Shown piece by piece: positions 1-64,000 of a stretch of DNA of 64,000 bases; position 1 is the first letter of the stretch; the number at the start of each line of letters is the position of its first letter. The DNA comes from an uncultured Acidobacteriota bacterium. GTDB lineage: Bacteria; Acidobacteriota; Terriglobia; Terriglobales; Acidobacteriaceae. Made by a program: the position numbers and the translations under genes. The stretch spans positions 124,001 through 188,000 of the forward strand of contig CAILAC010000008.1 in assembly GCA_903832055.1 (NCBI GenBank), in the 5' to 3' direction. The notes below the pieces were generated by a model. That model was not told the origin of the DNA. It made no database searches and saw only the letters and a list, made by a program, of their open reading frames with translations.

Positions 1-1
1 C

Positions 2-559
2 GCCTTCCGCATCGCCAACGTCGTCCAGTTACGCGACGTCGTCAAGCAGAACCCAACCGCCCACGCCGTCGCCAGCTACCTAAAAAGCATCGGCAAAGGC
101 TCTCTCGGGTGGCGTCTCTCCCAGGACGAACGCCACATCACCACCGCGCTCAACGAACCCATCCTCGGCTTTGGCAAATGGGACTGGTGGAATGAAGGCG
201 TGGAACGTCCCTGGAGTCTGTGGCTGCTCGTCTTCGGCTTGTACGGCTACGTCGGGCTCGTTGCTCTCGAAGGACTCCTCCTCATTCCCGCCCTCCGCGC
301 CGTCTGGTTTCCCCTCGCCCGGTCTGACATCGGCTACACCAACATGCGCCACACCCTGTCGGCAGCCGTTCTCATCTCAGCCATTGACAGCTTGCTCAAT
401 TCGGCAGTCATCCTGCCCCTCCTCCTCGTCATCGGCGGCATGACCATCTGGTCATCCAACGACACCGAGGTCGAGGTAGAAGTTGGCTACCAGCGCGCCT
501 CAAAAGGCCACCCCGGCTGGCGCGGCAGTCAAAACCCACGCCGAAAAACATCCGCCTGA
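2..559 (+). CDS. Membrane protein, C-terminal part (O-antigen ligase-like)
   Basis: The reading frame is already open at base 2, so this is the last 185 residues of a longer protein whose start lies outside the window. The visible part has a segment ending in PILGFGKWDWW, then a hydrophobic helix (around LWLLVFGLYGYVGLVAL), a short loop, a second helix pair and a charged, arginine-rich tail. A loop with a PILGxG element followed by late membrane helices is typical of Wzy/O-antigen ligase-type proteins, and the convergent dTDP-rhamnose genes fit a surface-polysaccharide locus. That family assignment is inference. A strong intrinsic terminator follows the stop codon by a few bases. It could also be another polytopic exopolysaccharide protein. 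Confidence 0.6.
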   Translation, partial: AFRIANVVQLRDVVKQNPTAHAVASYLKSIGKGSLGWRLSQDERHITTALNEPILGFGKWDWWNEGVERPWSLWLLVFGLYGYVGLVALEGLLLIPALRAVWFPLARSDIGYTNMRHTLSAAVLISAIDSLLNSAVILPLLLVIGGMTIWSSNDTEVEVEVGYQRASKGHPGWRGSQNPRRKTSA

Positions 560-562
560 CGC

Positions 563-599
563 AAAAAGGCCCGAATCTCACAAAGAGTTCGGGCCTTTT
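563..599 (+). terminator. Intrinsic terminator between convergent genes
   Basis: A perfect 12-bp stem (AAAAGGCCCGAA paired with TTCGGGCCTTTT) has a short loop that can itself add three pairs (CTC/GAG). It sits directly after the stop of the upstream plus-strand gene and ends in a T-run. The A-run on the other side lets it work for the minus-strand rfb operon as well. Confidence 0.9.
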
Positions 600-640
600 C
601 CTTCAAATCAATAAAACTCACGTGGAATGCAACAAATCCG

Positions 641-1522
641 CTAGTCCCTTAGCATCCCCGCCGCCACATCCCCCAGTGCATCTTCCCACCGCGGCATCTC
701 AAAGCCAAAAGTCCCCGCAAACTTCCCGCAATTCATCCGGCTGTTCCTCGGCCTTTTTGCCGGCGTCGGATACGCCTCAGTCGGTATCCCCACCACCTCC
801 GGAGCCTTCTGCCGCGCAGCAAATGCCGCAAAGATCGCCCGCGCAAACCCGCACCAGCTCGTCTCTCCTGCGCAGGTCAGGTGGTACACCCCGCTCGCTG
901 TGGCATCCGTCCCAGTCTCACTCAGCTTCTCCACCACCGCCAGCGTAGCCCTGGTCAGCGCCTCAGCCGTCGTCGGAGCGCCAATCTGGTCATCGACCAC
1001 CTTCAGCACATCCCGCTCCCGGCCAAGCCGCAGCATCGTGTGCAAAAAGTTCTTCCCCTCGGCCGCATACACCCAGCTCGTCCGCAGAATCACGTGCCTG
1101 CAACCCGCAGCAGCAATCGCCAACTCCCCGTCCAGCTTCGTCTGCCCATACACGCTCAGCGGTCCAGTCGCGTCCGTTTCAACCCACGGCTTCGCACCTG
1201 AACCATCAAATACATAGTCCGTCGAGTAGTGAATCAGCCATCCGCCGGCCCGCGCAACTTCCTCAGCTATCGCCCCAGGGGCAACGGCATTCACCAGCCG
1301 CGCCAGCTCAGGTTCGCTCTCCGCCCGGTCCACAGCCGTATACGCCGCCGCATTGATCACGATTTCAGCAGCAGCAGAACGTACTGCCGCTCTCACCGCC
1401 TCAACGTCAGAAAAATCCACATCCGCCCGCGTCAGCGCCGTCAGCTCGTGCGCCGCGCCAAGCGCCCGCCGCAACTGCATGCCAAGTTGACCGCCAGCCC
1501 CCAGCAGCAGCACCCGCGCCAT
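641..1522 (-). CDS. rfbD: dTDP-4-dehydrorhamnose reductase (RmlD)
   Basis: Catalyses the last step of dTDP-L-rhamnose synthesis: NAD(P)H-dependent reduction of dTDP-4-dehydro-L-rhamnose, in the cytoplasm. The 293-residue protein has normal family length. It starts with the Rossmann nucleotide-binding motif GAGGQLG at residues 8-14, has the STDYVFDG segment, and carries the short-chain dehydrogenase YxxxK pair in VYGQTKLDGE. It is the third gene of a minus-strand operon: its ATG overlaps the rfbC stop codon by one base (TAATG), so it is probably translationally coupled. Confidence 0.95.
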   Translation of the reverse strand: MARVLLLGAGGQLGMQLRRALGAAHELTALTRADVDFSDVEAVRAAVRSAAAEIVINAAAYTAVDRAESEPELARLVNAVAPGAIAEEVARAGGWLIHYSTDYVFDGSGAKPWVETDATGPLSVYGQTKLDGELAIAAAGCRHVILRTSWVYAAEGKNFLHTMLRLGRERDVLKVVDDQIGAPTTAEALTRATLAVVEKLSETGTDATASGVYHLTCAGETSWCGFARAIFAAFAARQKAPEVVGIPTEAYPTPAKRPRNSRMNCGKFAGTFGFEMPRWEDALGDVAAGMLRD

Positions 1523-2067
1523 TAGTCAAATACCTCAGCCAGGGCCAGCGGCAAACCCACCGCATCCTTCGCCGACAAAATCGCCCCTTCCGACGAAACC
1601 TTCCAGTCAATCCCCAGCGCCGGATCGTTCCACAGCACCGTCCGCTCCGCCTTCGGCGAGTAATAGTCCGTCACCTTGTAACTCAGAGCCACCGTCTCCG
1701 TCAGCGCCGCAAACCCATGCCCAAATCCCGCAGGAATCCAAACCATCCGAGAACTTTCACCGCAAAGATCAATCGTCGTATGCTGCCCAAACGTCGGCGA
1801 ACTCCGCCGCAGATCCACCACCACATCCAGCGCCGCGCCCGTCACCACCCGCACCAGCTTTCCCTGCGGCTGACCTATCTGATAGTGCAACCCGCGCACC
1901 ACGTCCTTCTTCGAGAGCGAAAAATTGTCCTGCTTCCACTCCGTCGGCAAACCCATTTCGGCCATACGAGCCAGGTTAAAAGTCTCAAAAAAGAATCCCC
2001 GGTCATCGCGAAACACCCGCGGCTCAATTACCAGTACCCCGGGCAGAGAAGTCTCAATCACGTTCAC
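1522..2067 (-). CDS. rfbC: dTDP-4-dehydrorhamnose 3,5-epimerase (RmlC)
   Basis: Cupin-fold epimerase that converts dTDP-4-dehydro-6-deoxyglucose to the rhamno configuration. It has 181 residues, as usual for the family. Visible signatures are [11 protein letters not shown] near residue 20, the catalytic histidine segment VRGLHYQ near residue 60, the IPAGFGHGF strand and the catalytic tyrosine region [10 protein letters not shown]. It overlaps rfbA by 4 bases upstream (ATGA type) and rfbD by 1 base downstream, so the three genes form one tight transcription unit. Confidence 0.96.
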
Positions 2068-2963
2068 AGCAACCCCTCCTGCGCCGAAAGAACAAACGGC
2101 TCATCCAGCAACCCCAGCAGATATTCGCCGTAGCCGCTCTTCGCCGCCTTCACCGCCTCTGCCTTCAGTTGCTCTCGGTCAATCCATCCCTTGCGGAAAG
2201 AAATCTCCTCCGGGCTCGCCACCTTCAACCCCTGCCGCTGCTCAATCGTCTTGATAAATAACCCCGCCTCAAACAGCGAATCGTGCGTTCCCGTATCCAG
2301 CCACGCCATGCCCCGGCCCATCACTTCTACCTGGAGCGTTCCCGCTTCCAGATAATGCCGGTTCACATCGGTAATTTCTAATTCCCCGCGAGGCGAGGGC
2401 TTCAGATTCGCAGCCACCTCCACCACCGACGCGTCATAGAAATAAATCCCCGTCACCGCATACCGCGACTTCGGCTTCTTCGGCTTCTCTTCAATGCTGA
2501 TCGCGCGGCCGTCCGGGCCAAACTCCACCACACCGTACCGCTCCGGATCCTGCACCGGATACGCAAAAACCGTCGCACCCGACTTCCGCTCCGCCGCCGA
2601 AGCCAGCAACTTGCTCAGCGTCTGTCCATAGAAAATGTTGTCGCCCAGCACCAGCGCGCAGCTCTCGCCGCCAATAAACTCCCGCCCGATGATGAAGGCC
2701 TGCGCCAGTCCCTCCGGCTTCGGCTGCACCGCATAGCTCAGCTTCATGCCCCACTGGCTGCCGTCGCCCAGCAACGCCTGAAAGCTCGGCGTATCCCGCG
2801 GCGTCGAAATAATCAGCACTTCCTGAATGCCGGCCAGCATCAGCGCCGACAGGGGGTAATAGATCATCGGCTTGTCATACACCGGCAGCAACTGCTTTGA
2901 AACCACCTGCGTCACCGGATACAACCGCGTCGCCGATCCTCCGGCCAAAAGAATACCCTTCAT
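2064..2963 (-). CDS. rfbA: Glucose-1-phosphate thymidylyltransferase (RmlA)
   Basis: Makes dTDP-glucose from dTTP and glucose-1-phosphate, the first step of dTDP-rhamnose synthesis. The 299 residues match the family length. The N-terminal nucleotide loop reads [14 protein letters not shown] (an alanine where glycine is most common), followed by [18 protein letters not shown], and later EKPKKPKS and the LDTGTHDSL motif. It is the first gene of the operon rfbA-rfbC-rfbD. The usual fourth gene, rfbB (dTDP-glucose 4,6-dehydratase), is not in the operon or elsewhere in the window. Confidence 0.96.
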
Positions 2964-3273
2964 CGCTTCCTCAATCTCTCCACTACGCTTGTTTGGAAAT
3001 GGTTCATCAAGACTGGAAATAAACTCTATGCAAAACCATCCTCAACATTCGGTGCCCCGGCCCCGCTGTGGAGACCGGGCATCCGAATCGTGCACCAGAT
3101 TGATCCTCCCCCGAACACCAATCCGGTCACAAACCAAGAATAGAGGCACTCACACCAATCCACCATTATTCTTTCGGGTCATAGCAACACCCACCAAAAC
3201 CAATCCCGGGTGCCCCACTTCGGGTGCCCCAGGTCTGGATCTTAAGACCGGGGTCTCTCATACCCCCACCAAC
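2964..3273. other. Intergenic region upstream of rfbA with repeat remnants
   Basis: Non-coding stretch between rfbA and the end of the mogA/moaB-like gene. It should hold the rfb promoter, but no convincing -35/-10 pair was seen. It contains one recognisable copy (3208-3266) and one decayed copy (about 3050-3082) of the GGGTGCCCC hairpin repeat. No open frame with family character was found. Confidence 0.6.
3208..3266. repeat. GGGTGCCCC hairpin repeat, imperfect copy
   Basis: Contains GGGTGCCCC twice, then an interrupted inverted repeat (CCAGGTCT ... AGACCGGG) and a GGGTCTCTCATACCC tail. The order (GGGTGCCCC, hairpin, GGGT-tail) matches the copies at 11384, 18941 and 22500, but the stem here is imperfect. 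Confidence 0.6.
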
Positions 3274-3762
3274 CTATCCCTTAGGATGAATCCGTCCCCC
3301 CGCCGCAATCTCCAGCGCATGAGGCAACAGAGGCAAAATCACCGCCAGATTCTCCACCGCTCCCCGCTCACTCCCGGGCACATTCACAATCAGCGTCGCC
3401 CCGCGCATCCCCACCACCGCCCGGCTCAGCCACGCATGCGCAAACTTCTCCGCACATCCCGCCCGCATCGCCTCCGCCAGTCCCGGCACTTCGCGGTCAA
3501 TTACCCTACGCGTCGCCTCCGGCGTCACATCCCTGGGACCAAGCCCGGTCCCGCCCGCCGTCACAATCAGTTCATACTCCTGGTGGCAAAGCTCATGCAG
3601 CAGCGTCGCAATCGCGTCCGCATTATCCGGCACCAGCCCCCGCCCAATCGTCTCCCCCGGCCAGGTCTCCGCCAAAAGGCGCGCCACCGCCGGACCAGCC
3701 GTATCCTCCTGCTGCCCCGCCGCGCACCGATCCGAAATCGTAATCACCGCAATTCCCGGCAT
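3274..3762 (-). CDS. Molybdenum cofactor protein, MogA/MoaB family
   Basis: Predicted cytoplasmic molybdopterin adenylyltransferase-type protein that prepares molybdopterin for molybdate insertion. The 162-residue form from the ATG at 3762 starts MPGIAVITISDRCAAG, as family members do. A GTG 30 bases further upstream would add ten atypical residues. Motifs include SDRCAAGQQEDTAGP, LIVTAGGTGLGPRDVTPEA (the MPT-binding loop) and the late NVPGSERGAVENL. MogA and MoaB cannot be separated safely from sequence alone. The window also encodes the molybdoenzyme MsrP and a Mop-domain regulator, which would depend on or respond to the same metal. Confidence 0.9.
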   Translation of the reverse strand: MPGIAVITISDRCAAGQQEDTAGPAVARLLAETWPGETIGRGLVPDNADAIATLLHELCHQEYELIVTAGGTGLGPRDVTPEATRRVIDREVPGLAEAMRAGCAEKFAHAWLSRAVVGMRGATLIVNVPGSERGAVENLAVILPLLPHALEIAAGGRIHPKG

Positions 3763-3925
3763 ACCCCAGAATCCTAACCCAAACCACCCCACCGATACAG
3801 CCCGGCATGCACCACTTCGGTCCCATCGAATCTAAACTGGGCATCTTTCCCACACCCGGTCCCTCAATCGCCTATCATTCTTGTGTCAGTCTCTGCTCAC
3901 CGTTGCACCAAACCCCGGAGGTCCC

Positions 3926-4498
3926 ATGCGCAAATTCGCCCTGCTCGCCCTGTTTTCCCTCACCGCAGCCCTCACCGCCACCGCCGCCACCCCGCCCGCC
4001 GCCGACGCCAAGTCCATCTACGACTTCACCCTTAAATCCATTGACGGCCAGCCCACCCCGCTCGCCGAGTACAAAGGCAAAGTCGTCCTCCTCGTCAATG
4101 TGGCCAGCCGCTGCGGATTCACCCCCCAGTACACCGCCCTCCAGGCCGCCTACGACAAATACAAGTCCCGCGGCCTCGTCATCGTCGGCGTCCCCGCCAA
4201 CAACTTCATGGGCCAGGAGCCAGGCACCAACGAGGAAATCAAGACCTTCTGCTCCAAAAAATACAGCGTCACCTTCCCCCTCATGTCCAAGCTCTCCGTC
4301 AAAGGCGACGACAAGACCCCGCTCTACGAATTCCTCACCAGCAAATCCGCCAACCCCAAATTCGGCGGCGAAATCCAGTGGAACTTCACCAAGTTCCTCT
4401 TTGACCGCAACGGCAACCCCGTAGCCCGCTTCGAACCAAACGTCACCCCCGACTCCCCTGAAGTCACCGCCGCCATCGAAGCCGCACTCGGGCGCTGA
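3926..4498 (+). CDS. Secreted glutathione peroxidase-family protein
   Basis: Thiol peroxidase of the GPx/BtuE family, predicted to be exported. The ATG at 3926 is preceded by a GGAGG-like site and begins a clear signal peptide (MRKFALLALFSLTAALTATA). An upstream in-frame start would put 15 unlikely residues before it. The peroxidatic residue is cysteine, not selenocysteine, in NVASRCGFTPQY. The resolving glutamine/tryptophan elements are present in NNFMGQEPGTNEE and WNFTKFLFDRNG. The usual FPCNQF segment reads VPANNF, so the cysteine often found there is missing. The next gene starts 17 bases downstream on the same strand. Confidence 0.92.
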   Translation: MRKFALLALFSLTAALTATAATPPAADAKSIYDFTLKSIDGQPTPLAEYKGKVVLLVNVASRCGFTPQYTALQAAYDKYKSRGLVIVGVPANNFMGQEPGTNEEIKTFCSKKYSVTFPLMSKLSVKGDDKTPLYEFLTSKSANPKFGGEIQWNFTKFLFDRNGNPVARFEPNVTPDSPEVTAAIEAALGR

Positions 4499-4514
4499 TT
4501 CGGTCCAGCTCAAC

Positions 4515-5006
4515 ATGACACAACTTTTCCTCGACTGCGATGGCGTGCTGGCCGACTTTGACTCGCTCGCCATCGAAATCTTCGGCCAGCATCCACGAGC
4601 CGCCGAGGCTGCCCTGGGCACAGATGAGTTCTGGAACCAGCTCCGCAGCCACGGCTCCTTTTACCGCGATCTCCCCCTGCTCCCAGACGCCCAGCAGCTC
4701 GTGCGCGCAGTCACCCACTTAAACCCCATCATCCTCACCGGATGTCCCCAGGGCGGCTGGGCCGAAGCGCAAAAAGTCGCTTGGGCAGCCCACCACTTCC
4801 CCTACCTCGACATGATCACCTGCATGTCCAAAGACAAGCGCCTCCACATGCAACCAGGCGACATTCTCGTCGACGACTACCTCAAGTACCGCCGCCTCTG
4901 GGAACAGGCCGGAGGCATCTTCGTCCACCACACCTCCGCTCGCGAGTCCCTCGCCCAACTCGCGCAGCTCGGGCTCCCCATCCAACTATTGAACTCCAAA
5001 GCGTAA
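4515..5006 (+). CDS. 5'-nucleotidase-like HAD phosphatase (NT5C type)
   Basis: Small HAD-superfamily protein of 163 residues resembling 5'(3')-deoxyribonucleotidases. Motif I is LDCDGVLADFD at residues 6-16 with the two catalytic aspartates. Motif II is the threonine of IILTGCP, motif III the lysine of MSKDKR, and motif IV the acidic pair of ILVDDYLKY. The core without a large cap agrees with the bacterial NT5C group. It lies 16 bases after the glutathione peroxidase gene and may be co-transcribed with it. The substrate is unknown. Confidence 0.82.
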   Translation: MTQLFLDCDGVLADFDSLAIEIFGQHPRAAEAALGTDEFWNQLRSHGSFYRDLPLLPDAQQLVRAVTHLNPIILTGCPQGGWAEAQKVAWAAHHFPYLDMITCMSKDKRLHMQPGDILVDDYLKYRRLWEQAGGIFVHHTSARESLAQLAQLGLPIQLLNSKA

Positions 5007-5180
5007 TCCCTTGCACCGCTGTCAACCACCACCGGCCCCGTCTTTCCCAGTCTGTCCATTCCCAGACAAGCTCCGTTCATTTTCGGACACTTTCCCCAAT
5101 CGCCACCCGCCTCACCACTCAAAACAAACAACTTCCCTTCGGCATCCAAATTGCTCTCTTCTCTTCAAGAGGAAATCCGC

Positions 5181-7664
5181 ATGCTCCCGATCGTCAACGA
5201 ACTCGCCTTCGAACTCCGCTTCGCCCTGCGCCAGCTGCGCAAGTCCCCCGGCTTCGCTGCTACCGTTGTCGGCACGCTCGCCCTCGGCATCACCGCCGCC
5301 ACCGTCCTCTTCAGTGTCGTTGACGCGGTTCTCCTCCGCCCCCTACCTCTCCCCGAACCAGACCGCCTCATCGCCCTCGACACCCTCGAGCGCGTCCATG
5401 GCAGCACCGGCCCCTCCACTTCGCCCAACGAAACCTCTTACCCCAACTTCTTTGATTGGCGCAGCGAAAACAAAAGCTTCTCCTCCATGGCCTCCTACAC
5501 CACCAACGGCCTCACCCTCGGCGGCCAGCGCGGCACCCCCGCGCGGCGCATCAACGGTGCCGAAGTCTCCTCAGACTTCTTCTCCACCCTCGGCGTCGCC
5601 CCTGCCCTCGGCCGCGGTTTCATCCGTTCTGAAGAGCTCCCCGGCTCCCGCTCCGTTGTCCTCAGCCACTCCATCTGGCAAACAGAATTCGCCGCCGACC
5701 CAAACATCGTCGGCAAAACGATTACCCTCAGCGACAGCACCTACGCCATCATTGGCGTCATGCCCCCAGGCTTCGCCTTCCCCATCGTCAACAACGACAT
5801 CGCCCTGTGGACTACCTTCGCCACAGAAGCGGAGGGCAAAAGTCCCTCTACCCAGCAGCGCGGCTGGAACCAGCTCTCCGTCGTCGCGCGCCTCCGCCCC
5901 GGCGTCTCCCTTGCTCAGGCCAAGGCTGAGATGGATACCCTCCAGCAAAGCCTCGCCGCCCGCTTCCCCGACGAAGACAAAAACGAGACCAACGTCAGCG
6001 CCGTTCCCGTCCTGCAGAACCTCGTCTCTGAAGAAGAGACCCCCCTCCGCATCCTCTTCGCAGCCGTCTGCTGCCTGCTGCTCATCGTCTGCGCCAACGT
6101 CGCCGGACTTTTGCTCACCCGCGCCAGCCGCCGCCGCGGTGAGCTCGCTCTCCGTTCCGCACTCGGCGCCACCCGGCTACAGCTCCTCCGCCATCTGCTC
6201 CTTGAATCCACCCTGCTCTCCCTCGGCGGCGGACTCATCGGTATCGCTGCCACCAGCCTCATCCTCCGTATCCTGCCCGGCTTTCTTCCCGCAGACCTGC
6301 CCCGTGTCCACGAGGTTGCCCTCAACACCCCTGTGCTCGCCTTTGCACTCGCCCTCTCCCTGCTCACCGGCTTCCTCTTCGGCGTCCTCCCCTCCTGGCT
6401 CGCCTCCAAACAAGACCCCGCCCGCGCCCTTGCTGAATCCACCCGCAGCGCCTCCACCGGGCGTCGCCACTACCGCCTGCAAAGCACCCTCGTCGTCAGT
6501 CAAACTGCCATCAGCCTCGTCCTGCTGGTCGCCGCAGGTCTGCTCATCCGCAGCTTTGACCGCATCCTCAAGGTTGATCCCGGCTTTGACCCACAAAAAG
6601 TCGTCACGTTCCGCATCGGAGTCCCAGACGCTCGCTATTCTGAGCAGCAGCAAGTCCAGCTCTACCACCAGCTCCTCCCCGCCCTTCAGGCTCTCCCCGG
6701 TGTCCAGTCCGCCACCGCCGCCTACCCCCTGCCCATGACCGGGGCGGATATCAACATCTCCTTTTTCATCGCCGGCCAGCCAACCAGGCCCGCAGATGAA
6801 CCCAGCGCTCCCGTCAGCCTCATCACCAGCGGCTACTTTGAAACCCTCCACATCCCACTCAAACAAGGCCGCTTTTTCCTCCCCACCGAGCAAAACGAAA
6901 AAGGCCCCCCCGTCGTCATCGTCAACGAAGCCTTCGCCCGCCGCTTCTTCCCCGGTGCAAACCCCGTCGCTGCCGCCCTCGGACAACACATGCGCTCCGG
7001 CATCGGCATCGGCGATACCCCGCCCATGCGCGAAATCGTCGGCGTCGTCGGCAACGTCAAGCGCCAAACCCTCACCGAAGCAGACCGACCGCAGTACTAC
7101 ATTCCTTACGAACAGGGCCCGATCGCTACACCCGCCGTCGCCCTTCGCGTCAGCGGCGATCCCGCCAGCTTTGCCGCCCTCGCCCAATCTGAGCTCTCAA
7201 AGATCGACGGCGCCCTGCCCCTTTACCGCTTCCAAACTTACGCCGATGACCTCAAACGCACCACAGGGCAGCAGCGCTTTCAGGCACTCCTGCTCACATC
7301 CTTTGCTGTCATTGCGCTGCTTCTGGCGGGCCTCGGCCTTTACTCCATCCTCAGCTACATGGTCACCCAGCGAACCGCTGAGCTAGGCCTCCGCATCGCC
7401 CTCGGCGCACAGCGCAGCAACGTCCTCCGGCTCATGATGTTCCACGGACTTCGCCTGTCTCTGATTGGATTGGGTGTGGGACTCGCCGCCTCGGCACTGC
7501 TCACGCGCTTCGTCGGCACGCTGCTCTTTGGCATCAAGCCCTTCGATGCACTCACCTTCACCTGCGTAACGCTGATTCTCCTTGCGGTCTCATGCGCCGC
7601 AAGCCTTATTCCGGCCGCTCGCGCCGCCATGCTCGACCCAAGTCAGACGCTCCGGAATCAGTAG
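5181..7664 (+). CDS. ABC transporter permease, MacB/FtsX (ADOP) family
   Basis: Large inner-membrane permease of 827 residues with two complete MacB_PCD/FtsX modules in tandem, the type abundant in acidobacteria. The chosen ATG at 5181 follows AAGAGGA at a good distance. A TTG at 5151 would only add ten residues. The N-terminus ELRFALRQLRKSPGFAATVV is the family signature, followed by helix 1, a periplasmic domain (about 70-280), three helices ending near residue 430, a second N-terminal helix near 440, a second periplasmic domain and the last three helices, including TAELGLRIALGAQRSNVL. No ATPase is encoded beside it, which is normal for this group. Its substrate is unknown. Confidence 0.92.
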   Translation: MLPIVNELAFELRFALRQLRKSPGFAATVVGTLALGITAATVLFSVVDAVLLRPLPLPEPDRLIALDTLERVHGSTGPSTSPNETSYPNFFDWRSENKSFSSMASYTTNGLTLGGQRGTPARRINGAEVSSDFFSTLGVAPALGRGFIRSEELPGSRSVVLSHSIWQTEFAADPNIVGKTITLSDSTYAIIGVMPPGFAFPIVNNDIALWTTFATEAEGKSPSTQQRGWNQLSVVARLRPGVSLAQAKAEMDTLQQSLAARFPDEDKNETNVSAVPVLQNLVSEEETPLRILFAAVCCLLLIVCANVAGLLLTRASRRRGELALRSALGATRLQLLRHLLLESTLLSLGGGLIGIAATSLILRILPGFLPADLPRVHEVALNTPVLAFALALSLLTGFLFGVLPSWLASKQDPARALAESTRSASTGRRHYRLQSTLVVSQTAISLVLLVAAGLLIRSFDRILKVDPGFDPQKVVTFRIGVPDARYSEQQQVQLYHQLLPALQALPGVQSATAAYPLPMTGADINISFFIAGQPTRPADEPSAPVSLITSGYFETLHIPLKQGRFFLPTEQNEKGPPVVIVNEAFARRFFPGANPVAAALGQHMRSGIGIGDTPPMREIVGVVGNVKRQTLTEADRPQYYIPYEQGPIATPAVALRVSGDPASFAALAQSELSKIDGALPLYRFQTYADDLKRTTGQQRFQALLLTSFAVIALLLAGLGLYSILSYMVTQRTAELGLRIALGAQRSNVLRLMMFHGLRLSLIGLGVGLAASALLTRFVGTLLFGIKPFDALTFTCVTLILLAVSCAASLIPAARAAMLDPSQTLRNQ

Positions 7665-7688
7665 GGGAACCCCTCAAGGAGACTCGCC

Positions 7689-8945
7689 TCAGGACTCAGA
7701 AGAAGGGCGCCTCGCCACAAACACGGCCACCAGCAGCACCACCAACATGCCGATGCCCGGTCCCCAGATCGGTACCCATTGCCGCAGCGAAAACCAGCAA
7801 GCCCACACCATCGCGATCCACGAAACAGCCGTCGCAACGATCGCCCACCGCACCGTCTTCAGAAAGAGTTTCTCTGCATCCAGACGACGCTGCGCCGCCA
7901 CCGCTGCAAACTGGTACGCAGTCGTCAATTCCTGCCTCGCCGACAGCAGATCCGTCGTCGCCGACTCTTCCTTGCCCCGGGCCTGAGCCAGCTCAAACAA
8001 AGATTGGTCCAGCAACTTGCGCGAATCCTGGACCGCTTCATCAACCTGCTTTCCAAGTCGCTCCGCCTCTTCCAGGCGAACTGCCGCCGTCTTGTAGCCC
8101 GCCGTCAACGCCTGCTGCGCATATTCAAAATCCGCGCTGTAACGTTCCTCTTTACTGATCGCCAGATTTAGCTGCGCCGTCGACTCCTCATAGAGCCGCC
8201 GCGCTTCCTGAGCTGATTCTTCAGCCAGCTTCCAGCACCGCTCCGCTTCTTCCACGCGCTCGCGAGCAGCTTCGCTGGCCGCTGTAAATGCTTCCTGCGC
8301 AATCTCCAATGCAGCCGCACTCTGTGCCAAATCCACTCCTCCGCTCCCGGTCGATGCAGCAATATCCTCATTCGGATTCCAGGGCGTCAGCCCCACGTGG
8401 CCTGGGTGAACCCCAACCATCCCCTCCGCTTCCTCAGCCAATGCGCCATCTTCCCGCGCGCTTTCAGCTCGCGCCGCAACTCGCTCCGTCAGCTCCGGAT
8501 TCACACTCAAATCTTTATAGGTAGTCTTGAGCGGCTCGGGAACCTGGCCCTCAGCCAAAGGCACCCTCCCGCCAACCTGCGGTTCACTCTCTCGAACCAC
8601 GTCTCTCTGCAATACATGCATCGGCTCAGGCTCCCTGTAAGGAGTCTTCTCCTCCGGGTGTCCAGCCTGAACTCCCCCCATCGCTCGGCCTAATTCATGC
8701 AGCTTCCGGTTCAGCGCTTCCGTTCGGACCGCATCCTCGAGCAGCACCGACCGCGCCTGCTTGACCGCTTCAATCCGTCGCATCCGCTCGTGAATTTCGT
8801 ACTTGAGACCGTCAATCTCCTCCAGCAAATCAACCAGTTTCGTCGAATCAGCGTCCTTCCACTCCTCAGCTTCAGTCACACGCACCGGCGGCTTCTTCGC
8901 CAGAGCTGCATCTTCGGGAGTGACAATTCTTAAGGCATCGCTCAT
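7689..8945 (-). CDS. Coiled-coil membrane protein with 60-residue repeat
   Basis: Protein of 418 residues with no recognised family. Residues 35-90 and 205-365 are rich in Glu, Ala, Arg and Gln with heptad-like spacing, indicating long coiled coils. Residues 95-205 are low in predicted structure and rich in Pro, Glu and Gly. Residues 216-275 and 276-335 are two exact-length 60-residue repeats, followed by a half copy at 336-365 that runs into two hydrophobic helices at the C-terminus and the tail RRPSSES. The protein is probably anchored by its C-terminal hairpin with the coiled coil in the cytoplasm. It is convergent with the ADOP permease gene. Confidence 0.75.
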   Translation of the reverse strand: MSDALRIVTPEDAALAKKPPVRVTEAEEWKDADSTKLVDLLEEIDGLKYEIHERMRRIEAVKQARSVLLEDAVRTEALNRKLHELGRAMGGVQAGHPEEKTPYREPEPMHVLQRDVVRESEPQVGGRVPLAEGQVPEPLKTTYKDLSVNPELTERVAARAESAREDGALAEEAEGMVGVHPGHVGLTPWNPNEDIAASTGSGGVDLAQSAAALEIAQEAFTAASEAARERVEEAERCWKLAEESAQEARRLYEESTAQLNLAISKEERYSADFEYAQQALTAGYKTAAVRLEEAERLGKQVDEAVQDSRKLLDQSLFELAQARGKEESATTDLLSARQELTTAYQFAAVAAQRRLDAEKLFLKTVRWAIVATAVSWIAMVWACWFSLRQWVPIWGPGIGMLVVLLVAVFVARRPSSES

Positions 8946-9327
8946 ATGGATCCAACCGACCCCTTCATCTCCGGCAGCCCCTCGCTGCCAAATGCCTGTG
9001 CGTCATCGCAAAACGATGACCGCCCGGCATCTCTCTACACTGCTCATGTGCTGGGAAAAGCGCTTGCCTGCTCGATCGCAATCGCTCCCGTTCTCATAAA
9101 TGCCAATTCAAATGGCTTTTTATTCATGAGAATGTTTTAAGAATACCGCCGAGTAACCCGACCCAAAGCACCAACGGGGTATTGCACGGTAGTACTTTAG
9201 TGCAACAAAAATAGCACCAGATCGGGATTTCGCAGAACCGCTTTTAGGAGTAGAGCTGCTTGAACACGCGCCATAAACAACAAAAGGCGACCCGCAGGTC
9301 GCCTTTTCTCCAAACCTCCGTCCCGAC
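8946..9327. other. Intergenic region with hairpins
   Basis: No gene recognised. It holds the upstream region of the coiled-coil gene, an imperfect hairpin with arms TTCTCAT/ATGAGAA at 9091-9132 enclosing a smaller GCCA/TGGC stem, a 6-bp inverted repeat TTGCAC/GTGCAA at 9182-9205, and the terminator of the next minus-strand gene at 9282-9307. Confidence 0.5.
9282..9307 (-). terminator. Intrinsic terminator of the SMR-like gene
   Basis: Perfect 11-bp stem AAAAGGCGACC/GGTCGCCTTTT with a 4-base loop, 20 bases past the stop codon of the minus-strand gene and followed by a T-rich tract in that direction. Confidence 0.88.
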
Positions 9328-9690
9328 CTATCCCTTCCAGAACGTCATCACCAGGCCACCAGCCACAATCAGCGTCCCGCCCGCCAGGATCGGCAGCGTC
9401 GGCGTCTGCTGAAAGCGCACCTTTGCCACAATCTGCGCCACCACAAAAAACAGCACCACGTACACGCCCAGCAGCTTGCCAAAATCCCATTGCGGAAGAT
9501 TCACAAAAAATCCATAGGAAGCCAGCACCGCCGTCCCTCCCAGCAGCCAGAGCGCCCGCGTAATTCCTGTCGATTGGTACAGCCCCGACTGAAAACACGC
9601 ATCTCCGGATACCTCAAGGAACGCTGCAAAGGACAGCACCACATACGCGCCAATCGGATTGGCGACAACTTGATTCAAAAGACTCTTCAA
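9328..9690 (-). CDS. Small four-helix membrane protein, SMR-like
   Basis: Protein of 120 residues with four hydrophobic helices and short loops, the size and topology of small multidrug resistance transporters. The first helix contains AAFLEVSGDACF, which matches the helix-1 position of the essential glutamate in EmrE-type proteins (AEVIGT). The later helices are less similar: the second ends in FFVNLPQWDFG, and the fourth contains AGGTLIVAGGLVM. It may be an SMR-related exporter or an uncharacterised relative. It is divergent from the small-protein/ammonium transporter pair and ends in its own terminator. Confidence 0.6.
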   Translation of the reverse strand: MKSLLNQVVANPIGAYVVLSFAAFLEVSGDACFQSGLYQSTGITRALWLLGGTAVLASYGFFVNLPQWDFGKLLGVYVVLFFVVAQIVAKVRFQQTPTLPILAGGTLIVAGGLVMTFWKG

Positions 9691-9861
9691 ATTAGACCTC
9701 AGGGAAGAAATTGTGTTCGACTGCTTAGCCTGATCCTACCAAAGCCTCAATCCCGCAATTTTCAAACCTAAAAACCCCGTATTCCCGATAGACTAGTCTT
9801 TTATTAACATTCATCGTTGCTACGCATTCGCAGCCCTCGCGCATGCACTCAAGGAGTTTCT

Positions 9862-10041
9862 TTGAAGTTGATTGGATGCTTGCTGCTCCTCTCAGGCTGG
9901 CTCATCGTCATCGCCGCGCTGGTCATGTTGACCACGTTTACGCAGCGCGCCGCCTTCGTCACCGCCGGCATCGGTCTGGAAATCCTCGGCCTCGTCCTCC
10001 TCACGCAGAACTACACAGCCGAGCAGCGGAGGGCAAAATGA
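9862..10041 (+). CDS. Small two-helix membrane protein upstream of amt
   Basis: A 59-residue protein starting at a TTG that follows AAGGAG by five bases. The upstream ATG at 9817 would add residues without hydrophobic character. It has two hydrophobic segments, LIGCLLLLSGWLIVIAALVM and FVTAGIGLEILGLVLL, and a short charged tail. Its stop codon overlaps the ATG of the ammonium transporter (ATGA), so the two are likely translationally coupled. No known family was recognised. Coupling suggests an accessory subunit or a helper for the transporter. Confidence 0.65.
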   Translation: MKLIGCLLLLSGWLIVIAALVMLTTFTQRAAFVTAGIGLEILGLVLLTQNYTAEQRRAK

Positions 10042-11354
10042 ACCCCGCCACCCTCACCCCCGCCAATCTCGTCCTCTGCATCGTCTGCATCCTCCTTACT
10101 CCCCTCGCCGCCGCCGGCCTCGCCCTCATCCACCAGGGTCTTGGACGCTCCCGCAGCGCCGCACAGGCCATGCTGGCCACCCTCTGCGTTCTCGCCATCG
10201 CCGCCATCGTCTTCGTCCTCGTCGGCTCAGCATGGACAGGCTTTGCCGGCGGTGCTTCCCAATCGATTCACGCCGCCGGAGCCACCTGGGACTGGCTCGG
10301 CCGCGAAACGCTCTTCGCCCAGAACATCCACTTTGACAACCCCGCTCAGCTGCACGCCGCCCTCGAAATCTGCCTGCACATGTTCGCCGTCGGCATCGCT
10401 GCCATGATTCCCTTGAGCGCTGGCACCGACCGCTGGCGCCTGGCTCCCATCTGCGTCGCCACCGCTCTCTATTCCGCCTTCACCTACCCCTTCTTCGCCC
10501 ACTGGGTCTGGGCCGGCGGATGGCTCTCCCAGCTCTCCCAGAACTTCGGCGGCATCAGCGCCATCGCCCCCTTCTTTGACTCCGGCGGCGCAAGCCTCAT
10601 CCACGTCGTGGGCGGCCTCATGGCGCTCTCCGTCGCCTGGATACTTGGACCCCGCCGCGGCAAATACTCTGAAGACAAAATGGCCACCGCCATCCCCGGA
10701 CACAACATCGTGCTCGTCCTCTTCGGATGCATCCTCGCCCTCGTCGGCTGGATCGGCCTCAACTCCGCCGCCTCGCTCCTCTTCTTCCACGTGCAGCCCG
10801 AGCAGATCGTCGGCGTCATCCTCAACTGCGTCCTCTCCGCCTCCGCCGGCCTGCTCGCCGCTGTCATCACCACCCAGGTCCGCTACCGCAAGCCCGACGC
10901 CTCCCTCAGTGCCAACGGATGGATCGCCGGACTCGTCGCCGGATCAGCCGCGGGTGGATTCGTCTCGCCCCTCGCAGCCACTTTCACAGGGGCAGTCGCC
11001 GGACTTCTCGTTACCTATATGGTTGAAATGTTCGAGCTCCACCTGCTCGTCGACGACCCCGGCGGCGCCATCTCGGTCCACGCCGGCGCAGGCCTCTGGG
11101 GTTTGGTCGCCGTAGGCCTCTTTGGCCAGCACCCCGGCGCCTTCGGCAGCCACATGCTCGCTCAGTGCATCGGCATCGCCACCCTCCTCGGACTCATGCT
11201 TCCCTTCATTCACGTCTGCAACCTCTTCCTCAACCGCTTCCTCCCCTATCGCGTCGACCGCGACGGAGACTGGCAAGGCATGGACATCCGCGAACTCGGC
11301 GCAGGAGCCTACCCAGAATTCGTAATCCACGCCGACGAATTCATCCCCCGCTAA
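10038..11354 (+). CDS. Ammonium transporter, divergent Amt family
   Basis: Polytopic membrane protein of 438 residues with about eleven helices. The helix-1 pattern GLALIHQGLGRSRS corresponds to the GLALFYGGLVRxKN of Amt proteins. Pore residues seen are the aspartate of FFDSGGAS, the first pore histidine in LIHVVGGLMALSVA and the second in ISVHAGAGLWGLVAVGLFG. The helix normally reading GWFGFNxGS reads GWIGLNSAAS, so the gating phenylalanine and recruitment serine appear replaced. It shares a 4-base overlap with the small membrane protein upstream. No glnK was found beside it, although glnK is a common neighbour of amt. Confidence 0.85.
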   Translation: MNPATLTPANLVLCIVCILLTPLAAAGLALIHQGLGRSRSAAQAMLATLCVLAIAAIVFVLVGSAWTGFAGGASQSIHAAGATWDWLGRETLFAQNIHFDNPAQLHAALEICLHMFAVGIAAMIPLSAGTDRWRLAPICVATALYSAFTYPFFAHWVWAGGWLSQLSQNFGGISAIAPFFDSGGASLIHVVGGLMALSVAWILGPRRGKYSEDKMATAIPGHNIVLVLFGCILALVGWIGLNSAASLLFFHVQPEQIVGVILNCVLSASAGLLAAVITTQVRYRKPDASLSANGWIAGLVAGSAAGGFVSPLAATFTGAVAGLLVTYMVEMFELHLLVDDPGGAISVHAGAGLWGLVAVGLFGQHPGAFGSHMLAQCIGIATLLGLMLPFIHVCNLFLNRFLPYRVDRDGDWQGMDIRELGAGAYPEFVIHADEFIPR

Positions 11355-11383
11355 CCCCTCCCCCATCTGAATCAATCACCACC

Positions 11384-11434
11384 GCGGGTGCCCCACATCT
11401 CGCTTCTGAGATGTGGGCTGGCCGGGTTACCCGC
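11384..11434. repeat. GGGTGCCCC hairpin repeat
   Basis: GCGGGTGCC is followed by a perfect 10-bp stem (CCCACATCTC/GAGATGTGGG) with the loop GCTTCT at 11402-11407, then GGGTTACCCGC, whose ACCCGC pairs with the first GCGGGT. It lies just after the amt stop codon. Confidence 0.75.
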
Positions 11435-11548
11435 GTCCCCATCAGACTCTGAGACGGCAAGCCAGGGCTCTCGTCGTATACTCCGCATGAACCGCAAATG
11501 TTGCTTGGAGAGCGCGCTCTCAACGATTTGCCGTCTTGGGGTGGACTT

Positions 11549-13093
11549 GTGAATTCGTCTTCTGTTTCAACATCGTGGCCTTGGAAGCATCGCAGCAGTC
11601 ACCTGATAGCCGTTGCTGGCATCGGCTGCATTCTGGGGCTTGCCGGCTGCGGTGGCAGTCAAAGCGCCACTTCCGCCCAGCAGTCATTAGTCATCAACTG
11701 GAACAAGGTCACCGTTACCTCAAAGACCACTCCCACACTGCAGGTGGTCGTGAACCCGCCCCTGCAGCCCGGCAAACCCCTAGGCGACAGCGCCTATAAG
11801 TTCGTGAGCCAGCTCGGCCCCGACTACATGCGCTATGCAGGTTGGTTCCCCTACCCCAGGCTGTCTGTGGCCGAATTGCAACCGCCAACCTCGCTCGGCA
11901 CTTCATGGGACTTCACCCTCATCGATCCCATGGTGAAAGAGTTCCTGACCGCCACCCAGGGGCACCCAACGGTGATGAGTTTGAGCACCATCCCGCAATG
12001 GATGTTTGTCACCGATGCGCCCGTCACCTATCCCGACGACCCAAGTCAGGTCGCGTGGAACTACGAGCAGGGGACCGTATTACGCGACCCAACCTGCCAG
12101 GAACTCGGCGACTACTACCACCGGGTGGCAAGCTGGTATGTGGACGGCGGCTTCTCCGATGAAAACGGCGTGTGGCATACCTCAGGACACCACTACCACC
12201 TCCCCATCTGGGAGGTATTCAACGAGGTCGATTTTGAACACAGCACCTCAAAAGAGGACTACACGACCCGCTACGATGCCGTCGTAGAGGGCGTTCGCAG
12301 CGCAAGCCCTGACACCAAATTCATGGGAATGGCCCTCGCGTCGCCCTCCAGCCATCTGGACTTCATCCAATACTTCCTCAATCCCGCCAATCACAAACCG
12401 GGAATTCCGATCGACTACATCTCGTACCACTTCTACGCAATCCCAGCCTCCACCGAAACAGTCGACAACTGGCAATACACCTTCTTCTCGCAGGCTGAGT
12501 CGTTTTTGAATTCAGTTAGTTCCATCGAGACAATTCGCAAAGGCCTGTCTCCGCAGACCAAAACTGATATCGATGAGCTGGGAACCATTTTGCCGACCGA
12601 TAACACCTCGACGGACTCTGTGCCACCACCGGCCGCTTATTGGAATCTCTCCGGCGCAATGTTCGCCTACATGTATGTGGAACTGGCAAAAATGCAGATT
12701 GATGTGGTCGGCGAATCGCAACTCGTCGGCTTCCCATCGCAGTTTCCCAGCGTGAGCATGATGGACTGGCAGAACAATCAACCCAACGCCCGTTTCTGGG
12801 TCCTCAAACTGCTCAAGGACAATTTCCATCCAGGCGACCAGCTCGTGGAAACCGACCTGCTCATTCCCAACGCCGTTGATCTGGAGGCGCAGGCTTTCGT
12901 CACCCCCTCCGGTCACAAGCTACTGCTGATAAACAAGCGAAACAGGGCCATCAACCTCCCCATACCAGATGCGGCAAACGCCACCGCCACCACGGTCGAT
13001 CCAGAATCTGGAGAAGGACCCGCCCGCAGCGTTAGTCCAATCGACGGCAGCATCACCCTGCAACCCTTCGCCGTAACCGTTGTGACCTGGTGA
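11549..13093 (+). CDS. Glycoside hydrolase, GH39-like lipoprotein
   Basis: Predicted exported lipoprotein of 514 residues. The GTG at 11549 follows GGGGTGG by six bases and gives a compact signal peptide ending in the lipobox LAGC (Cys34). An ATG at 11498 lacks a ribosome site and would lengthen the N-region. The catalytic domain resembles clan-A glycosidases such as GH39 beta-xylosidases: the acid/base glutamate is in IWEVFNEVDFEH and the likely nucleophile in TDIDELGTI, with IDYISYHFY between them. A beta-sandwich tail with HKLLLINKRNR follows. The exact sugar specificity cannot be read. It is convergent with the sugar catabolism cassette that follows. Confidence 0.78.
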   Translation: MNSSSVSTSWPWKHRSSHLIAVAGIGCILGLAGCGGSQSATSAQQSLVINWNKVTVTSKTTPTLQVVVNPPLQPGKPLGDSAYKFVSQLGPDYMRYAGWFPYPRLSVAELQPPTSLGTSWDFTLIDPMVKEFLTATQGHPTVMSLSTIPQWMFVTDAPVTYPDDPSQVAWNYEQGTVLRDPTCQELGDYYHRVASWYVDGGFSDENGVWHTSGHHYHLPIWEVFNEVDFEHSTSKEDYTTRYDAVVEGVRSASPDTKFMGMALASPSSHLDFIQYFLNPANHKPGIPIDYISYHFYAIPASTETVDNWQYTFFSQAESFLNSVSSIETIRKGLSPQTKTDIDELGTILPTDNTSTDSVPPPAAYWNLSGAMFAYMYVELAKMQIDVVGESQLVGFPSQFPSVSMMDWQNNQPNARFWVLKLLKDNFHPGDQLVETDLLIPNAVDLEAQAFVTPSGHKLLLINKRNRAINLPIPDAANATATTVDPESGEGPARSVSPIDGSITLQPFAVTVVTW

Positions 13094-13108
13094 GATGAGG
13101 CACCAGCC

Positions 13109-14407
13109 TCACCCCACCCGAATCGGCTCACGCACCACCACCAGATACGAAGCCGCCCCCAGCACGGAAACCATCGCGCAGATTACCAGCGCCAGATGAA
13201 ACGAGTGCGTCCGGTCCAGCAGCCAACCTGTCACCACCGGCGCAAACGAAGCGCACACAAAGCTACCAAAGTTCTGAATCGCCGCCACCGAACCCACCAC
13301 CCCCGCCGGAGCCAGCGCCTGCACCAGGCACCACCCCGCGTTCCCCGCCAGGTACGTGAAAAACAGCGCCATACCCATCCCCAGCGCCGCCCCCGTCGCC
13401 CCTGTAAGATGCTGCACCAGCAGCGTACACAGCCCCGAACACGTCAGCCCCATCACCAGCAGCGTGCGGTAGCTCCGCACCGGATCCACCCCCCGCCGCA
13501 CCAGCCAATCCGCAATCACCCCGCTCGCCATCATCCCCACCGCCCCGCAGCTAAAGGGAATCACCGCAAACATCCCCGTCGCCGCCAGGGTCAGATGATG
13601 CTCCGCCTGCAGGTAATTCGGCATCCACGACATGTACAGCCACACCGTGTAGTTGATCCCGCCAAAGCCCAGCATCATCCCCCACATCGTCCGCTGCCGG
13701 AACAGTCCCAGCCACTGCCTCAGCGAAACACCCGGCCCCTTTCGGCTCTCACTCGACCCTTCCCGGTCCGACCCCGCCAGGTACGCCCGCTCCACCTCGC
13801 TCACCACCGCAACCTTGCGATCCCGGTAGCACCCAAACCACACCAGTGCCAGCACCACCCCCGGCACCCCAATCGCCATGAACATGCCCCGCCACCCAAA
13901 CGCCAGCATGATCCCCGTCAAAATCGGCGGCGCCACCGCCTGCCCCAGGGTCGTCGAAGCGTTGATCACCGCCATCGGCGTCGCCCGCTCCCGCACATCA
14001 AACCAGTCGTGCACCACCTTCACCGACGAAATCACAAACGGTGCCTCGCCCACCGCCAGCCCCACCCGCGCCGCAAAAAACGAAGCAAATCCCCGCACCG
14101 AACCCGTCAGCACCTGCGTCACAGACCACAGCAGCATCCCCGCGCCCATCACCAGGCGCTCACCAAATTTATCCAGCAGAATACCCACCGGCAGTTGCGA
14201 AACCGCATACGCCATCGAAAACACTGACAGCAGCACACCCATCCGCGTCGCAGACATCCCCAGCTCGCCGCGAATAGTCGTATTCGCAATCGCCAGCGAA
14301 CCCCGGTCTACATAGTTGATCACCCCGCTCACCGCCAGAATCGCGACAGCAATCACCTGAATACGCGCAATCCGCCGCGGCTTCTCTCTCTTCTGCGGCC
14401 CCTGCAT
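13109..14407 (-). CDS. MFS transporter, anion:cation symporter family
   Basis: Inner-membrane transporter of 432 residues with twelve helices, of the ACS family that carries hexuronates, galactonate, glucarate and similar sugar acids. The segment INYVDRGSLAIANTTI in helix 1 is the family signature, and the helix 2-3 loop reads GILLDKFGERLVMG. The ATG at 14407 is chosen because a much earlier in-frame start at 14602 would overlap the lactonase gene with low-complexity, glycine-rich residues. It lies 23 bases after the lactonase stop, so it is probably the last gene of a sugar-acid operon: epimerase, lactonase, transporter. Confidence 0.9.
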   Translation of the reverse strand: MQGPQKREKPRRIARIQVIAVAILAVSGVINYVDRGSLAIANTTIRGELGMSATRMGVLLSVFSMAYAVSQLPVGILLDKFGERLVMGAGMLLWSVTQVLTGSVRGFASFFAARVGLAVGEAPFVISSVKVVHDWFDVRERATPMAVINASTTLGQAVAPPILTGIMLAFGWRGMFMAIGVPGVVLALVWFGCYRDRKVAVVSEVERAYLAGSDREGSSESRKGPGVSLRQWLGLFRQRTMWGMMLGFGGINYTVWLYMSWMPNYLQAEHHLTLAATGMFAVIPFSCGAVGMMASGVIADWLVRRGVDPVRSYRTLLVMGLTCSGLCTLLVQHLTGATGAALGMGMALFFTYLAGNAGWCLVQALAPAGVVGSVAAIQNFGSFVCASFAPVVTGWLLDRTHSFHLALVICAMVSVLGAASYLVVVREPIRVG

Positions 14408-14430
14408 CAACGGCTCATCCAGCGTCTGGC

Positions 14431-15525
14431 TCAATGCCCCAGCACCAGCGGCAAGCCCGCAATCTTCAGCTTTACCCGATAAACGCTCGTGCTCGCCGTA
14501 ATGTACAGCGTCTTGCGATCCGCCCCCGCCCAGGTCAGGTTGGCCACCTTTTCCCCGATCAGAATCGTCCCCAGCGGCTTGCCCTCCGCCGTAAAGATCC
14601 AAACCCCTCCCGGCCCCGCGCCATACACATTGCCCTCAACATCCACCTTCACACCATCCGGATTCCCCGGCCGCGGGTCAGCCGAAGCGTCATAGAACAA
14701 CTTCCCATCCGTCAGGCTTCCATCCGCCTGTACCCGGTACTTCATCCAGAATTTCTTCGGCTCTGAATTCGAGACATACATCGTCTTCTCGTCCGGAGAA
14801 AACGCCAACCCATTCGGCCGCGGCAGGTCCCCCACCAGCAATTGCAGCTCCGCCCGCGCCGGCTCCGCGCCAGCCTTCTGCCGCAGCGCATGCGCCGCCC
14901 GGTACACCCCATTCACCGCCAGCTCCTTTTCCGGGTCATTGTCCTTCTGCGTGCGAAACCCATACGGCGGATCAGTGAAATACAGTGACCCATCCGACCG
15001 GTAAACCAGGTCATTCGGACTGTTCAACTTCTTGCCCTTGTATGAGTCCGCCAGCACCGTAATCGGCCCACCCGACGCCATTCCCTCAAACCGGTACACA
15101 TTTCGCTGCGCATGCCCCGCCACCGTCAACCGCCCCCGCGCATCAAGCGTCATTCCATTCGAACCAGGCTCCGGCCCGCCATATGCCGCAGCCCCCTTGT
15201 ACCCGCTCGGCTGCAGGAACGTCGCCGCGCCCTTCCCCGGCGTCCACTTCAAAATGCGGTTCGCCGGAATATCGGCAAAAAACAACCCGCCATCCGCCCA
15301 CACCGGCCCCTCAGTCCACGTGTATCCCGTCGCAATGCACTCCAGCACCCCACCCGCCGGCACAATCCGGTCCAGCGCAGCGTCAAGCCTGTCCACGCGC
15401 AATGCTGCCGAAGCCTGCGCGCAATCCGAAGCTGCCTTCAAAGCCTTCGCCTTCGTAGCCAACCCCATCCCACCAACCACCGCCATACCCACCACCAACA
15501 CCCTCAGCACCCACGTCCAACGCAT
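14431..15525 (-). CDS. Secreted SMP-30/gluconolactonase family protein
   Basis: Predicted exported lactonase with a six-bladed propeller, 364 residues. The ATG at 15525 has GGAGG six bases upstream and opens a signal peptide (MRWTWVLRVLVVGMAVVGG). The alternative TTG at 15552 is weaker. Metal-ligand signatures are visible: the glutamate of YTWTEGPVW, the asparagine of LNSPNDLVY and the aspartate of NPDGVKVDVEG. Such enzymes open sugar lactones to aldonic acids. The next gene is a sugar-acid symporter, which fits periplasmic hydrolysis followed by uptake. Confidence 0.88.
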   Translation of the reverse strand: MRWTWVLRVLVVGMAVVGGMGLATKAKALKAASDCAQASAALRVDRLDAALDRIVPAGGVLECIATGYTWTEGPVWADGGLFFADIPANRILKWTPGKGAATFLQPSGYKGAAAYGGPEPGSNGMTLDARGRLTVAGHAQRNVYRFEGMASGGPITVLADSYKGKKLNSPNDLVYRSDGSLYFTDPPYGFRTQKDNDPEKELAVNGVYRAAHALRQKAGAEPARAELQLLVGDLPRPNGLAFSPDEKTMYVSNSEPKKFWMKYRVQADGSLTDGKLFYDASADPRPGNPDGVKVDVEGNVYGAGPGGVWIFTAEGKPLGTILIGEKVANLTWAGADRKTLYITASTSVYRVKLKIAGLPLVLGH

Positions 15526-15642
15526 AGCAACCCTCCAGAAACACACGCCCAAGTACCCGCCAAAGCCCGCGGCTCAGAATTCACTCAGACTCAAGCCCAC
15601 AACGAATAAACGCTCAGCCCGGCTCTGTCAACGCGGCCGCGC

Positions 15643-16497
15643 TCAGTCACGCAAATCGCCCGCCGCCATCGCCCGCAGAAATCCAATCCCCTCAAACGCC
15701 ACTGTCTCCGGAGTCGCCGCAAGATCCCGCCAGATCGCTGCTGCCGCCGCAATCTCCGGCACATTCGCGCCAAAGCTCTCTATCGTCAGCCAGCCGTCGT
15801 ACCCAGTCTCGCGAATCGCCGCAAACACCGGCCCCCACTCCACATGCCCGCTTCCCGGCGTCCCGCGGTCGTTCTCGCACGTATGCACATGCTTCAAATG
15901 CCGCGCCACCGTTCGCAATCCATCCGCAATGTTCTTCTCTTCAATATTGGCGTGAAACGTATCAAACAACACTCCCACACTCGCGTGCCCCACCTCATCG
16001 CAAAACCGTGCCGCATCCTCTGCCGTGTTCAAAAAGAACGTCTCAAACCGGTTCAGCGGCTCGACCGCAGCCTCCACACCATGCTGCGCCAGCCACGGCC
16101 CCAGTTGTTGCCACCCCTCCACCGCCCATTTCCACTCATCCGCCGTCCTGCGCCGCCCCGGCAGATACCCCACGGGAGCATACATCGGCCCCGCAATCAC
16201 CTTCGCCCCCGCCTCCGCCGTCACCGCAATATTCTCGCGAAGCTGCTCCACAGCCCGCGCCCGCCCCGCCGCATCCCCGGCAATCATGCTCAGCCCATCC
16301 GGCATCACCGAACAAATCGTGCACTCCATGCCCGTATCCGCCAGCCCCTGACGCAGCGCCTTCACCGCAAAATCCCGCCCCGCATACATCAGCACCTCTA
16401 CCCCGTCAAAGCCCGCCGCTCGCAGTCGTGGAAAAAGCGGCAGATGCGAAGCATCAAAGTTCGCCGTCCAGATCAGCAGGTTCACTCCAAATTTCAC
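15643..16497 (-). CDS. Sugar epimerase, D-tagatose 3-epimerase-like
   Basis: TIM-barrel protein of 284 residues of the xylose isomerase-like group. The GTG at 16497 is chosen because GAGGGAG lies at ideal distance and the protein then begins with MKFGVNLLIWTA, as in relatives. The segments PLNRFETFFLNT, LFDTFHANIEEKNI, HVHTCENDRGTPGSGH and GWLTIESFG carry the two glutamates, the aspartate and the histidine that bind the metal in D-tagatose/D-psicose 3-epimerases. Its position before a lactonase and an MFS transporter suggests catabolism of an uncommon ketose or its derivative. The true substrate is unknown. Confidence 0.85.
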   Translation of the reverse strand: MKFGVNLLIWTANFDASHLPLFPRLRAAGFDGVEVLMYAGRDFAVKALRQGLADTGMECTICSVMPDGLSMIAGDAAGRARAVEQLRENIAVTAEAGAKVIAGPMYAPVGYLPGRRRTADEWKWAVEGWQQLGPWLAQHGVEAAVEPLNRFETFFLNTAEDAARFCDEVGHASVGVLFDTFHANIEEKNIADGLRTVARHLKHVHTCENDRGTPGSGHVEWGPVFAAIRETGYDGWLTIESFGANVPEIAAAAAIWRDLAATPETVAFEGIGFLRAMAAGDLRD

Positions 16498-16689
16498 GCG
16501 CACTCCCTCAAGGCAAGAATTCCGATGCCGTAGCAACCCCGCCTCAGCACCGCCGCAATTCTATCCGCAAAGGCTCCCACCCCATCAACCAGCAGACGAG
16601 GCCCTCAACTTGACCCAAATTGTCGAAAGAAATAGTCCGCTAGCAATCGGCCCCGACCTCTCTGTACTTTCTGCCGTGCTTACAGGACA

Positions 16690-16711
16690 AAGGAGAGACA
16701 ATACTCTCCTT
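16690..16711 (-). terminator. Hairpin at the end of the ClC gene
   Basis: Perfect 8-bp stem AAGGAGAG/CTCTCCTT with a 6-base loop, adjoining the stop codon of the minus-strand chloride channel gene. There is no long T-run, so terminator function is only likely. Confidence 0.45.
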
Positions 16712-18327
16712 CAGTTGTGACCACCAAGTTCAGGCGGAACGTAACCGAAGAGCCTGAGCCGCTCACTTTCACGGTCGAGGGATCGTCCTCTCCCTCGAAG
16801 CAAATCCTTGAGCGATAGCTCGCCACATGCTTGCCCTGTCGTTCGATCCACGACTGGTATTGTTTCTAAGCCTTCAGTAGCCATGATCTCTGCGGCGCCG
16901 CGCGTTGTTGAATCAGCGTAAACGAAAGTTCTTGAGATCGCTGCCAAGGAAGCTCCTGCCGTAATCGACGACATAACCTCTCGTACGAGGACAAGTTCAA
17001 GTGGATCGACGCCATATTCGCGAGTCAGATGGTAACCTCGCCGGCTAAGCTTTTCTGTCAGAATTGAACGGGGCATCAACAGAGCTGTCACAAGGTACGA
17101 CGCAATGCAGGCCACCGCAAGAGGCAGCAGGGCAGGCAGGCAGTGAGTAATCTCCAGGCTGAACAGAATCGCAGTAAGCGGCACTCCAAGCGACCCTGCA
17201 AGCATTGACCCCATACCGATCAAAGCCCAGAATGCCTGCATCTCAGCCGGTACATGAGCCAGATGCCCCGCAATTGCACCCACGGCTCCACCAATCATCA
17301 GCAGCGGCGCAAGCACGCCCCCAGAGGTTCCTGATCCCAGCGAAAATGCCCACATCAGCGATTTTGCGACCAGAATTCCGACAATGAGCCCGATAGGTGC
17401 GCTCCCTCTGAGCAACTCTGCGATATTGTCGTACCCCACTCCGAGGCCGCGCGGAAAGAAGTAGCCTCCTACTCCAATGCCGACACCGCCAATTGCAGGC
17501 CACCACATCCAGTGGAGATGAAGATGCTCAAAGAGATCTTCAAACGCATACATCATGCGGCTCACTCCCGCAGAGACAAGGCCCAGGAAAGCTCCCAGGA
17601 AGAGCGACCCAAGGACAAACGAAACATTTGCAGCGTCCGCGATGAGCGGCATTTGAAACAGTGGCCCCGCACCCAGCCAATACACACGCAAAAGCGCCGC
17701 CGTAGCACTGGCAATTGCTACCGGTACCAGGCTCCGGGGACGCCATTCGAAGAGCAAAAGTTCCACCGCCAGCAGAATCGCAGCCATCGGCGTATCAAAA
17801 GTCGCTGACATACCCGCTGCCGCTCCCGCAACCAATAGCGTGGTCCTTTCCGCATCCGTTACATGCATCCATTGGCCAATCAGCGAACCAACGGCTCCCC
17901 CCGTCATGATGATCGGTCCTTCCGCGCCAAACGGGCCACCCGAACCAATGGCAATCGCGGCCGAGACGGGTTTCAGAATTGCGATCTTCGGATCGACCTT
18001 GGCTCTGTGGATGAGGATCGCTTCAATCGCCTCTGGGATTCCGTGGCCTCGTATCTTGTCAGAACCAAACCGGGCCATCAAGCCGACGATCAAACCGCCA
18101 ATCACAGGAACCACAACCATCCAGTGCCCCAGAGGGCTCTCCGCAGGAGAGACAGAACTTAGGCTCAGGCGATGGTAGTAAAAGATGTTGGTTGAGACTG
18201 CAATACAGCGCAGAAGCAGCAAGGCCAGGATTGTCGCCAGGATGCCAATGCCAATCGAAACGCTGGAAAGTAACCAGACCCGACTATCAACCGTAAAATC
18301 CCTGAGAATGGAGGGCTCTGACTGCAA
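16711..18327 (-). CDS. ClC-type chloride channel/antiporter with CBS domains
   Basis: Inner-membrane ClC protein of 538 residues: a channel domain (about 20-430) followed by a C-terminal CBS-type region (about 450-525). The three ion-filter motifs are present in modified form: GHGIPEA for GSGIP, GAEGP for GREGP with the gating glutamate kept, and GSGTSGGVLAP for GxFxP. The ending YVPPELGGHN is typical. The start is a TTG preceded by an AAGGCG-like site; no ATG in the frame was better. The marR gene ends 42 bases upstream on the same strand, so they probably form one operon under the palindrome at 18806. Confidence 0.92.
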   Translation of the reverse strand: MQSEPSILRDFTVDSRVWLLSSVSIGIGILATILALLLLRCIAVSTNIFYYHRLSLSSVSPAESPLGHWMVVVPVIGGLIVGLMARFGSDKIRGHGIPEAIEAILIHRAKVDPKIAILKPVSAAIAIGSGGPFGAEGPIIMTGGAVGSLIGQWMHVTDAERTTLLVAGAAAGMSATFDTPMAAILLAVELLLFEWRPRSLVPVAIASATAALLRVYWLGAGPLFQMPLIADAANVSFVLGSLFLGAFLGLVSAGVSRMMYAFEDLFEHLHLHWMWWPAIGGVGIGVGGYFFPRGLGVGYDNIAELLRGSAPIGLIVGILVAKSLMWAFSLGSGTSGGVLAPLLMIGGAVGAIAGHLAHVPAEMQAFWALIGMGSMLAGSLGVPLTAILFSLEITHCLPALLPLAVACIASYLVTALLMPRSILTEKLSRRGYHLTREYGVDPLELVLVREVMSSITAGASLAAISRTFVYADSTTRGAAEIMATEGLETIPVVDRTTGQACGELSLKDLLRGRGRSLDRESERLRLFGYVPPELGGHN

Positions 18328-18369
18328 AATCGCCTTCTTTCATCCGCGCGGTGTAACATCCCGCTGCCG

Positions 18370-18783
18370 TTATGGTTTTGAATTGCGTATCTGCGTGAGT
18401 GCCAAAATCAGGCTCGGGGCCAACTCGCGCAACTGTTGTGAGTGGACGTCAGAGAGCTGATGGAGTGCGCGCTGACCTTGCGCCGTCAGCTCCAGCACTA
18501 CGCATCGGCGATCGTCAGGATCATGAGTTCTGCGCACCAGGTCCGCTGCTTCACACCGTTTACTCAGCTCAACAACGGTATGGTGCCGAAGAACCATAAC
18601 CTCGGCTATATAACCGATCGTCACCTGAGTGCCATTCGGAGCGCCGGCAATCTGCAATAGAAGCTGGTGCTGCTGTGGTTGCAGACCCGTCGCAGCCGCG
18701 GCTTGCTCGCTGAACTGCAGGAAACGCCGAATCTCACGGCGGAATTTAGCCAGATGTTGAATGTCATCGCGTTCAGTAGTCAT
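18370..18783 (-). CDS. MarR family transcriptional regulator
   Basis: DNA-binding protein of 137 residues with the MarR winged-helix fold. The recognition part reads IGYIAEVMVLRHHTVVELSKRCEAADLVRR and the wing is THDPDDRRCVVLELTAQGQRAL, the family hallmark. Helices at both ends would form the dimer. It is the first gene of a two-gene unit with the ClC gene. A perfect 7-bp inverted repeat 23 bases upstream of its start is a strong candidate for its own operator, suggesting autorepression relieved by an unknown ligand or by acidity/anion stress. Confidence 0.92.
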   Translation of the reverse strand: MTTERDDIQHLAKFRREIRRFLQFSEQAAAATGLQPQQHQLLLQIAGAPNGTQVTIGYIAEVMVLRHHTVVELSKRCEAADLVRRTHDPDDRRCVVLELTAQGQRALHQLSDVHSQQLRELAPSLILALTQIRNSKP

Positions 18784-18805
18784 GGATAAAGGTTTCGCTA
18801 TAGAT

Positions 18806-18822
18806 ATATCGTAACACGATAT
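18806..18822. promoter_or_regulatory. Probable MarR operator
   Basis: Perfect inverted repeat ATATCGT-AAC-ACGATAT, 17 bases, located 23 bases upstream of the marR ATG and within an AT-rich promoter-like stretch. The size and symmetry are as expected for a MarR dimer. Confidence 0.75.
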
Positions 18823-18940
18823 TATTTCGTAGGGAATGGAAGACCGCAGTCTTGAGCTGCCTTACTGCCCTGCAGACAGCCGTTGCTCTGCCAAAGGGGT
18901 GCCCGGTGAATGTAGATTTGCTGGCTTTTGCGTATTCCAG

Positions 18941-18990
18941 CCGGGTGCTCCAGGTCCCGCCTCTGGGACCTGGGTTTCTCAAATCCCCAC
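18941..18990. repeat. GGGTGCCCC hairpin repeat
   Basis: CCGGGTGCTCC, then a perfect 9-bp stem CCAGGTCCC/GGGACCTGG with loop GCCTCT, then GGTTTCTCAAATCCCCAC. Same layout as the copies at 11384 and 22500. Confidence 0.75.
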
Positions 18991-19239
18991 AACACCGAAC
19001 CGTCCCACTGGAGCAAGCATCACCCTTCAGGCTACAAGAGCAAAACTACACTTAGGCTCCGGCGCACTGACTCAAGACGCGCAACCCACCCGTTCCGCCC
19101 ACCAAACTACCGCTCGCGAGCATTGTGACTCATTTTCTTACAAAGGTTTCGTAACTCCCCAAGACATCCGCATGTAGACTGTTATCGACTTCCCTCGCCA
19201 CTCCAAACGCTCACCGCACAGTTTCAGGATAATCAGCCC

Positions 19240-22200
19240 GTGTCTAGACTTACTCTTGTCCTCGCCGCATTCCTGTCCATTTCCTCCTTCGCCGCCACCC
19301 CACCCGCCCATCTCGATCAAAACTACGGCAAACTCCCCCAAAGTTTCGGAGCCAATCAGGGCCAGACCGACCCCCAGGTTAAATTCACCTCTCGCGGCCA
19401 GGGCTACTCTCTATTCCTCACCAACTCCGCCGCAGTCCTCTCCCTCTCCAAGACTCCATTCAAATCTGGTTGTCATCCTGAGCAGAGCGAAGGACCTGCT
19501 TCTAACCCTCACCACCCATTTCAACCATGCTCTGCCCAACAATCACCAGACACTCTGCGCATGTCTCTCGCCCACTCCAACCCCGACGCCCTCGTCGAGG
19601 GTACCGACCCCCTCCCCGGTAAGTCCAACTACTTCCTCGGCAACGACCCTGCAAAATGGCACACCGACATCCCCACGTACGCCAAGGTCCGCTATAGCCA
19701 GGTCTACAAAGGCATCGACCTCGTCTACTACGGCAACCAGCGCCAACTTGAATATGACTTCGTCGTCGCCCCCCAAGCCAACCCCAACCAGATCGCCCTG
19801 AAATTTGACGGCGCAACCAAACTCCACCTAACCCGCTCAGGCGACCTCGAAGTGATCGCAAAAAGCGGCCAAATCGCCTTCCACAAACCAGAAATCTACC
19901 AAACCAAAGACGGCCACCACGTCCCAATCTCCGGTAGGTTCACCCTCGCCGCCAATAATTCCATCGCCTTCCAAATCGGCACCTACGACCACACCCAACC
20001 CCTCACCATTGACCCCGTCCTTGGTTATTCAACTTACCTCGGCGGCTCCACGAACGACGAGGCCAATGCAATTGCCGTTGACGCCAGCGGACACGCCTAT
20101 ATAACCGGGCAAACACAATCGATAGATTTCCCAGTGACAAGCGGGGCGTATAAGACGACAAATCAAAATCTCGGATCCGGTCTTGCCTTTATAACAAAAC
20201 TCAATCCCACGGGCACGGCTCTCATATACTCCACCTACTTGGGTTCCGATGGTGGCGTCGACGGTAAGTCCATCGCCATCGACATCTCCGGAAATGCCTA
20301 TATTACAGGCCCTACAACGTCATTACAATTCCCAGTCACAAGTAACGCCTTCCAAAGTACAAACAATGCGGGTCTGGGCGAGACAGCTTTTGTGACTAAA
20401 CTTAACCCCACTGGATCCTCACTAGTCTACTCCACATATTTAGGTGGAAATTATTACGACTATAGCAATGCTATAGCCATTGATTCATTGGGGAACGCAT
20501 ACATCATCGGGGCCACAGAGTCACCGAAATTTCCAGTAACAATCGGCGCAATCCAGTCCAAGAATGTTGATGGTTTGGGGGGTACTGCCTTCCTAACCAA
20601 ACTAAACCCTGAGGGAACAGGACTCGTTTACTCAACTCTGCTCGGAGGAATTAAAGCAAGCGAAGGACGATCCATCGCAGTCGACAACTCGGGCAATGCT
20701 TACGTCACCGGACATGGGGCCTTCCCCTTGGCCAGCGGTGTATCCAACACCAAAGGCGGCGGGGTCGGAGTCGCAGAGATCAACCCCACAGGAACCGGAT
20801 TAGTTTTTTCAACATTCTTCGGCGGAACTACTTTCGACCAAGGTAACTCAATTGCCATAGACAGCTCTGGAAGCGCATATATTACGGGCTACACACTTTC
20901 TTCAGATTTCCCCGTCACCCAAGGTGCATTTATGACTACCAATAAGGTAGGCGGGGATGGTGTTGCCTTTGTAGCCAAGCTAAATCCGGCGGGGACAGAC
21001 CTCGTCTACTCCACGTATCTCGGTGGATCGCTTGGAACAGGTGACCGAGCCAACTCAATCGTTATAGACACTTCCGGGAATGCCTTTATCACGGGCATTA
21101 CGAAGTCACTGGATTTCCCCGTAACGAGCAACGCATTCCAAATGGTAAATAATGAGAACGCTCATTACGGAACAGCATTTCTCACCGAACTCAATCCGAC
21201 GGGCTCCGCGCTAATCTACTCCACGTTTTTAGGCGGCTCTGATTACGAAGTCGGCAACGCAATCGAGCTTGATAGCTTTGGGAATATATACCTCGCTGGC
21301 TCTACAGCATCCTCAGACTTCCCAATAACATCTGGTGTACTTCAACCTACAAACAAGAATGTAGGCGGAACGAATACGGCCTTCATTACGAAATTCGATC
21401 CAAACTCCGCTTCAACCACCACAACGATCACCTCAAGCGCCAACCCCGCGACAACTGGCTCTAGCATCATCTTCTCCGCGACTGTCAAGGCCGCCTCAGT
21501 TACGCCATCCGGAACTGTCACGTTCATCGTCGACGGTCAAACTGTCAGCACGACTACACTCTCGAATTCCGGCATCGCTGACTACGTCACTTCTGCATTG
21601 GCAGCAGGGAGCCACACAGTAACCGCCTCGTACCAGGGAGACGTATCGCTAGCACCGTCGGAGAGCGCGCCGCTTTTAGAGACAATTCTCCGACCCCAAG
21701 TTGCAGCGCCGACCTTCTCGCCCGCTGTTGGCAACTACTCATTGCCCCAGAGAGTTACCCTGACAGACAGCACCAAAGGGGCAGTAATCTACTACACAAC
21801 CGATTTAACACTACCCGTCACAACAGTCACCCAATATACCGGAGCCATTCCAGTAAATTCCACCACCACCATCAAAGCATTCGCCATCGCACCCGGCTAC
21901 ACGAACAGTATCTTCGTATCCGGCACCTACAGCATCGTTGTCATTCGTACTGCTGCGCCCACATTTACGCCGGCCCCGGGCATCTATCACGTAGCGCCGA
22001 CTGTTAGCATCTCGGATGCGACCCCCAAGGCGACCATCTACTACACGACCGACGGCACGACCCCAACTACAAGTTCCCCGAGGTACTTGGGAGCAACTCG
22101 CATCACAAAGTCAGTTACCTTCAAAGCGATTGCTATCGCCAATGGTTTCAGTACCAGCAGTGTGACCTCGGCCACCTACACTGTTCACTTCCCGCCGGTT

Positions 22201-22485
22201 GTAACGACCCAATCAGCAACCGCAATTCAGACCACACAAGCCAACTTGAACAGCTCGATCAACGGCAAAAATCAGACTAGCAAGGCCTGGTTCGTCTATG
22301 GCACCAGCCAGACAGCCCTTACCAAGCAAACAGCCATTACTCAACTGCCCGCCAGCCTCACCAACCAGATTTTTGCGGTCCCGCTGACCGGACTCAAATC
22401 CCAGACCACCTACTACTACCAGGCAGTAGCACAGACCCAAGGCGGCACAGTGTCAGGCTCAGTCCTCAGTTTCAAAACGAAATAG
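19240..22485 (+). CDS. Secreted SBBP-repeat protein with chitobiase-like modules
   Basis: Exported protein of 1081 residues; GTG start and signal peptide (MSRLTLVLAAFLSISSFAA). Residues 25-260 are the conserved N-terminal domain of SBBP proteins (FGANQGQTDPQVKF; LPGKSNYFLGNDPAKW; GIDLVYYGNQRQLEYDF). About eight beta-propeller repeats of the form YSTYLGGS...GNAYITG...FPVT follow between residues 262 and 725. Then come a bacterial Ig-like domain (about 730-820), two chitobiase-type C-terminal modules (PTFTPAPGIYHVAPTVSISD) and a fibronectin-III-like end. Residues about 75-105 carry an interspersed repeat translated as CHPEQSEGP. It probably acts at the cell surface; no enzymatic motif was seen. 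Confidence 0.88.
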   Translation: MSRLTLVLAAFLSISSFAATPPAHLDQNYGKLPQSFGANQGQTDPQVKFTSRGQGYSLFLTNSAAVLSLSKTPFKSGCHPEQSEGPASNPHHPFQPCSAQQSPDTLRMSLAHSNPDALVEGTDPLPGKSNYFLGNDPAKWHTDIPTYAKVRYSQVYKGIDLVYYGNQRQLEYDFVVAPQANPNQIALKFDGATKLHLTRSGDLEVIAKSGQIAFHKPEIYQTKDGHHVPISGRFTLAANNSIAFQIGTYDHTQPLTIDPVLGYSTYLGGSTNDEANAIAVDASGHAYITGQTQSIDFPVTSGAYKTTNQNLGSGLAFITKLNPTGTALIYSTYLGSDGGVDGKSIAIDISGNAYITGPTTSLQFPVTSNAFQSTNNAGLGETAFVTKLNPTGSSLVYSTYLGGNYYDYSNAIAIDSLGNAYIIGATESPKFPVTIGAIQSKNVDGLGGTAFLTKLNPEGTGLVYSTLLGGIKASEGRSIAVDNSGNAYVTGHGAFPLASGVSNTKGGGVGVAEINPTGTGLVFSTFFGGTTFDQGNSIAIDSSGSAYITGYTLSSDFPVTQGAFMTTNKVGGDGVAFVAKLNPAGTDLVYSTYLGGSLGTGDRANSIVIDTSGNAFITGITKSLDFPVTSNAFQMVNNENAHYGTAFLTELNPTGSALIYSTFLGGSDYEVGNAIELDSFGNIYLAGSTASSDFPITSGVLQPTNKNVGGTNTAFITKFDPNSASTTTTITSSANPATTGSSIIFSATVKAASVTPSGTVTFIVDGQTVSTTTLSNSGIADYVTSALAAGSHTVTASYQGDVSLAPSESAPLLETILRPQVAAPTFSPAVGNYSLPQRVTLTDSTKGAVIYYTTDLTLPVTTVTQYTGAIPVNSTTTIKAFAIAPGYTNSIFVSGTYSIVVIRTAAPTFTPAPGIYHVAPTVSISDATPKATIYYTTDGTTPTTSSPRYLGATRITKSVTFKAIAIANGFSTSSVTSATYTVHFPPVVTTQSATAIQTTQANLNSSINGKNQTSKAWFVYGTSQTALTKQTAITQLPASLTNQIFAVPLTGLKSQTTYYYQAVAQTQGGTVSGSVLSFKTK
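19470..19500. repeat. TGTCATCCTGAGC interspersed repeat inside a gene
   Basis: TGTCATCCTGAGCAGAGCG and the following AAGGACCTGC match a repeat type seen widely between genes in acidobacteria and other bacteria (recalled, not searched). Here it is in frame within the SBBP protein gene, encoding CHPEQSEGPA, with inserted sequence reaching to about 19555. Confidence 0.7.
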
Positions 22486-22499
22486 TCGGAGACTCGCGG

Positions 22500-22527
22500 T
22501 CCCAGGTCCCGCCCTTGGGACCTGGGA
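22500..22527. repeat. GGGTGCCCC-type hairpin after the SBBP gene
   Basis: Perfect 11-bp stem TCCCAGGTCCC/GGGACCTGGGA with loop GCCCTT, 15 bases after the SBBP gene stop codon. The stem is nearly identical to the copy at 18941, but the GGGTGC prefix is missing. It may also help end transcription, though no T-run follows. Confidence 0.72.
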
Positions 22528-22722
22528 TCCCATCTCCACCGTGGAACAAAGCCCGTGAAATATAGCATTTTGGCTATGGGCAAAATCCACCTGTTGCGAA
22601 TGCACAAAGCCCCTAAATTCCCCGCAAACCCATCTCCGTCAATCCAAAGCAGTTCCAACAAATTCCCTTGACAAATCCCGCCCCGCAATCAAACCCAAAA
22701 GTGTTCCACGTGCAACAATCCG

Positions 22723-23706
22723 CTACCGCCCCCGTGCTACCAGGTACAAAAGCCCAAAAATCAAAATCGGCAGCAGCGCCAAAACCCCATACAAAACCAG
22801 CCGCCGCCGCCCCGGCCCCTCCTCGGATTCCTCGCTATCCCCCAAACCGCGCTCCATCACACCCACTTCAGCCAGATGCTCCAGATCGTGCGCAAACTCC
22901 CGCGCATGCGGATAGCGGTTCTTCGGCTCCCTCTCCAGCGCCCGGTAAATCACCTCTTGCAGTTGCTTTGAAATCGACTTCTCCAGGCTCCGCGGTGCGG
23001 GCGGCGCATTCATCAGCCGCTCATTCATCACCGCAAACGGATTTGGCCCGGAAAACGGCACCCGTCCCGTCAGCATCTCGTACAGCATCACGCCGGTTGA
23101 ATAAATATCGCTCCGCGCGTCCCCGCGCTTGCCCCGCACCTGCTCCGGCGAAATATAGTCCGGCGTCCCCATGCTTGGGGAAAACTTCGCAAACGTAAGC
23201 CTTCGCGAACCGGCGTTGGCTGCAATCCCAAAATCAATCAGCCGAATATGGTCCTGCTCATCCACCATGATGTTTTCAGGCTTCAGATCGCGATGCACCA
23301 CACCGTGTGCGTGCAAATGCTCCAGCGCCTCGCAGATTGCCCCCGTCAATTTCACCGCCAGCGCCACCGGCAGCTTCTTCTCTTCATTCAGAATTGTCCG
23401 TAGCAGCCGCCCGTCAATCCACTCCATCACCATGTACACACGTGACCGGTCAGGGTTGGGATACACCTTCATCACTCCCGGATGGTCGATCGTGCGGCCA
23501 ATCTCTTCTTCGCGCTCAAACCGCTCCACCAGCGCCGGGTCGCTCTCGATCTCAGGATGCGGCAGCTTGATGGCCACCCGCTGGCCGGTGTTCAGGTCGC
23601 GCGCGCGCAGCACCGTCGCCATACCGCTGGTCGCAGCAATGCTTTCGATCTCAAAGTGATCGAGTTTGTCTCCCGGTTCAATGTGCAAATTTGAAGTCAG
23701 CGTCAC
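22723..23706 (-). CDS. Membrane-anchored Ser/Thr protein kinase (Hanks type)
   Basis: Protein of 327 residues: kinase domain (about 15-275) and one C-terminal transmembrane helix (VLYGVLALLPILIFGLLYLV), so the C-terminus has no extracytoplasmic sensor. The GTG at 23706 overlaps the phosphatase stop by four bases (GTGA). Catalytic elements are VAIKLP (lysine), HRDLKPENIM and LIDFG, with GTPDYISPEQ as the activation segment end. The glycine loop is odd: the ungapped match to GxGGMG reads ATSGMA, so all three conserved glycines are replaced (A25, S27, A30). It is translationally coupled to the PP2C phosphatase, the usual opposing partner. Confidence 0.92.
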   Translation of the reverse strand: MTLTSNLHIEPGDKLDHFEIESIAATSGMATVLRARDLNTGQRVAIKLPHPEIESDPALVERFEREEEIGRTIDHPGVMKVYPNPDRSRVYMVMEWIDGRLLRTILNEEKKLPVALAVKLTGAICEALEHLHAHGVVHRDLKPENIMVDEQDHIRLIDFGIAANAGSRRLTFAKFSPSMGTPDYISPEQVRGKRGDARSDIYSTGVMLYEMLTGRVPFSGPNPFAVMNERLMNAPPAPRSLEKSISKQLQEVIYRALEREPKNRYPHAREFAHDLEHLAEVGVMERGLGDSEESEEGPGRRRLVLYGVLALLPILIFGLLYLVARGR

Positions 23707-24518
23707 AGAAGGCGATAAGGGCGTCCGCGGTACAGCCCCATCCTCTCCACACCCTTCACACGAATGACCTGTGCGCTGATGTTGTCGTGACCGCCGGCGT
23801 CGTTTGCTGCTTCGACCAGGCGCGCGGCCGCAGTGGCCAGGTCGCTGGTCGAGTGCAGCAGAGCCGCGATCCGCTGCTCTGGCACAAATCCATGCAGGCC
23901 GTCTGAACAAAGCAGCAGCAAATCGCCGGGCATGATATTCACCGTAATCGTGTCGGCGGCTACAAACATTTCATTGCCCAGGCTGCGAGTGAGAATGTGG
24001 CGATTCTCAGCCACATCGGCCTCGGCCTGGGAGAGGATTCCGAGCCGCATCTGCTCTGCTACCACTGTATGATCTCGCGTGAGTTGCGCCCCGGAACCGT
24101 GCCTGTAGAGGTAGCAGCGCGAGTCTCCCACATGCGAAATTACTGCTGAATCGAAACGCAGCGCGCAGGCCACGAGGGTCGTTGCCATGCGGCCGCCGCT
24201 AACTGGCGCGCCGATGCCGCCTCGACCCTGGCCGCCGTCGTAGACTGCCATGTTCGCTTCCTGCACCAGCTTCGGCAGCAGCGATACATGCATTACGCCC
24301 TTGGGGATTTTTTTGAACCCGTTCACAACGGTGTCGATTGCGAGCTTTGAAGCAACCTCGCCGCGATCCTGCCCACCCAAACCGTCAGCGAGAGCAAACA
24401 GCCATCCCTGCGACTGAACTTTGGCCGGCGTCTCTGGCACGACGTGCCCGAGAAAGTCTTCGTTGTGATCCCGAACCCGGCCGGTGTCAGAGATCTCGGC
24501 AAACTCGATATTTAACAT
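23703..24518 (-). CDS. PP2C-family protein phosphatase
   Basis: Cytoplasmic metal-dependent Ser/Thr phosphatase of 271 residues. Metal-binding motifs are intact: RDHNED near residue 16, ALADGLGGQDRGEVAS near residue 42, SHVGDSRCYLYR, CSDGLHG and the final GGHDNIS. It is the natural antagonist of the kinase encoded directly downstream with a four-base overlap. The ATG has a GGAG ten bases upstream. A possible 32-residue reading frame overlaps its start by seven bases. Confidence 0.94.
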   Translation of the reverse strand: MLNIEFAEISDTGRVRDHNEDFLGHVVPETPAKVQSQGWLFALADGLGGQDRGEVASKLAIDTVVNGFKKIPKGVMHVSLLPKLVQEANMAVYDGGQGRGGIGAPVSGGRMATTLVACALRFDSAVISHVGDSRCYLYRHGSGAQLTRDHTVVAEQMRLGILSQAEADVAENRHILTRSLGNEMFVAADTITVNIMPGDLLLLCSDGLHGFVPEQRIAALLHSTSDLATAAARLVEAANDAGGHDNISAQVIRVKGVERMGLYRGRPYRLL

Positions 24519-24610
24519 CTATATTTCTCCAGAATCCGCTTCAATTCTCGACTGGTGACGATTCGGCGCCCGTGCGCTCGTTGGGCCAGGTCTGCATTCC
24601 AGGTCCGCAT
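24512..24610 (-). CDS. Possible 32-residue leader peptide before PP2C
   Basis: A short frame starting ATG CGG ACC at 24610 and ending TAA inside the first codons of the phosphatase gene (7-base overlap). It encodes a basic, helix-prone peptide ending RELKRILEKYRC. The first codons contain a near-perfect 13-base direct repeat (CCAGGTCTGCATT/CCAGGTCCGCATT on the plus strand). Overlap with the next start suggests coupling, but no clear ribosome site precedes it and no homologue is known to me. It may be chance. Confidence 0.25.
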   Translation of the reverse strand: MRTWNADLAQRAHGRRIVTSRELKRILEKYRC

Positions 24611-24887
24611 TCAACCAAATTCCAGCATGTTCAACAAGCGGAGGTAGATACAACCCAATATACCGCCTTGAACCCTCCGCTTCCAGCCCAAGCCGCCCCG
24701 CCCGAGCCTCGTGCTTAATGGCGATTCACCACGAAGCCGACCACTTTCTGCGATTCGATTTCCGTGACCCATTCAAGAGCAAGATTCAATAGAAAGACCG
24801 TTTCCCGCTTGAAGGCCCCGCTTCCGCTCTGTACAGTGAAGAACGCGCCCCAATTTCAAAGCTGTGGCGCATATCCGGGAGACACTC
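24611..24887. other. Divergent intergenic region
   Basis: No gene supported. It should carry the promoters of the phosphatase-kinase pair (minus) and of the amidohydrolase (plus), but no clear elements were seen. A minus-strand frame of about 43 codons (24719-24847) reads like protein but has no start codon. Confidence 0.45.
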
Positions 24888-25862
24888 ATGCATCGGCGTG
24901 ACCTATTGAAACTGACGGCACTCGGCAGCACGGCAACCCTGTTTGCCCCCGGAGAACTGCTCTCTGCAGTCCGCACGCCGATTCTTGACGCCCACATCCA
25001 TCTCTTTGACCCAACGCGGCCCGGCGGTATTCCCTGGCCGACGCCGGCAGACACCGTGCTGTACAGGCCAGCCCTACCCGACCGCTACCGGAAGATGGCC
25101 ACCCAACGAGGCATCGTCGGCGCTATCGCAGTGGAAGCCAGCCCGCTCGCTACCGACAACCAGTGGCTGCTCGACATTGCGGCCAAAAGTCCGATGATCG
25201 TTGGCGTGATCGGAGACCTGGTCCCGACCGCCGCCGATTACCGCACGGACCTTGACCGTCTCCACGCCAATCCGCTGTTCCTCGGTTTTCGCTACGGCAA
25301 TCTGTGGGACCGCGACCTCGCAACAGACCTCGACAAACCGGGCTTCTTCGACGGTCTCCGCGCACTGGCACAGGCTGGCCTGGTCTTTGAGAGCGCCAAT
25401 CCAAATCCTGCGCTTATCCGGGCGCTGCTGCGCGTCGCCGAGAAGGTTCCGGATCTGCGCATGGTCATCGACCACCTGCCCCATGCAGTACTTCCCACCG
25501 AAGCCAGCGCCTTGGATGCTTACGAATCGAACCTGCAGGCACTTGCCCAACATCCCGGCGTCTTCATCAAACTCTCCGAAATCCCGGTGGTCGCCAACGG
25601 AAAGATCATCACCGACCCTGCTTTTTACAAGTCCAAACTCGACCATCTCTGGGGCCTTTTTGGCGAAGATCGGGTGCTCTTTGGCAGCGACTGGCCGAAC
25701 AGCGACACCACGGCATCTTTTGACCAGACTCTGCGCATTGTGAACAACTTCATTGCGACAAAATCTCCGAAGGCGCGAGAAAAGTACTTCTACATGAATT
25801 CGGTCGCCGCGTACCGGTGGCACAGTAGACTGCCCAATCAACCCACATACTTGAGAGAATGA
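24888..25862 (+). CDS. Amidohydrolase, sugar lactonase-like (amidohydrolase-2)
   Basis: TIM-barrel hydrolase of 324 residues. The ATG at 24888 follows GGGAGA and begins MHRRDLLKLTALGS, which resembles a twin-arginine export signal. The metal motif HIH is in LDAHIHLFDP, with later VIDHLPHA and the terminal aspartate in VLFGSDWPN. The family includes L-rhamnono- and L-fucono-lactonases and 2-pyrone-dicarboxylate lactonase. Its neighbour 138 bases downstream is a GH106 alpha-L-rhamnosidase, so a role in L-rhamnose lactone hydrolysis is plausible. That part is inference from context. Confidence 0.8.
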   Translation: MHRRDLLKLTALGSTATLFAPGELLSAVRTPILDAHIHLFDPTRPGGIPWPTPADTVLYRPALPDRYRKMATQRGIVGAIAVEASPLATDNQWLLDIAAKSPMIVGVIGDLVPTAADYRTDLDRLHANPLFLGFRYGNLWDRDLATDLDKPGFFDGLRALAQAGLVFESANPNPALIRALLRVAEKVPDLRMVIDHLPHAVLPTEASALDAYESNLQALAQHPGVFIKLSEIPVVANGKIITDPAFYKSKLDHLWGLFGEDRVLFGSDWPNSDTTASFDQTLRIVNNFIATKSPKAREKYFYMNSVAAYRWHSRLPNQPTYLRE

Positions 25863-25886
25863 TTCATACTTCAAATAGAAAAGTGT

Positions 25887-25916
25887 TTGCCTTTCGAATT
25901 TTCCGCCTGCTATTAT
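25887..25916 (+). promoter_or_regulatory. Candidate promoter of the rhamnosidase gene
   Basis: TTGCCT, 18-base spacer, TATTAT, placed 85 bases upstream of the GH106 start in the gap after the amidohydrolase gene. Confidence 0.4.
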
Positions 25917-26000
25917 CCGCTTCGCTGACCTAAACGCCACTTCTCTTGCTCCAAACGGGCGGCCAGCTGTCCACACTTTGAAACCGGGAGACCCACACTT

Positions 26001-29000
26001 ATGTCGTTCATGCCCAGGAAATCTTCTGCCACCGGTCACCACTGGTCTGCCAAGCTCGTCTGCGCGTCACTGGCCTTGATGATGAATGTTCAGTTTGTTC
26101 AGGCCCAGGCTCCGGCCCAAACTCAGGCCGACGCGCTCAAGGCTGGCTTTGGGAACCCCCCAGCGTCTGCCCGTCCGCGCGTCTGGTGGCATTGGATGAA
26201 CGGCAACATCACCAAAGAGGGCATCAAGCTCGACCTGGAATGGATGCACCGTGTCGGCATCGCAGGCTTTCAGAACTTTGACGCCGCGCTTGCCACACCT
26301 CAGGTGGTTGACAAGCGTCTTGCCTATATGACCCCGGAGTGGAAGGACGCATTCAGATACGCTACGACGCTTGCCGACCAGTTGGGCATGGAAGAGGCGA
26401 TTGCCGGTTCGCCGGGCTGGAGCGAAACCGGCGGTCCGTGGGTGCCGGCATCGCAGGGCATGAAGAAATACGTCTGGAGCGAAACAGTTGTCGAGGGCGG
26501 CAAGCCCTTTACCGGCACCCTTGCCCACCCGCCCAGCGTCACCGGAGCTTTCCAGAACCTGGGAGTCCACGACCTGCTTGAAGCCCCTGAAGGTTCGGCT
26601 CCCATTCCGCAGTTTTACGCCGACTCGGTGGTGGTCGCCTATAAAAAGGCGGCAACTGACGTCTCCATCGAATCTCTGCACCCCAAGATGACGGCCAGCG
26701 GCGGCTCACCTGACGCTGCCATGCTGTCGGACGGCGACCTGCAGAAAGCCACGAAAGTCCCCATCCCCAAATCGGCCAGTGAAAACGCATGGATTCAGTG
26801 GGAGTTTCCTGAACCGCAGGCGATCCGCGCGGTCACGATGGTCACTCCTGATCTGGGCATGATTGCTTCGTTCATGGGACTCAATCCGGAGAAATCGCTT
26901 GAGGCAAGCGACGACGGTATCAGCTTCCGCGAAGTGGCTTCGCTGGGCGGCAAGACGGGCGCGGGCGTCGCAAGCAGCGCACCGCAGCATACCCTTTCCT
27001 TTCCCGCAGTGACGGCAAAGTACTTCCGCGTGGTCTTCAAGCGAACGCCGCCGCCGCCGATCCCGGCGTGGGCTGAGGGCCTCGACTTCTCCTCGATGGG
27101 CATGAAGATGCCGCCGCCGCCAACGGACTATGAAGTTGCCGAGTTGGTTCTTCATCCCGGCGCGCGGGTCAACCATTTTGAAGACAAGGCAGCCTTCGTA
27201 CCCGTCGCCGATCTTTATGGCTTCTCGACGCCGCCGGCGGATGCTGCTGCGGCCGTCGACAAATCCTCGGTGATCGACCTTACCAGCAAGATGCATCCCG
27301 ATGGCACGCTGGACTGGACTCCTCCTGCGGGCGACTGGGTTGTGCTGCGCATTGGCTATTCTCTGCTGGGCATTACCAACCACCCGGCCACCAAGGAGGC
27401 TACCGGCCTTGAAGTGGACAAGCTCAACGGCAGCTACGTCAAGAAGTATATGGACGGCTATCTCGACAGCTACAAACAGACCGTCGGCGCGGACTGGATG
27501 GGCAAGCGCGGCATTCGGTATGTGATCACGGATAGCTGGGAAGCCGGGTCGCAGAACTGGACCGACGACATGATTGCCCAGTTCAAAAAGCATCGCGGCT
27601 ACGACCCTACGCCCTTTTTGCCAGTGCTGACGGGGCAAGTGGTTGAATCTGCGGCAGCGAGCGACGAGTTCCTCTGGGACTTCCGCAAGACGATCGGAGA
27701 CCTGATTGCCGACGAACACTATGGCCAGGTGCAGGCGTCTCTCAAGGCCCGCGGCATCGGCCACTATGGCGAATCGCACGAGAGTGGCCGCGCGTTTGTG
27801 GCGGACGGCATGGAAGTGAAGAAGCTGGACGACATACCGATGTCTGCCATGTGGACCCAGACGCCGGCCCTCAACAACGAGCAGTTCGGCTACAACGCGG
27901 ACGACCGTGAATCCGCCTCAGTTGCTCACATTTACGGACAAAATATCGCCGCCGCAGAATCGATGACGGCTGCGGCCGCTCCGTGGGCGTGGTCGCCAGC
28001 GACCCTCAAGCCCACCGCCGATCAGGAATTTTTGAACGGCATTAACCGCTTTGTCATTCACGAGTCGGCGCATCAGCCGCTGGTGAACAAGGCTCCCGGC
28101 CTGACGCTTGGACCCTTTGGCCAGTGGTTTAACCGCAACGAAACCTGGGCGGAGCAGGCCGGACCCTGGATCGACTATCTCGCGCGCACCAGCTACCTGC
28201 TGCAACAGGGGCACTTTGGCGCGGACCTTGTCTACTTCTACGGCGAAGACTCGAACCTGACGGCGATCTTTGACCAGAAGGCTCCGAACATTCCGGCCGG
28301 GTTTGGCTTTGACTACATCAATGCCGATGGCCTCATCCATCAACTCTCAGTGAAAGACGGTCGCGTCACGACCCCGAGTGGCATGAGCTATCGGGTACTC
28401 GGTCTGGACCCCTACAGCCAACACATGTCCCTGCCTGTATTGAAGGCGCTGCACAAGTTGGTTACCGAGGGCGCGACAGTTGCCGGACCGAAGCCGATGG
28501 ATGACCCGAGCCTCGCGGATGACCATGCGGAATTCACCAAACTGAATGAGCAACTCTTTGGCGATGGCACCGGCACGCACACTGTGGGCAAGGGCACGGT
28601 CTACGCCGGCAAGCCACTGGGCGAGGTATTTGAAGCGTTGAAGGTCGCGCCCGACTTTGACTATTCGAAGCCAGACAGCAGCACGCGCCTGCTGTTTGTT
28701 CACCGCAAGCTGACCGATGCGGACGTCTATTTTGTGGACAACCGCAGCGAAAAGCCAGCCGCGGTCGATGCAACTTTCCGCGTCAGCGGCCATGCTCCCG
28801 AGCTCTGGTATGCCGAAACTGGTAAATCCGAACCCGTCTCATACAAGATTGCTGACGGCAAAACCACCGTTCCCTTGCAGCTCGAACCGTGGGGCACGGT
28901 CTTTGTGGTCTTCCGCAAGGCAGCCAAGGCAACTACTCTGACGCTGCCTGTGGTGAAAGAAGCGGCCATTGCGACGCTGGACGAATCGACGGGCGCTCCG

Positions 29001-29468
29001 TGGAAAGTGAGCTTTGAGGCTGGCCGCGGCGCTCCCGCTTCGATCACTCTCGACAAGCTCATCTCGTGGAGCGACAGCTCCGACGCCGGGGTCAAGTATT
29101 TCTCTGGGGCGGGCACTTACTCCAAGACGATCACTGTCCCGGCGGCTTCGCTGGCCAAGGGTGGGCGCATTTGGCTGGACCTGGGTCAGGTGAGCAACCT
29201 TGCTGAAGTGACCGTCAATGGCAAGTCCCTCGGCACGGTGTGGCACGCTCCTTACCGGGTGGACGCGACCGGCGCTCTCAAGGCCGGCGAAAACCAGGTG
29301 ACGATCAAGGTGGTCAATGCGTGGGTGAACCGCCTTATCGGGGACGAGCAGCCGGATGCCAAAGAGAAGTTCACCTTTGCGGACGTGAAGCCATACAACG
29401 CCAAGTCCAAGCTGCTGTCATCGGGGCTTCTGGGGCCGGTGCGGCTGTACGCGACTTCAACAAAATAG
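26001..29468 (+). CDS. Secreted alpha-L-rhamnosidase, GH106 family
   Basis: Exported glycosidase of 1155 residues that should release L-rhamnose from plant or microbial glycans. The signal peptide covers about residues 1-36 (ending FVQAQA). The family opening is present: GFGNPPASARPRVWWHWMNG followed by DLEWMHRVGIAGFQNFDAAL. A beta-sandwich insert (about 240-380) precedes the rest of the catalytic region, including RYVITDSWEAGSQNWTDD and GHYGESHESGRAF, rich in candidate acidic residues. The C-terminal 150 residues form a jelly-roll-like module (IWLDLGQVSNLAEVTVNGK). It sits after a lactonase-like amidohydrolase and is followed by a terminator. Confidence 0.9.
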   Translation: MSFMPRKSSATGHHWSAKLVCASLALMMNVQFVQAQAPAQTQADALKAGFGNPPASARPRVWWHWMNGNITKEGIKLDLEWMHRVGIAGFQNFDAALATPQVVDKRLAYMTPEWKDAFRYATTLADQLGMEEAIAGSPGWSETGGPWVPASQGMKKYVWSETVVEGGKPFTGTLAHPPSVTGAFQNLGVHDLLEAPEGSAPIPQFYADSVVVAYKKAATDVSIESLHPKMTASGGSPDAAMLSDGDLQKATKVPIPKSASENAWIQWEFPEPQAIRAVTMVTPDLGMIASFMGLNPEKSLEASDDGISFREVASLGGKTGAGVASSAPQHTLSFPAVTAKYFRVVFKRTPPPPIPAWAEGLDFSSMGMKMPPPPTDYEVAELVLHPGARVNHFEDKAAFVPVADLYGFSTPPADAAAAVDKSSVIDLTSKMHPDGTLDWTPPAGDWVVLRIGYSLLGITNHPATKEATGLEVDKLNGSYVKKYMDGYLDSYKQTVGADWMGKRGIRYVITDSWEAGSQNWTDDMIAQFKKHRGYDPTPFLPVLTGQVVESAAASDEFLWDFRKTIGDLIADEHYGQVQASLKARGIGHYGESHESGRAFVADGMEVKKLDDIPMSAMWTQTPALNNEQFGYNADDRESASVAHIYGQNIAAAESMTAAAAPWAWSPATLKPTADQEFLNGINRFVIHESAHQPLVNKAPGLTLGPFGQWFNRNETWAEQAGPWIDYLARTSYLLQQGHFGADLVYFYGEDSNLTAIFDQKAPNIPAGFGFDYINADGLIHQLSVKDGRVTTPSGMSYRVLGLDPYSQHMSLPVLKALHKLVTEGATVAGPKPMDDPSLADDHAEFTKLNEQLFGDGTGTHTVGKGTVYAGKPLGEVFEALKVAPDFDYSKPDSSTRLLFVHRKLTDADVYFVDNRSEKPAAVDATFRVSGHAPELWYAETGKSEPVSYKIADGKTTVPLQLEPWGTVFVVFRKAAKATTLTLPVVKEAAIATLDESTGAPWKVSFEAGRGAPASITLDKLISWSDSSDAGVKYFSGAGTYSKTITVPAASLAKGGRIWLDLGQVSNLAEVTVNGKSLGTVWHAPYRVDATGALKAGENQVTIKVVNAWVNRLIGDEQPDAKEKFTFADVKPYNAKSKLLSSGLLGPVRLYATSTK

Positions 29469-29488
29469 CTGATACTCAAACGACGGCG

Positions 29489-29521
29489 AAGGCAGTGGGA
29501 GATTATCTCCTGCTGCCTTTT
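29489..29521 (+). terminator. Terminator after the rhamnosidase gene
   Basis: Stem AAGGCAG ... CTGCCTT with inner partial pairing (GGGAGA/CTCC) and the T-rich tail TTTTGCTTTG, 20 bases after the stop codon. Confidence 0.7.
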
Positions 29522-29595
29522 GCTTTGCTCGGGAGCTTTGCAGGGGGCAAGGGTCTGGGGCTATTCAAATACAGGGTAGCTGGGTTTGGAATTTC

Positions 29596-32500
29596 TTACT
29601 TGATCGTGTAGTTGGCCGACACGACGGGGCTGGGAGTGAATCCGGTTTGGAGGGCAATGGCGCGAATCTGCATGGATTTTGCAACTGCGATCGGCGCAGT
29701 GTATTTGGGGGAGTTGGCCGTGGGCAGGGTGCCGTTGGTGGTGTAGAAGATGGTTGCTGTCGGGGTTGCGGAGGTGATCTGCACCGTATGGGTGCCTGTA
29801 TAGGTGCCTGCCGGGGGATTGAAAACGGGGGCCACAGCGGTGAGCGTGTAGGTGGCCGAGCCGGTGGCGCTGACGGTGAAGTTGGGTAACGCTATGGCGA
29901 CGGCTTTGACCGTTTCAGTTTGGCGGATAGTGACGGGGCCTGAGTAGAGCGCGGACTTGCCGGGGATGGGGGTGGTGCCGTTGAACGTGTAGTAGATGGC
30001 GGCATTGGGGGTTTTATCACTGATGGTAACGACGAACTGCTGGAAGTGATTGCCCGAGGGGTAGGAGAAGGTCGGTGTGGCGGCTGGCTTTTGAATCAGA
30101 TAGCTCGCCGTTACCACGGGGCTGGGGTAGTCACCGCTGGCCACGGCGAAAGCGGAAATGGAGCCGGTATTTGCTACTGGAATGGGGCCGACATACCGTT
30201 TGGAGGCGGTGGTGGGCACAGTGCCGTTGGTGGTGTAGTAGATAGTCGCATAGGGCGTAACGTCTGTCAGGACAAGGGTCTGCGCCGAAGGGTAGGTTCC
30301 GCTGGCGAGCGAGAAAACGGGCCGGGCTACGGTGGGAGCTATTTCAGTGCCAGAGAGACTGATGCTCTGCGATGGCACAGCCAGAGAGTTGCTCGCAAGG
30401 GTGATGGATTCATTGAGAGGCAGGGAGAGAGCGCCGCTGTGCAGGCGGTCTGCAAGCCGGAAGGCGGCGGTCAGGGTGCATGAGGCTGCTGGTGGAAGCG
30501 GGACGCCAACACTGCATTCAGTGGCTACGCCGGGGGTTTCTGGGAAGTCGGTTGGGAAATGGATAGAGGAGAAATTGAGAGGCTGGTTGCCCTGGTTGTA
30601 AACGGAGACTGTCTGCGAAGGGGTCGCCGCACCGAAGAGAACCGGGCCAAAGCTGAGCGGAGAGGCCGGGTTTGCGGACTGCGAGTACAACTGACCCCAG
30701 GTGCCGGTGCAGGTGTTGGGGGTGAGTCCGGTATCGACGAGGTAGAGATTTCCGGTTGCGGAATCGTTGAAGATGACCTCCTCAGAGGATCCGGTGAGAA
30801 CCATGCTTTCGAGCCATGTATTGCCGGATTGCGGCGTCTCTTTCCACAGGCCTTGTCCACCGGCGGAGGCAATGGAGGAAGAGGAACAGCCATCGCCGAG
30901 ATTCATCCAGTACGTCTTGCCGGCAACGAAGAGGGTTCCACTGGGATCAAAAGTGACGCTGACGGGGTTGGCGATGCTGCTGGAGACGATGGACTGGGAG
31001 TATCCATCGGCTGTGGGGGTTTCTTCGACGACGGGAAGGTAATTGGGACTGGCGACCGCGATGTTGCCACTGCCGTCGAGCGCGAGTCCGTTGGGGGATT
31101 GCCAGCCTGTGCCGATGGCAGATTGACGGTATGTGCCGTCGGGCTGCAGGGTCATTTTGTATACGGCATTGGCCGCCGAATCGGTGAGATAGAGGTTCCC
31201 GGCACCATCGGCCGCAACGCCAAAGAGAGAGCTGAATCCACTGGCGGCAATGGTTTGACTGTAGCTTCCATCGGATTGGGGCGAGAGCTTGCAGAGGGCA
31301 GAGCTGCACGCCACGAAGAGATTTCCTCCGCCATCAATGGCGATGCCCGGTCCGCCAGAAGTCGTGAGTCTGGTCATTTGATAGGTGCCACCGGCCGGGA
31401 TCCATTTGGTAACGCCCGAGCCATCAGAGACGAATAGATTGCCGCCGGCGTCAACCGCAACGCCACCCGGAATGCGACTTTCAAACGGTGTTTCAGGGAA
31501 GATGGCGACGGAGCCGAGGTTGTTGAAGGGGTTGGAAGCAAAGGCCAGTTGGGGGCCATCGAGCTTGCCTTGCAGATAGACGGTACCGACTACGGAAGTG
31601 GAACTGGTCGAATCCATGATGGTAAGCGCGCCGGAGTGGGTTCCGGCGTGGGTTGGGTTGAAGGCCACCATCACGGTGCAGGTAGCACCCTGCGCATAGA
31701 CCGCGCCTACGCTGCAGGTGCCTCCGTCGGCCAGGGTGAAGTCTCGATCTGCTATGCCAAGAGTGAGTACCGAGATGCCGGTAAGGGTGGCAACACTGGG
31801 AATGGTCACCGTAACCGGTGCAGTTGAACCGGCGATGAGCGAGGGAGCCGAGCCGAAGACCTGGGCCAGAGTGAGCGTCGTGTCAACACTATTCAGAGAG
31901 ACTGCGGAGACGTAGTTCGAGTCGCCGGAGTAGCTTGCGGTGACCGTCTGTATGCCGGCAGCTGGGAAGCTGATGGGAAGAGTAGCTGTGCCGGAAACAA
32001 GCGGGGCCACACCGAGATTCGTGGTTGCGCTCCAGAATGTGACGAGACCAGTGGGGCTGGGATTATTGGGGACTCCAGCGACCGTGGCGATGAACGGGAT
32101 GGGCGTACCAACATAGCCGGAACTGACCGGGGAAGCCAGCGTAAGGGTCGGAGTACTCAATCCCACGATCTGAGCAACGGTATTTGAGTTCGCGGCGGTG
32201 TAAACGGAATCCCCGGTATAGGTCGCGGAAAGAATGTCGGTTCCTTTGGGCAGGGCGCTGGTGGTGAAGGTGGCGACTCCACTGGCAAGGGGGAGAGTGG
32301 CGAGCGCGGTTGCGCCGGACGAGAAGGTGACGGAGCCTGTGGGCATTGGGCCGGCAGTTGAGGCCGCCACTGCGGCGGTAATCTTGACCGAAGCCCCTAC
32401 CTTGCTTGGGTTGGGCGAGGCATTGATATAGAGGGAATTGGCTGGCCTGGTTTCTGTCCCAAACAGCGCAATGCTTTGCGTGGCAGCCGCAGAGTTGAGG

Positions 32501-34011
32501 TTGTTGGTGACGAAGGAAACGCTGCCTCCCACCGAGTAAGGATTGGCGTCGTTTGCGGGTAATGACCGGGGCTGGAAGTTGATGGTGAGGAGACAGTTCG
32601 CGCCAGGTGAGAGAGATGTGGAAGAGGTACAGGCCCCCAGGAGCTGCGTGGATGGCGGAAAATCGTTGGAATAGCGCACCGAGGAGAAGTTCAGTGGAGC
32701 GGTGCCGTTATTGGTAACGACAAGAGTGCGCGGGCTGTCGCTGCTGATGACTCCTGGGGCGGTGGCGGCAAAGTTCACGGATGAAGGTGTGGAATATCTT
32801 TCCTCAGTGAGCTTTTGGTAAAGGAGATTGTGATACGGATTCGGGTAATTGTCGACAATGTAGACATTCCCTGCCGGATCGAGCGCGACCTGGGTTGGAT
32901 AGGACAAAGTCTTGCTGGGTACGATGGTCTGGAAATAGCTTCCATTCCACGGTTTTTCCTTCACCACCCTGTTATTGCCTGTATCGGCGATGAAGATGTT
33001 TCCGGTCGCATCGACAGCGATGCCGGCAGGAAACAACAACCCGCTGACGATCCATGTTGGGGTATAACTGCCCTGAGCCGGCGACAATTCCAGGACCTGG
33101 TTGTTGAGTGTCACATAGACGTTGCCGCCAGAGTCCACTGTGAGCCAGGAGGAGCAGCTATCAAGTCCGCTGCCGTTTTGAGCATTGCAGTTCACCGTGC
33201 CGCTGAACAGAACGGAGGCCGTGTAGCCGCCCGGTCCCGGTGCTTCCATCACGATCTCGATTCCGTGCGGGCCCGTATAGGTCACGAGATAGAGATTTCC
33301 GCTCCCATCAATGGCGACATCGCTCACCGATTGTTGACTTAAACCTGCGGAAATTGCGGTTTCAACATAGCCGGCAGCGGACTTCGTCTCCTTGTAAAGG
33401 ACGCCTCCAGCCTGCACATAAAAATTTCCAGCTCCGTCGATGGCCAGAGGACCGCTTCTGCCATTGAGCGAAATAGTGCTCTCGATAAATCCCGAACCGG
33501 AAGGAGTCTCTTTGGTGATTGTGGTGCCATTTGCCTGTGCAATGTATATGTTGGCATTTTGATCGATCAGGATAAAAGGCAGGAATAGAAAGTTGTTTGC
33601 GATCGTTCTGTCGGACCCGCCGCTGAAAGTTGTCTGCGGACCGGAACCGATTCCCGCGAGATAGGCCGTGGCCAGCACATTGCCTGAGTTATCCACGAGA
33701 ACTACCGCGCCGGAGCGGGCGCCGGGAGACCTGGGAGTAAACTCTGCCTCGACGGTGCAAGTGCTGCCGGCGGCGTAGGAGTTACCGACTGTGCACGAAC
33801 CGCCGCTGGCGAGAGTGTAGTCGAGATCAGGAGCGCCCTGCGTCAGTACCTGGATGCTGCCGAGAGTGGCGGGATTAGGCAGGGTAAATGTGGCGGTAGC
33901 GGTGGCGGTGACGCCGAGGCCGACAGAGCCAAAGCTGACCTGGGCAGAGAGAGGAAGCGTGAGGCTAGAGACAAATAGGAATGAACATGAGATCCGAAGA
34001 AGGTGCTTCAT
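29596..34011 (-). CDS. Giant secreted NHL/Ig-like protein, chitobiase-type end
   Basis: Exported protein of 1471 residues; signal peptide MKHLLRISCSFLFVSSLTLPLSA. Domain order: a choice-of-anchor-D module (about 25-125), an NHL-type propeller (about 130-400; GNVYVTLNNQV, AGIAVDATGNIFIADTGNNR), an ASH-like module (to about 515), two bacterial Ig-like repeats (YTGDSVYTAANS, YSGDSNYVSAVS), a second anchor-D module, a second propeller (about 840-1140), another ASH-like module, and three tandem chitobiase-type modules (ATIYYTTNGTVPTT and similar) ending YTIK. No catalytic motif was seen. It is probably a surface or adhesin-like protein. The partial gene at 61349 has the same early domain order. 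Confidence 0.86.
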   Translation of the reverse strand: MKHLLRISCSFLFVSSLTLPLSAQVSFGSVGLGVTATATATFTLPNPATLGSIQVLTQGAPDLDYTLASGGSCTVGNSYAAGSTCTVEAEFTPRSPGARSGAVVLVDNSGNVLATAYLAGIGSGPQTTFSGGSDRTIANNFLFLPFILIDQNANIYIAQANGTTITKETPSGSGFIESTISLNGRSGPLAIDGAGNFYVQAGGVLYKETKSAAGYVETAISAGLSQQSVSDVAIDGSGNLYLVTYTGPHGIEIVMEAPGPGGYTASVLFSGTVNCNAQNGSGLDSCSSWLTVDSGGNVYVTLNNQVLELSPAQGSYTPTWIVSGLLFPAGIAVDATGNIFIADTGNNRVVKEKPWNGSYFQTIVPSKTLSYPTQVALDPAGNVYIVDNYPNPYHNLLYQKLTEERYSTPSSVNFAATAPGVISSDSPRTLVVTNNGTAPLNFSSVRYSNDFPPSTQLLGACTSSTSLSPGANCLLTINFQPRSLPANDANPYSVGGSVSFVTNNLNSAAATQSIALFGTETRPANSLYINASPNPSKVGASVKITAAVAASTAGPMPTGSVTFSSGATALATLPLASGVATFTTSALPKGTDILSATYTGDSVYTAANSNTVAQIVGLSTPTLTLASPVSSGYVGTPIPFIATVAGVPNNPSPTGLVTFWSATTNLGVAPLVSGTATLPISFPAAGIQTVTASYSGDSNYVSAVSLNSVDTTLTLAQVFGSAPSLIAGSTAPVTVTIPSVATLTGISVLTLGIADRDFTLADGGTCSVGAVYAQGATCTVMVAFNPTHAGTHSGALTIMDSTSSTSVVGTVYLQGKLDGPQLAFASNPFNNLGSVAIFPETPFESRIPGGVAVDAGGNLFVSDGSGVTKWIPAGGTYQMTRLTTSGGPGIAIDGGGNLFVACSSALCKLSPQSDGSYSQTIAASGFSSLFGVAADGAGNLYLTDSAANAVYKMTLQPDGTYRQSAIGTGWQSPNGLALDGSGNIAVASPNYLPVVEETPTADGYSQSIVSSSIANPVSVTFDPSGTLFVAGKTYWMNLGDGCSSSSIASAGGQGLWKETPQSGNTWLESMVLTGSSEEVIFNDSATGNLYLVDTGLTPNTCTGTWGQLYSQSANPASPLSFGPVLFGAATPSQTVSVYNQGNQPLNFSSIHFPTDFPETPGVATECSVGVPLPPAASCTLTAAFRLADRLHSGALSLPLNESITLASNSLAVPSQSISLSGTEIAPTVARPVFSLASGTYPSAQTLVLTDVTPYATIYYTTNGTVPTTASKRYVGPIPVANTGSISAFAVASGDYPSPVVTASYLIQKPAATPTFSYPSGNHFQQFVVTISDKTPNAAIYYTFNGTTPIPGKSALYSGPVTIRQTETVKAVAIALPNFTVSATGSATYTLTAVAPVFNPPAGTYTGTHTVQITSATPTATIFYTTNGTLPTANSPKYTAPIAVAKSMQIRAIALQTGFTPSPVVSANYTIK

Positions 34012-34247
34012 TTTAATCTCCCAACTAAAAGGGGCGATGAAGAAGTTTAATTACATTGCCTGAAGACCTGGGTGGCCCACAACCCCGGATTGTATGCCTG
34101 GGGCGGGTTGGGCGCAAGATAACTCCTGGTCAACAAAATCGAAGCCTGAAGCATGCATGATGATGAGAACGGCTCAGTTGTGGCGGTTAAAAAAACGCAC
34201 TTGGGCTGCAACGACTTGTACGTAATTGATTGTAAGTGGATAAGTTT

Positions 34248-34323
34248 TGGTGGACCCGGTGGGAATCGAACCCACAACCTGTCGATTAAGAGTCGAATGC
34301 TCTGCCAGTTGAGCTACAGGTCC
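34248..34323 (-). tRNA. tRNA-Lys (anticodon CUU)
   Basis: Full 76-base cloverleaf on the minus strand. Acceptor GGACCTG pairs with CGGGTCC, the D-arm is GCTC/GAGC, the anticodon loop is CTCTTAA (anticodon CTT), the T-arm is GTGGG-TTCGATT-CCCAC, and the 3' ACCA end is encoded. The top pair of the anticodon stem is a T-C mismatch. Confidence 0.95.
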
Positions 34324-34586
34324 ATCTCTGGTGATCGTTGTCCGGTCGCCTGGCGGCCACCTCAACAACAATTCACATCACTAAAAATGGGCAGGGCAAA
34401 ACACTGTCCACTCGAAGAGTTTACCACATCTGGGATTTCCCTCCAACCCTCAGCACGACACACTCGACCATACCCAGGGTTGGAACATCTTGCAGCATCC
34501 GCTCGTACCTTCATTCATTCCTCTCCGCTAGAATGCAGAAGCCCAGAGAATCACCCAGAAAAAATGTCTGGAGAAAAGCCCGTAGT

Positions 34587-36095
34587 ATGACAACCACGCC
34601 CGCTTCAGCGCCCGTTGCTCCACTCAGCCGGATTGTCTTCGCCATCGCTGCTGCGATCCTGCTGCTGCATCTGGTCACCAACGGCCGCTACGGCTTTCAT
34701 CGCGACGAGTTGCAGTTCCTCTCAGACGCGCAGCACCTCGACTGGGGTTTCGTGGCTTACCCGCCACTCACGGCCTTTGTGGAGCACATCAGTCTTGGCC
34801 TCTTTGGGCTCTCGCTGGTCGGCTTGCGGCTCTTTTCTGTTCTCTTTCAGGCTGCTGCGATTGTGGTGACCGGCCTGATTGCGCGCGACCTTGGCGGCCG
34901 CCAACTGGCCCAGGCGACTGCCGCGCTGGCGGTTGCGCTTTCGCCGCTGCCGCTCTTTCAAGGCACAGAATTTCAGTACTCTTCGTTTGACTACGTTTGG
35001 TGGGTGCTGGCCGCGTGGTTTCTCGTCCGGCTGCTGCGCACTGAAAACCCGCGCTGGTGGCTGGCTGTGGGCGCCGCTCTGGGGTTGGGTCTGCTGACCA
35101 AGTACTCCATCGTCTTCTACATTGCAGGCATAATTGGCGCGTTGCTGTTGACCAGTGCACGCCGCTACTTTCTCAATCGCTGGTTCTGGATGGGTGTGGC
35201 GCTGGCGATGCTCATTTTTCTGCCGAATCTCCTCTGGCTGGTGCGGCACCACTTCATTTCATACGACTTCCTGCAGCACATTCACGCGCGCGATGTGGGG
35301 CAGGGCCGGGCTGATGGGTTCCTTCGCGGCCAGTTCCTCATCTGCGCGAACCTGTTTGCCGCTCCGCTGTGGATTGCCGGCCTGATTGCGTCCTTCCGCA
35401 GCGCCCGCTATCGCATGTTGGCGTGGATGTACCTGATTCCCCTGGCGCTTTTCTTTGTCGGCAAGGGTCGCGCCTACTACCTGGCCGCCGCCTACCCGAT
35501 GCTGTTTGCGATGGGTGCGGTGGCCGGCGAACAATGGGTTTCGCGACTCTCCGGGATTTGGAGAAGCGCCGTGGCGGCCATCTTTTTCACTGGAGTGACA
35601 GCAGTTGGGCTGTACGCCTGCGCCATCATCGTGCCGCTGGCCCCGAGTGGCGGGCTACGCGACTTTGCGCTGGCCCACAATGGCGACCTCCGCGAAGAGT
35701 TCGGGTGGGAAACGCTGGTGCAGACCGTAGCCCAGGTGCGCGACGCGCTGCCTGCCGACCAGCAGGCCCACCTCGGCATCGTGGTTGGAAACTATGGTGA
35801 ACGCGGCGCGGTCGATCTCTTTGGCCCCGCCCATCACCTACCCCCAGCCATCTCGGGCACGAACTCCGGCTGGCTCAACAGCTATCCGCACCCAGAGCCG
35901 ACGACGCTGATTATCCTCGGCGTGTCAGATGAAGACCGCGAACAGCAGTTCACCGGCTGCCGCTTGGCTGCGCAGATTCCCTATCCCAGCGATCAAAATA
36001 ACGAAGAAGCGAAGTTCAACTCGCGCATTTTTGTATGCGGACCACCGCGGTTGCCCTGGCCTCAACTGTGGAAGATAGCTCTGAGCTTTGGATAA
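34587..36095 (+). CDS. GT39-type membrane glycosyltransferase (ArnT-like)
   Basis: Polytopic protein of 502 residues with about ten hydrophobic helices. The ATG at 34587 (MTTTPASAPV) is chosen since upstream codons in the frame come from tRNA-flanking DNA. The first periplasmic loop contains NGRYGFHRDELQFL, matching the catalytic acidic site of lipid-linked-sugar-dependent mannosyl/aminoarabinose transferases, followed by DWGFVAYPPLTAFVEH. A soluble C-terminal domain has GNYGERGAVDLFGP. It should transfer a sugar from a polyprenyl carrier to lipid or protein in the periplasm. The acceptor is unknown. Confidence 0.85.
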   Translation: MTTTPASAPVAPLSRIVFAIAAAILLLHLVTNGRYGFHRDELQFLSDAQHLDWGFVAYPPLTAFVEHISLGLFGLSLVGLRLFSVLFQAAAIVVTGLIARDLGGRQLAQATAALAVALSPLPLFQGTEFQYSSFDYVWWVLAAWFLVRLLRTENPRWWLAVGAALGLGLLTKYSIVFYIAGIIGALLLTSARRYFLNRWFWMGVALAMLIFLPNLLWLVRHHFISYDFLQHIHARDVGQGRADGFLRGQFLICANLFAAPLWIAGLIASFRSARYRMLAWMYLIPLALFFVGKGRAYYLAAAYPMLFAMGAVAGEQWVSRLSGIWRSAVAAIFFTGVTAVGLYACAIIVPLAPSGGLRDFALAHNGDLREEFGWETLVQTVAQVRDALPADQQAHLGIVVGNYGERGAVDLFGPAHHLPPAISGTNSGWLNSYPHPEPTTLIILGVSDEDREQQFTGCRLAAQIPYPSDQNNEEAKFNSRIFVCGPPRLPWPQLWKIALSFG

Positions 36096-36116
36096 AGCGG
36101 GACAGGAGGAGCTGGT

Positions 36117-37904
36117 TTAGAACGTAAACGCCAGCCCGCCTCGAACGCATCGCTGTGCCTGGGCAAAATAGAGCCGCGACCCGTCGCTGGTAATGAAGGG
36201 CTGATAGCCCTCGGCCAGCAGATTGCGCACATCGATCTGCCCCTCCAATCCGCCAGGACCTTGCCGGTTCAGGCGAATCGGCTGCCGAATATAGACGTTC
36301 AAGTAAGGTTCGCTGGCATCGACGGCAAACGAAGCTACCTCGGTCACGGTGCCTGCAGGCTGCGAACGATAGCTCGCCCGCCATCGGGTTCCGATGCCCT
36401 CCGCCGTTCCAGAGAGGGCGATTGAATACATCTGCGCCCGATGCGACCGCACGCGCTTCAAGATGACTGCTACTGATTCGGGTTTTTGGCTGGCATCCAT
36501 GACCAGGGCGTCGCCGCTGGCATAGCTCAGCTTGACCCGGTTATGCCCTGGGAGGCGGCTCTCAAATGAGGCCAGCATGCCGGCAGTGGAATAGCCTGGG
36601 CCCGCTGCTCGCAGCAGACCATTGCTCCGGTCCACGAGCATCCATCCGCCTGATTCTTCACTGGAGCTCAAGCGCCCCGCGCCCTCGATGACCGGATTTT
36701 CAATCGTGTCTCCGTAGATCACCAGCTGCAGTTCCGCCGGCCCGGCATCGGTTGACCAGCCAACTTCCTGATGCAGCCCGTGCTCCAACTGCAGCTCTCC
36801 ATTGCGCACGCTCAGCATGGGCAGCCAGGCCTCTGCCATGGATTCACTTGCGTCTGACTCCGCCGGTCGCGACGACGCTACCCGATATTCGAGAGCGTTC
36901 GGTCCCCGGTGAAGTGTAAGGCTGGCGAAAGGCAACGCCGCCATAATTTCTCTACCGCTGCCAGCTCGCGCCAGCACCTGGTCTGACCCCGCCTCGGCCT
37001 CCAGCGTATTGAGCAGCTGCAACCTCTCCCAGGTCCGCAAAGTCGCCGATTCCAGCCCTTGCTGACTACCGGCGTTCAATGCCGGGTTCATCATGACGGC
37101 AGCCAGAGTTTGCACCGAGCTCGATCCCAGCCCGGAGCCTGCCATCTCCTGACGGAAACCAAGCATCAGGTCCGCCATCCCGGCTTCCTGGGGAGATATG
37201 TTCGCACCCATTGCCACGCGGCGCAGAGAGGACTCATCCTGCACCATCGCCAGAGAAAGATTCTGCCTGGCAGCGCCAAACCGGGCGTTTCCAGAGGATG
37301 CGACAACCTGCGCCCGATGTGAACTGCTATGACCCCGGCGCGTTTCAGCCTCGCCATCCCAAACCATGACTGGCGATCCATCCTCTAGCCATCGCAGCAA
37401 AGGACGTGACTGGGCGGAACGCAGAGTCCAAGCCCAGTCATCCTCAGTTTGGTTCCGGGGCCGTTGCGGCTGAGGAACCCATTGCATCAGGTCATACAAA
37501 CTGTTCAGGGTTAGGTCGACAACGGTGTTGGAGCGAATACGTAGATTCTGTTTCAAGGTGGGGATAAAGCTCGACCCCATCGCCTTGAGCGCATACTGGC
37601 CGGGCAGCACCGATGCGATGCTGTAGCTCCCTTTGCGATCAGTGAAGACTCGCGCCGCCAGCGTTGAATCGCCGCGCAACAGCTCAACGATAATGCCGAT
37701 CTGTGGAGTGCCTGCAGCGTCACGCACCACGCCCGCAACCGAGGCCTGGGATCGCGATGCGTTGCCTTTGGCAAACGCGGTTTCGCAATCTACCAGGCAA
37801 CCCAGAGAGACAAGGGCTGAGAACCCCACGACGAATTGGCAGACTTTACGCTTCACGTTTTTTCTGTGATCGATCTGCGCCCTGGACTTCTCCTCGCGGA
37901 GCAC
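36117..37904 (-). CDS. TonB-receptor-like protein lacking the plug domain
   Basis: Exported protein of 595 residues. The start is a GTG at 37904; a second GTG at 37856 (MKRKVCQFVVGFSALV) gives a tidier signal peptide and may be the true start. Residues 50-135 form a carboxypeptidase-regulatory/Cna-B-like domain (SVAGVVRDAAGTPQIGIIVELL). No TonB box or plug was seen. The last residues, LEGQIDVRNLLAEGYQPF ... GGLAFTF, end in phenylalanine like outer-membrane barrels and resemble the end of acidobacterial TonB receptors. It lies 75 bases after the GWxTD gene on the same strand. A shortened receptor or a non-transport outer-membrane protein are both possible. Confidence 0.68.
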   Translation of the reverse strand: MLREEKSRAQIDHRKNVKRKVCQFVVGFSALVSLGCLVDCETAFAKGNASRSQASVAGVVRDAAGTPQIGIIVELLRGDSTLAARVFTDRKGSYSIASVLPGQYALKAMGSSFIPTLKQNLRIRSNTVVDLTLNSLYDLMQWVPQPQRPRNQTEDDWAWTLRSAQSRPLLRWLEDGSPVMVWDGEAETRRGHSSSHRAQVVASSGNARFGAARQNLSLAMVQDESSLRRVAMGANISPQEAGMADLMLGFRQEMAGSGLGSSSVQTLAAVMMNPALNAGSQQGLESATLRTWERLQLLNTLEAEAGSDQVLARAGSGREIMAALPFASLTLHRGPNALEYRVASSRPAESDASESMAEAWLPMLSVRNGELQLEHGLHQEVGWSTDAGPAELQLVIYGDTIENPVIEGAGRLSSSEESGGWMLVDRSNGLLRAAGPGYSTAGMLASFESRLPGHNRVKLSYASGDALVMDASQKPESVAVILKRVRSHRAQMYSIALSGTAEGIGTRWRASYRSQPAGTVTEVASFAVDASEPYLNVYIRQPIRLNRQGPGGLEGQIDVRNLLAEGYQPFITSDGSRLYFAQAQRCVRGGLAFTF

Positions 37905-37979
37905 TCCTCAAAACTTTGCTACATTCCAGTCAACGGGATACTGTGTCCGGTCATACTGTTCGGTGCGTGGGGATATTCC

Positions 37980-39782
37980 CTATTCGACGACAAAAGGGGC
38001 TGATTGTGCAACCTCTTGTTTCGTAATTGCGTCATTAATTCGAATCGTCATCCGGTATTTGCCCGGTTGCAGACCCGCGAGGGCGACACTGCGCTCCATG
38101 GTCATCTGGTCACTGTGTGCGCTCAGGTTCTTTGACTCTTCATGGGTCTCAAGCAGCAGTTTGTCAGTCGTCGTGTCGCGAATTTCGTACGTCACGGTCG
38201 CTGAATTGCTCTTGGTCTTGTCATCAATGCCAAGGTTGTAGACCTGCATCCAGCAATTCAGGTGCTGGTCGCGTGTGAACTTGACCGGCGTGGCCAGATT
38301 CGGGCTTACCCGCGGGCGAATGTAGGTGTTCCCGATGATGAAGTTGCCCGTGCCAATGGTCTGGCTCGGTACTCTCTCCATTCGGTCCGCCAGGATCAGC
38401 GAAGAGGTGGAGAGCTTTTCATCGTCGTACTTGGGAACGCTGATGCTCTGCCCGTAAATACCCATGTGATCCGGATTGTTGACATCCTTGATGGCGATAT
38501 CGACGCGGTATGCGCCTGGCCTCAGCGGCAGGGCCTTCCAGTAGACCGATTGCTTTTCGAGCGTTTTGGCGAGCAATTCGGACGGTTGGGTGATTTCAAC
38601 GGTATCTTCAAACGTCTGCACCGTCTTGTGCGTAATCGTTGAAACCTTGCCCAGAATGTTGACGACGCCCTTGGAGATGCCGTCCTTGGTGGTAAACGTC
38701 ACGTCCTTGTTCTTGATCTGCAGGGTGAGCGGCACCAGCACCGTATCTTCGGTCACTTTTACAAAATCCGTGCGCACGTCAAAGGGAAAAATCGGCCCCG
38801 AGAGCAGCTTGTGCTCTGAGATAAAGCTTTCCAGGTCCTTGAACTTGACCGGTGGCGGAGCAAACAGCTTGCTGGCCAACTCGATCCGGTCAAACTGCTT
38901 GCCCTGCGTTCCAGCAGCCAGGGGTCCGTTCCCAAGATTTTCGATTCCACCTTTGAAGCGGTCTGCCTTTTTGGATTGGCCCATCTGCTCGTACATGGTC
39001 TCGCCGCCGCCCGGAACATGCAGCAGGGCATCTTTTTCAGAACGGTCAATCGTGAAGTGGTAGTCTCCGCACTGGCAGGTATCGACGAACTCAATATCGA
39101 TGTTGTCGCCTACACCCTCAAGGTACCTGTAGTGCCAGGTCTCAAACGGGAAGGTCGAAGTCTCGCCGCCACCCTCGTCAATAGGCCGCTGATAGCTGCC
39201 GCCCGATGGGTGCGCTTCAATTGAGTCTGGCTTGCCAAATGAAATGTAGATATGGCCACGGTCAGTCTTCCAGCCGGGCTTGCCCGCGGCGAAGTGCTCG
39301 TTGGCATAGGCGATTCGGCGATAGTGCTCTTCGCGGAATTCATTGTCAGGCGAATCGGGATTGGGGTTACGGCGCAGCCAGAACTGCTCAATGAAGGCGT
39401 CGCGCTCTTCATCGTTGCTGAGGTTCTTAAAGGCGCGGGTCTCTTCGTCAGAGATGATCCAGGAGACGTCCTGGCTGAGCCAGGTCTTGTAAGCGGTCGA
39501 AAGCTCCTTGTGAACTTCGCGCTGGCGGCTGATCTTCTGCTTGTCGGTGAGGGGCCGCTTGAGCGGATCGACTTCATCCGGCTTGTCGAGCTTTTTGCGC
39601 GAGTCCTGCGCCGCATCGGCTCCTGCGCCAGTTCCCGCCTGCGGCACTGCCGGCTCCTGCGATCCTGCTGCTGCGCCCGCCAGGGCCTTGACCGGCGTCA
39701 TGAGGGAAACCATCGCCAACATGCCGATGCCAACTGCGAACACTGCCCAACTGCGTTGCGTCTTACCTGCGCTCTGTTTCAT
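37980..39782 (-). CDS. GWxTD domain-containing secreted protein
   Basis: Predicted exported protein of 600 residues. The ATG at 39782 follows CAGGAG and opens a signal peptide (MKQSAGKTQRSWAVFAVG...). An earlier in-frame start gives 28 extra residues with no ribosome site. The GWxTD signature appears as KPGWKTDRGHIYISFGKP near residue 180, after LSNDEERDAFIEQFW and NPDSPDNEFREEHYRR. The C-terminal half is beta-rich (HWGIY-like sheets). The family is common in Acidobacteriota and Bacteroidota; its function is not established. It is divergent from the MacA/ATPase pair and upstream of the TonB-receptor-like gene. Confidence 0.88.
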   Translation of the reverse strand: MKQSAGKTQRSWAVFAVGIGMLAMVSLMTPVKALAGAAAGSQEPAVPQAGTGAGADAAQDSRKKLDKPDEVDPLKRPLTDKQKISRQREVHKELSTAYKTWLSQDVSWIISDEETRAFKNLSNDEERDAFIEQFWLRRNPNPDSPDNEFREEHYRRIAYANEHFAAGKPGWKTDRGHIYISFGKPDSIEAHPSGGSYQRPIDEGGGETSTFPFETWHYRYLEGVGDNIDIEFVDTCQCGDYHFTIDRSEKDALLHVPGGGETMYEQMGQSKKADRFKGGIENLGNGPLAAGTQGKQFDRIELASKLFAPPPVKFKDLESFISEHKLLSGPIFPFDVRTDFVKVTEDTVLVPLTLQIKNKDVTFTTKDGISKGVVNILGKVSTITHKTVQTFEDTVEITQPSELLAKTLEKQSVYWKALPLRPGAYRVDIAIKDVNNPDHMGIYGQSISVPKYDDEKLSTSSLILADRMERVPSQTIGTGNFIIGNTYIRPRVSPNLATPVKFTRDQHLNCWMQVYNLGIDDKTKSNSATVTYEIRDTTTDKLLLETHEESKNLSAHSDQMTMERSVALAGLQPGKYRMTIRINDAITKQEVAQSAPFVVE

Positions 39783-40017
39783 TTGTCTTTTCCAACTCCT
39801 GCAATCCCCTATTCTACGGTCGCGCGATGGCCGGAGCAAGAAAGAGGAGTGTCTAATGGACCCCATTGAGTAAAAAAGGTTACTTGTCTGAACCCGGCGA
39901 GCTGCAGCTCTTCCCTGCCCGCCAATCTTGCAATCCCATTTTCCCCGCTTTTACGGGAACCCACTGCTCAGCAATTGCGTACACTGTGAGCGGAGACATT
40001 CTCACCTTTTCGAACCT

Positions 40018-41400
40018 ATGAAAAAAGTCATTTTCATCATTCTCGGTGTCCTTGTGCTCGCCGGCGTCGTTGCGTTCATGATTTACAAAGCGCAATCGGG
40101 ATACACCAGCGTCCTCACCGGCAAAGTTGTGCGGCAGGATTTATCCACCGTCGTCAGCGGCACAGGCCAGATCAAGCCCAAAACGTACGTGAACCTCGGC
40201 GCTACCTCTTTTGGACGCATCACCCACCTTTTTGTGAAAGAAGGTGACACGGTCAAGAAGGGCCAGATCGTTGCTCAGCTCGAGCACGTCCAGTCCGAAG
40301 CGAACGTGGACGCGCAGAAGGCCTCAATCTCGTCGGCTACCACCGACGTGGCTTCGTTTGTCGCCGCTGAAAAAACAGCGGAAGCAAACGTTCAGCATGC
40401 CAAGGCCGACCTGGAGCAGAAGCAGCTGGACTTTGACCGCGCCAAGAGCCTTTACCAGCAGGAACTGATCTCCAAGCAGGATTTTGACGGCAAAAAGGCA
40501 GCCTATGACCTCGCCGTTGCAACCCTCGCTCAGTCGGATGCCGCGGTGATCCAATCCAAGGCCCAGACCGCCTCGGCGCGCGCCAAGGTGGCCAATAATC
40601 AGGCCGTGCTGCGCTCCAACCTGGATGCGCTCGACAAGACCGTCTCATCGGCCCCTTTTGACGGCATCGTGACCAACCTTCCGGTACGCGAAGGTGAAAC
40701 CGTCGTCACCGGTATTCAAAATGCCGAGGGCTCGACCCTGATGACCCTGGCCGATATGAGCGTGATTACGGCTGAGGTAAAGGTCGACGAAACCGACATC
40801 GTCAACATCCAGATGGGCCAGGCCGCCGACATTTCCGTCGACGCGCTCCCGGGCCGCGTCTTCAAAGGACACGTGACCCTGGTCGGCGACCAGGCCATCC
40901 TGCGCTCAACCGGCATCGCGACGTCGCAATCGACGACCGGCACCGAAGAGGCCAAGGACTTCAAGGTAGTCATCACTCTTGACTCGCCCGACCCCGCGTT
41001 GCGTCCCGGTCTCTCCACCACGGCCAAGATCACAACCGCGCACAAGCCCGGTGTGTTGACGCTGCCGATTCAGGCGCTTACCAACCACGTGCCTGAAACT
41101 CTCGACGCCAGCGGAAAGCCGGTTGTCTCCACCGAAGCCCCTGCTTCCGGTGCCAAGCCACCTGCCTCCGTGCAGGGTGTCTTTACGGTTCAGACAATTG
41201 CCGGCAAGCTGCGCGCCGTCTTCGTCCCCGTCACTACCGGCATCACCGGCGCCACCGACATCGAGGTTCTCTCAGGCGTCAACGAGGGGCAGGAAATCGT
41301 CACTGGACCGTTCAAGACCCTGCGTGCACTCAAGGGCGGTGCCCTGCTCAAGCGAGACACAATCAAGCCCGGAGCAACACCGCCAGCTGCCGGCAACTAG
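40018..41400 (+). CDS. MacA-like periplasmic adaptor (HlyD family)
   Basis: Membrane-fusion protein of 460 residues. The ATG at 40018 opens an N-terminal membrane anchor, MKKVIFIILGVLVLAGVVAF. Then come a first lipoyl half (GRITHLFVKEGDTVKKGQIVAQLE), a long alpha-hairpin (about 95-215; AEANVQHAKADLEQKQLDFDRAKSLY), the second lipoyl half (SSAPFDGIVTNLPVREGE) and beta-barrel/membrane-proximal domains (about 240-440). Such adaptors link an inner-membrane ABC transporter to an outer-membrane exit duct. The ATPase gene follows 180 bases downstream on the same strand, but no permease is encoded next to either. Confidence 0.92.
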   Translation: MKKVIFIILGVLVLAGVVAFMIYKAQSGYTSVLTGKVVRQDLSTVVSGTGQIKPKTYVNLGATSFGRITHLFVKEGDTVKKGQIVAQLEHVQSEANVDAQKASISSATTDVASFVAAEKTAEANVQHAKADLEQKQLDFDRAKSLYQQELISKQDFDGKKAAYDLAVATLAQSDAAVIQSKAQTASARAKVANNQAVLRSNLDALDKTVSSAPFDGIVTNLPVREGETVVTGIQNAEGSTLMTLADMSVITAEVKVDETDIVNIQMGQAADISVDALPGRVFKGHVTLVGDQAILRSTGIATSQSTTGTEEAKDFKVVITLDSPDPALRPGLSTTAKITTAHKPGVLTLPIQALTNHVPETLDASGKPVVSTEAPASGAKPPASVQGVFTVQTIAGKLRAVFVPVTTGITGATDIEVLSGVNEGQEIVTGPFKTLRALKGGALLKRDTIKPGATPPAAGN

Positions 41401-41579
41401 TCGAGCATTTGAACCTGGAACAAACAGGAGCGCTCAGCCGTATCAAGTCTTGAATCGGAAATCGAAGCGAGAACTGAACCATGCTGAGCCTGCTCCTGTT
41501 GGCTTACATCGACACAGAATCATCGTCGAAGACCTGCTACAGCTGACTCGAACCGCGTACCACCCGAAGGAACCAAACA

Positions 41580-42329
41580 ATGGCTTCAAACACAGTCGCC
41601 GTACCCGAGACCGCCGCCAACAGCCAGCCCAAGCGCGACATGATTGTCGTCGAAGACCTGTGGAAGACCTATGACATGGGCTCAGAGCAGCAGGTCAGCG
41701 CTCTGCGCGGCATCTCGCTCACCATCAAAGACAACGAATACGTCGCCATCATGGGACCTTCTGGCTCGGGCAAGTCAACGTTCATGAACCTGATCGGCTG
41801 CCTCGACTCGCCCTCCAAAGGCAACTACTGGCTCAACAACCAGTTGGTCAGCGCACTCGATGACGACGAACTGGCCCGCATCCGCAACAAGGAAATCGGC
41901 TTCGTCTTCCAGACGTTCAATCTGCTGGCCCGTGCCTCTGCGCTGCACAATGTGGAGTTGCCGCTGATCTACAACGGCACCCCTGCGGCTGAGCGCCTCG
42001 AACGGGCGAAAGAGGCGCTGCACAACGTCAACCTCGACGGACGCATGCACCACAGGCCCAATGAGCTCTCCGGTGGTCAGCGCCAGCGCGTGGCTATTGC
42101 ACGGGCACTGGTCAATCGGCCCAGCATCATCCTCGCCGACGAACCGACGGGCAACCTCGATTCCAAGACCGGCGTTGAGATCATGGCGCTCTTTGACGAA
42201 CTCCAGGCCAAGGGGAACACCATCGTCCTCGTCACCCATGAACCTGACATCGCAGAATACGCTCACCGCGTCGTTCACATCCGCGATGGCGAAATCGCAT
42301 CCGACGAGCCCTCCAAGCGCTTCCGGTAA
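41580..42329 (+). CDS. ABC transporter ATP-binding protein (MacB/LolD type)
   Basis: Soluble ATPase of 249 residues of the MacB/LolD (FtsE-like) class. Visible are the Walker [10 protein letters not shown], the Q-loop [20 protein letters not shown] typical of this class, the signature [15 protein letters not shown], Walker [14 protein letters not shown] and the switch histidine VTHE. It is coupled with the MacA-like adaptor upstream. The permease needed to complete the transporter is absent; the ADOP permease at 5181 is 34 kb away and is only one possible partner. Confidence 0.94.
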
Positions 42330-42357
42330 GCGTTGCTGTTCAGGGTAAGCAGGAAGT

Positions 42358-42395
42358 TTCGAGCCCAAAGCCCCACCCCGGGACTTGGGCTCGAA
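42358..42395 (+). terminator. Hairpin after the ABC ATPase gene
   Basis: Perfect 11-bp arms with a 16-base, C-rich loop, starting 29 bases past the stop codon. No T-run, so possible terminator or transcript-stabilising stem. Confidence 0.4.
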
Positions 42396-42460
42396 TCGTT
42401 AGCACTCCCCCGGCGGGCGCTCTTCTGGCAGGCAAGCCAGAGTCGCCTTCGGCCCAATAC

Positions 42461-42490
42461 TTGCCCAAAACCTCACTTTTCAGCGATACT
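42461..42490 (+). promoter_or_regulatory. Candidate promoter of the rpsP cluster
   Basis: TTGCCC, 18-base spacer, GATACT, about 150 bases before the rpsP start. Match is only moderate. Confidence 0.35.
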
Positions 42491-42639
42491 TAGATGTTGT
42501 GTTCTGTGCAGTTGATGTTCCTCCTTCCAGGCCTAAGGGCTACAGGCGTGAACTATCTCCGCCAAAGCAAAATCAAGCTCCGCCAAAAGCAAGTTCAAAA
42601 CTCATCAAGTTCAGCAGCATCGAAAGGAAACACACTCCC

Positions 42640-42900
42640 GTGGTTATGATCCGTTTGGCCCGCGTAGGCACCACCAAGAAGCCGTACTACCGTGTTGTTG
42701 TCATTGAAAAGGACCGCGCCCGCAACGGCCGCTCCATCGAAATCGTTGGCACCTACAATCCCCGCACCAACCCCGCCACCGTCAACCTCCAGCACGACCG
42801 CATCCAGTACTGGATCAGCGTCGGCGCGCAGATGTCTGACCGGGTAGCCAAGCTCGTCGCCAAGTTCCCGGCGACCGTTGCTGCGCCCGTCGCGGCGTAA
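42640..42900 (+). CDS. rpsP: 30S ribosomal protein S16
   Basis: Small-subunit ribosomal protein of 86 residues with the family core MIRLARVGTTKKPYYRVVV and RNGRSIEIVGTYNP. The GTG at 42640 lies 11 bases after AAAGGA and gives MVMIRLARVG. The internal ATG two codons later is equally possible by sequence but further from the ribosome site. It is the first gene of the translation cluster rpsP-khpA-rimM. Confidence 0.96.
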   Translation: MVMIRLARVGTTKKPYYRVVVIEKDRARNGRSIEIVGTYNPRTNPATVNLQHDRIQYWISVGAQMSDRVAKLVAKFPATVAAPVAA

Positions 42901-43062
42901 GCAACCCCTCCCGCGATAACAGTTGCGGCAACCGTCACAGACGGCTACCCCAATCTGCTGATACTATGGCGCGGAAGTACAAAGCTCGGATTCGCAAGAC
43001 GATTGTTTGGAGCTGAAAACGTCGTCTGAAGATGCCGATTGCTTTGGGGATGGAGTACGTGC

Positions 43063-43329
43063 ATGACCCAAATGGATATGCTGGCAGTAGATGATCTGGT
43101 GCGCGAGATCGCGCGTGCGCTCGTCGATGAACCGGAGTCTGTTCAAGTGCAGTCCGATAACCACGACGAAAACACCGTCCTTCGGCTCAAAGTTGCCCCG
43201 CAGGATGTGGGCAAGGTGATCGGCAAACAGGGGCGGACTGCGCGTTCGGTCCGAACGATTCTGGGTGCCGTCAGCATGAAACTGCATCATCGCTACACGC
43301 TCGACATCCTTGAAGAGGACGACCAGTAG
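43063..43329 (+). CDS. khpA: KH-domain RNA-binding protein (KhpA type)
   Basis: RNA-binding protein of 88 residues. The KH core has the GxxG loop in KVIGKQGRTARSVRTIL, preceded by LRLKVAPQDVG, and the acidic C-terminus ILEEDDQ. The start is taken at MTQMDMLAVDD; a later methionine is also possible. KhpA proteins are encoded between rpsP and rimM in many bacteria and act in RNA chaperoning and ribosome assembly. It is followed 15 bases later by rimM. Confidence 0.93.
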   Translation: MTQMDMLAVDDLVREIARALVDEPESVQVQSDNHDENTVLRLKVAPQDVGKVIGKQGRTARSVRTILGAVSMKLHHRYTLDILEEDDQ

Positions 43330-43344
43330 CCCTGTGATGCAGCC

Positions 43345-43977
43345 GTGAGCGCAGAAGCACCTCCCCCCGCGATTCCACCCATCCCCCCAGCCGGATGGGT
43401 GTGGCTGGCACGTGTGCGCAAAGCCCAGGGCCGCAAAGGCGAAGTGATCGCCGAAATCCTCACCGATTTCCCTGATAAATTCGCCGAACGCAAGCAGCTC
43501 TGGCTGCTCGCCCATCCTGAAACCCCCAAAGAATCCGCGCGCGAAGTTCAACTGGAATCGCATTTCCTCCACAAAGGCATGATTGTGCTGCACTTTGCCG
43601 GGGTCACCAGCATTCCGGAAGCAGACGCCCTTCGCGACCAGATCGTCGCCATTCCCAAATCCGAGCGCACCCCCCTTGGCGAAGACGAAGTCTATATTGG
43701 CGATCTCATCGGCTGCACGCTCATCGATACCACCCCCCAGCCGCCCCAGCCCGTCGGCCAGATTACCGGCGTTGACCGCGAATCTGGCCCCGTCGCGCTG
43801 CTGGCCATCAAGTCGCCCCAGAGCAAGGAAGAGATTCTCGTGCCCTTTGCCAAGGCCTACCTGCGCACCATTGACCTCGATGCGAAACGGGTCGAGATGG
43901 CCCTTCCGGAAGGACTGGTCGAGGTGCAGACATCGCCTTCAAAGCCGGTGCCTGACGACCCCAGTACCCAGGGCTAG
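43345..43977 (+). CDS. rimM: 16S rRNA processing protein RimM
   Basis: Ribosome maturation factor of 210 residues that binds S19 during 30S assembly. It has a GTG start. An N-terminal proline-rich extension precedes the domain that begins WVWLARVRKAQGRKGEVIAE. The PRC-barrel half contains DEVYIGDLIGCTLID and EEILVPFAKAYLRTIDLDAKRVEMALPEGL, the family's end signature. Its stop codon overlaps the end of the opposite-strand GDYXXLXY gene by four bases, so the normal rimM-trmD continuity is broken here. Confidence 0.95.
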   Translation: MSAEAPPPAIPPIPPAGWVWLARVRKAQGRKGEVIAEILTDFPDKFAERKQLWLLAHPETPKESAREVQLESHFLHKGMIVLHFAGVTSIPEADALRDQIVAIPKSERTPLGEDEVYIGDLIGCTLIDTTPQPPQPVGQITGVDRESGPVALLAIKSPQSKEEILVPFAKAYLRTIDLDAKRVEMALPEGLVEVQTSPSKPVPDDPSTQG

Positions 43978-44552
43978 CGATAATTGAGCGGCTGCCAGGT
44001 GCCATCGCTGCTCTTGATAGCCAGTCCGATGGGCCGTGGAGGCCCGGCAGGCGGTACAGTCACCTCAACCCAGAGCTCTGTTCCCTTGGCGAGCGGGAAG
44101 GGCGACTTTGCGGTTTCTGAGAGGTAAAAGTCCACGGGTACCTGGAGAGCCGCTTCACTGCATGCAGCATTTTGGTTCAATATCAGGTCCTGGCTGCGAT
44201 GCTCATGCGGAGAGGGCGCGATTCGCTCCGCCACCAGCTTGCCATTTTTCGCTGCGACAATAATGGGCAGTTGAGTCTCATAGGTTCCGCTGCCATCAAA
44301 TTCAAATATGACTCGGTGCTCGAATGAGTCCTTCGACTGTTCTTTGGCAATCGGCAGCGTAATCCCGCAGGCATCAATTTTCAACTGCATACTCAGATAC
44401 CGGCCACGCATCAGCATCTCCGGGTCATAGGCAACTGCCCGCGTCCAGACGCGGGGGCAGGTATTGCGCTGGTACAGATACTTCGCGGCAATTGAGGAGA
44501 CCAAAGCCAGCTGAATCCCCAGGACCAGCAGCGACGTACGAGCGAGCTTCAT
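43974..44552 (-). CDS. GDYXXLXY-family protein
   Basis: Protein of 192 residues with one N-terminal membrane helix (LLVLGIQLALVSSIAAKYL) and an outer domain. The family motif GDYxxLxY is replaced by RGRYLSMQL near residue 50. In known genomes such proteins are encoded next to a DUF2157 membrane protein, as here (4-base overlap with it upstream). Function is unknown; a membrane complex with the DUF2157 protein is inferred. It runs opposite to the surrounding ribosomal cluster. Confidence 0.8.
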   Translation of the reverse strand: MKLARTSLLVLGIQLALVSSIAAKYLYQRNTCPRVWTRAVAYDPEMLMRGRYLSMQLKIDACGITLPIAKEQSKDSFEHRVIFEFDGSGTYETQLPIIVAAKNGKLVAERIAPSPHEHRSQDLILNQNAACSEAALQVPVDFYLSETAKSPFPLAKGTELWVEVTVPPAGPPRPIGLAIKSSDGTWQPLNYR

Positions 44553-45742
44553 AGCGCCTCCCCGGAAGCGGCAGCGGGTGCCGTTGTCGCGTTATGCATG
44601 CCGGCAATCAAGCGCCGCCGCGTCTTCTCAAGCAGCCAGCCTCCGGCCAGAAAGAGTACGCCAAGCCCCATCAGCCCAAGCGACCGGCCGACTTTATTGA
44701 AGATGTCGTTTGAATAGAAGAAGCCCACATCGATGGCAAACCCGAGAATGCCAAGGTTCACCAGCGCCCGAGAGGCATGGCCGACGCCCCACCAGATGAT
44801 GAAGATGGTGAACGCCGCAACCAATATGTAGCCCAGTAGAGTTGGTTCATCCGAGTACGTTCGGAAGACCTGTACATTTCTGGGCACCCACAAAGACCGG
44901 TTGCACCACGGCAGAGCCAACCCCAGACACAATGAGACGCACACCGGCACCAGGCTCGCGCGCATTTTAAAGAGCGCCGAGGCCACCGGCACAACCGCGA
45001 TGATCACCCAGCCCCAGACACGGATGTCGAGCGGCAGGAAGGTGGCCATCGTGAACCAGGAGCGCCAGCTCGACAACATCATTTCGGTGCCGACCAGCGC
45101 GGCGATAGCACCGACTGCCACCGAAATACCATGCACCGCGTTGCGCCGGGAGCCGAGGAAAAGCGTCAGGTACAGCGCACCCCAGGTGAAAAGAATCCGC
45201 CCGATATAGACGTTGTCGCCAATGTAGTTCTGCGCCTGATACCACCACTCGCAAATCATCCACGCGGGGAAAAGCAGCATGGCCAGCATCTGCTGCGCCT
45301 CATCGCGCAGCAACGCCCAGCCAACCGCTGCGGCAATGGCCCACATCAGGATCGCTGCCGGCCAGTGCTCCTGAATGTTGAAGATCTGGCCTACAAGGGC
45401 AATTGCAGCGCCCACGGCGACCGTGCCTACCGCATGCAGCGTGGTCGAGAGACCCTTGAAGCCACCGCGCGTGAGGGCGCCGCCCACGTGAAAGACAGTG
45501 ACCATCCCAAGTACCAGCAGGAAGCGCGGCAAAGGGCCCAGCTCATCCCAGTGTGCGGAGACAAAGAGGACCACTCCGCAGGCCAGCAAGATCGCGCCCA
45601 GAATCAGCGCCACCAGCCCCTGCCAGCGAAGACCGGTCGGCTTCCTCTGGTCATACTCAAAGGCGCGGATGCGAGCCGATACCGGCTCTTCGATGACTCC
45701 CGCCGCCAGCCAGCGATTTAGATATGCCTCAAGATCAGCCAT
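44549..45742 (-). CDS. DUF2157-type polytopic membrane protein
   Basis: Protein of 397 residues with an N-terminal soluble segment (MADLEAYLNRWLAAGVIEEP) and about ten helices. The first helix begins LVALILGAILLACGVVLFVSAHWDEL, which is the DUF2157 signature. The ATG at 45742 is chosen because the longer frame up to 45805 adds hydrophobic residues not seen in relatives. It is coupled to the GDYXXLXY gene (4-base overlap) and transcribed away from trmD, sharing a 107-base divergent region with it. Function unknown. Confidence 0.85.
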   Translation of the reverse strand: MADLEAYLNRWLAAGVIEEPVSARIRAFEYDQRKPTGLRWQGLVALILGAILLACGVVLFVSAHWDELGPLPRFLLVLGMVTVFHVGGALTRGGFKGLSTTLHAVGTVAVGAAIALVGQIFNIQEHWPAAILMWAIAAAVGWALLRDEAQQMLAMLLFPAWMICEWWYQAQNYIGDNVYIGRILFTWGALYLTLFLGSRRNAVHGISVAVGAIAALVGTEMMLSSWRSWFTMATFLPLDIRVWGWVIIAVVPVASALFKMRASLVPVCVSLCLGLALPWCNRSLWVPRNVQVFRTYSDEPTLLGYILVAAFTIFIIWWGVGHASRALVNLGILGFAIDVGFFYSNDIFNKVGRSLGLMGLGVLFLAGGWLLEKTRRRLIAGMHNATTAPAAASGEAL

Positions 45743-45849
45743 AACAGTTGGCCATAAGTAAATCATGCGAACATCAAGTAGCGGAATAAAAATGCCAGTG
45801 AGCACAAGCGCGAATCGCGTTATTCGCTGAACCCCGGAAAAGTCTAACC

Positions 45850-46692
45850 ATGCGTTTTGAAATCCTCACCATCTTCCCGGAGATCTTCGCCAGCTTCTTT
45901 GAGCATGGTGTCGTCAGCCGCGCGCAAAAGAACGGCCTGATTGAGATCGCTGTCCACGACCTGCGCGCCTTTACCCATGATCGCCACCGCACCGTCGATG
46001 ACCGGCCCTTTGGCGGCGGCGAAGGCATGGTGCTCAAAGCCGAGCCTTTGGCTGAAGCCCTTGAATCTCTAAGCATTGCCCCAATCACCGAACGCAGCCC
46101 CGAAACCACCGCCAGGGAATCCGTCGTTCTGCTCTCGGCGCAGGGCCAGCCCTTTACCCAGGCCATCGCCCGCGAACTTGCCCAGCTTGACCGCGTCACC
46201 TTTGTCTGTGGCCGCTACGAGGGCGTGGACGAGCGCATCAATGAGCTCTACTGTGACCGCGAAATCTCGATTGGCGACTACATTCTCTCGGGGGGCGAAC
46301 TGGCGGCGGCAGTACTGCTGGACGCGACGATGCGGCTGATTCCAGGCGTGCTGGGCAACCAGGCCTCCAGCGAATTTGAAAGCTTTGGCGTGATGGATGC
46401 GGCGATTTCGACGGACGTTGACGGCGTACCTCGTTCGCAGCACGGCTCGGGCGGTTTGCTCGACTACCCGCACTACACGCGGCCAGCGGATTTTCGCGGG
46501 CATCCGGTGCCCGAGATTCTGATGGGCGGCGATCATCATGCCGTGCGCCTCTGGCGGCGCGAGCAGCAGTTGCGCAAGACGCTCAGGAATCGCCCGGACC
46601 TGCTGGAACGTGCGACCCTCAGCCCTGAAGACCAGAAGATCCTGCACCGGCTGCGCAATGAAGCAATCTCCGGAAACGACGCCCTGGGCTAA
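45850..46692 (+). CDS. trmD: tRNA (guanine-N1-)-methyltransferase
   Basis: Methylates G37 of tRNAs with S-adenosylmethionine. The 280-residue protein starts MRFEILTIFPEIF and contains DDRPFGGGEGMVLKAEPL, the knot region CGRYEGVDERINE and SIGDYILSGGELAA, and DYPHYTRPADFRG. The C-terminus is slightly longer than the shortest homologues. Because the two genes before it run in the opposite direction, it needs its own promoter in the 107-base gap upstream, where a small hairpin (GCGAAT/ATTCGC, 45810-45827) lies. Confidence 0.96.
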   Translation: MRFEILTIFPEIFASFFEHGVVSRAQKNGLIEIAVHDLRAFTHDRHRTVDDRPFGGGEGMVLKAEPLAEALESLSIAPITERSPETTARESVVLLSAQGQPFTQAIARELAQLDRVTFVCGRYEGVDERINELYCDREISIGDYILSGGELAAAVLLDATMRLIPGVLGNQASSEFESFGVMDAAISTDVDGVPRSQHGSGGLLDYPHYTRPADFRGHPVPEILMGGDHHAVRLWRREQQLRKTLRNRPDLLERATLSPEDQKILHRLRNEAISGNDALG

Positions 46693-46753
46693 CACTGAAA
46701 GCTGATTTTCTGTTAAACTAAGAATTCTGAATTCAAGAGCAGGAAAGCAGCTT

Positions 46754-47113
46754 ATGTCCATCCATCCAGTCATGCAGCGCTTGGCCGATAAACTCAAGCG
46801 CACCGATTTGCCCGCATTCAAAGCAGGCGACCAGATTCGTGTCCAGGTCAAGATCAAGGAAGGCGATAAAGAACGCCTCCAGGCATTCGAAGGCCTCGTC
46901 ATCGCCATCAAGAACGGCCCCGAAGGCAGCTTCACCGTGCGCAAGATGAGCTTTGGACAGGGCGTTGAGCGTATCTTCCCCTTCAACTCCAAGGTTGTGG
47001 ATAAGGTTGAGAAGGTTCGCAGCTACCGCGTACGCCGTGCCAAGCTCTTCTACATCCGCGCCCTCCGTGGCAAGGCTGCCCGCATGAAGGAAGTCGCTCG
47101 CGACAAGGCCTAA
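46754..47113 (+). CDS. rplS: 50S ribosomal protein L19
   Basis: Large-subunit protein of 119 residues located at the 30S-50S interface. Family signatures are [37 protein letters not shown] and the end [21 protein letters not shown]. It follows trmD by 61 bases and is followed by a strong terminator. Confidence 0.97.
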
Positions 47114-47135
47114 ACCTTACGTACCCCGCATCTAG

Positions 47136-47165
47136 AAAAAGCCCCGACTAAGATCGGGGCTTTTT
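47136..47165 (+). terminator. Intrinsic terminator after rplS
   Basis: Perfect 12-bp stem AAAAAGCCCCGA/TCGGGGCTTTTT with a 6-base loop and T-run, 22 bases after the stop codon. rnhB beyond it must have its own promoter or depend on read-through. Confidence 0.95.
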
Positions 47166-47234
47166 CGCGTCTGCTTCCGCTTGCCATTGCACTTCACACT
47201 CACACTTCACACTCGGCTCTCTATACTGAACTGG

Positions 47235-47900
47235 ATGCCGCCACGCCCGAACCCGAAGGCGAGTTCAAAGCCCAGGCCAAAGCCCAAGTGGACCTGTGAC
47301 TGGCACTTCGAGTCGCTTGCCCGCTCAACCGGCGCACAGCACATCGCCGGAGTGGATGAAGTTGGACGCGGCCCGCTCTTTGGCCCTGTTGTTGCGGCTG
47401 CGGTCATTTTGCCCGCGCATGCAGAGCTGCCGGGACTGACGGACTCAAAGAAACTGACAGAGGCCCAGCGCGAGGCTTTCAATGTGCAGGTGCGTGCCGT
47501 GGCGATTGCTTGGGCGATTGCCGAGGTTGACTCTGAAACCATCGACCGCATCAACATCCTGCAGGCTTCGCGGCTGGCCATGCGGCTGGCCGTTGAGCGC
47601 CTCAGCCAGTCGCCTTGCCATCTGCTGATTGACGGCAATCAGCGCATCGATTCAACGTGCCCGCAGACGACCATCGTTCAGGGCGACGCACGCAGCCTGT
47701 CGATTGCTGCTGCCAGCGTGGTGGCAAAGGTGCATCGCGACCGATTGCTGGTTGAGCTTGATCGCGAATTCCCCGGCTATGGGCTGGCGCAGAACAAGGG
47801 CTATGGTTCGGCGAAACACCGCGAGGCGCTGGTTCGGCTGGGGGCAACAGCTTTGCACCGCCGCAGCTTTCGCGGGGTGGTGCAATTTGCTACGCCTTAG
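47235..47900 (+). CDS. rnhB: Ribonuclease HII
   Basis: Cleaves RNA in RNA-DNA hybrids and single ribonucleotides in DNA. The 221-residue form from the ATG at 47235 has a lysine/proline-rich N-terminal extension, then the catalytic segment IAGVDEVGRGPLFGPVVAA (Asp and Glu), TDSKKLTEAQREAF, the third acid in LLIDGNQ, and ARSLSIAAASVVAKVHRDRL with the fourth. GYGSAKHREAL closes the domain. The frame extends upstream to 47181, but that part overlaps spacer DNA. Its 3' end overlaps msrQ by 11 bases in convergent orientation. Confidence 0.94.
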   Translation: MPPRPNPKASSKPRPKPKWTCDWHFESLARSTGAQHIAGVDEVGRGPLFGPVVAAAVILPAHAELPGLTDSKKLTEAQREAFNVQVRAVAIAWAIAEVDSETIDRINILQASRLAMRLAVERLSQSPCHLLIDGNQRIDSTCPQTTIVQGDARSLSIAAASVVAKVHRDRLLVELDREFPGYGLAQNKGYGSAKHREALVRLGATALHRRSFRGVVQFATP

Positions 47901-48516
47901 CCGCCTGCAGCCGCGCAGTCTTTCGCGCCTTCCACCAATCGAGCAGCGGCCGGGCGACAAATAGCGCGGTCAGGATAAGAGTCATGGGCAGGGGCGCGAG
48001 CACACCCTGCTTCACCTGCCACCAGTAGTGCACGATGCCCAGGCTCACCGAGAGATAGACGAGCTTGTGCAGCCGGTTCCAGTTTTTGCCGCCGAGCCGC
48101 TTGATCATGCCGGTGGTCGAGGTCACTGCCAGGGGAACCAGCAGCAACCAGGCCAGCACGCCGACGGTGATGAACTTTCGCTTCAAGATGTCCTGCACCA
48201 TCGTGTTGGGGTCAAAGCTTGAGTAGAGACCGACATAGGCCATCAGATGTACCGAGGCATAGAAGAAGGCAAACAGGCCCAGCAGGCGGCGGAACTTGAT
48301 GAGCCAGCTCAGTTTGGACCACAGCTTGCGCAGCGGCGTGATGCCCAGCGAAATCACCAGCAGGTTGAGCGCCGTTGACCCGGTAGTAAACGTAATGGTC
48401 TTGGTTGGGTCAGGCCCGAGGTTGTTGGTGAGCGCGCCATACATGAGCGTTGCCTGCGGATAGAGGCAGGCAATCCACACGAGTACCTTGATGAGGATGA
48501 GCGTCGATTTCTTCAT
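47890..48516 (-). CDS. msrQ: MsrQ heme-binding membrane subunit (YedZ)
   Basis: Inner-membrane quinol-oxidising b-type cytochrome of the MsrPQ methionine sulfoxide repair system. It has 208 residues with six helices: LIKVLVWIACLYPQATLMY, the region after ALNLLVISLGITPL, RRLLGLFAFFYASVHLMAYV (heme-binding histidine), FITVGVLAWLLLVPLAVTS, WNRLHKLVYLSVSLGIVHY (two histidines) and the last helix. It follows msrP by two bases on the same strand, as expected for the electron donor of that enzyme. Confidence 0.94.
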   Translation of the reverse strand: MKKSTLILIKVLVWIACLYPQATLMYGALTNNLGPDPTKTITFTTGSTALNLLVISLGITPLRKLWSKLSWLIKFRRLLGLFAFFYASVHLMAYVGLYSSFDPNTMVQDILKRKFITVGVLAWLLLVPLAVTSTTGMIKRLGGKNWNRLHKLVYLSVSLGIVHYWWQVKQGVLAPLPMTLILTALFVARPLLDWWKARKTARLQAAKA

Positions 48517-48518
48517 GG

Positions 48519-49505
48519 TTAGTAGAACTTCTTCAGGTCCATGCCGTTGTAGAGCGAAGCGACCTGGTCGCCGTAGCCGTTGAACATGAGCGTGGGATGG
48601 CGCTGCGCGTAAAAGGGCTGGCCAATGCGCCGCTCTGACTTCTGGCTCCAGCGGGGATGGTCCACGTTGGGGTTCACGTTGGAATAGAAGCCGTACTCGT
48701 TGGCCGCGAGGTCGTTCCAGGTGGTCGCAGGCATCTTGTCAACGAACTTGATGCCGACAATCGACTTGGCCGACTTGAAGCCGTACTTCCACGGTACGAT
48801 GACGCGGACGGGGGCGCCATTCTGCCCCGGCAGCACGTCGCCGTAGAGGCCGAGCGTCAGCAGGGTGAGGGGATTCATGGCCTCGTCCATGCGCAGGCCT
48901 TCGGAGTAGGGCCAGGCGATGTTGCTCTCCGAGGTCCACTTCTCGACCTTGCGGTCAAAGTAGCTGGTGAATTGGACAAATTTGGCAGAGGGCAGAGGGT
49001 CGCAGACTTTGATCAGCTCAGAGAGCGAGTAGCCGACCCAGGGAATGACCATGCTCCAGCCCTCGACGCAGCGGAAGCGGTAGACGCGCTCTTCGAGCGG
49101 CTTGAGCTTGAGCAGGCTGTCAATATCCAGCACTTTAGGTGCCTTGACGAGGCCGGAAATCTTCACACTCCAGGGGCGTGTGGGCAGGATTCCAGCATTG
49201 TGGCCGGGATCGGCCTTGTCGGTGCCAAATTCGTAGAAATTGTTGTAGCTGGTGACGTCTTGGAGCTGGGTGAGTTCTTCGCCGGTGGTGGAAAGCTGGC
49301 TCTTGACGGTGGTGAGTTTCCCGGCTGCGAGGGCGGTACGCGTCGGCGAAAGCACATCTGCCAGGCGGTCCGCTCCGAGCGCAAGAGCTCCCGCAGCAGC
49401 GGCACCGGTGAGCAGGCTGCGCCGATTGAGCCACTTGTCTTTGGGTGTGATCTCAGAGGAGGGGATATTTGTACCGTACAAAGCGTCTGGTTTGCGAATC
49501 AGCAT
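48519..49505 (-). CDS. msrP: Protein-methionine-sulfoxide reductase MsrP (YedY)
   Basis: Periplasmic molybdopterin enzyme of 328 residues that repairs oxidised methionines in exported proteins. The ATG at 49505 follows GAGGTC; an earlier one at 49535 is less likely. The Tat signal has [18 protein letters not shown] near residue 30. The molybdenum-ligating cysteine is in [15 protein letters not shown], and the family segments YLVGY-like [18 protein letters not shown] and the final [12 protein letters not shown] are present. It needs molybdopterin, linking it to the MogA/MoaB gene at 3274, and forms an operon with msrQ. Confidence 0.95.
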
Positions 49506-49679
49506 GGGAAGTGACCTCGGCAAATTGAAATTCAACGAAACGGGAAAGGACCAGCAACGACCATTAGACTACGCCGCGCGCTCTCACGTTACAGAGAACG
49601 CAACAATTCCCAAATCGGATTGATCCCATTGAATGTCCAGTGCTTTTTGTCGAGCGAAATGTGGCTGGCTTTTTTGAGT

Positions 49680-50648
49680 TCAGGGGGCGATTTCCGCATC
49701 CTCGACCGAACCAACGCTCACCATCGTTTCTCCAGCGATGATTCTGTACAGTGTGGACCGGCTGATGCCCAACTGTTTCGCAGCCCGCAGCTTGTTTCCG
49801 CGATTCAGCTCCAGCACGAGCTGAATATGGCGACGGATGACACCATCCAACGTTAGATCGCCCGGAACTGCAACGCCACCGACTTGCCGTTCACCTGGGG
49901 CAGGCAGAGTTTCGCGGACTGGGAGCAGCACCAGATCAGCCGGGCGAATCACGCCGGTTGTCGAATCCAGGATGGCCGACTCCAGCACAGAAGCCAGCTC
50001 TCGTACATTTCCCGGCCAGGAATGTTGAAGCAGCCGCTGCAGCGTGCCATTTGCCAGCGCGGCTGTCGGCTGCTGGTAACGGCGACAGATCTGGTCAACA
50101 AGTACCTGGGTGATAGGCGCAATGTCTTCACGATGCTCACGCAGGGGCGGCAGGGGAAAACGCACCGCTGAGAGCCGGAAGGCCAGATCCGGTAAGAAAT
50201 GGCCTTGACTGGCCAGGTGCCGCAGCGAAACGTGCGCAGATACCAGGAGGAGAAACTTTGACGGCGGCGCATCCTGAAGGATTTTGACGATATTGAGCAG
50301 CAGCCCCTGGCCTGCAGGCGCGAGCAAATCCACCCGGTCAAGATAGAGCGTACCGGAGAGCACGGCTGTATCCGCCTCAGTTGCAAGCCACTCCCGGGCG
50401 TCGCGACGCTTGAATGGCAGGTTGGCCAGCGACCCGCGGCTGTGCAGAGTCTGCGCGAAAAGGTGCTTCCCTGCCCCGGCCTCGCCCTCGAGCGTGGCAA
50501 ACTGGAGTCGCGAAGCGGTAATTTCGGCCTGGAGCAGCAACCGCCGCAGAGGTGCGCTCACGCAAACAAACGGCGGACAAGCCAGCAACCCTGCCTCTGC
50601 TGCAGCCGATACCGCACCTGATGAAGTCTCCGGAATGTGTGAATTCAT
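49680..50648 (-). CDS. AAA+/Fis-type regulator lacking the GAFTGA region
   Basis: Protein of 322 residues with a central AAA+ domain and a C-terminal Fis-type helix-turn-helix (NRGNKLRAAKQLGISRSTLYRIIAG). Walker A reads LEGEAGAGKHLF and the Walker B region GTLYLDRVDLL, with an arginine-rich sensor segment LAFRLSAVRFPLPPLREHREDI and HSWPGNVREL. The stretch between Walker A and B is about 25 residues shorter than in sigma-54 activators and lacks ELFGHxKGAFTGA, so contact with sigma-54 is unlikely. The ATG at 50648 is chosen over a TTG at 50666. It is transcribed toward msrPQ and divergent from the NMT1-like gene, so either could be its target. Confidence 0.8.
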   Translation of the reverse strand: MNSHIPETSSGAVSAAAEAGLLACPPFVCVSAPLRRLLLQAEITASRLQFATLEGEAGAGKHLFAQTLHSRGSLANLPFKRRDAREWLATEADTAVLSGTLYLDRVDLLAPAGQGLLLNIVKILQDAPPSKFLLLVSAHVSLRHLASQGHFLPDLAFRLSAVRFPLPPLREHREDIAPITQVLVDQICRRYQQPTAALANGTLQRLLQHSWPGNVRELASVLESAILDSTTGVIRPADLVLLPVRETLPAPGERQVGGVAVPGDLTLDGVIRRHIQLVLELNRGNKLRAAKQLGISRSTLYRIIAGETMVSVGSVEDAEIAP

Positions 50649-50830
50649 CTGCGATCCGCCTGCCAAGAGAGTCCGCCCGGCTCGCTGAAGTGAATTGCAA
50701 GCAATTCAGACAGGCTGAGCCTCACTCTCTCATCGACCAGGGAGCAACAAACTTGAATTCCCAGCACGCGCCAAGCCCTTTATCCTGAAACTACTTCATC
50801 CCTGAACCCGGAAAAGGAATACCGAAAGCC

Positions 50831-51850
50831 ATGATGCGCAAGCCATTTCTCACCGCCCTCGTATTCGCCGCCGCAAGTCTGTTGGCTACCACAAGTTGCT
50901 CAAGCGAAGCGGCCCAGAGTGCGCCAGAAGTTCACCCGACCGCGGCAATCACTCTCTATCTCGATTGGCACCCCTGCGCGCAGTTTGCCGGATTCCTCAC
51001 CGCTTTTCAGAATGGCTATTATCGGGCTGAAGGCCTCGACATCACCATTACCCCCGCTGACGAGGCGATGGACCCATTTGCCTTGATTGCGCACACCACC
51101 AACACGATTGGGATCTCGGAGGCGGACTCTCTGCTCTCGGAACGCGCCAAAGGCGTCGATATCCGCGCCTTTGCCACCATGATGCAGACCACGCCCTTCT
51201 CCCTCTTCACCTTGAAGGAGAGCGGGCTGACGACTTTCAAGAGCCTCAAGGGCAAGCGCATCGGACTCTACGGCGACGGCCGACGCGCGATCGACGAGTT
51301 GATCAACTTCAACCACATGGCCAATAACGACGTGACTCTCGCCGACATACCGTTTTCGCTCGACCCGCTCATCACGGGGCAGGTAGACGCGATGCAGGGA
51401 TACACCATCGACGAAGGGGTGCGCTTGAAGATGCAGCATCATCCGGTGAACACAATTTCCATGGCAGATAACGGCTATGTGTCCTATGCCGAGGTTCTTT
51501 TCGCCTCCTCCGCGCTTGTTCATCAGCATCCTGAAACGCTGGTACGGTTTTTGCGCGCAACCCGCAAAGGCTGGGAATATGCAGCCGCTCATCAGGCTGA
51601 AACCGCCACCATGATTGTGGCGAAGTATCTGCCCACCAGTTCTTTCGAAGAGCAATCCCAGTCGCTGGCCCTGACAATTCCCCTGCTCAACGCAGAGACC
51701 CACGACCACCGCTTTGGACAGATGCAGCCGGCTACCTGGCAGAAGTCTTTCGCGATGTTCCAGAAGTACCAGGCCAAAGACGCAAAGATCGCGCCGGCAG
51801 ACCTGGTTGACTACTCCATTTTGGAAAAAATTGACGGCAAGAAACCGTAG
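50831..51850 (+). CDS. NMT1/THI5-like substrate-binding lipoprotein
   Basis: Periplasmic binding protein of 339 residues with a lipoprotein signal peptide (LLATTSC lipobox at about residue 23). The mature part matches ABC substrate-binding proteins for pyrimidines, sulfonates or similar: YLDWHPCAQFAGFLTAFQNGYYRAEGLDITI, then IGISEADSLL and LKGKRIGLYGDGRRAID. No permease or ATPase is nearby, and no TPP riboswitch was found upstream, so the ligand is open. It is divergent from the Fis-type regulator with a 182-base spacer. Confidence 0.82.
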   Translation: MMRKPFLTALVFAAASLLATTSCSSEAAQSAPEVHPTAAITLYLDWHPCAQFAGFLTAFQNGYYRAEGLDITITPADEAMDPFALIAHTTNTIGISEADSLLSERAKGVDIRAFATMMQTTPFSLFTLKESGLTTFKSLKGKRIGLYGDGRRAIDELINFNHMANNDVTLADIPFSLDPLITGQVDAMQGYTIDEGVRLKMQHHPVNTISMADNGYVSYAEVLFASSALVHQHPETLVRFLRATRKGWEYAAAHQAETATMIVAKYLPTSSFEEQSQSLALTIPLLNAETHDHRFGQMQPATWQKSFAMFQKYQAKDAKIAPADLVDYSILEKIDGKKP

Positions 51851-51881
51851 ACCGGTAGAACTCAGGAGGCCGTCGCTTCCC

Positions 51882-52778
51882 TTACTTCCCTGGAAAGAGG
51901 AATTCCAGCATTGGACCGACGCGCCCTGCCCAGCTTCCTTCGTCGTGTGTGCCGCCTACGACGCGTTCGAAGTGAACCTGATCCTGGTCCCAGCCATTGG
52001 CAGTGAGTTGCTTGTCGAGATGCACGGTGTCGGCCAGGGTCATCCGTCCCTCGTGGTCGCCGACGTCGAGCCAGATGCGTGGCCTGGCTTTGATTTGCGG
52101 CGCAAGCTCGTCTAATACGCCGAGAATGCTTTTGTGATTCCACCAGACGCTGGGCGACATGACTGCCAACCTGCCAAAAACATCGGCATGGCGCAGGCCG
52201 AGGTAGAGCGAAACGAGCCCGCCGAGCGAAGAGCCACCTAGCCCCGTGTGTTCCCGGCCCGGCTTGACCCGGTAGTGCCGGGCAATCCACGGCAGCAGCT
52301 CGCGCGTCAGCAGGCTGCCGTAGCTGTCTGCTTCGCCGCCGCCCATCTGCCAGTCGCGCTCGTGGGTGTACTCGGCGAGACGGCGTTCGCCGGTGTTGTA
52401 GATGCCAACGATGATCAGTGGCTCAACCGTGCCTGCAGCAATTGCCGCATCGGCAGTCTCCTGCACCCGCCAGGTGCGGCCCTTGATGTAGGAGGTTTCA
52501 GGATCGAAGAGGTTTTGTCCATCTTGCAGATACAAAACCGGATAGCTGCGCTCGGGTGAATCGTCATAGCCGGGTGGAACATAGACGATCAGGTCGCGGC
52601 GGTCGGGCAATATGCGGCTGCGAAAACCGTGATGTACCCGCAGCCGCTCATGCGGAGTCCTGGCGGCCAACGCTTCAGATGCAGCGTGGAATGCCAGCCA
52701 ATCATGACCTGCCTTTGCTTCACCGCGAGCTTCCGGATCCAACCGCGTCGTCCTCCGCCTCTTTTTGGTCATCGGCAC
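51882..52778 (-). CDS. Alpha/beta-hydrolase esterase (enterochelin esterase-like)
   Basis: Protein of 298 residues of the putative esterase (Fes/IroE-like) group. It has a basic N-terminus without a signal peptide. Visible are LIVYVPPGYDDSPERSYPVLYL with an oxyanion-hole neighbour, DGQNLFDPE, the nucleophile elbow GLGGSSLGGLVSLYLGLRH, the acid in WLDVGDHEGR and the histidine of GGTHDEGSW. The substrate is unknown. It is convergent with the binding-protein gene and divergent from a second esterase. Confidence 0.85.
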   Translation of the reverse strand: MPMTKKRRRTTRLDPEARGEAKAGHDWLAFHAASEALAARTPHERLRVHHGFRSRILPDRRDLIVYVPPGYDDSPERSYPVLYLQDGQNLFDPETSYIKGRTWRVQETADAAIAAGTVEPLIIVGIYNTGERRLAEYTHERDWQMGGGEADSYGSLLTRELLPWIARHYRVKPGREHTGLGGSSLGGLVSLYLGLRHADVFGRLAVMSPSVWWNHKSILGVLDELAPQIKARPRIWLDVGDHEGRMTLADTVHLDKQLTANGWDQDQVHFERVVGGTHDEGSWAGRVGPMLEFLFPGK

Positions 52779-52892
52779 TGAGCCCCCGACGCCGTCGCCC
52801 TGTTCACAAGTTTTCGCCCTGAGACTGTTACAGTATCAAAAATGGCGCGCAGCCCGATATGGCCCAAACGTATCCCCTGAGGTGAAAGCCCT

Positions 52893-53603
52893 ATGAATCG
52901 CGAATATCACAAGTGGTATTCCCCCCGCCTCGGCCGAGACATGGAAATGCTCATCCACGGCCACGCCGGCGTCCCCGTTCTTGTCTTCCCTACTTCCGGC
53001 GGCCGCTTTTACGAGTTTGAAGACCGGCACATGGTCGGGACGCTCAGCGGCAAGATCGACAACGGGGAGATTCAGCTTTTCTGCGTCGATTCGGTGGATA
53101 TGGAGTCCTGGTACAACAAGAATGTTGGCCCGCGCTGGCGCATTGCCCGCCACGTGCAGTATGACGATTACCTGATCCACGAAGTCGTGCCACTGATTCG
53201 CCAGAAGAATTGGGACTCGCACCTGGTGGCTCTCGGTTGCAGCTTCGGCGGATGCCACGCCGCCAACGTCGCCTTTCGCCACCCGGACGTCTTCACCGGG
53301 CTGCTCTCGATGTCGGGCGCCTTTGACATGTCCAACTTTCTGCGCGGGCATTACGACGACGACGTGTACTACAACACCCCGACGCACTACCTCGCGAACC
53401 TGTCAGACCCCTGGTTCTTTGACCACTACCGGCGCAATACTTACATTTTCGCGACGGGCTGGGACGACCAGTGCCTGGGGTCGAATCAGCACATCGACCG
53501 AATCCTGTCAGAGAAACACATTCCGCACAAACTCTACATCTGGGATAGCTACAACTCGCACGACTGGCCGACCTGGCAAAAGATGGTTCTCGAATACCTG
53601 TAG
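52893..53603 (+). CDS. Alpha/beta-hydrolase esterase, GCSFGG type
   Basis: Protein of 236 residues of the putative esterase family. The start is preceded by GAGGTGA at good distance. It opens YHKWYSPRLGRDMEMLIHGHAG and has the nucleophile elbow LGCSFGGCHAAN, a catalytic acid probably in TGWDDQC and a histidine near the end in SHDWPTWQKMVLEYL. Related proteins are found with a short enzyme core and act on unknown esters. The DUF1697 gene follows 11 bases later and may be co-transcribed. Confidence 0.84.
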   Translation: MNREYHKWYSPRLGRDMEMLIHGHAGVPVLVFPTSGGRFYEFEDRHMVGTLSGKIDNGEIQLFCVDSVDMESWYNKNVGPRWRIARHVQYDDYLIHEVVPLIRQKNWDSHLVALGCSFGGCHAANVAFRHPDVFTGLLSMSGAFDMSNFLRGHYDDDVYYNTPTHYLANLSDPWFFDHYRRNTYIFATGWDDQCLGSNQHIDRILSEKHIPHKLYIWDSYNSHDWPTWQKMVLEYL

Positions 53604-53614
53604 TGGAGAAGAAA

Positions 53615-54127
53615 ATGACGGTCTACATCGCTCTGCTTCGCGCGGTCAACGTAGGAGGCACAGGCAAACTGGCCATGACCGACCTCAAGGCAGTATGCGA
53701 ACAGGCAGGTTTTGCCCAGGTACGCACGTACATCGCGAGCGGGAACGTGATCTTTCACTCCGGCAAGTCTGCGGCGCAGGTGAAGGAGGCCTTGCAGGAC
53801 GGACTCTTCGACTTTACCGGAAAGGCTATCGATGTGATCATTCGCACAGCATCAGAAATGAATGCGGTGCTGGCCGCCAATCCGTTTCCCGACAAGGCCG
53901 GGAATCGAACCGTAGCCATTTTTCTGGATGAACCGCCGCCGGAGAACGCTCTGGAACTGGTGTCAAACCAGACGACTGAAGTCCTGCAGCTTGGCGTGCG
54001 CGAGATTTATGTCCACTATGGCGACGGAATGGGAGATTCGAAGCTCAAGATTCCCGCCGCCAGGGCAGGCACTGCCCGCAACATGAATACCGTGGCCAAA
54101 CTAGCCGCCATGGCGTTGAATCGATAG
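53615..54127 (+). CDS. DUF1697 domain-containing protein
   Basis: Cytoplasmic protein of 170 residues. The ATG at 53615 follows TGGAGAAG; a GTG at 53603 that overlaps the esterase gene is less likely. The family opening YIALLRAVNVGGTGKLAMTDLK is followed by YIASGNVIF, AIFLDEPP and the ending ARAGTARNMNTVAKLA. DUF1697 proteins have a ferredoxin-like fold; function is unknown. It sits close behind the esterase gene. Confidence 0.92.
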   Translation: MTVYIALLRAVNVGGTGKLAMTDLKAVCEQAGFAQVRTYIASGNVIFHSGKSAAQVKEALQDGLFDFTGKAIDVIIRTASEMNAVLAANPFPDKAGNRTVAIFLDEPPPENALELVSNQTTEVLQLGVREIYVHYGDGMGDSKLKIPAARAGTARNMNTVAKLAAMALNR

Positions 54128-54164
54128 GGGAATTGCCCTCTGAGGGCGCGCGTACGGGAGGCAG

Positions 54165-54626
54165 GTGCGAATTCTGGAAAAAGCTGCTAAACCTATCTGC
54201 ATGCCCAATTCTGACGCGATGCTGACACCCCGCGAAGCGGCCCGCCTGTTGGGCATCAGCTATCCCACCATCAAGCAGTGGATATTGACGGGGAGCCTGG
54301 CAACGGTGAAGACCCCCGGCGGGCACCATCGTATTACGGAATCGAGCCTCAAGCCCTTCCTGAGCAAGGACAGTTCCAAGCCGCCCGCTGAATCCCGCGA
54401 GCGCTACCGAAGAGTGAGTGGCCGTAACCAGCTAGTCGGCAAGGTGGTCAGCATTCGGGTGGAGGGGCTGCTTGCTGAAGTCGTACTCTCGATTCAAAAC
54501 ACACACGTCACGGCCATCATCACCGCCAGCGCGGTGCGCGAGTTGCAGCTCAAGAAGGGCGACACTGCGGCGGCTCTCATCAAGTCAACCGACGTGATGA
54601 TCGAGCGTCTGGATGAGCCTGCTTGA
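54165..54626 (+). CDS. HTH regulator fused to a Mop (TOBE) molybdate domain
   Basis: Protein of 153 residues. The GTG at 54165 is three bases after GGGAGG; an ATG at 54201 is the alternative and would still keep both domains. The N-terminal helix-turn-helix (LTPREAARLLGISYPTIKQWILTGSLATVKTPGGHHRIT) is of the excisionase/MerR-type. After a linker, residues 90-150 form a Mop-type TOBE domain: GRNQLVGKVVSIRVEGLLAEV, TAIITASAVRELQLKKGDTAAALIKSTDVMIE. Such domains bind molybdate or tungstate, so it is likely a metal-responsive regulator. The window also encodes MsrP and MogA/MoaB. The TonB receptor gene follows on the same strand. Confidence 0.86.
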   Translation: MRILEKAAKPICMPNSDAMLTPREAARLLGISYPTIKQWILTGSLATVKTPGGHHRITESSLKPFLSKDSSKPPAESRERYRRVSGRNQLVGKVVSIRVEGLLAEVVLSIQNTHVTAIITASAVRELQLKKGDTAAALIKSTDVMIERLDEPA

Positions 54627-54682
54627 GAGTGGTAACCTCGACGGCGGGTTCTGGCAGTCTTGACTCCATAGCTTACAACTGA

Positions 54683-54711
54683 TTGACCATACGACCTTAA
54701 TCATATAAATT
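54683..54711 (+). promoter_or_regulatory. Candidate promoter of the TonB receptor gene
   Basis: TTGACC followed by TATAAATT: 17-base spacing to TAAATT, or 15 to TATAAA. It lies in an AT-rich stretch between the HTH-Mop gene and the receptor start. Confidence 0.5.
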
Positions 54712-54832
54712 CGAAGCATCGCACGAAATATACGTGCTGAGCAGTGTTCCTTTTTTGCCAAATCCCCACATTTTCATTCAATTCCCAACATCCACGCTGA
54801 ATGCAGCGGCCTTGTTGTCAGGAGCCTATCCC

Positions 54833-57800
54833 GTGAATGCACGCGCCCTCTTTTTGTCTGTTATCGCTTTATTTGCGGTTATTCCCGCTTCGGCCCAGAT
54901 TGCAGCTGACGTCCAGGGGCGCGTTTTTGATCCCACGGGCGCAGTCATTGCGCATGCGGCAGTGGTGCTGACGGAATCCAGCACCAACATTCGCCAGGAG
55001 GCGGTGACATCGGGTTCAGGCGATTACCGGTTCACGCAGCTCAATCCAGGGGCTTATCGCCTTGAAGCGAAGGCTACGGGCTTCCAACCAAAAGCCATCA
55101 GCTCGATTACAGTGGGCATCGGTCAAACAGCTCAGGTGGACGTGACGCTGACTGTTGGGACCGAAAAGCAGGTCGAGACGGTCGATGGCGATCTGCCTGT
55201 ACTCCAGGCCGAAACCAGCGACATCATGACGAACATCCCCGGCTCGACCGTCGTTGCGATGCCGCTGAATGCGCGCAACTTCATCCAGTTGGCGACCCTT
55301 GCTCCGGGCGTCGCGCTGCCCCCCGGCACACTGCTGCCGCGCATCAACGGCGGTCGCCCACGGACGAATGAATATCTGTATGACGGCATCTCTGCCTTGC
55401 AGCCCGAGCCGGGCCAGGTTGCTTTCTTCCCCAACCTTGACGACATTCAGGAATTCTCGGTTGAGGCGAATAATGTTTCGGCGGAATTTGGCCGGTTCAA
55501 TGGTGGCGTGGTCAATGTCGCCACCAGGGCAGGTTCGAATGCGCTGCACGGCAGTCTCTTTGAGTTTCTGCGCAACGAAGACCTGAATGCGCGCAACTAT
55601 TTCTCCACGACTGGCCACAAGCCGGAGTACCGCCGCAACCTGTTTGGTGCCTCGCTGGGTGGGCCGATCATACGCGATCGTCTTTTCTTCTTTGGGGATT
55701 ACCAGGGCATCAAGCAGTTGATCGGCAAGACGGTTATTTCGACGATCCCAACGTTGAACGAGCGCCAGGGAATCTTTACCGGAGTGGCTGGCATCTACGA
55801 CCCAACCAAGACCCAGACCGTGAACGGCAAACTGGTTCGCCCTGAATTTCCCAACGATGTGATCGATGTTCCGCTTGACCCGGTGGCCGTCGCGTTGCTG
55901 GCGCGCTTTCCCAATCCGACAAATTCCAAGGCCGCCAACAACTATTCGCGAACGGCCAACGATGCTGACCACCAGAACCAGTTTGATGTGCGCCTCGACG
56001 GTGCTTTCCGTGCGAAGGATCGCGCCTTTGGCCGCTACACGTTTTACAACGAAGTCGAGCAGCCGGTGACGCCGTTTCTCGACGGAAGCGGTGTTGTTTC
56101 CAACCCGGTCATCGGGACGGGCGGAGTCATCGGCCTGGCCCACATTCGCGGGCAGCAGGGGGTCTTGAACGAAACCCACGTTTTCAGCCCCCATCTGATC
56201 AACGACCTGCGCCTCGGCTACACGCGGCGCAGCAACGGGCTGACGGGATCGACGCTGAGCAACAGCGCCTCAGCTGCTTTGGGGATTCCGGGCATACCCA
56301 ACAACGCGGCCTTTAACAACGCACTGCCGCTCTTTACTTTTACCGGCTTTCAGCAGCTCGGCCCCTCGGCGGGTACTTTTTCCAACTATCAGACCGGGGT
56401 AGGTCAGGCTGTCGATACCGCTGTGTTTACCCATGGCCGCCACGCAATCAAGGCTGGGCTGGACCTGCGCTTTTATCAGCTTGATACGATTGCTCCGCCC
56501 AATCCGCAGGGCTCCTTCGCGTTTACGACAACCGGCACTGATCAGCAAGGAGTTACGGGTACCGGAAACTCGATTGCCAGCTTCCTCCTCGGCCAGGTTG
56601 ACACATTTTCGATTGACCTGCAGGTGAGCAAGCTGCGTCCTCGCGACAGGATTATGGAGTACTTTGTGCAGGATGACTGGCGCGCCACAGACCGGCTGAC
56701 GCTCAACCTCGGCGCACGCTACACGCTGCACTTTCCGTCTACGGAAAAAAACAACCAGGGCGCAGTGTTCAACCTTGGCACGCAGCAGCTCGACTATCTT
56801 GGCCAGAACGGCTATTCCCACAGCGCCCGCGAGCTGCACTACACCAACGTCGCGCCGCGCTTTGGTGTGACCTATCTTGCCACGCCCAGGACGGTGGTTC
56901 GCAGCGGATTTGGCATCGTCTTCATCGACCAGTCTGGCATCACCACGCCGTTTACGACGCCGCAGTTTCCGTTCATTCAGAATGTGCAGCAGCGCTCGAC
57001 AGATGGGGTGACTGCAGCATTCAAGTTGTCGCACGGCCCGACGGTCGCGCCTATTCCGTTGACCCCGAATGCGGGCCTTGGTCAGAGCGTCTACACCGTC
57101 AAACGCACCGCCGGCTCAGGCTACGTGGAGCAGTGGAATCTCGCAGTCGAACGAGCCCTGACCAACAACCTCTCGCTGGAACTGGCCTATGTCGGCTCGC
57201 ATATTGTCCACGTTGGCATTCCCGACTCTAATCTGAATCAGCTCACGGCCGGACAGCTTGCCGAGGGCGCTGACCTCTTGAAAAAGGTCCCCAACCCCTA
57301 CTACGGCGAACTGCCGAAATCCAGCTCCATCGGTGGCAAGACCGTAACCGCGGCGCAGTTGCTCAAGCCATATCCGCGCTTTCTCAACATTGCGACCTAT
57401 CGCAACAACAGCGGCACGGCCAACTACAACGCCTTTGAGGCCAAGCTTGAGCAGCGCATGAATCATGGCATATACCTGCTCGCCGCCTACACCCATTCAA
57501 AGCTGATCGACGATGCGTCGTCGGTCTTCTCTTCGACCGTGCTTTCCTCGCCAAACTCAAGCAGCCTGGTGGCTGCCGACAGCTATCGTCCGCTCCTGGA
57601 GCGCGACTCCTCGACGGGCGACATGCCCAATGTCTTTTCGCTGAGCGGCATTTATGACCTGCCAGCCGGGCGCGGACACGCCTTCGCTTCGAGCGGTCTG
57701 GCCGAAAGCGTGTTTGGCGGCTGGTCGCTCAACACGGTTGTTTCGCTGCAATCCGGCATGCCGGTCACCGTTACTCAGGCAACCAACAACAACGCCTTCG

Positions 57801-58162
57801 CTGGATTTGCCTTGCAGCGGCCCAACCTGATTGCCAAGCCGGCGCTCTCGGCAGGCGACCGCAAGCCAGAGCGATTCTTCAACACCGATGCTTTTTCGAT
57901 GACGCCGCAATTTGCCATTGGCAACGCTTCGCGGAATCCCGTACGCGGGCCGGCTTACCGCGACATGGATATTGCGCTGGTCAAGCACATCCGCCTGCCT
58001 GGGGAAACTGAAGCGACCTTTCGCGGGGAGATATTCAACCTCACCAATACGCCCGCATTTGCGCAGCCCAACGGCAGCTTTGGCTCGGCCGCCTTTGGCA
58101 GCATTACGGCCACGACCACGGAAGAGCGCGTGGTCCAGTTTGCCCTGCGCCTGAGCAAATAG
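54833..58162 (+). CDS. TonB-dependent receptor (Oar-like)
   Basis: Outer-membrane receptor of 1109 residues. The GTG at 54833 follows AGGAG at eight bases and opens a signal peptide ending PASAQ; an earlier frame start adds 33 residues without this fit. Residues 25-110 form a carboxypeptidase-regulatory domain (DVQGRVFDPTGAVIAHAAVVL), then the plug (MPLNARNFIQLATLAPGV, RINGGRPRTNEYLYDGI, NNVSAEFGRFNGGVVNV) and a 22-strand-type barrel ending VVQFALRLSK. No TonB box was recognised. The class is highly expanded in acidobacteria and may import oligosaccharides or other large substrates; this one's substrate is unknown. Confidence 0.93.
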   Translation: MNARALFLSVIALFAVIPASAQIAADVQGRVFDPTGAVIAHAAVVLTESSTNIRQEAVTSGSGDYRFTQLNPGAYRLEAKATGFQPKAISSITVGIGQTAQVDVTLTVGTEKQVETVDGDLPVLQAETSDIMTNIPGSTVVAMPLNARNFIQLATLAPGVALPPGTLLPRINGGRPRTNEYLYDGISALQPEPGQVAFFPNLDDIQEFSVEANNVSAEFGRFNGGVVNVATRAGSNALHGSLFEFLRNEDLNARNYFSTTGHKPEYRRNLFGASLGGPIIRDRLFFFGDYQGIKQLIGKTVISTIPTLNERQGIFTGVAGIYDPTKTQTVNGKLVRPEFPNDVIDVPLDPVAVALLARFPNPTNSKAANNYSRTANDADHQNQFDVRLDGAFRAKDRAFGRYTFYNEVEQPVTPFLDGSGVVSNPVIGTGGVIGLAHIRGQQGVLNETHVFSPHLINDLRLGYTRRSNGLTGSTLSNSASAALGIPGIPNNAAFNNALPLFTFTGFQQLGPSAGTFSNYQTGVGQAVDTAVFTHGRHAIKAGLDLRFYQLDTIAPPNPQGSFAFTTTGTDQQGVTGTGNSIASFLLGQVDTFSIDLQVSKLRPRDRIMEYFVQDDWRATDRLTLNLGARYTLHFPSTEKNNQGAVFNLGTQQLDYLGQNGYSHSARELHYTNVAPRFGVTYLATPRTVVRSGFGIVFIDQSGITTPFTTPQFPFIQNVQQRSTDGVTAAFKLSHGPTVAPIPLTPNAGLGQSVYTVKRTAGSGYVEQWNLAVERALTNNLSLELAYVGSHIVHVGIPDSNLNQLTAGQLAEGADLLKKVPNPYYGELPKSSSIGGKTVTAAQLLKPYPRFLNIATYRNNSGTANYNAFEAKLEQRMNHGIYLLAAYTHSKLIDDASSVFSSTVLSSPNSSSLVAADSYRPLLERDSSTGDMPNVFSLSGIYDLPAGRGHAFASSGLAESVFGGWSLNTVVSLQSGMPVTVTQATNNNAFAGFALQRPNLIAKPALSAGDRKPERFFNTDAFSMTPQFAIGNASRNPVRGPAYRDMDIALVKHIRLPGETEATFRGEIFNLTNTPAFAQPNGSFGSAAFGSITATTTEERVVQFALRLSK

Positions 58163-58232
58163 ACCGGCAGAGAACAATCGCCAGGCCCGGTATTGACCCG
58201 CTCATGGTGCTTTCATTAACGTCGAAAGCATC

Positions 58233-58733
58233 ATGAGCCAACCGACTCCCGCCGCTGCACTTAATCCCTACGCCCGTTTCCTCGCGCCCGATGCGGCTTC
58301 GCTTGAAACAGTGCTCGCCGCCTCTCCGTCCGCGCTTGCTGAGATTGTCGAAGCTTTGGGCCCGGACCGCATCTCCGTCTCCCCGGCCCCCGGCAAGTGG
58401 AGCCCCGCACAGGTGCTCTGCCACCTTGCCGATTGCGAACTGGCCTTCGCCTTCCGCCTCCGCCAGACCCTCGCCGAAGAGCATCATGTCCTGCAGCCCT
58501 TTGACCAGGACCGATGGGCCACACACTACGACAAGATTCCGGCAAATCAGGCCCTTGCCGCTTTTACCGCCATGCGCGAGTGGAACCTGATCCTTATCCG
58601 TCAGGCGCTGTCGACTGCCGCTGCCAAACCTGTCACCCACCCGGAACGCGGCTCGATGACCTTTCTAACGCTTGTTGAGACGATGGCTGGCCACGACCTG
58701 AACCACATCACCCAATTGAAGAAGCTTGTGTAG
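58233..58733 (+). CDS. DinB-family four-helix protein
   Basis: Protein of 166 residues with the DinB/YfiT-like four-helix bundle. The metal-binding histidines are in VLCHLADCELAF and MAGHDLNHITQLKKL. The group includes bacillithiol and mycothiol transferases, and members of unknown function. It is flanked by unrelated genes on the same strand, with short spacers of about 70-90 bases. Confidence 0.88.
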   Translation: MSQPTPAAALNPYARFLAPDAASLETVLAASPSALAEIVEALGPDRISVSPAPGKWSPAQVLCHLADCELAFAFRLRQTLAEEHHVLQPFDQDRWATHYDKIPANQALAAFTAMREWNLILIRQALSTAAAKPVTHPERGSMTFLTLVETMAGHDLNHITQLKKLV

Positions 58734-58824
58734 TCGAACCTTGTCGACGCCATTTTTCTGGTGCCGGTGTCCAAAGAAGTAGCACCCGAAACGTTACACC
58801 GATTTGGCACTCGCAGGAGGCACC

Positions 58825-61113
58825 ATGCGCTCGTTCCTCTCCTCACTTGGCTTATTGTCATTAGCTATCCTGGCCCTCGCTCCGCTCAGCCCAACTCTTC
58901 TGGGCCAGCCTGCAGCGGCATCGCCAAAAGCAGCAGCGCCAGCCTCCAAAGCAGCGGCGAACTCAGACGAAGCTCTACGCCAGCTTCCCGTGCACCAGGT
59001 GGTGCTCTACAAGAACGGCATTGGCTACTTTGAACACCTCGGCTCAGTGACCGGCAACCAGCGCGTGGCCATCGACTTCACTTCGTCGCAGCTCAACGAC
59101 GTGCTGCAGTCGCTCACCATCCTTGACGACAATGGCGGCCGCATTGGCGGCGTCAACTACAACTCCACCACGCCGCTTGCAGAGCAGTTGAAGTCGCTCT
59201 CCCTCGCCATGAGCGATGACCCTACTTCGACTGAACTCTTCCAGGCCCTGCGCGGCCAGCGCGTCGAAATCACCGGTGCCCCCGGCGGCGCAATCACCGG
59301 CCGCCTCATGTCAATTGAGAGCCGCGCATCCAGCAGTCCAACCGCCACCAGCGAAGCGGATACAACTGAATCTGCGCCTCGTCCCACCCAGTCGCGTTTC
59401 TACTTGACGGTTGTCGCCAGCAGCGGGGCCGTTCGGGTGATCGAACTCATACCCTCCCTCAGCGTTCGCCCGCTCGACACTGCGCTCCAGGGCCAGCTCG
59501 ACCGCTATCTGCAGCTGCTCAGCAGCACCCACACCACCGGCCTGCGCCACTTGACGCTGGACGCGCTGGGGCAGGGTCCGCGCCAGCTCCACGTAAGCTA
59601 CATCAGCGAAGTGCCGGTCTGGAAGTCCACCTATCGGATCGTCTTCCCGAAAGATGCCACCGACCACGCCATCCTGCAGGGCTGGGCCGTCGTCGATAAC
59701 ACCATCGGCTCCGACTGGGACAACGTCCAACTCTCGCTCGTCGCCGGAGCTCCGCAGAGTTTCATCCAGCCGCTCTCTGACCCGCTCTACCTGCGCCGAC
59801 CAGAAATCCCCATTTCCACGACCGCGCAAACCACGCCGCAAACCCATGAGGCAGCGGAGATGGCGTCGAACAACTTGATGATCAACTCTCAGCAGATCAT
59901 GAACTCACCGCTCGTAGCCCCAAGAATGGTTCCGCGCGACATCAAAATGGTCGCCGAAAAGGAGGCGGCTCCAACCTCGTTTGGTGTTGCCGGAACGGAG
60001 ATGATCGGCTCTGCTGGCGGTGCGATGGGCAGCGTCTATGGAACCGGCTCAGGCGGCAATATGGGCGGCGGCGTCTACCGCACCTCCAACGCAATCCAGG
60101 AAGGCGACGTCTCGACCACCAACTTCGACGACTTCTTTGAATACCGCCTCGCCCAGCCTGTCACCATCCACAAGAACGAATCAGCCATGGTTCCCATCCT
60201 CCAGGAGAGCCTGCCCGCCGAGCGTGTCACTCTCTGGAGCGCAAGCGAATCGACCCCGTTCCGCGCCATCTGGCTCGAAAACTCGTCCAGGCTCACCTTT
60301 GACCGCGGCAGCTTCTCCATCTTCGAGAGCGGAGTCTTCGCCGGCCAGGGCCTTCTTGACCCCATCCATCCCGGCGAAAAGCGCTTGCTCTCCTACGCAG
60401 CCGATCAGGCCATCCGCGTCCGCGTGGAGACTGAGACCCTCGGCGAAACCGCCGCCCGCGCCCGCCAACTGCGCAGCGTCAAGATCACCGCGCATGGCTT
60501 CGTCCAAAAGGAGTACGCTGCCCAGTCGAGAACTGAATACCGCGTCTCCAACTCTGCTGAAGCCGATCGCGTCGTCGTCCTCGAAGTTCCCCGCAACCCG
60601 AATCGCAAGCTCGCTCCTGAGACCAAGCCCGCCGAATCTGCGGCGACCCTGTACCGCTTCCGTCTCCCGGTTGCCGCACATAAATCCGCCGCACTGCTCG
60701 TCGCCGATGAAGGTCACGAGATCGAAAACTGGAAGATCAATGAAGCCGACGACCAGGTGCTCGCCCTGCAACGGCTCTCGGAAGAAGCTCCGGCCATCGC
60801 CGAAAAACTCAAGCCCATCATCTCGGCTCAGCAATCCATCTCCGAGATGAAGTTCCTGCTCGCCGGCCTTGAACAGAAAACTATCGACCTCACCGCCGAC
60901 GAAGCCCGCGCCCGCGAAAACCTCACCGCGCTCAAGGGTACTGAAGGCTCAAAACGCTTTGCCGACCAACTCAACCGGAACGAAGACGCCCTCGAAGCCA
61001 ACCACCAGCAAACCACTCTCCTCAACGAGAAACGCAAGGCAGCCATCGACGCCCTGCGCCAGACCCTGCTCACACTCGAATTAAGCTGGAATTCGGCTGC
61101 CCCGGCGTCATAG
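58825..61113 (+). CDS. DUF4139-like exported protein
   Basis: Exported protein of 762 residues. The ATG at 58825 follows GGAGG and opens a signal peptide (MRSFLSSLGLLSLAILALAP). The mature start LPVHQVVLYKNGIGYFEHLG and the later VPVWKSTYRIVF, GWAVVDNTIGSDWDNVQLSLVAGAPQSF are typical of DUF4139-type beta-rich proteins. A glycine-rich, low-complexity insert (about 385-425) separates this from a second beta region. The last 110 residues are helical and coiled-coil-like (AQQSISEMKFLLAGLEQKTIDL). Function unknown. Confidence 0.82.
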   Translation: MRSFLSSLGLLSLAILALAPLSPTLLGQPAAASPKAAAPASKAAANSDEALRQLPVHQVVLYKNGIGYFEHLGSVTGNQRVAIDFTSSQLNDVLQSLTILDDNGGRIGGVNYNSTTPLAEQLKSLSLAMSDDPTSTELFQALRGQRVEITGAPGGAITGRLMSIESRASSSPTATSEADTTESAPRPTQSRFYLTVVASSGAVRVIELIPSLSVRPLDTALQGQLDRYLQLLSSTHTTGLRHLTLDALGQGPRQLHVSYISEVPVWKSTYRIVFPKDATDHAILQGWAVVDNTIGSDWDNVQLSLVAGAPQSFIQPLSDPLYLRRPEIPISTTAQTTPQTHEAAEMASNNLMINSQQIMNSPLVAPRMVPRDIKMVAEKEAAPTSFGVAGTEMIGSAGGAMGSVYGTGSGGNMGGGVYRTSNAIQEGDVSTTNFDDFFEYRLAQPVTIHKNESAMVPILQESLPAERVTLWSASESTPFRAIWLENSSRLTFDRGSFSIFESGVFAGQGLLDPIHPGEKRLLSYAADQAIRVRVETETLGETAARARQLRSVKITAHGFVQKEYAAQSRTEYRVSNSAEADRVVVLEVPRNPNRKLAPETKPAESAATLYRFRLPVAAHKSAALLVADEGHEIENWKINEADDQVLALQRLSEEAPAIAEKLKPIISAQQSISEMKFLLAGLEQKTIDLTADEARARENLTALKGTEGSKRFADQLNRNEDALEANHQQTTLLNEKRKAAIDALRQTLLTLELSWNSAAPAS

Positions 61114-61213
61114 TCTCGTTGCCGCCCGGCATCCCCCAAAAACGAAGGCCCCTCTCCCGTAATTGGGTACCAGGGTTCCTTGGATTAACTAGAAATGCAG
61201 TCCAGATAAGCAG

Positions 61214-61241
61214 ACTAACTCCATGGTTTAAGGGAGTTAGT
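61214..61241. promoter_or_regulatory. Inverted repeat upstream of the last gene
   Basis: Perfect 9-bp arms ACTAACTCC/GGAGTTAGT with a 10-base centre in an AT-rich stretch, 108 bases before the start at 61349. Operator or hairpin; no family link. Confidence 0.4.
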
Positions 61242-61348
61242 TCACTTCATTTAGTTGCAAAGGGGTATAGAATCAACCCGTCATCTGCGGGGCCGCGCAA
61301 TCCAGTTGCAACGTCGCGTCAGAAATCCGTACCAGCGGGGATAATTCG

Positions 61349-64000
61349 ATGTATAAGTGCCGTTTAGTCATAGATTTTTTAACAGCATCCCTGCTCGCCT
61401 CAGCCCTCTCGGTTGCCTCCGCTGCTGCAGTCAACCTCGGATCAGTCAGCCTGCCCGGCAGCACTTCAGCGACTGTCACCGTGGCTGTCACCACGGCGGG
61501 CACCCTCGGCGGCATCTCGGTCCGCACCCAAGGCGTGGAGAATCTTGACTTTAGCAACAATGGCGGAGGCACTTGTACGGTTGGCACTTCCTACGCGATC
61601 AACGCGACTTGCACTGTTTCAGTGAACTTCGCCCCCAGGACAGCAGGGCTTCGTGCTGGAGCCGTGGTGCTCAACGACAACGCAGGAAACGTGATCGCAA
61701 CTGCATTCCTCAAGGGCACAGGCCTGGCCCCTCAGGCAACATTCCTGCCGGGATACGAAACTGCCTTCGGCCCGACCGGCAACAGTGCAGGCTCCTGCTG
61801 TCTGCTGGTCGACGGCGCCGGGAACATCTACGTCAGCGCCCATGGGCAATTTCTAAAGGAGACCCTGGCGGGCAATATCTACACCGAGAGCGTTGTCTCT
61901 ATCAATGGCCGCTCAGGCCCGGTTGCCATGGATCCGGCTGGCAATTTCTACTTTGTCGATAGCAATTGGCTCTACAAGGAAACAGTCACAGCCACTGGTG
62001 GGTACGTAGAGACACAGATTACATCGAATGGCCCGGTCGGGTTTGCCAGTGTAGCGATCGATGCGGATGGCAACGTCTATGTGCCCACGGGGCCTACCGG
62101 CGTCATTTTCAAAGTCACGCCGTTCGGCAACACTTATGTCCAAACTCCCATCTACTACTGCAGCGCCAATTCCGACAGAAACTGCGCTTTCTCCGTAGCT
62201 GTCGATAGTGCGGGCAACGTCTTTGGATCCGACCCCAAAGATAGTTCCCTGGTGAAACTCACCCCCTCCGGGGGAACCTACGGCACCAGCATCATCGAAG
62301 GAGGCTTCTCCGGACCCTCATGGGTGGCGGTCGACAAAGGCGATAACCTTTACGTCGCCGATACCGGCCACAACCAGATCGTCAAGCTCGCTTCCTCCGG
62401 TGGCACCTACCTTCAGGGCACCGTAACCACCGGCAGCCCTGTCAGCGGGCCCGCGAATATTGCCCTCGATGGTAGCGGCAATCTCTATATCGCCGACACC
62501 AACAACCATCGGTACTTGAAAGAGGATGTGTCACACCCCGGAAATCTCATCTTCGCTCCCACCCAGATGGGTACCCTCAGCGCTGATAGCCCCAAAGCCA
62601 TCACCGTGGCCAATCTAGGCAGCCTGCCCCTCCAGTTTTCCGCCCGCAGCTTTCCACTTGACTTTCCCGAGAGTCCATACGCCGTCAACGACTGCACCCA
62701 GAATGCTTCGCTGGCACCGGACGAGAGCTGCACGCTCTCTGTTCAATTCCTTCCCAATCGAATTCCAAGCAACGACGGTCGAACGGTCACCCTGAGCGAG
62801 ACCCTCTCCCTCACGACGAATTCATTCAACATTCCCGGCAGCAATCAGACCGCGACCCTCAAAGGCCAGGAAATTCGCGCCACAAATTCGATGTACCTGG
62901 TCACAAATGCAAACCCGGTGCGGGTCGGCTCCACCTTGCGACTCATCGCAGGTGTAGCTCCTGCCGCCAGCAGTCCACTGCCGACTGGCACAGTCACGTA
63001 CTATTCGGGAAACACCACTCTCGGCACTGTCGGTCTCACGAACGGTCAAGCCATCCTGAATATCAGCACCCTGCCCAAGGGCATTCATATCCTCACCGCC
63101 ACGTATTCGGGAGACGCGGGATACACCCCTGCCACTTCCAACCCGGTTTCAGAAATAGTTGGACTCCTGATCCCGACCGTGACACTGGCGACCACGCCCG
63201 CTGCAATTTTCGTCGGTACCTCCGCCACACTCACCGCGACAGTCGCCGGCGGAACCAACAACCCACTGCCGATAGGAACAATCACCTTTTTCGACGGAGC
63301 CACGACCCTCGGCTCAGCCCCGCTCAGCGGAGGCGTCGCAACCCTCAACTTTGTCTTTTCGGTAGCGGGCACACGAAACCTCACGGCCTACTACTCCGGC
63401 GATCCTAACTACCTCCCGGCCACCTCCTCCAACGTGGTCGGCGAGGCGGTTACTCTCGCCCTCAGTGCGGGAGCCGCCACCCTTAGTCCGGGTGCAACCG
63501 CCCCGGTTTCTGTCTCCATCCCCACCCCAACCGTCCTGGGCAGCATCACCGCACTCACTCTGGGGTATCCAAATCTAGACTTCACCGTCGTCGACGGGGG
63601 AAGCTGCGCTCCCGGAACCTTTTTCCCTGCAGGCGCCGCCTGCACCGTCCTGGTTCGCTTCTCACCGACCAGTCCCGGATTCCACAGCGGTGCAGTCGTG
63701 CTCAAAGACGCCTCCCCAGCTGCAAACCTCTTCGCAACCGTCTATCTTCAGGGCACCGGCCAGGCACCGCAAATCGGCCTCGCCAACCCGCCCGTCATCA
63801 ATCTCGGTTACGTCCCCATCTATCCCTACTCAGAGGACGCTTATTTCAACACCTACACGTCATACGGTGGACTGGCCTTTGACCCCAGCGGCAGCATCTA
63901 TGTTGCCACGCAGACCAATGGCGCCGCCAAGTGGACTCCCAAGCCCAACGGCTCGTATAGCGTTAGCAGCCTGAACGTCGGAGCCAGCGCCGCCAGCGGT
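61349..64000 (+). CDS. Giant secreted NHL/Ig-like protein (5' part, cut by window end)
   Basis: Open for 884 codons from ATG at 61349 to the last base, with no stop, so the gene continues beyond the window. Signal peptide about residues 1-27 (LTASLLASALSVASAAA). Order: anchor-D module (GGTCTVGTSYAINATCTVSV), NHL-type propeller (SGNLYIADTNNHRYLKE and earlier blades), ASH-like module, two Ig-like repeats (TYSGDAGYTPATS, YYSGDPNYLPATS), second anchor-D module, start of a second propeller. This matches, domain by domain, residues 1 to about 880 of the protein at 29596-34011. Function is probably surface-related; no catalytic motif was seen. Confidence 0.85.
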   Translation, partial: MYKCRLVIDFLTASLLASALSVASAAAVNLGSVSLPGSTSATVTVAVTTAGTLGGISVRTQGVENLDFSNNGGGTCTVGTSYAINATCTVSVNFAPRTAGLRAGAVVLNDNAGNVIATAFLKGTGLAPQATFLPGYETAFGPTGNSAGSCCLLVDGAGNIYVSAHGQFLKETLAGNIYTESVVSINGRSGPVAMDPAGNFYFVDSNWLYKETVTATGGYVETQITSNGPVGFASVAIDADGNVYVPTGPTGVIFKVTPFGNTYVQTPIYYCSANSDRNCAFSVAVDSAGNVFGSDPKDSSLVKLTPSGGTYGTSIIEGGFSGPSWVAVDKGDNLYVADTGHNQIVKLASSGGTYLQGTVTTGSPVSGPANIALDGSGNLYIADTNNHRYLKEDVSHPGNLIFAPTQMGTLSADSPKAITVANLGSLPLQFSARSFPLDFPESPYAVNDCTQNASLAPDESCTLSVQFLPNRIPSNDGRTVTLSETLSLTTNSFNIPGSNQTATLKGQEIRATNSMYLVTNANPVRVGSTLRLIAGVAPAASSPLPTGTVTYYSGNTTLGTVGLTNGQAILNISTLPKGIHILTATYSGDAGYTPATSNPVSEIVGLLIPTVTLATTPAAIFVGTSATLTATVAGGTNNPLPIGTITFFDGATTLGSAPLSGGVATLNFVFSVAGTRNLTAYYSGDPNYLPATSSNVVGEAVTLALSAGAATLSPGATAPVSVSIPTPTVLGSITALTLGYPNLDFTVVDGGSCAPGTFFPAGAACTVLVRFSPTSPGFHSGAVVLKDASPAANLFATVYLQGTGQAPQIGLANPPVINLGYVPIYPYSEDAYFNTYTSYGGLAFDPSGSIYVATQTNGAAKWTPKPNGSYSVSSLNVGASAASG

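Follow-up and report, generated by a model that had tools for sequence, protein, structure and literature searches.

The hairpin repeats in this acidobacterial DNA look like small mobile elements found in soil acidobacteria, with a single-strand DNA transposase as their partner and with an unusual tag, GTGC. We consider it highly probable that they are non-autonomous REP elements, putatively mobilised by RAYTs, which are Y1-type HUH transposases related to IS200/IS605. The REP-like reading had been proposed in an earlier note on the window (the whole analysed stretch of 64,000 nucleotides). It was borne out by RAYT genes flanked by matching hairpins, a match to the NCBIfam RAYT family, co-occurrence of copies and RAYTs over 41 genomes, and inverted pairs of copies.

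Copies in the window

The hairpins could be read directly in the sequence at the places where they had been noted, and the covariance model recovered four copies (Table 1). The copy described as degraded at 3208 is present, but 3208-3220 is a truncated prefix and the near-complete copy begins at 3222. The copy placed at 22500 and described as lacking a prefix has indeed no GGGTGC, but a degenerate sequence occupies the guide position; its hairpin starts 16 bases past the end of a 1081-aa ORF. The 11386 copy belongs to the subfamily 'ACATCT', the most frequent among short copies. A RAYT matching ACATCT was found in relatives, and none was seen in the own genome.

Table 1. Features of the window
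Feature	Position	Strand	Model match	Layout
REP copy	3222..3257	+	R1, E 5e-6	guide 3222-3227; hairpin 3228-3253; two stem positions unpaired
REP copy	11386..11421	+	covariance model R1, E 9e-7	guide GGGTGC 11386-11391; hairpin 11392-11417 (CCCACATCTC / GAGATGTGGG); then tail
REP copy	18943..18978	+	R1, E 3e-7	guide GGGTGC; hairpin 18949-18974 (TCCAGGTCCC / GGGACCTGGG); tail TTTC
REP copy	22495..22530	+	R1, E 1e-3	degenerate guide CGCGGT; hairpin 22501-22526 (CCCAGGTCCC / GGGACCTGGG)
Truncated guide/foot fragment GGGTGCCCCACTT	3208..3220	+		immediately precedes 3222 copy
Strand-asymmetric composition domain	1..25000	.		GC skew -0.08 to -0.36 per 2 kb

Beyond these four, the window had no further R1 or R2 copy at E≤1 among the matches listed, and the pattern GGGTGCCCCN{2,30}TGGGGTGCCCC had no match. 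Within the window alone the prefix was not over-represented (16 matches at ≤1 mismatch vs 27 expected); the case therefore rests on prefix and stem together, and on the genome. As REP elements, the window copies would be dispersed residents.

Genome census and anatomy of the repeat

Covariance-model searches, each of which scored the first 150 candidates and favours copies with paired stems, found at least 146 copies in the genome at E≤0.01. CGGGTGCCCCA occurred 55 times in the genome, compared with once for its reversed control, and CCAGGTCYN{4,14}RGACCTGG had 20 sites compared with 0 for the control. From the 55 places, 30 distinct exact prefixes were obtained, and 20 of them preceded at least 9 of 10 foot-anchored pairs; this was the case for only 7 of 1482 control CC sites. 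For the looser heptamer GGGTGCC the fraction was 89 of 494 sites, so that the heptamer by itself mostly marks no copy.

The short form, of about 46 nt, consists of ANNCC, GGGTGC, a stem-loop with a CCC...GGG foot, and WTTC. As expected of REPs, it is a short hairpin (21-65 nt) with many copies, which are mostly intergenic: only 15 of the 146 overlapped a gene call, against a coding fraction of 0.69 with the crude gene caller used (69% coding). Units of two inverted copies, as in REPINs, were found at several sites. Inverted pairs 192 nt apart with related inner sequence lie at C2:77072/77264, C12:208011/208203, C12:209460/209652 (second copy at E 0.027) and C16:1134872/1135064. The GTGC tag and the RAYT link set the repeat apart from CGTC repeats, which carry a CGTC tag and have no RAYT link (PMC3733652, excerpt).

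RAYT genes and their flanking hairpins

The genome has seven Y1_Tnp genes. Six of the proteins were tested against NCBIfam NF047646 (REP_Tyr_transpos), and five scored above the curated cut-off (L049, 101.9 bits and L051, 101.7 bits; cut-off 80). The linked RAYT-type transposase that the earlier note proposed to look for is thus present, and stem-matched hairpins flank it. The RAYTs at C2:404082 and C10:227251 each lie between copies bearing their own stem (CACCTTCAAAAC and CCGGTCCC, respectively); at one of the two, the downstream copy is direct rather than inverted.

The same arrangement was seen in the best 80 of the 351 RAYT loci found. The HUH motif (HVH) was present in 79 of the 80 and a Y...NP motif in 77, which agrees with the HUH and catalytic-tyrosine (YxxxNP) motifs of RAYTs. 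A hairpin lay within 450 nt of the RAYT on 63 of the 79 upstream flanks and on 65 of the 76 downstream ones; of 127 control stretches at a distance of about 1 kb, 22 had one. The remaining 16 upstream and 11 downstream flanks had no hairpin at threshold. The downstream hairpin was typically inverted relative to the upstream one.

For the stem comparison, the 97 of 146 flank hairpins with NTGC or GTGG were retained. At the 36 loci with both flanks, the two 5′ arms were 0.96 identical (fully so at 24 loci), compared with 0.68 when shuffled. Stem sequence tracked the lineage of the RAYT: a Mantel test over 61 loci gave r 0.56, a value reached in 0 of 2000 permutations, and the nearest RAYT had an identical arm in 30 of 61 cases vs 4.4 expected. 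The repeat thus has a linked RAYT gene with a matching stem, as REPs do.

Copies and RAYTs also occurred together across genomes. All 10 genomes with at least 12 copies had a RAYT match, compared with 6 of the 31 with at most three copies (41 genomes; Fisher 7e-6, without tree correction). In one of the ten copy-rich genomes, G002, the RAYT genes were broken. In G019 there was no R1 copy, and there were three RAYT matches: two were accompanied by other GTGC hairpins, and the third had no hairpin in view.

Guide tag and guide-reading residues

Among 146 foot-anchored RAYT-flank hairpins, GTGC stood before the foot in 84 and NTGC in 93, and the canonical GT[AG]G guide in only 4. A further 24 of the 146 read GGTG or TGCC, as if the foot were shifted by one base. 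The count varies with foot placement: another register gave GTGC in 65 of 136. GTGC is the constant part; the stem diverges with the RAYT while GTGC mostly stays.

The residues that read the guide in E. coli TnpA-REP are W94, Q95, E100, H101 and R104 (PMC6006769, excerpt), and this set was not found in the RAYTs studied here. The [FY]W anchor was present in 77 of the 80 loci, with the W imposed by the search, and Q95 was mostly kept (65 of 77). Position 100 is D in 76 of 77, compared with E in E. coli TnpA-REP (4er8), and position 101 is F in 75 of 77, compared with H; the six most frequent residues at 104 (69 of 77) exclude R. In this RAYT-REP lineage, the guide (GTGC), the putative guide-reading residues and the stem have all left the E. 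coli model. Its dozens of natural combinations of guide, stem and protein form a data set on hairpin recognition by a single-strand transposase.

By analogy with E. coli TnpA-REP, the RAYT would bind the folded single strand, read the GTGC guide 5′ of the foot, and cut and rejoin one strand, by which single hairpins or inverted pairs would be copied or moved. Hairpins that fold and fit the RAYT would be the ones mobilised, and an inserted copy would then drift. The two arms would change together because mobilisation needs a hairpin that folds and fits.

Covariation and decay of the stems

The joint change of both stem arms, reported from the window, is real, and this compensatory change is mainly divergence between RAYT-specific subfamilies. 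The covariation score was 0.305 vs 0.111 shuffled in alignment A1 and 0.510 vs 0.168 in alignment A2 (0 of 500 shuffles in each case), in rows picked after the hairpins were seen, so that the scores lean toward pairing. Two of the five measures, the number of pairs with two-sided change and the number of pair types, were not unusual (36 and 252 of 500 shuffles in A1; 127 and 282 of 500 in A2). Uncompensated stem changes, which had been named as evidence against a maintained structure, do occur beside compensated ones. Of the 81 short copies, 30 differ from a common stem; in these, 16 pairs had changed on both sides and still paired, and 17 were broken, so that resident copies decay too.

Could the stems be copies of one sequence, duplicated many times with no structural constraint? 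A single exact stem is shared by 26 of the 81 short copies. However, the 81 hold 12 distinct fully paired 10-bp stems and the 97 RAYT-flanking copies 27 distinct arms, which contradicts the simple duplication considered in the earlier note and leaves it practically no chance. Template switching between the arms (quasipalindrome correction), rather than selection for folding, could also produce compensated changes. The clean two-sided differences in many stems are what it would leave, and 11 of the 81 short copies have compensated departures and no others. We regard this as rather unlikely: the stem type follows the RAYT lineage and is mostly common to both flanking copies, and wobble intermediates exist, such as CCCGGGTCCC/GGGACCTGGG at locus L365.

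The earlier note had also allowed for a structured RNA. If the hairpins were structured RNAs or transcription terminators under selection at each site, their likeness to REPs would be secondary. Most stems do remain paired. Moreover, among the 123 copies that lie outside gene calls and have a called gene on either side, 93 sit behind a co-directed gene and only 11 in divergent spacers. This explanation was rejected, and we hold it to be very improbable, because Rfam gave no match at gathering score in window positions 1-30000 and a terminator scan missed the copies: none of its 16 terminator-like sites at 10500-23500 coincided with any of the three copies in that interval. The tail has the consensus WTTC rather than a T run, matched hairpin pairs flank RAYTs, and the 30 divergent copies hold the broken pairs given above.

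Relation to known systems

The comparisons below draw on excerpts of PMC6006769, PMC3116915, PMC3733652 and PMC12306157. REP, REPIN and REPtron systems with RAYTs (TnpA-REP) of E. coli and Pseudomonas share with the present elements many-copy, mostly intergenic short palindromes, a RAYT gene flanked by palindromes, inverted pairs, and a stem type for each RAYT with several types per genome; their canonical guide is GT[AG]G instead of the prevailing GTGC (PMC6006769, PMC3116915). TIRtrons (TIRYT) include a group from T. saanensis, K. versatilis, A. capsulatum and G. mallensis and resemble our elements in their acidobacterial RAYT-like genes and in flanking inverted repeats without GTAG, some of them in repeat families. 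They are set apart by their printed motif, GGGGWSAS, compared with GGGTGC and a hairpin here; some of these TIRs may be the GTGC element (PMC3733652). TnpA-Y1 subclass 2.6 also has WQ and YIH[QN]NP-like motifs and flanking 'atypical' structures without GT[AG]G, but is mostly from Bacteroidetes and has NH[LIV]H, where our RAYTs have EH[VI]H and mostly Y[IM]HRNP (PMC6006769). Class 3 (Planctomycetes and Acidobacteria) is likewise acidobacterial with atypical hairpins, about 600 of them in Solibacter, but has a CnGA foot and the Y motif YV..EQ in place of GTGC and a YIHRNP-type motif (PMC6006769).

In the RepRanger survey, the row for Granulicella aggregans gives 5,307 and 1,009 in the last two count columns, in an excerpt without the headings; the main text does not contain the words RAYT, GGGTG or GGTG (PMC12306157). 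Judged by title and the start of the abstract, none of the papers listed in literature searches describes GTGC-tagged REPs or REP-linked skew.

GC skew around the copies

Copy orientation follows the local GC skew: all 64 clusters that have a single orientation and |skew|>0.1 agree with it. The domain in Table 1 contains all four window copies, and the skew reaches about 0 at 26-28 kb. In a genome-wide regression, the skew extended tens of kb upstream of copies and faded within about 8 kb downstream, independent of gene strand. On C10 alone, the longest fully sampled contig, the polarity was not significant (11 of 20 clusters; 66 of 1000 random high-skew placements as extreme), and bootstrap intervals for that contig included 0. 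A structural scan did not place a REP at every skew edge; its stem register was two bases off and it recovered no more than 60 of the 146 known copies, which makes it weak evidence in either direction.

We judge the chances about even that the link is an insertion preference, for single-stranded DNA or a motif-rich strand, with the skew itself caused otherwise. Y1 transposition into the lagging-strand template is known for IS608 and ISDra2 (PMC6006769, excerpt). Skew domains without a recognised copy occur, for example at C10 840-930 kb, and in 28 top-scoring loci of relatives the 3-kb skew was unlinked to orientation (16 of 28). By itself, however, such a preference leaves unexplained the one-sided upstream skew and the sharp jump immediately downstream of several copies. 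The skew mosaic might instead be replication skew cut up by recent inversions that carried strand-inserted copies along. Skew signs do flip along contigs, with some sharp edges. We find this fairly doubtful, since |skew| was below 0.035 in 12 of 20 blind 20-kb tiles of relatives G001 and G011, so that strong skew is not chromosome-wide there, and on C10 the skew changes more sharply where it jumps upward than where it jumps downward, an asymmetry that is not expected from inversions.

Eukaryotic replication origins are surrounded by N-shaped skew domains. The sharp rise and gradual fall of skew resemble these, which raises the possibility that the copies mark secondary sites of initiation on a bacterial chromosome, with REP hairpins as starts of polar, strand-specific DNA processing; we consider this quite improbable. 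A RAYT nick at a copy would start synthesis or resection running tens of kb upstream, and repeated events would build up a skew domain that ends sharply just past the copy and trails off far upstream. If the polar link were causal, REP elements would shape chromosome composition on a scale of tens of kb, with consequences for the long-standing question of REP function. For Solibacter, a lack of strand bias has been described (PMC3174227, excerpt).

Deamination alone was rejected as an explanation of the skew. Between the 5-kb bins of lowest and of highest skew, the C-rich strand went from 0.298 to 0.414 in C, from 0.283 to 0.209 in G and from 0.209 to 0.174 in T, with A nearly constant; these shifts are not matched by C-to-T change on the other strand as the only process. 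Gene strand was rejected for the window skew, as all 12 genes tested at 641-25862, on both strands, had third-position skew of the same sign. It was also rejected as the cause of copy orientation: skew dominated a logistic model of 123 copies, and the left neighbour had a smaller effect.

Repeat family and associated transposases

The four hairpin copies reported in the window by the earlier note were present, after corrections to position and extent (direct reading and R1, a short covariance model). Across the genome, R1 detected 94 copies and R2, a longer model, 52 (E<=0.01). The total of 146 non-overlapping copies is a lower bound, because each search scored no more than 150 candidates and a pair of models cannot span every stem. 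The short element has the consensus ANNCC-GGGTGC-hairpin-WTTC, derived from 64 of 81 short copies after removal of 17 with similar flanks. Stem types and located features are listed in the table.

The best supported interpretation of these repeats is a RAYT-REP system (RAYT, REP-associated Y1-HUH transposase) with a GTGC guide, the tag 5′ of the hairpin foot. This bears out the REP-like reading of the earlier note, which had named a linked RAYT-type transposase as the check. Such genes were found: the genome has seven Y1_Tnp genes, six were tested, and five of the six proteins passed the RAYT model. Two of the genes fall within the clade of interest. Upstream of the C2 gene are three copies, in a 128-nt tandem array whose outermost guide is GGTTGC, and downstream is a single copy with the orientation unchanged. 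Copies lie on either side of the C10 gene (L051), and the downstream copy is inverted. The gene's open frame reads through this inverted copy and ends just past it, so that the copy encodes part of the C-terminal tail.

The same layout, with other stems, was repeated in relatives and in 80 more Acidobacteriaceae loci (the best 80 of 351). GTGC at the foot was the constant part of the RAYT-flanking hairpins, with variants CTGC, TTGC, ATGC and GTGG. The RAYT relatives belong to Acidobacteriaceae and closely related groups (Acidicapsa, Terracidiphilus, Occallatibacter and many MAGs), so that family is the most likely source of the window. According to PMC6006769, E. coli TnpA-REP reads GTAG via listed residues. 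In alignment to its structure (4er8), among the 77 of 80 loci with the motif, position 100 was D in 76, position 101 was F in 75, and position 104 was in most cases W, H, F, S or Y. Relative to E. coli TnpA-REP, both the guide and its reader have changed, and they may have done so together.

The ACATCT stem of the window copy at 11386 is the stem next to RAYTs in two relatives' genomes (G012 and G011, contig C4) and at locus L330. The window's genome (98.8% complete) yielded no RAYT matched to it; this subfamily may therefore have lost its RAYT partner or arrived from elsewhere. The second motif in the table is possibly a cleavage or end site.

Stem types and located features (G000, the window's own genome; G001, G010 and G022, relatives' genomes; C, contigs; L, loci examined)
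Feature	Location	Stem or motif	Remark
Stem subfamily		CCCACATCTC	26 exact among 81 short copies
Stem subfamily		CCCCGGTCTC	8 copies
Stem subfamily		CCCAGGTCTC	6 copies
Stem subfamily		CCCCGGTCTG	5 copies
Stem subfamily		CCCAGGTCCC	3 copies
Stem subfamily		CCCCGGTCCC	3 copies
Longer stem types		CCCACCTTCA... and CCCATCC...	
RAYT, clade of interest	G000:C2:404082	CCCACCTTCAAAAC	
RAYT, clade of interest (L051)	G000:C10:227251	CCCCGGTCCC	
RAYTs, other types	G000:C12:92367, C10:311239, C10:103065		no matched hairpin pair within 1.5 kb per side
Related RAYTs	L251 (G022), L252 (G010), L271 (G001:C13)	CCC[AG][CT]TCATCGC (other stem type)	TGTGC-tagged hairpins, clusters of several copies
REPIN-like composites	G000:C2:77072-77299, C12:208011-208238, C12:209460-209687, C16:1134872-1135099	GGCGGGTGGC-like outer motifs	two inverted copies 192 nt apart; inner sequence related
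Second motif	L016, L017, L031, G000:C11:77640-78080, C12:207800-208330	CGGGTGGC	tens of nt from copies, also in tandem units
Extreme strand-asymmetric domains	window 1-25000, G000 C10, G001 tile L287		tens of kb
Opposite-skew blocks	G000:C10:261-275 kb, 535-547 kb		12-14 kb, inside a domain

Stem pairing and decay

Without selection for stems, at least 8 of 10 foot-anchored pairs followed 25 of 30 distinct exact prefixes versus 27 of 1482 control sites; for at least 9 of 10 pairs, the counts were 20 of 30 versus 7 of 1482. The covariation score was 0.387 versus 0.107 for shuffled columns in the 75 of 136 RAYT-flanking hairpins with NTGC or GTGG preceding the foot. In hand-picked copy sets the score was far over shuffled columns, but two of five measures were not. 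A common stem was present in 51 of the 81 short copies. In the remaining 30, 16 pairs were altered on both sides yet still paired and 17 were broken, in a census that itself favours paired copies. Resident copies therefore also decay, and the pairing constraint looks to act on the mobile template rather than on every inserted copy.

Copy orientation and GC skew

Grouping copies less than 5 kb apart gave 81 clusters. The C-rich strand carried 70 of these and the G-rich strand 6, with 5 mixed; at |skew|>0.1, unmixed clusters divided 64 to 0. Single copies agreed with skew in 130 of 146 cases; among the 16 exceptions were the C10 RAYT's two inverted copies and several of the paired composites. 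Orientation followed skew in each of four classes of neighbouring gene strands: copies were + in 10/13, 6/6, 25/27 and 39/41 cases at skew<0 and in 1/12, 0/5, 3/12 and 1/7 at skew>0. Skew in the window was large (to -0.36 per 2 kb) and independent of gene strand (12 genes tested). In window 1-25000, third-codon-position skew reached -0.76 regardless of gene strand.

On C10, skew changes sign many times. In 10-kb bins covering 98% of this contig, copies numbered 0 at |skew|<0.05 (12 bins), 3 up to 0.1 (17 bins), 1 up to 0.15 (22 bins), 13 up to 0.2 (27 bins) and 23 above 0.2 (28 bins), and none of 105 rotations of the copies gave an equal fit.

The copy-skew link in this genome is strong as a correlation. 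Insertion preference is the most likely explanation, and insertion of this kind, coupled to replication and specific to one strand, is known for single-strand transposons (PMC6006769). Polar processing starting at copies would be the boldest explanation. In a regression over 939 bins with block bootstrap, skew was -0.083, -0.072 and -0.066 upstream of copies and -0.023, -0.004 and +0.006 downstream, at 4-8, 8-16 and 16-32 kb, respectively. The difference excluded 0 at these distances and included it at 0-2, 2-4 and 32-64 kb. The result stands for the sequence outside C10 by itself; tiles there were sited at copies, which limits the background. C10 alone gave the same signs with intervals including 0. 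Asymmetry was seen in 11 of 20 C10 clusters, and random placement in high-skew places (66 of 1000) was not clearly rejected.

Skew jumps on C10 had a skewness of +1.04 (0.38 to 1.58) at 8 kb. Of 12 upward jumps of at least 0.17, five were located downstream of a copy at a distance of up to 2.3 kb and seven were not (simple binomial p 9e-5, the distance having been chosen post hoc). A jump-copy rotation test gave 3/205 downstream and 107/205 upstream, and the four downward jumps were at least 18.9 kb away from any copy.

At 3 kb, the orientation-skew link was not seen in the relatives' 28 top-scoring loci (16/28). One G001 tile had, as in the window's genome, a + copy, a flip from -0.24 to +0.29 and then - copies. 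Two G011 tiles had a - copy within G-rich skew, and another, holding the G011 RAYT, had five copies and no skew.

Upward transitions on C10 were sharper than downward ones, and skew was near zero in places. The opposite-skew blocks there are perhaps inserted islands.
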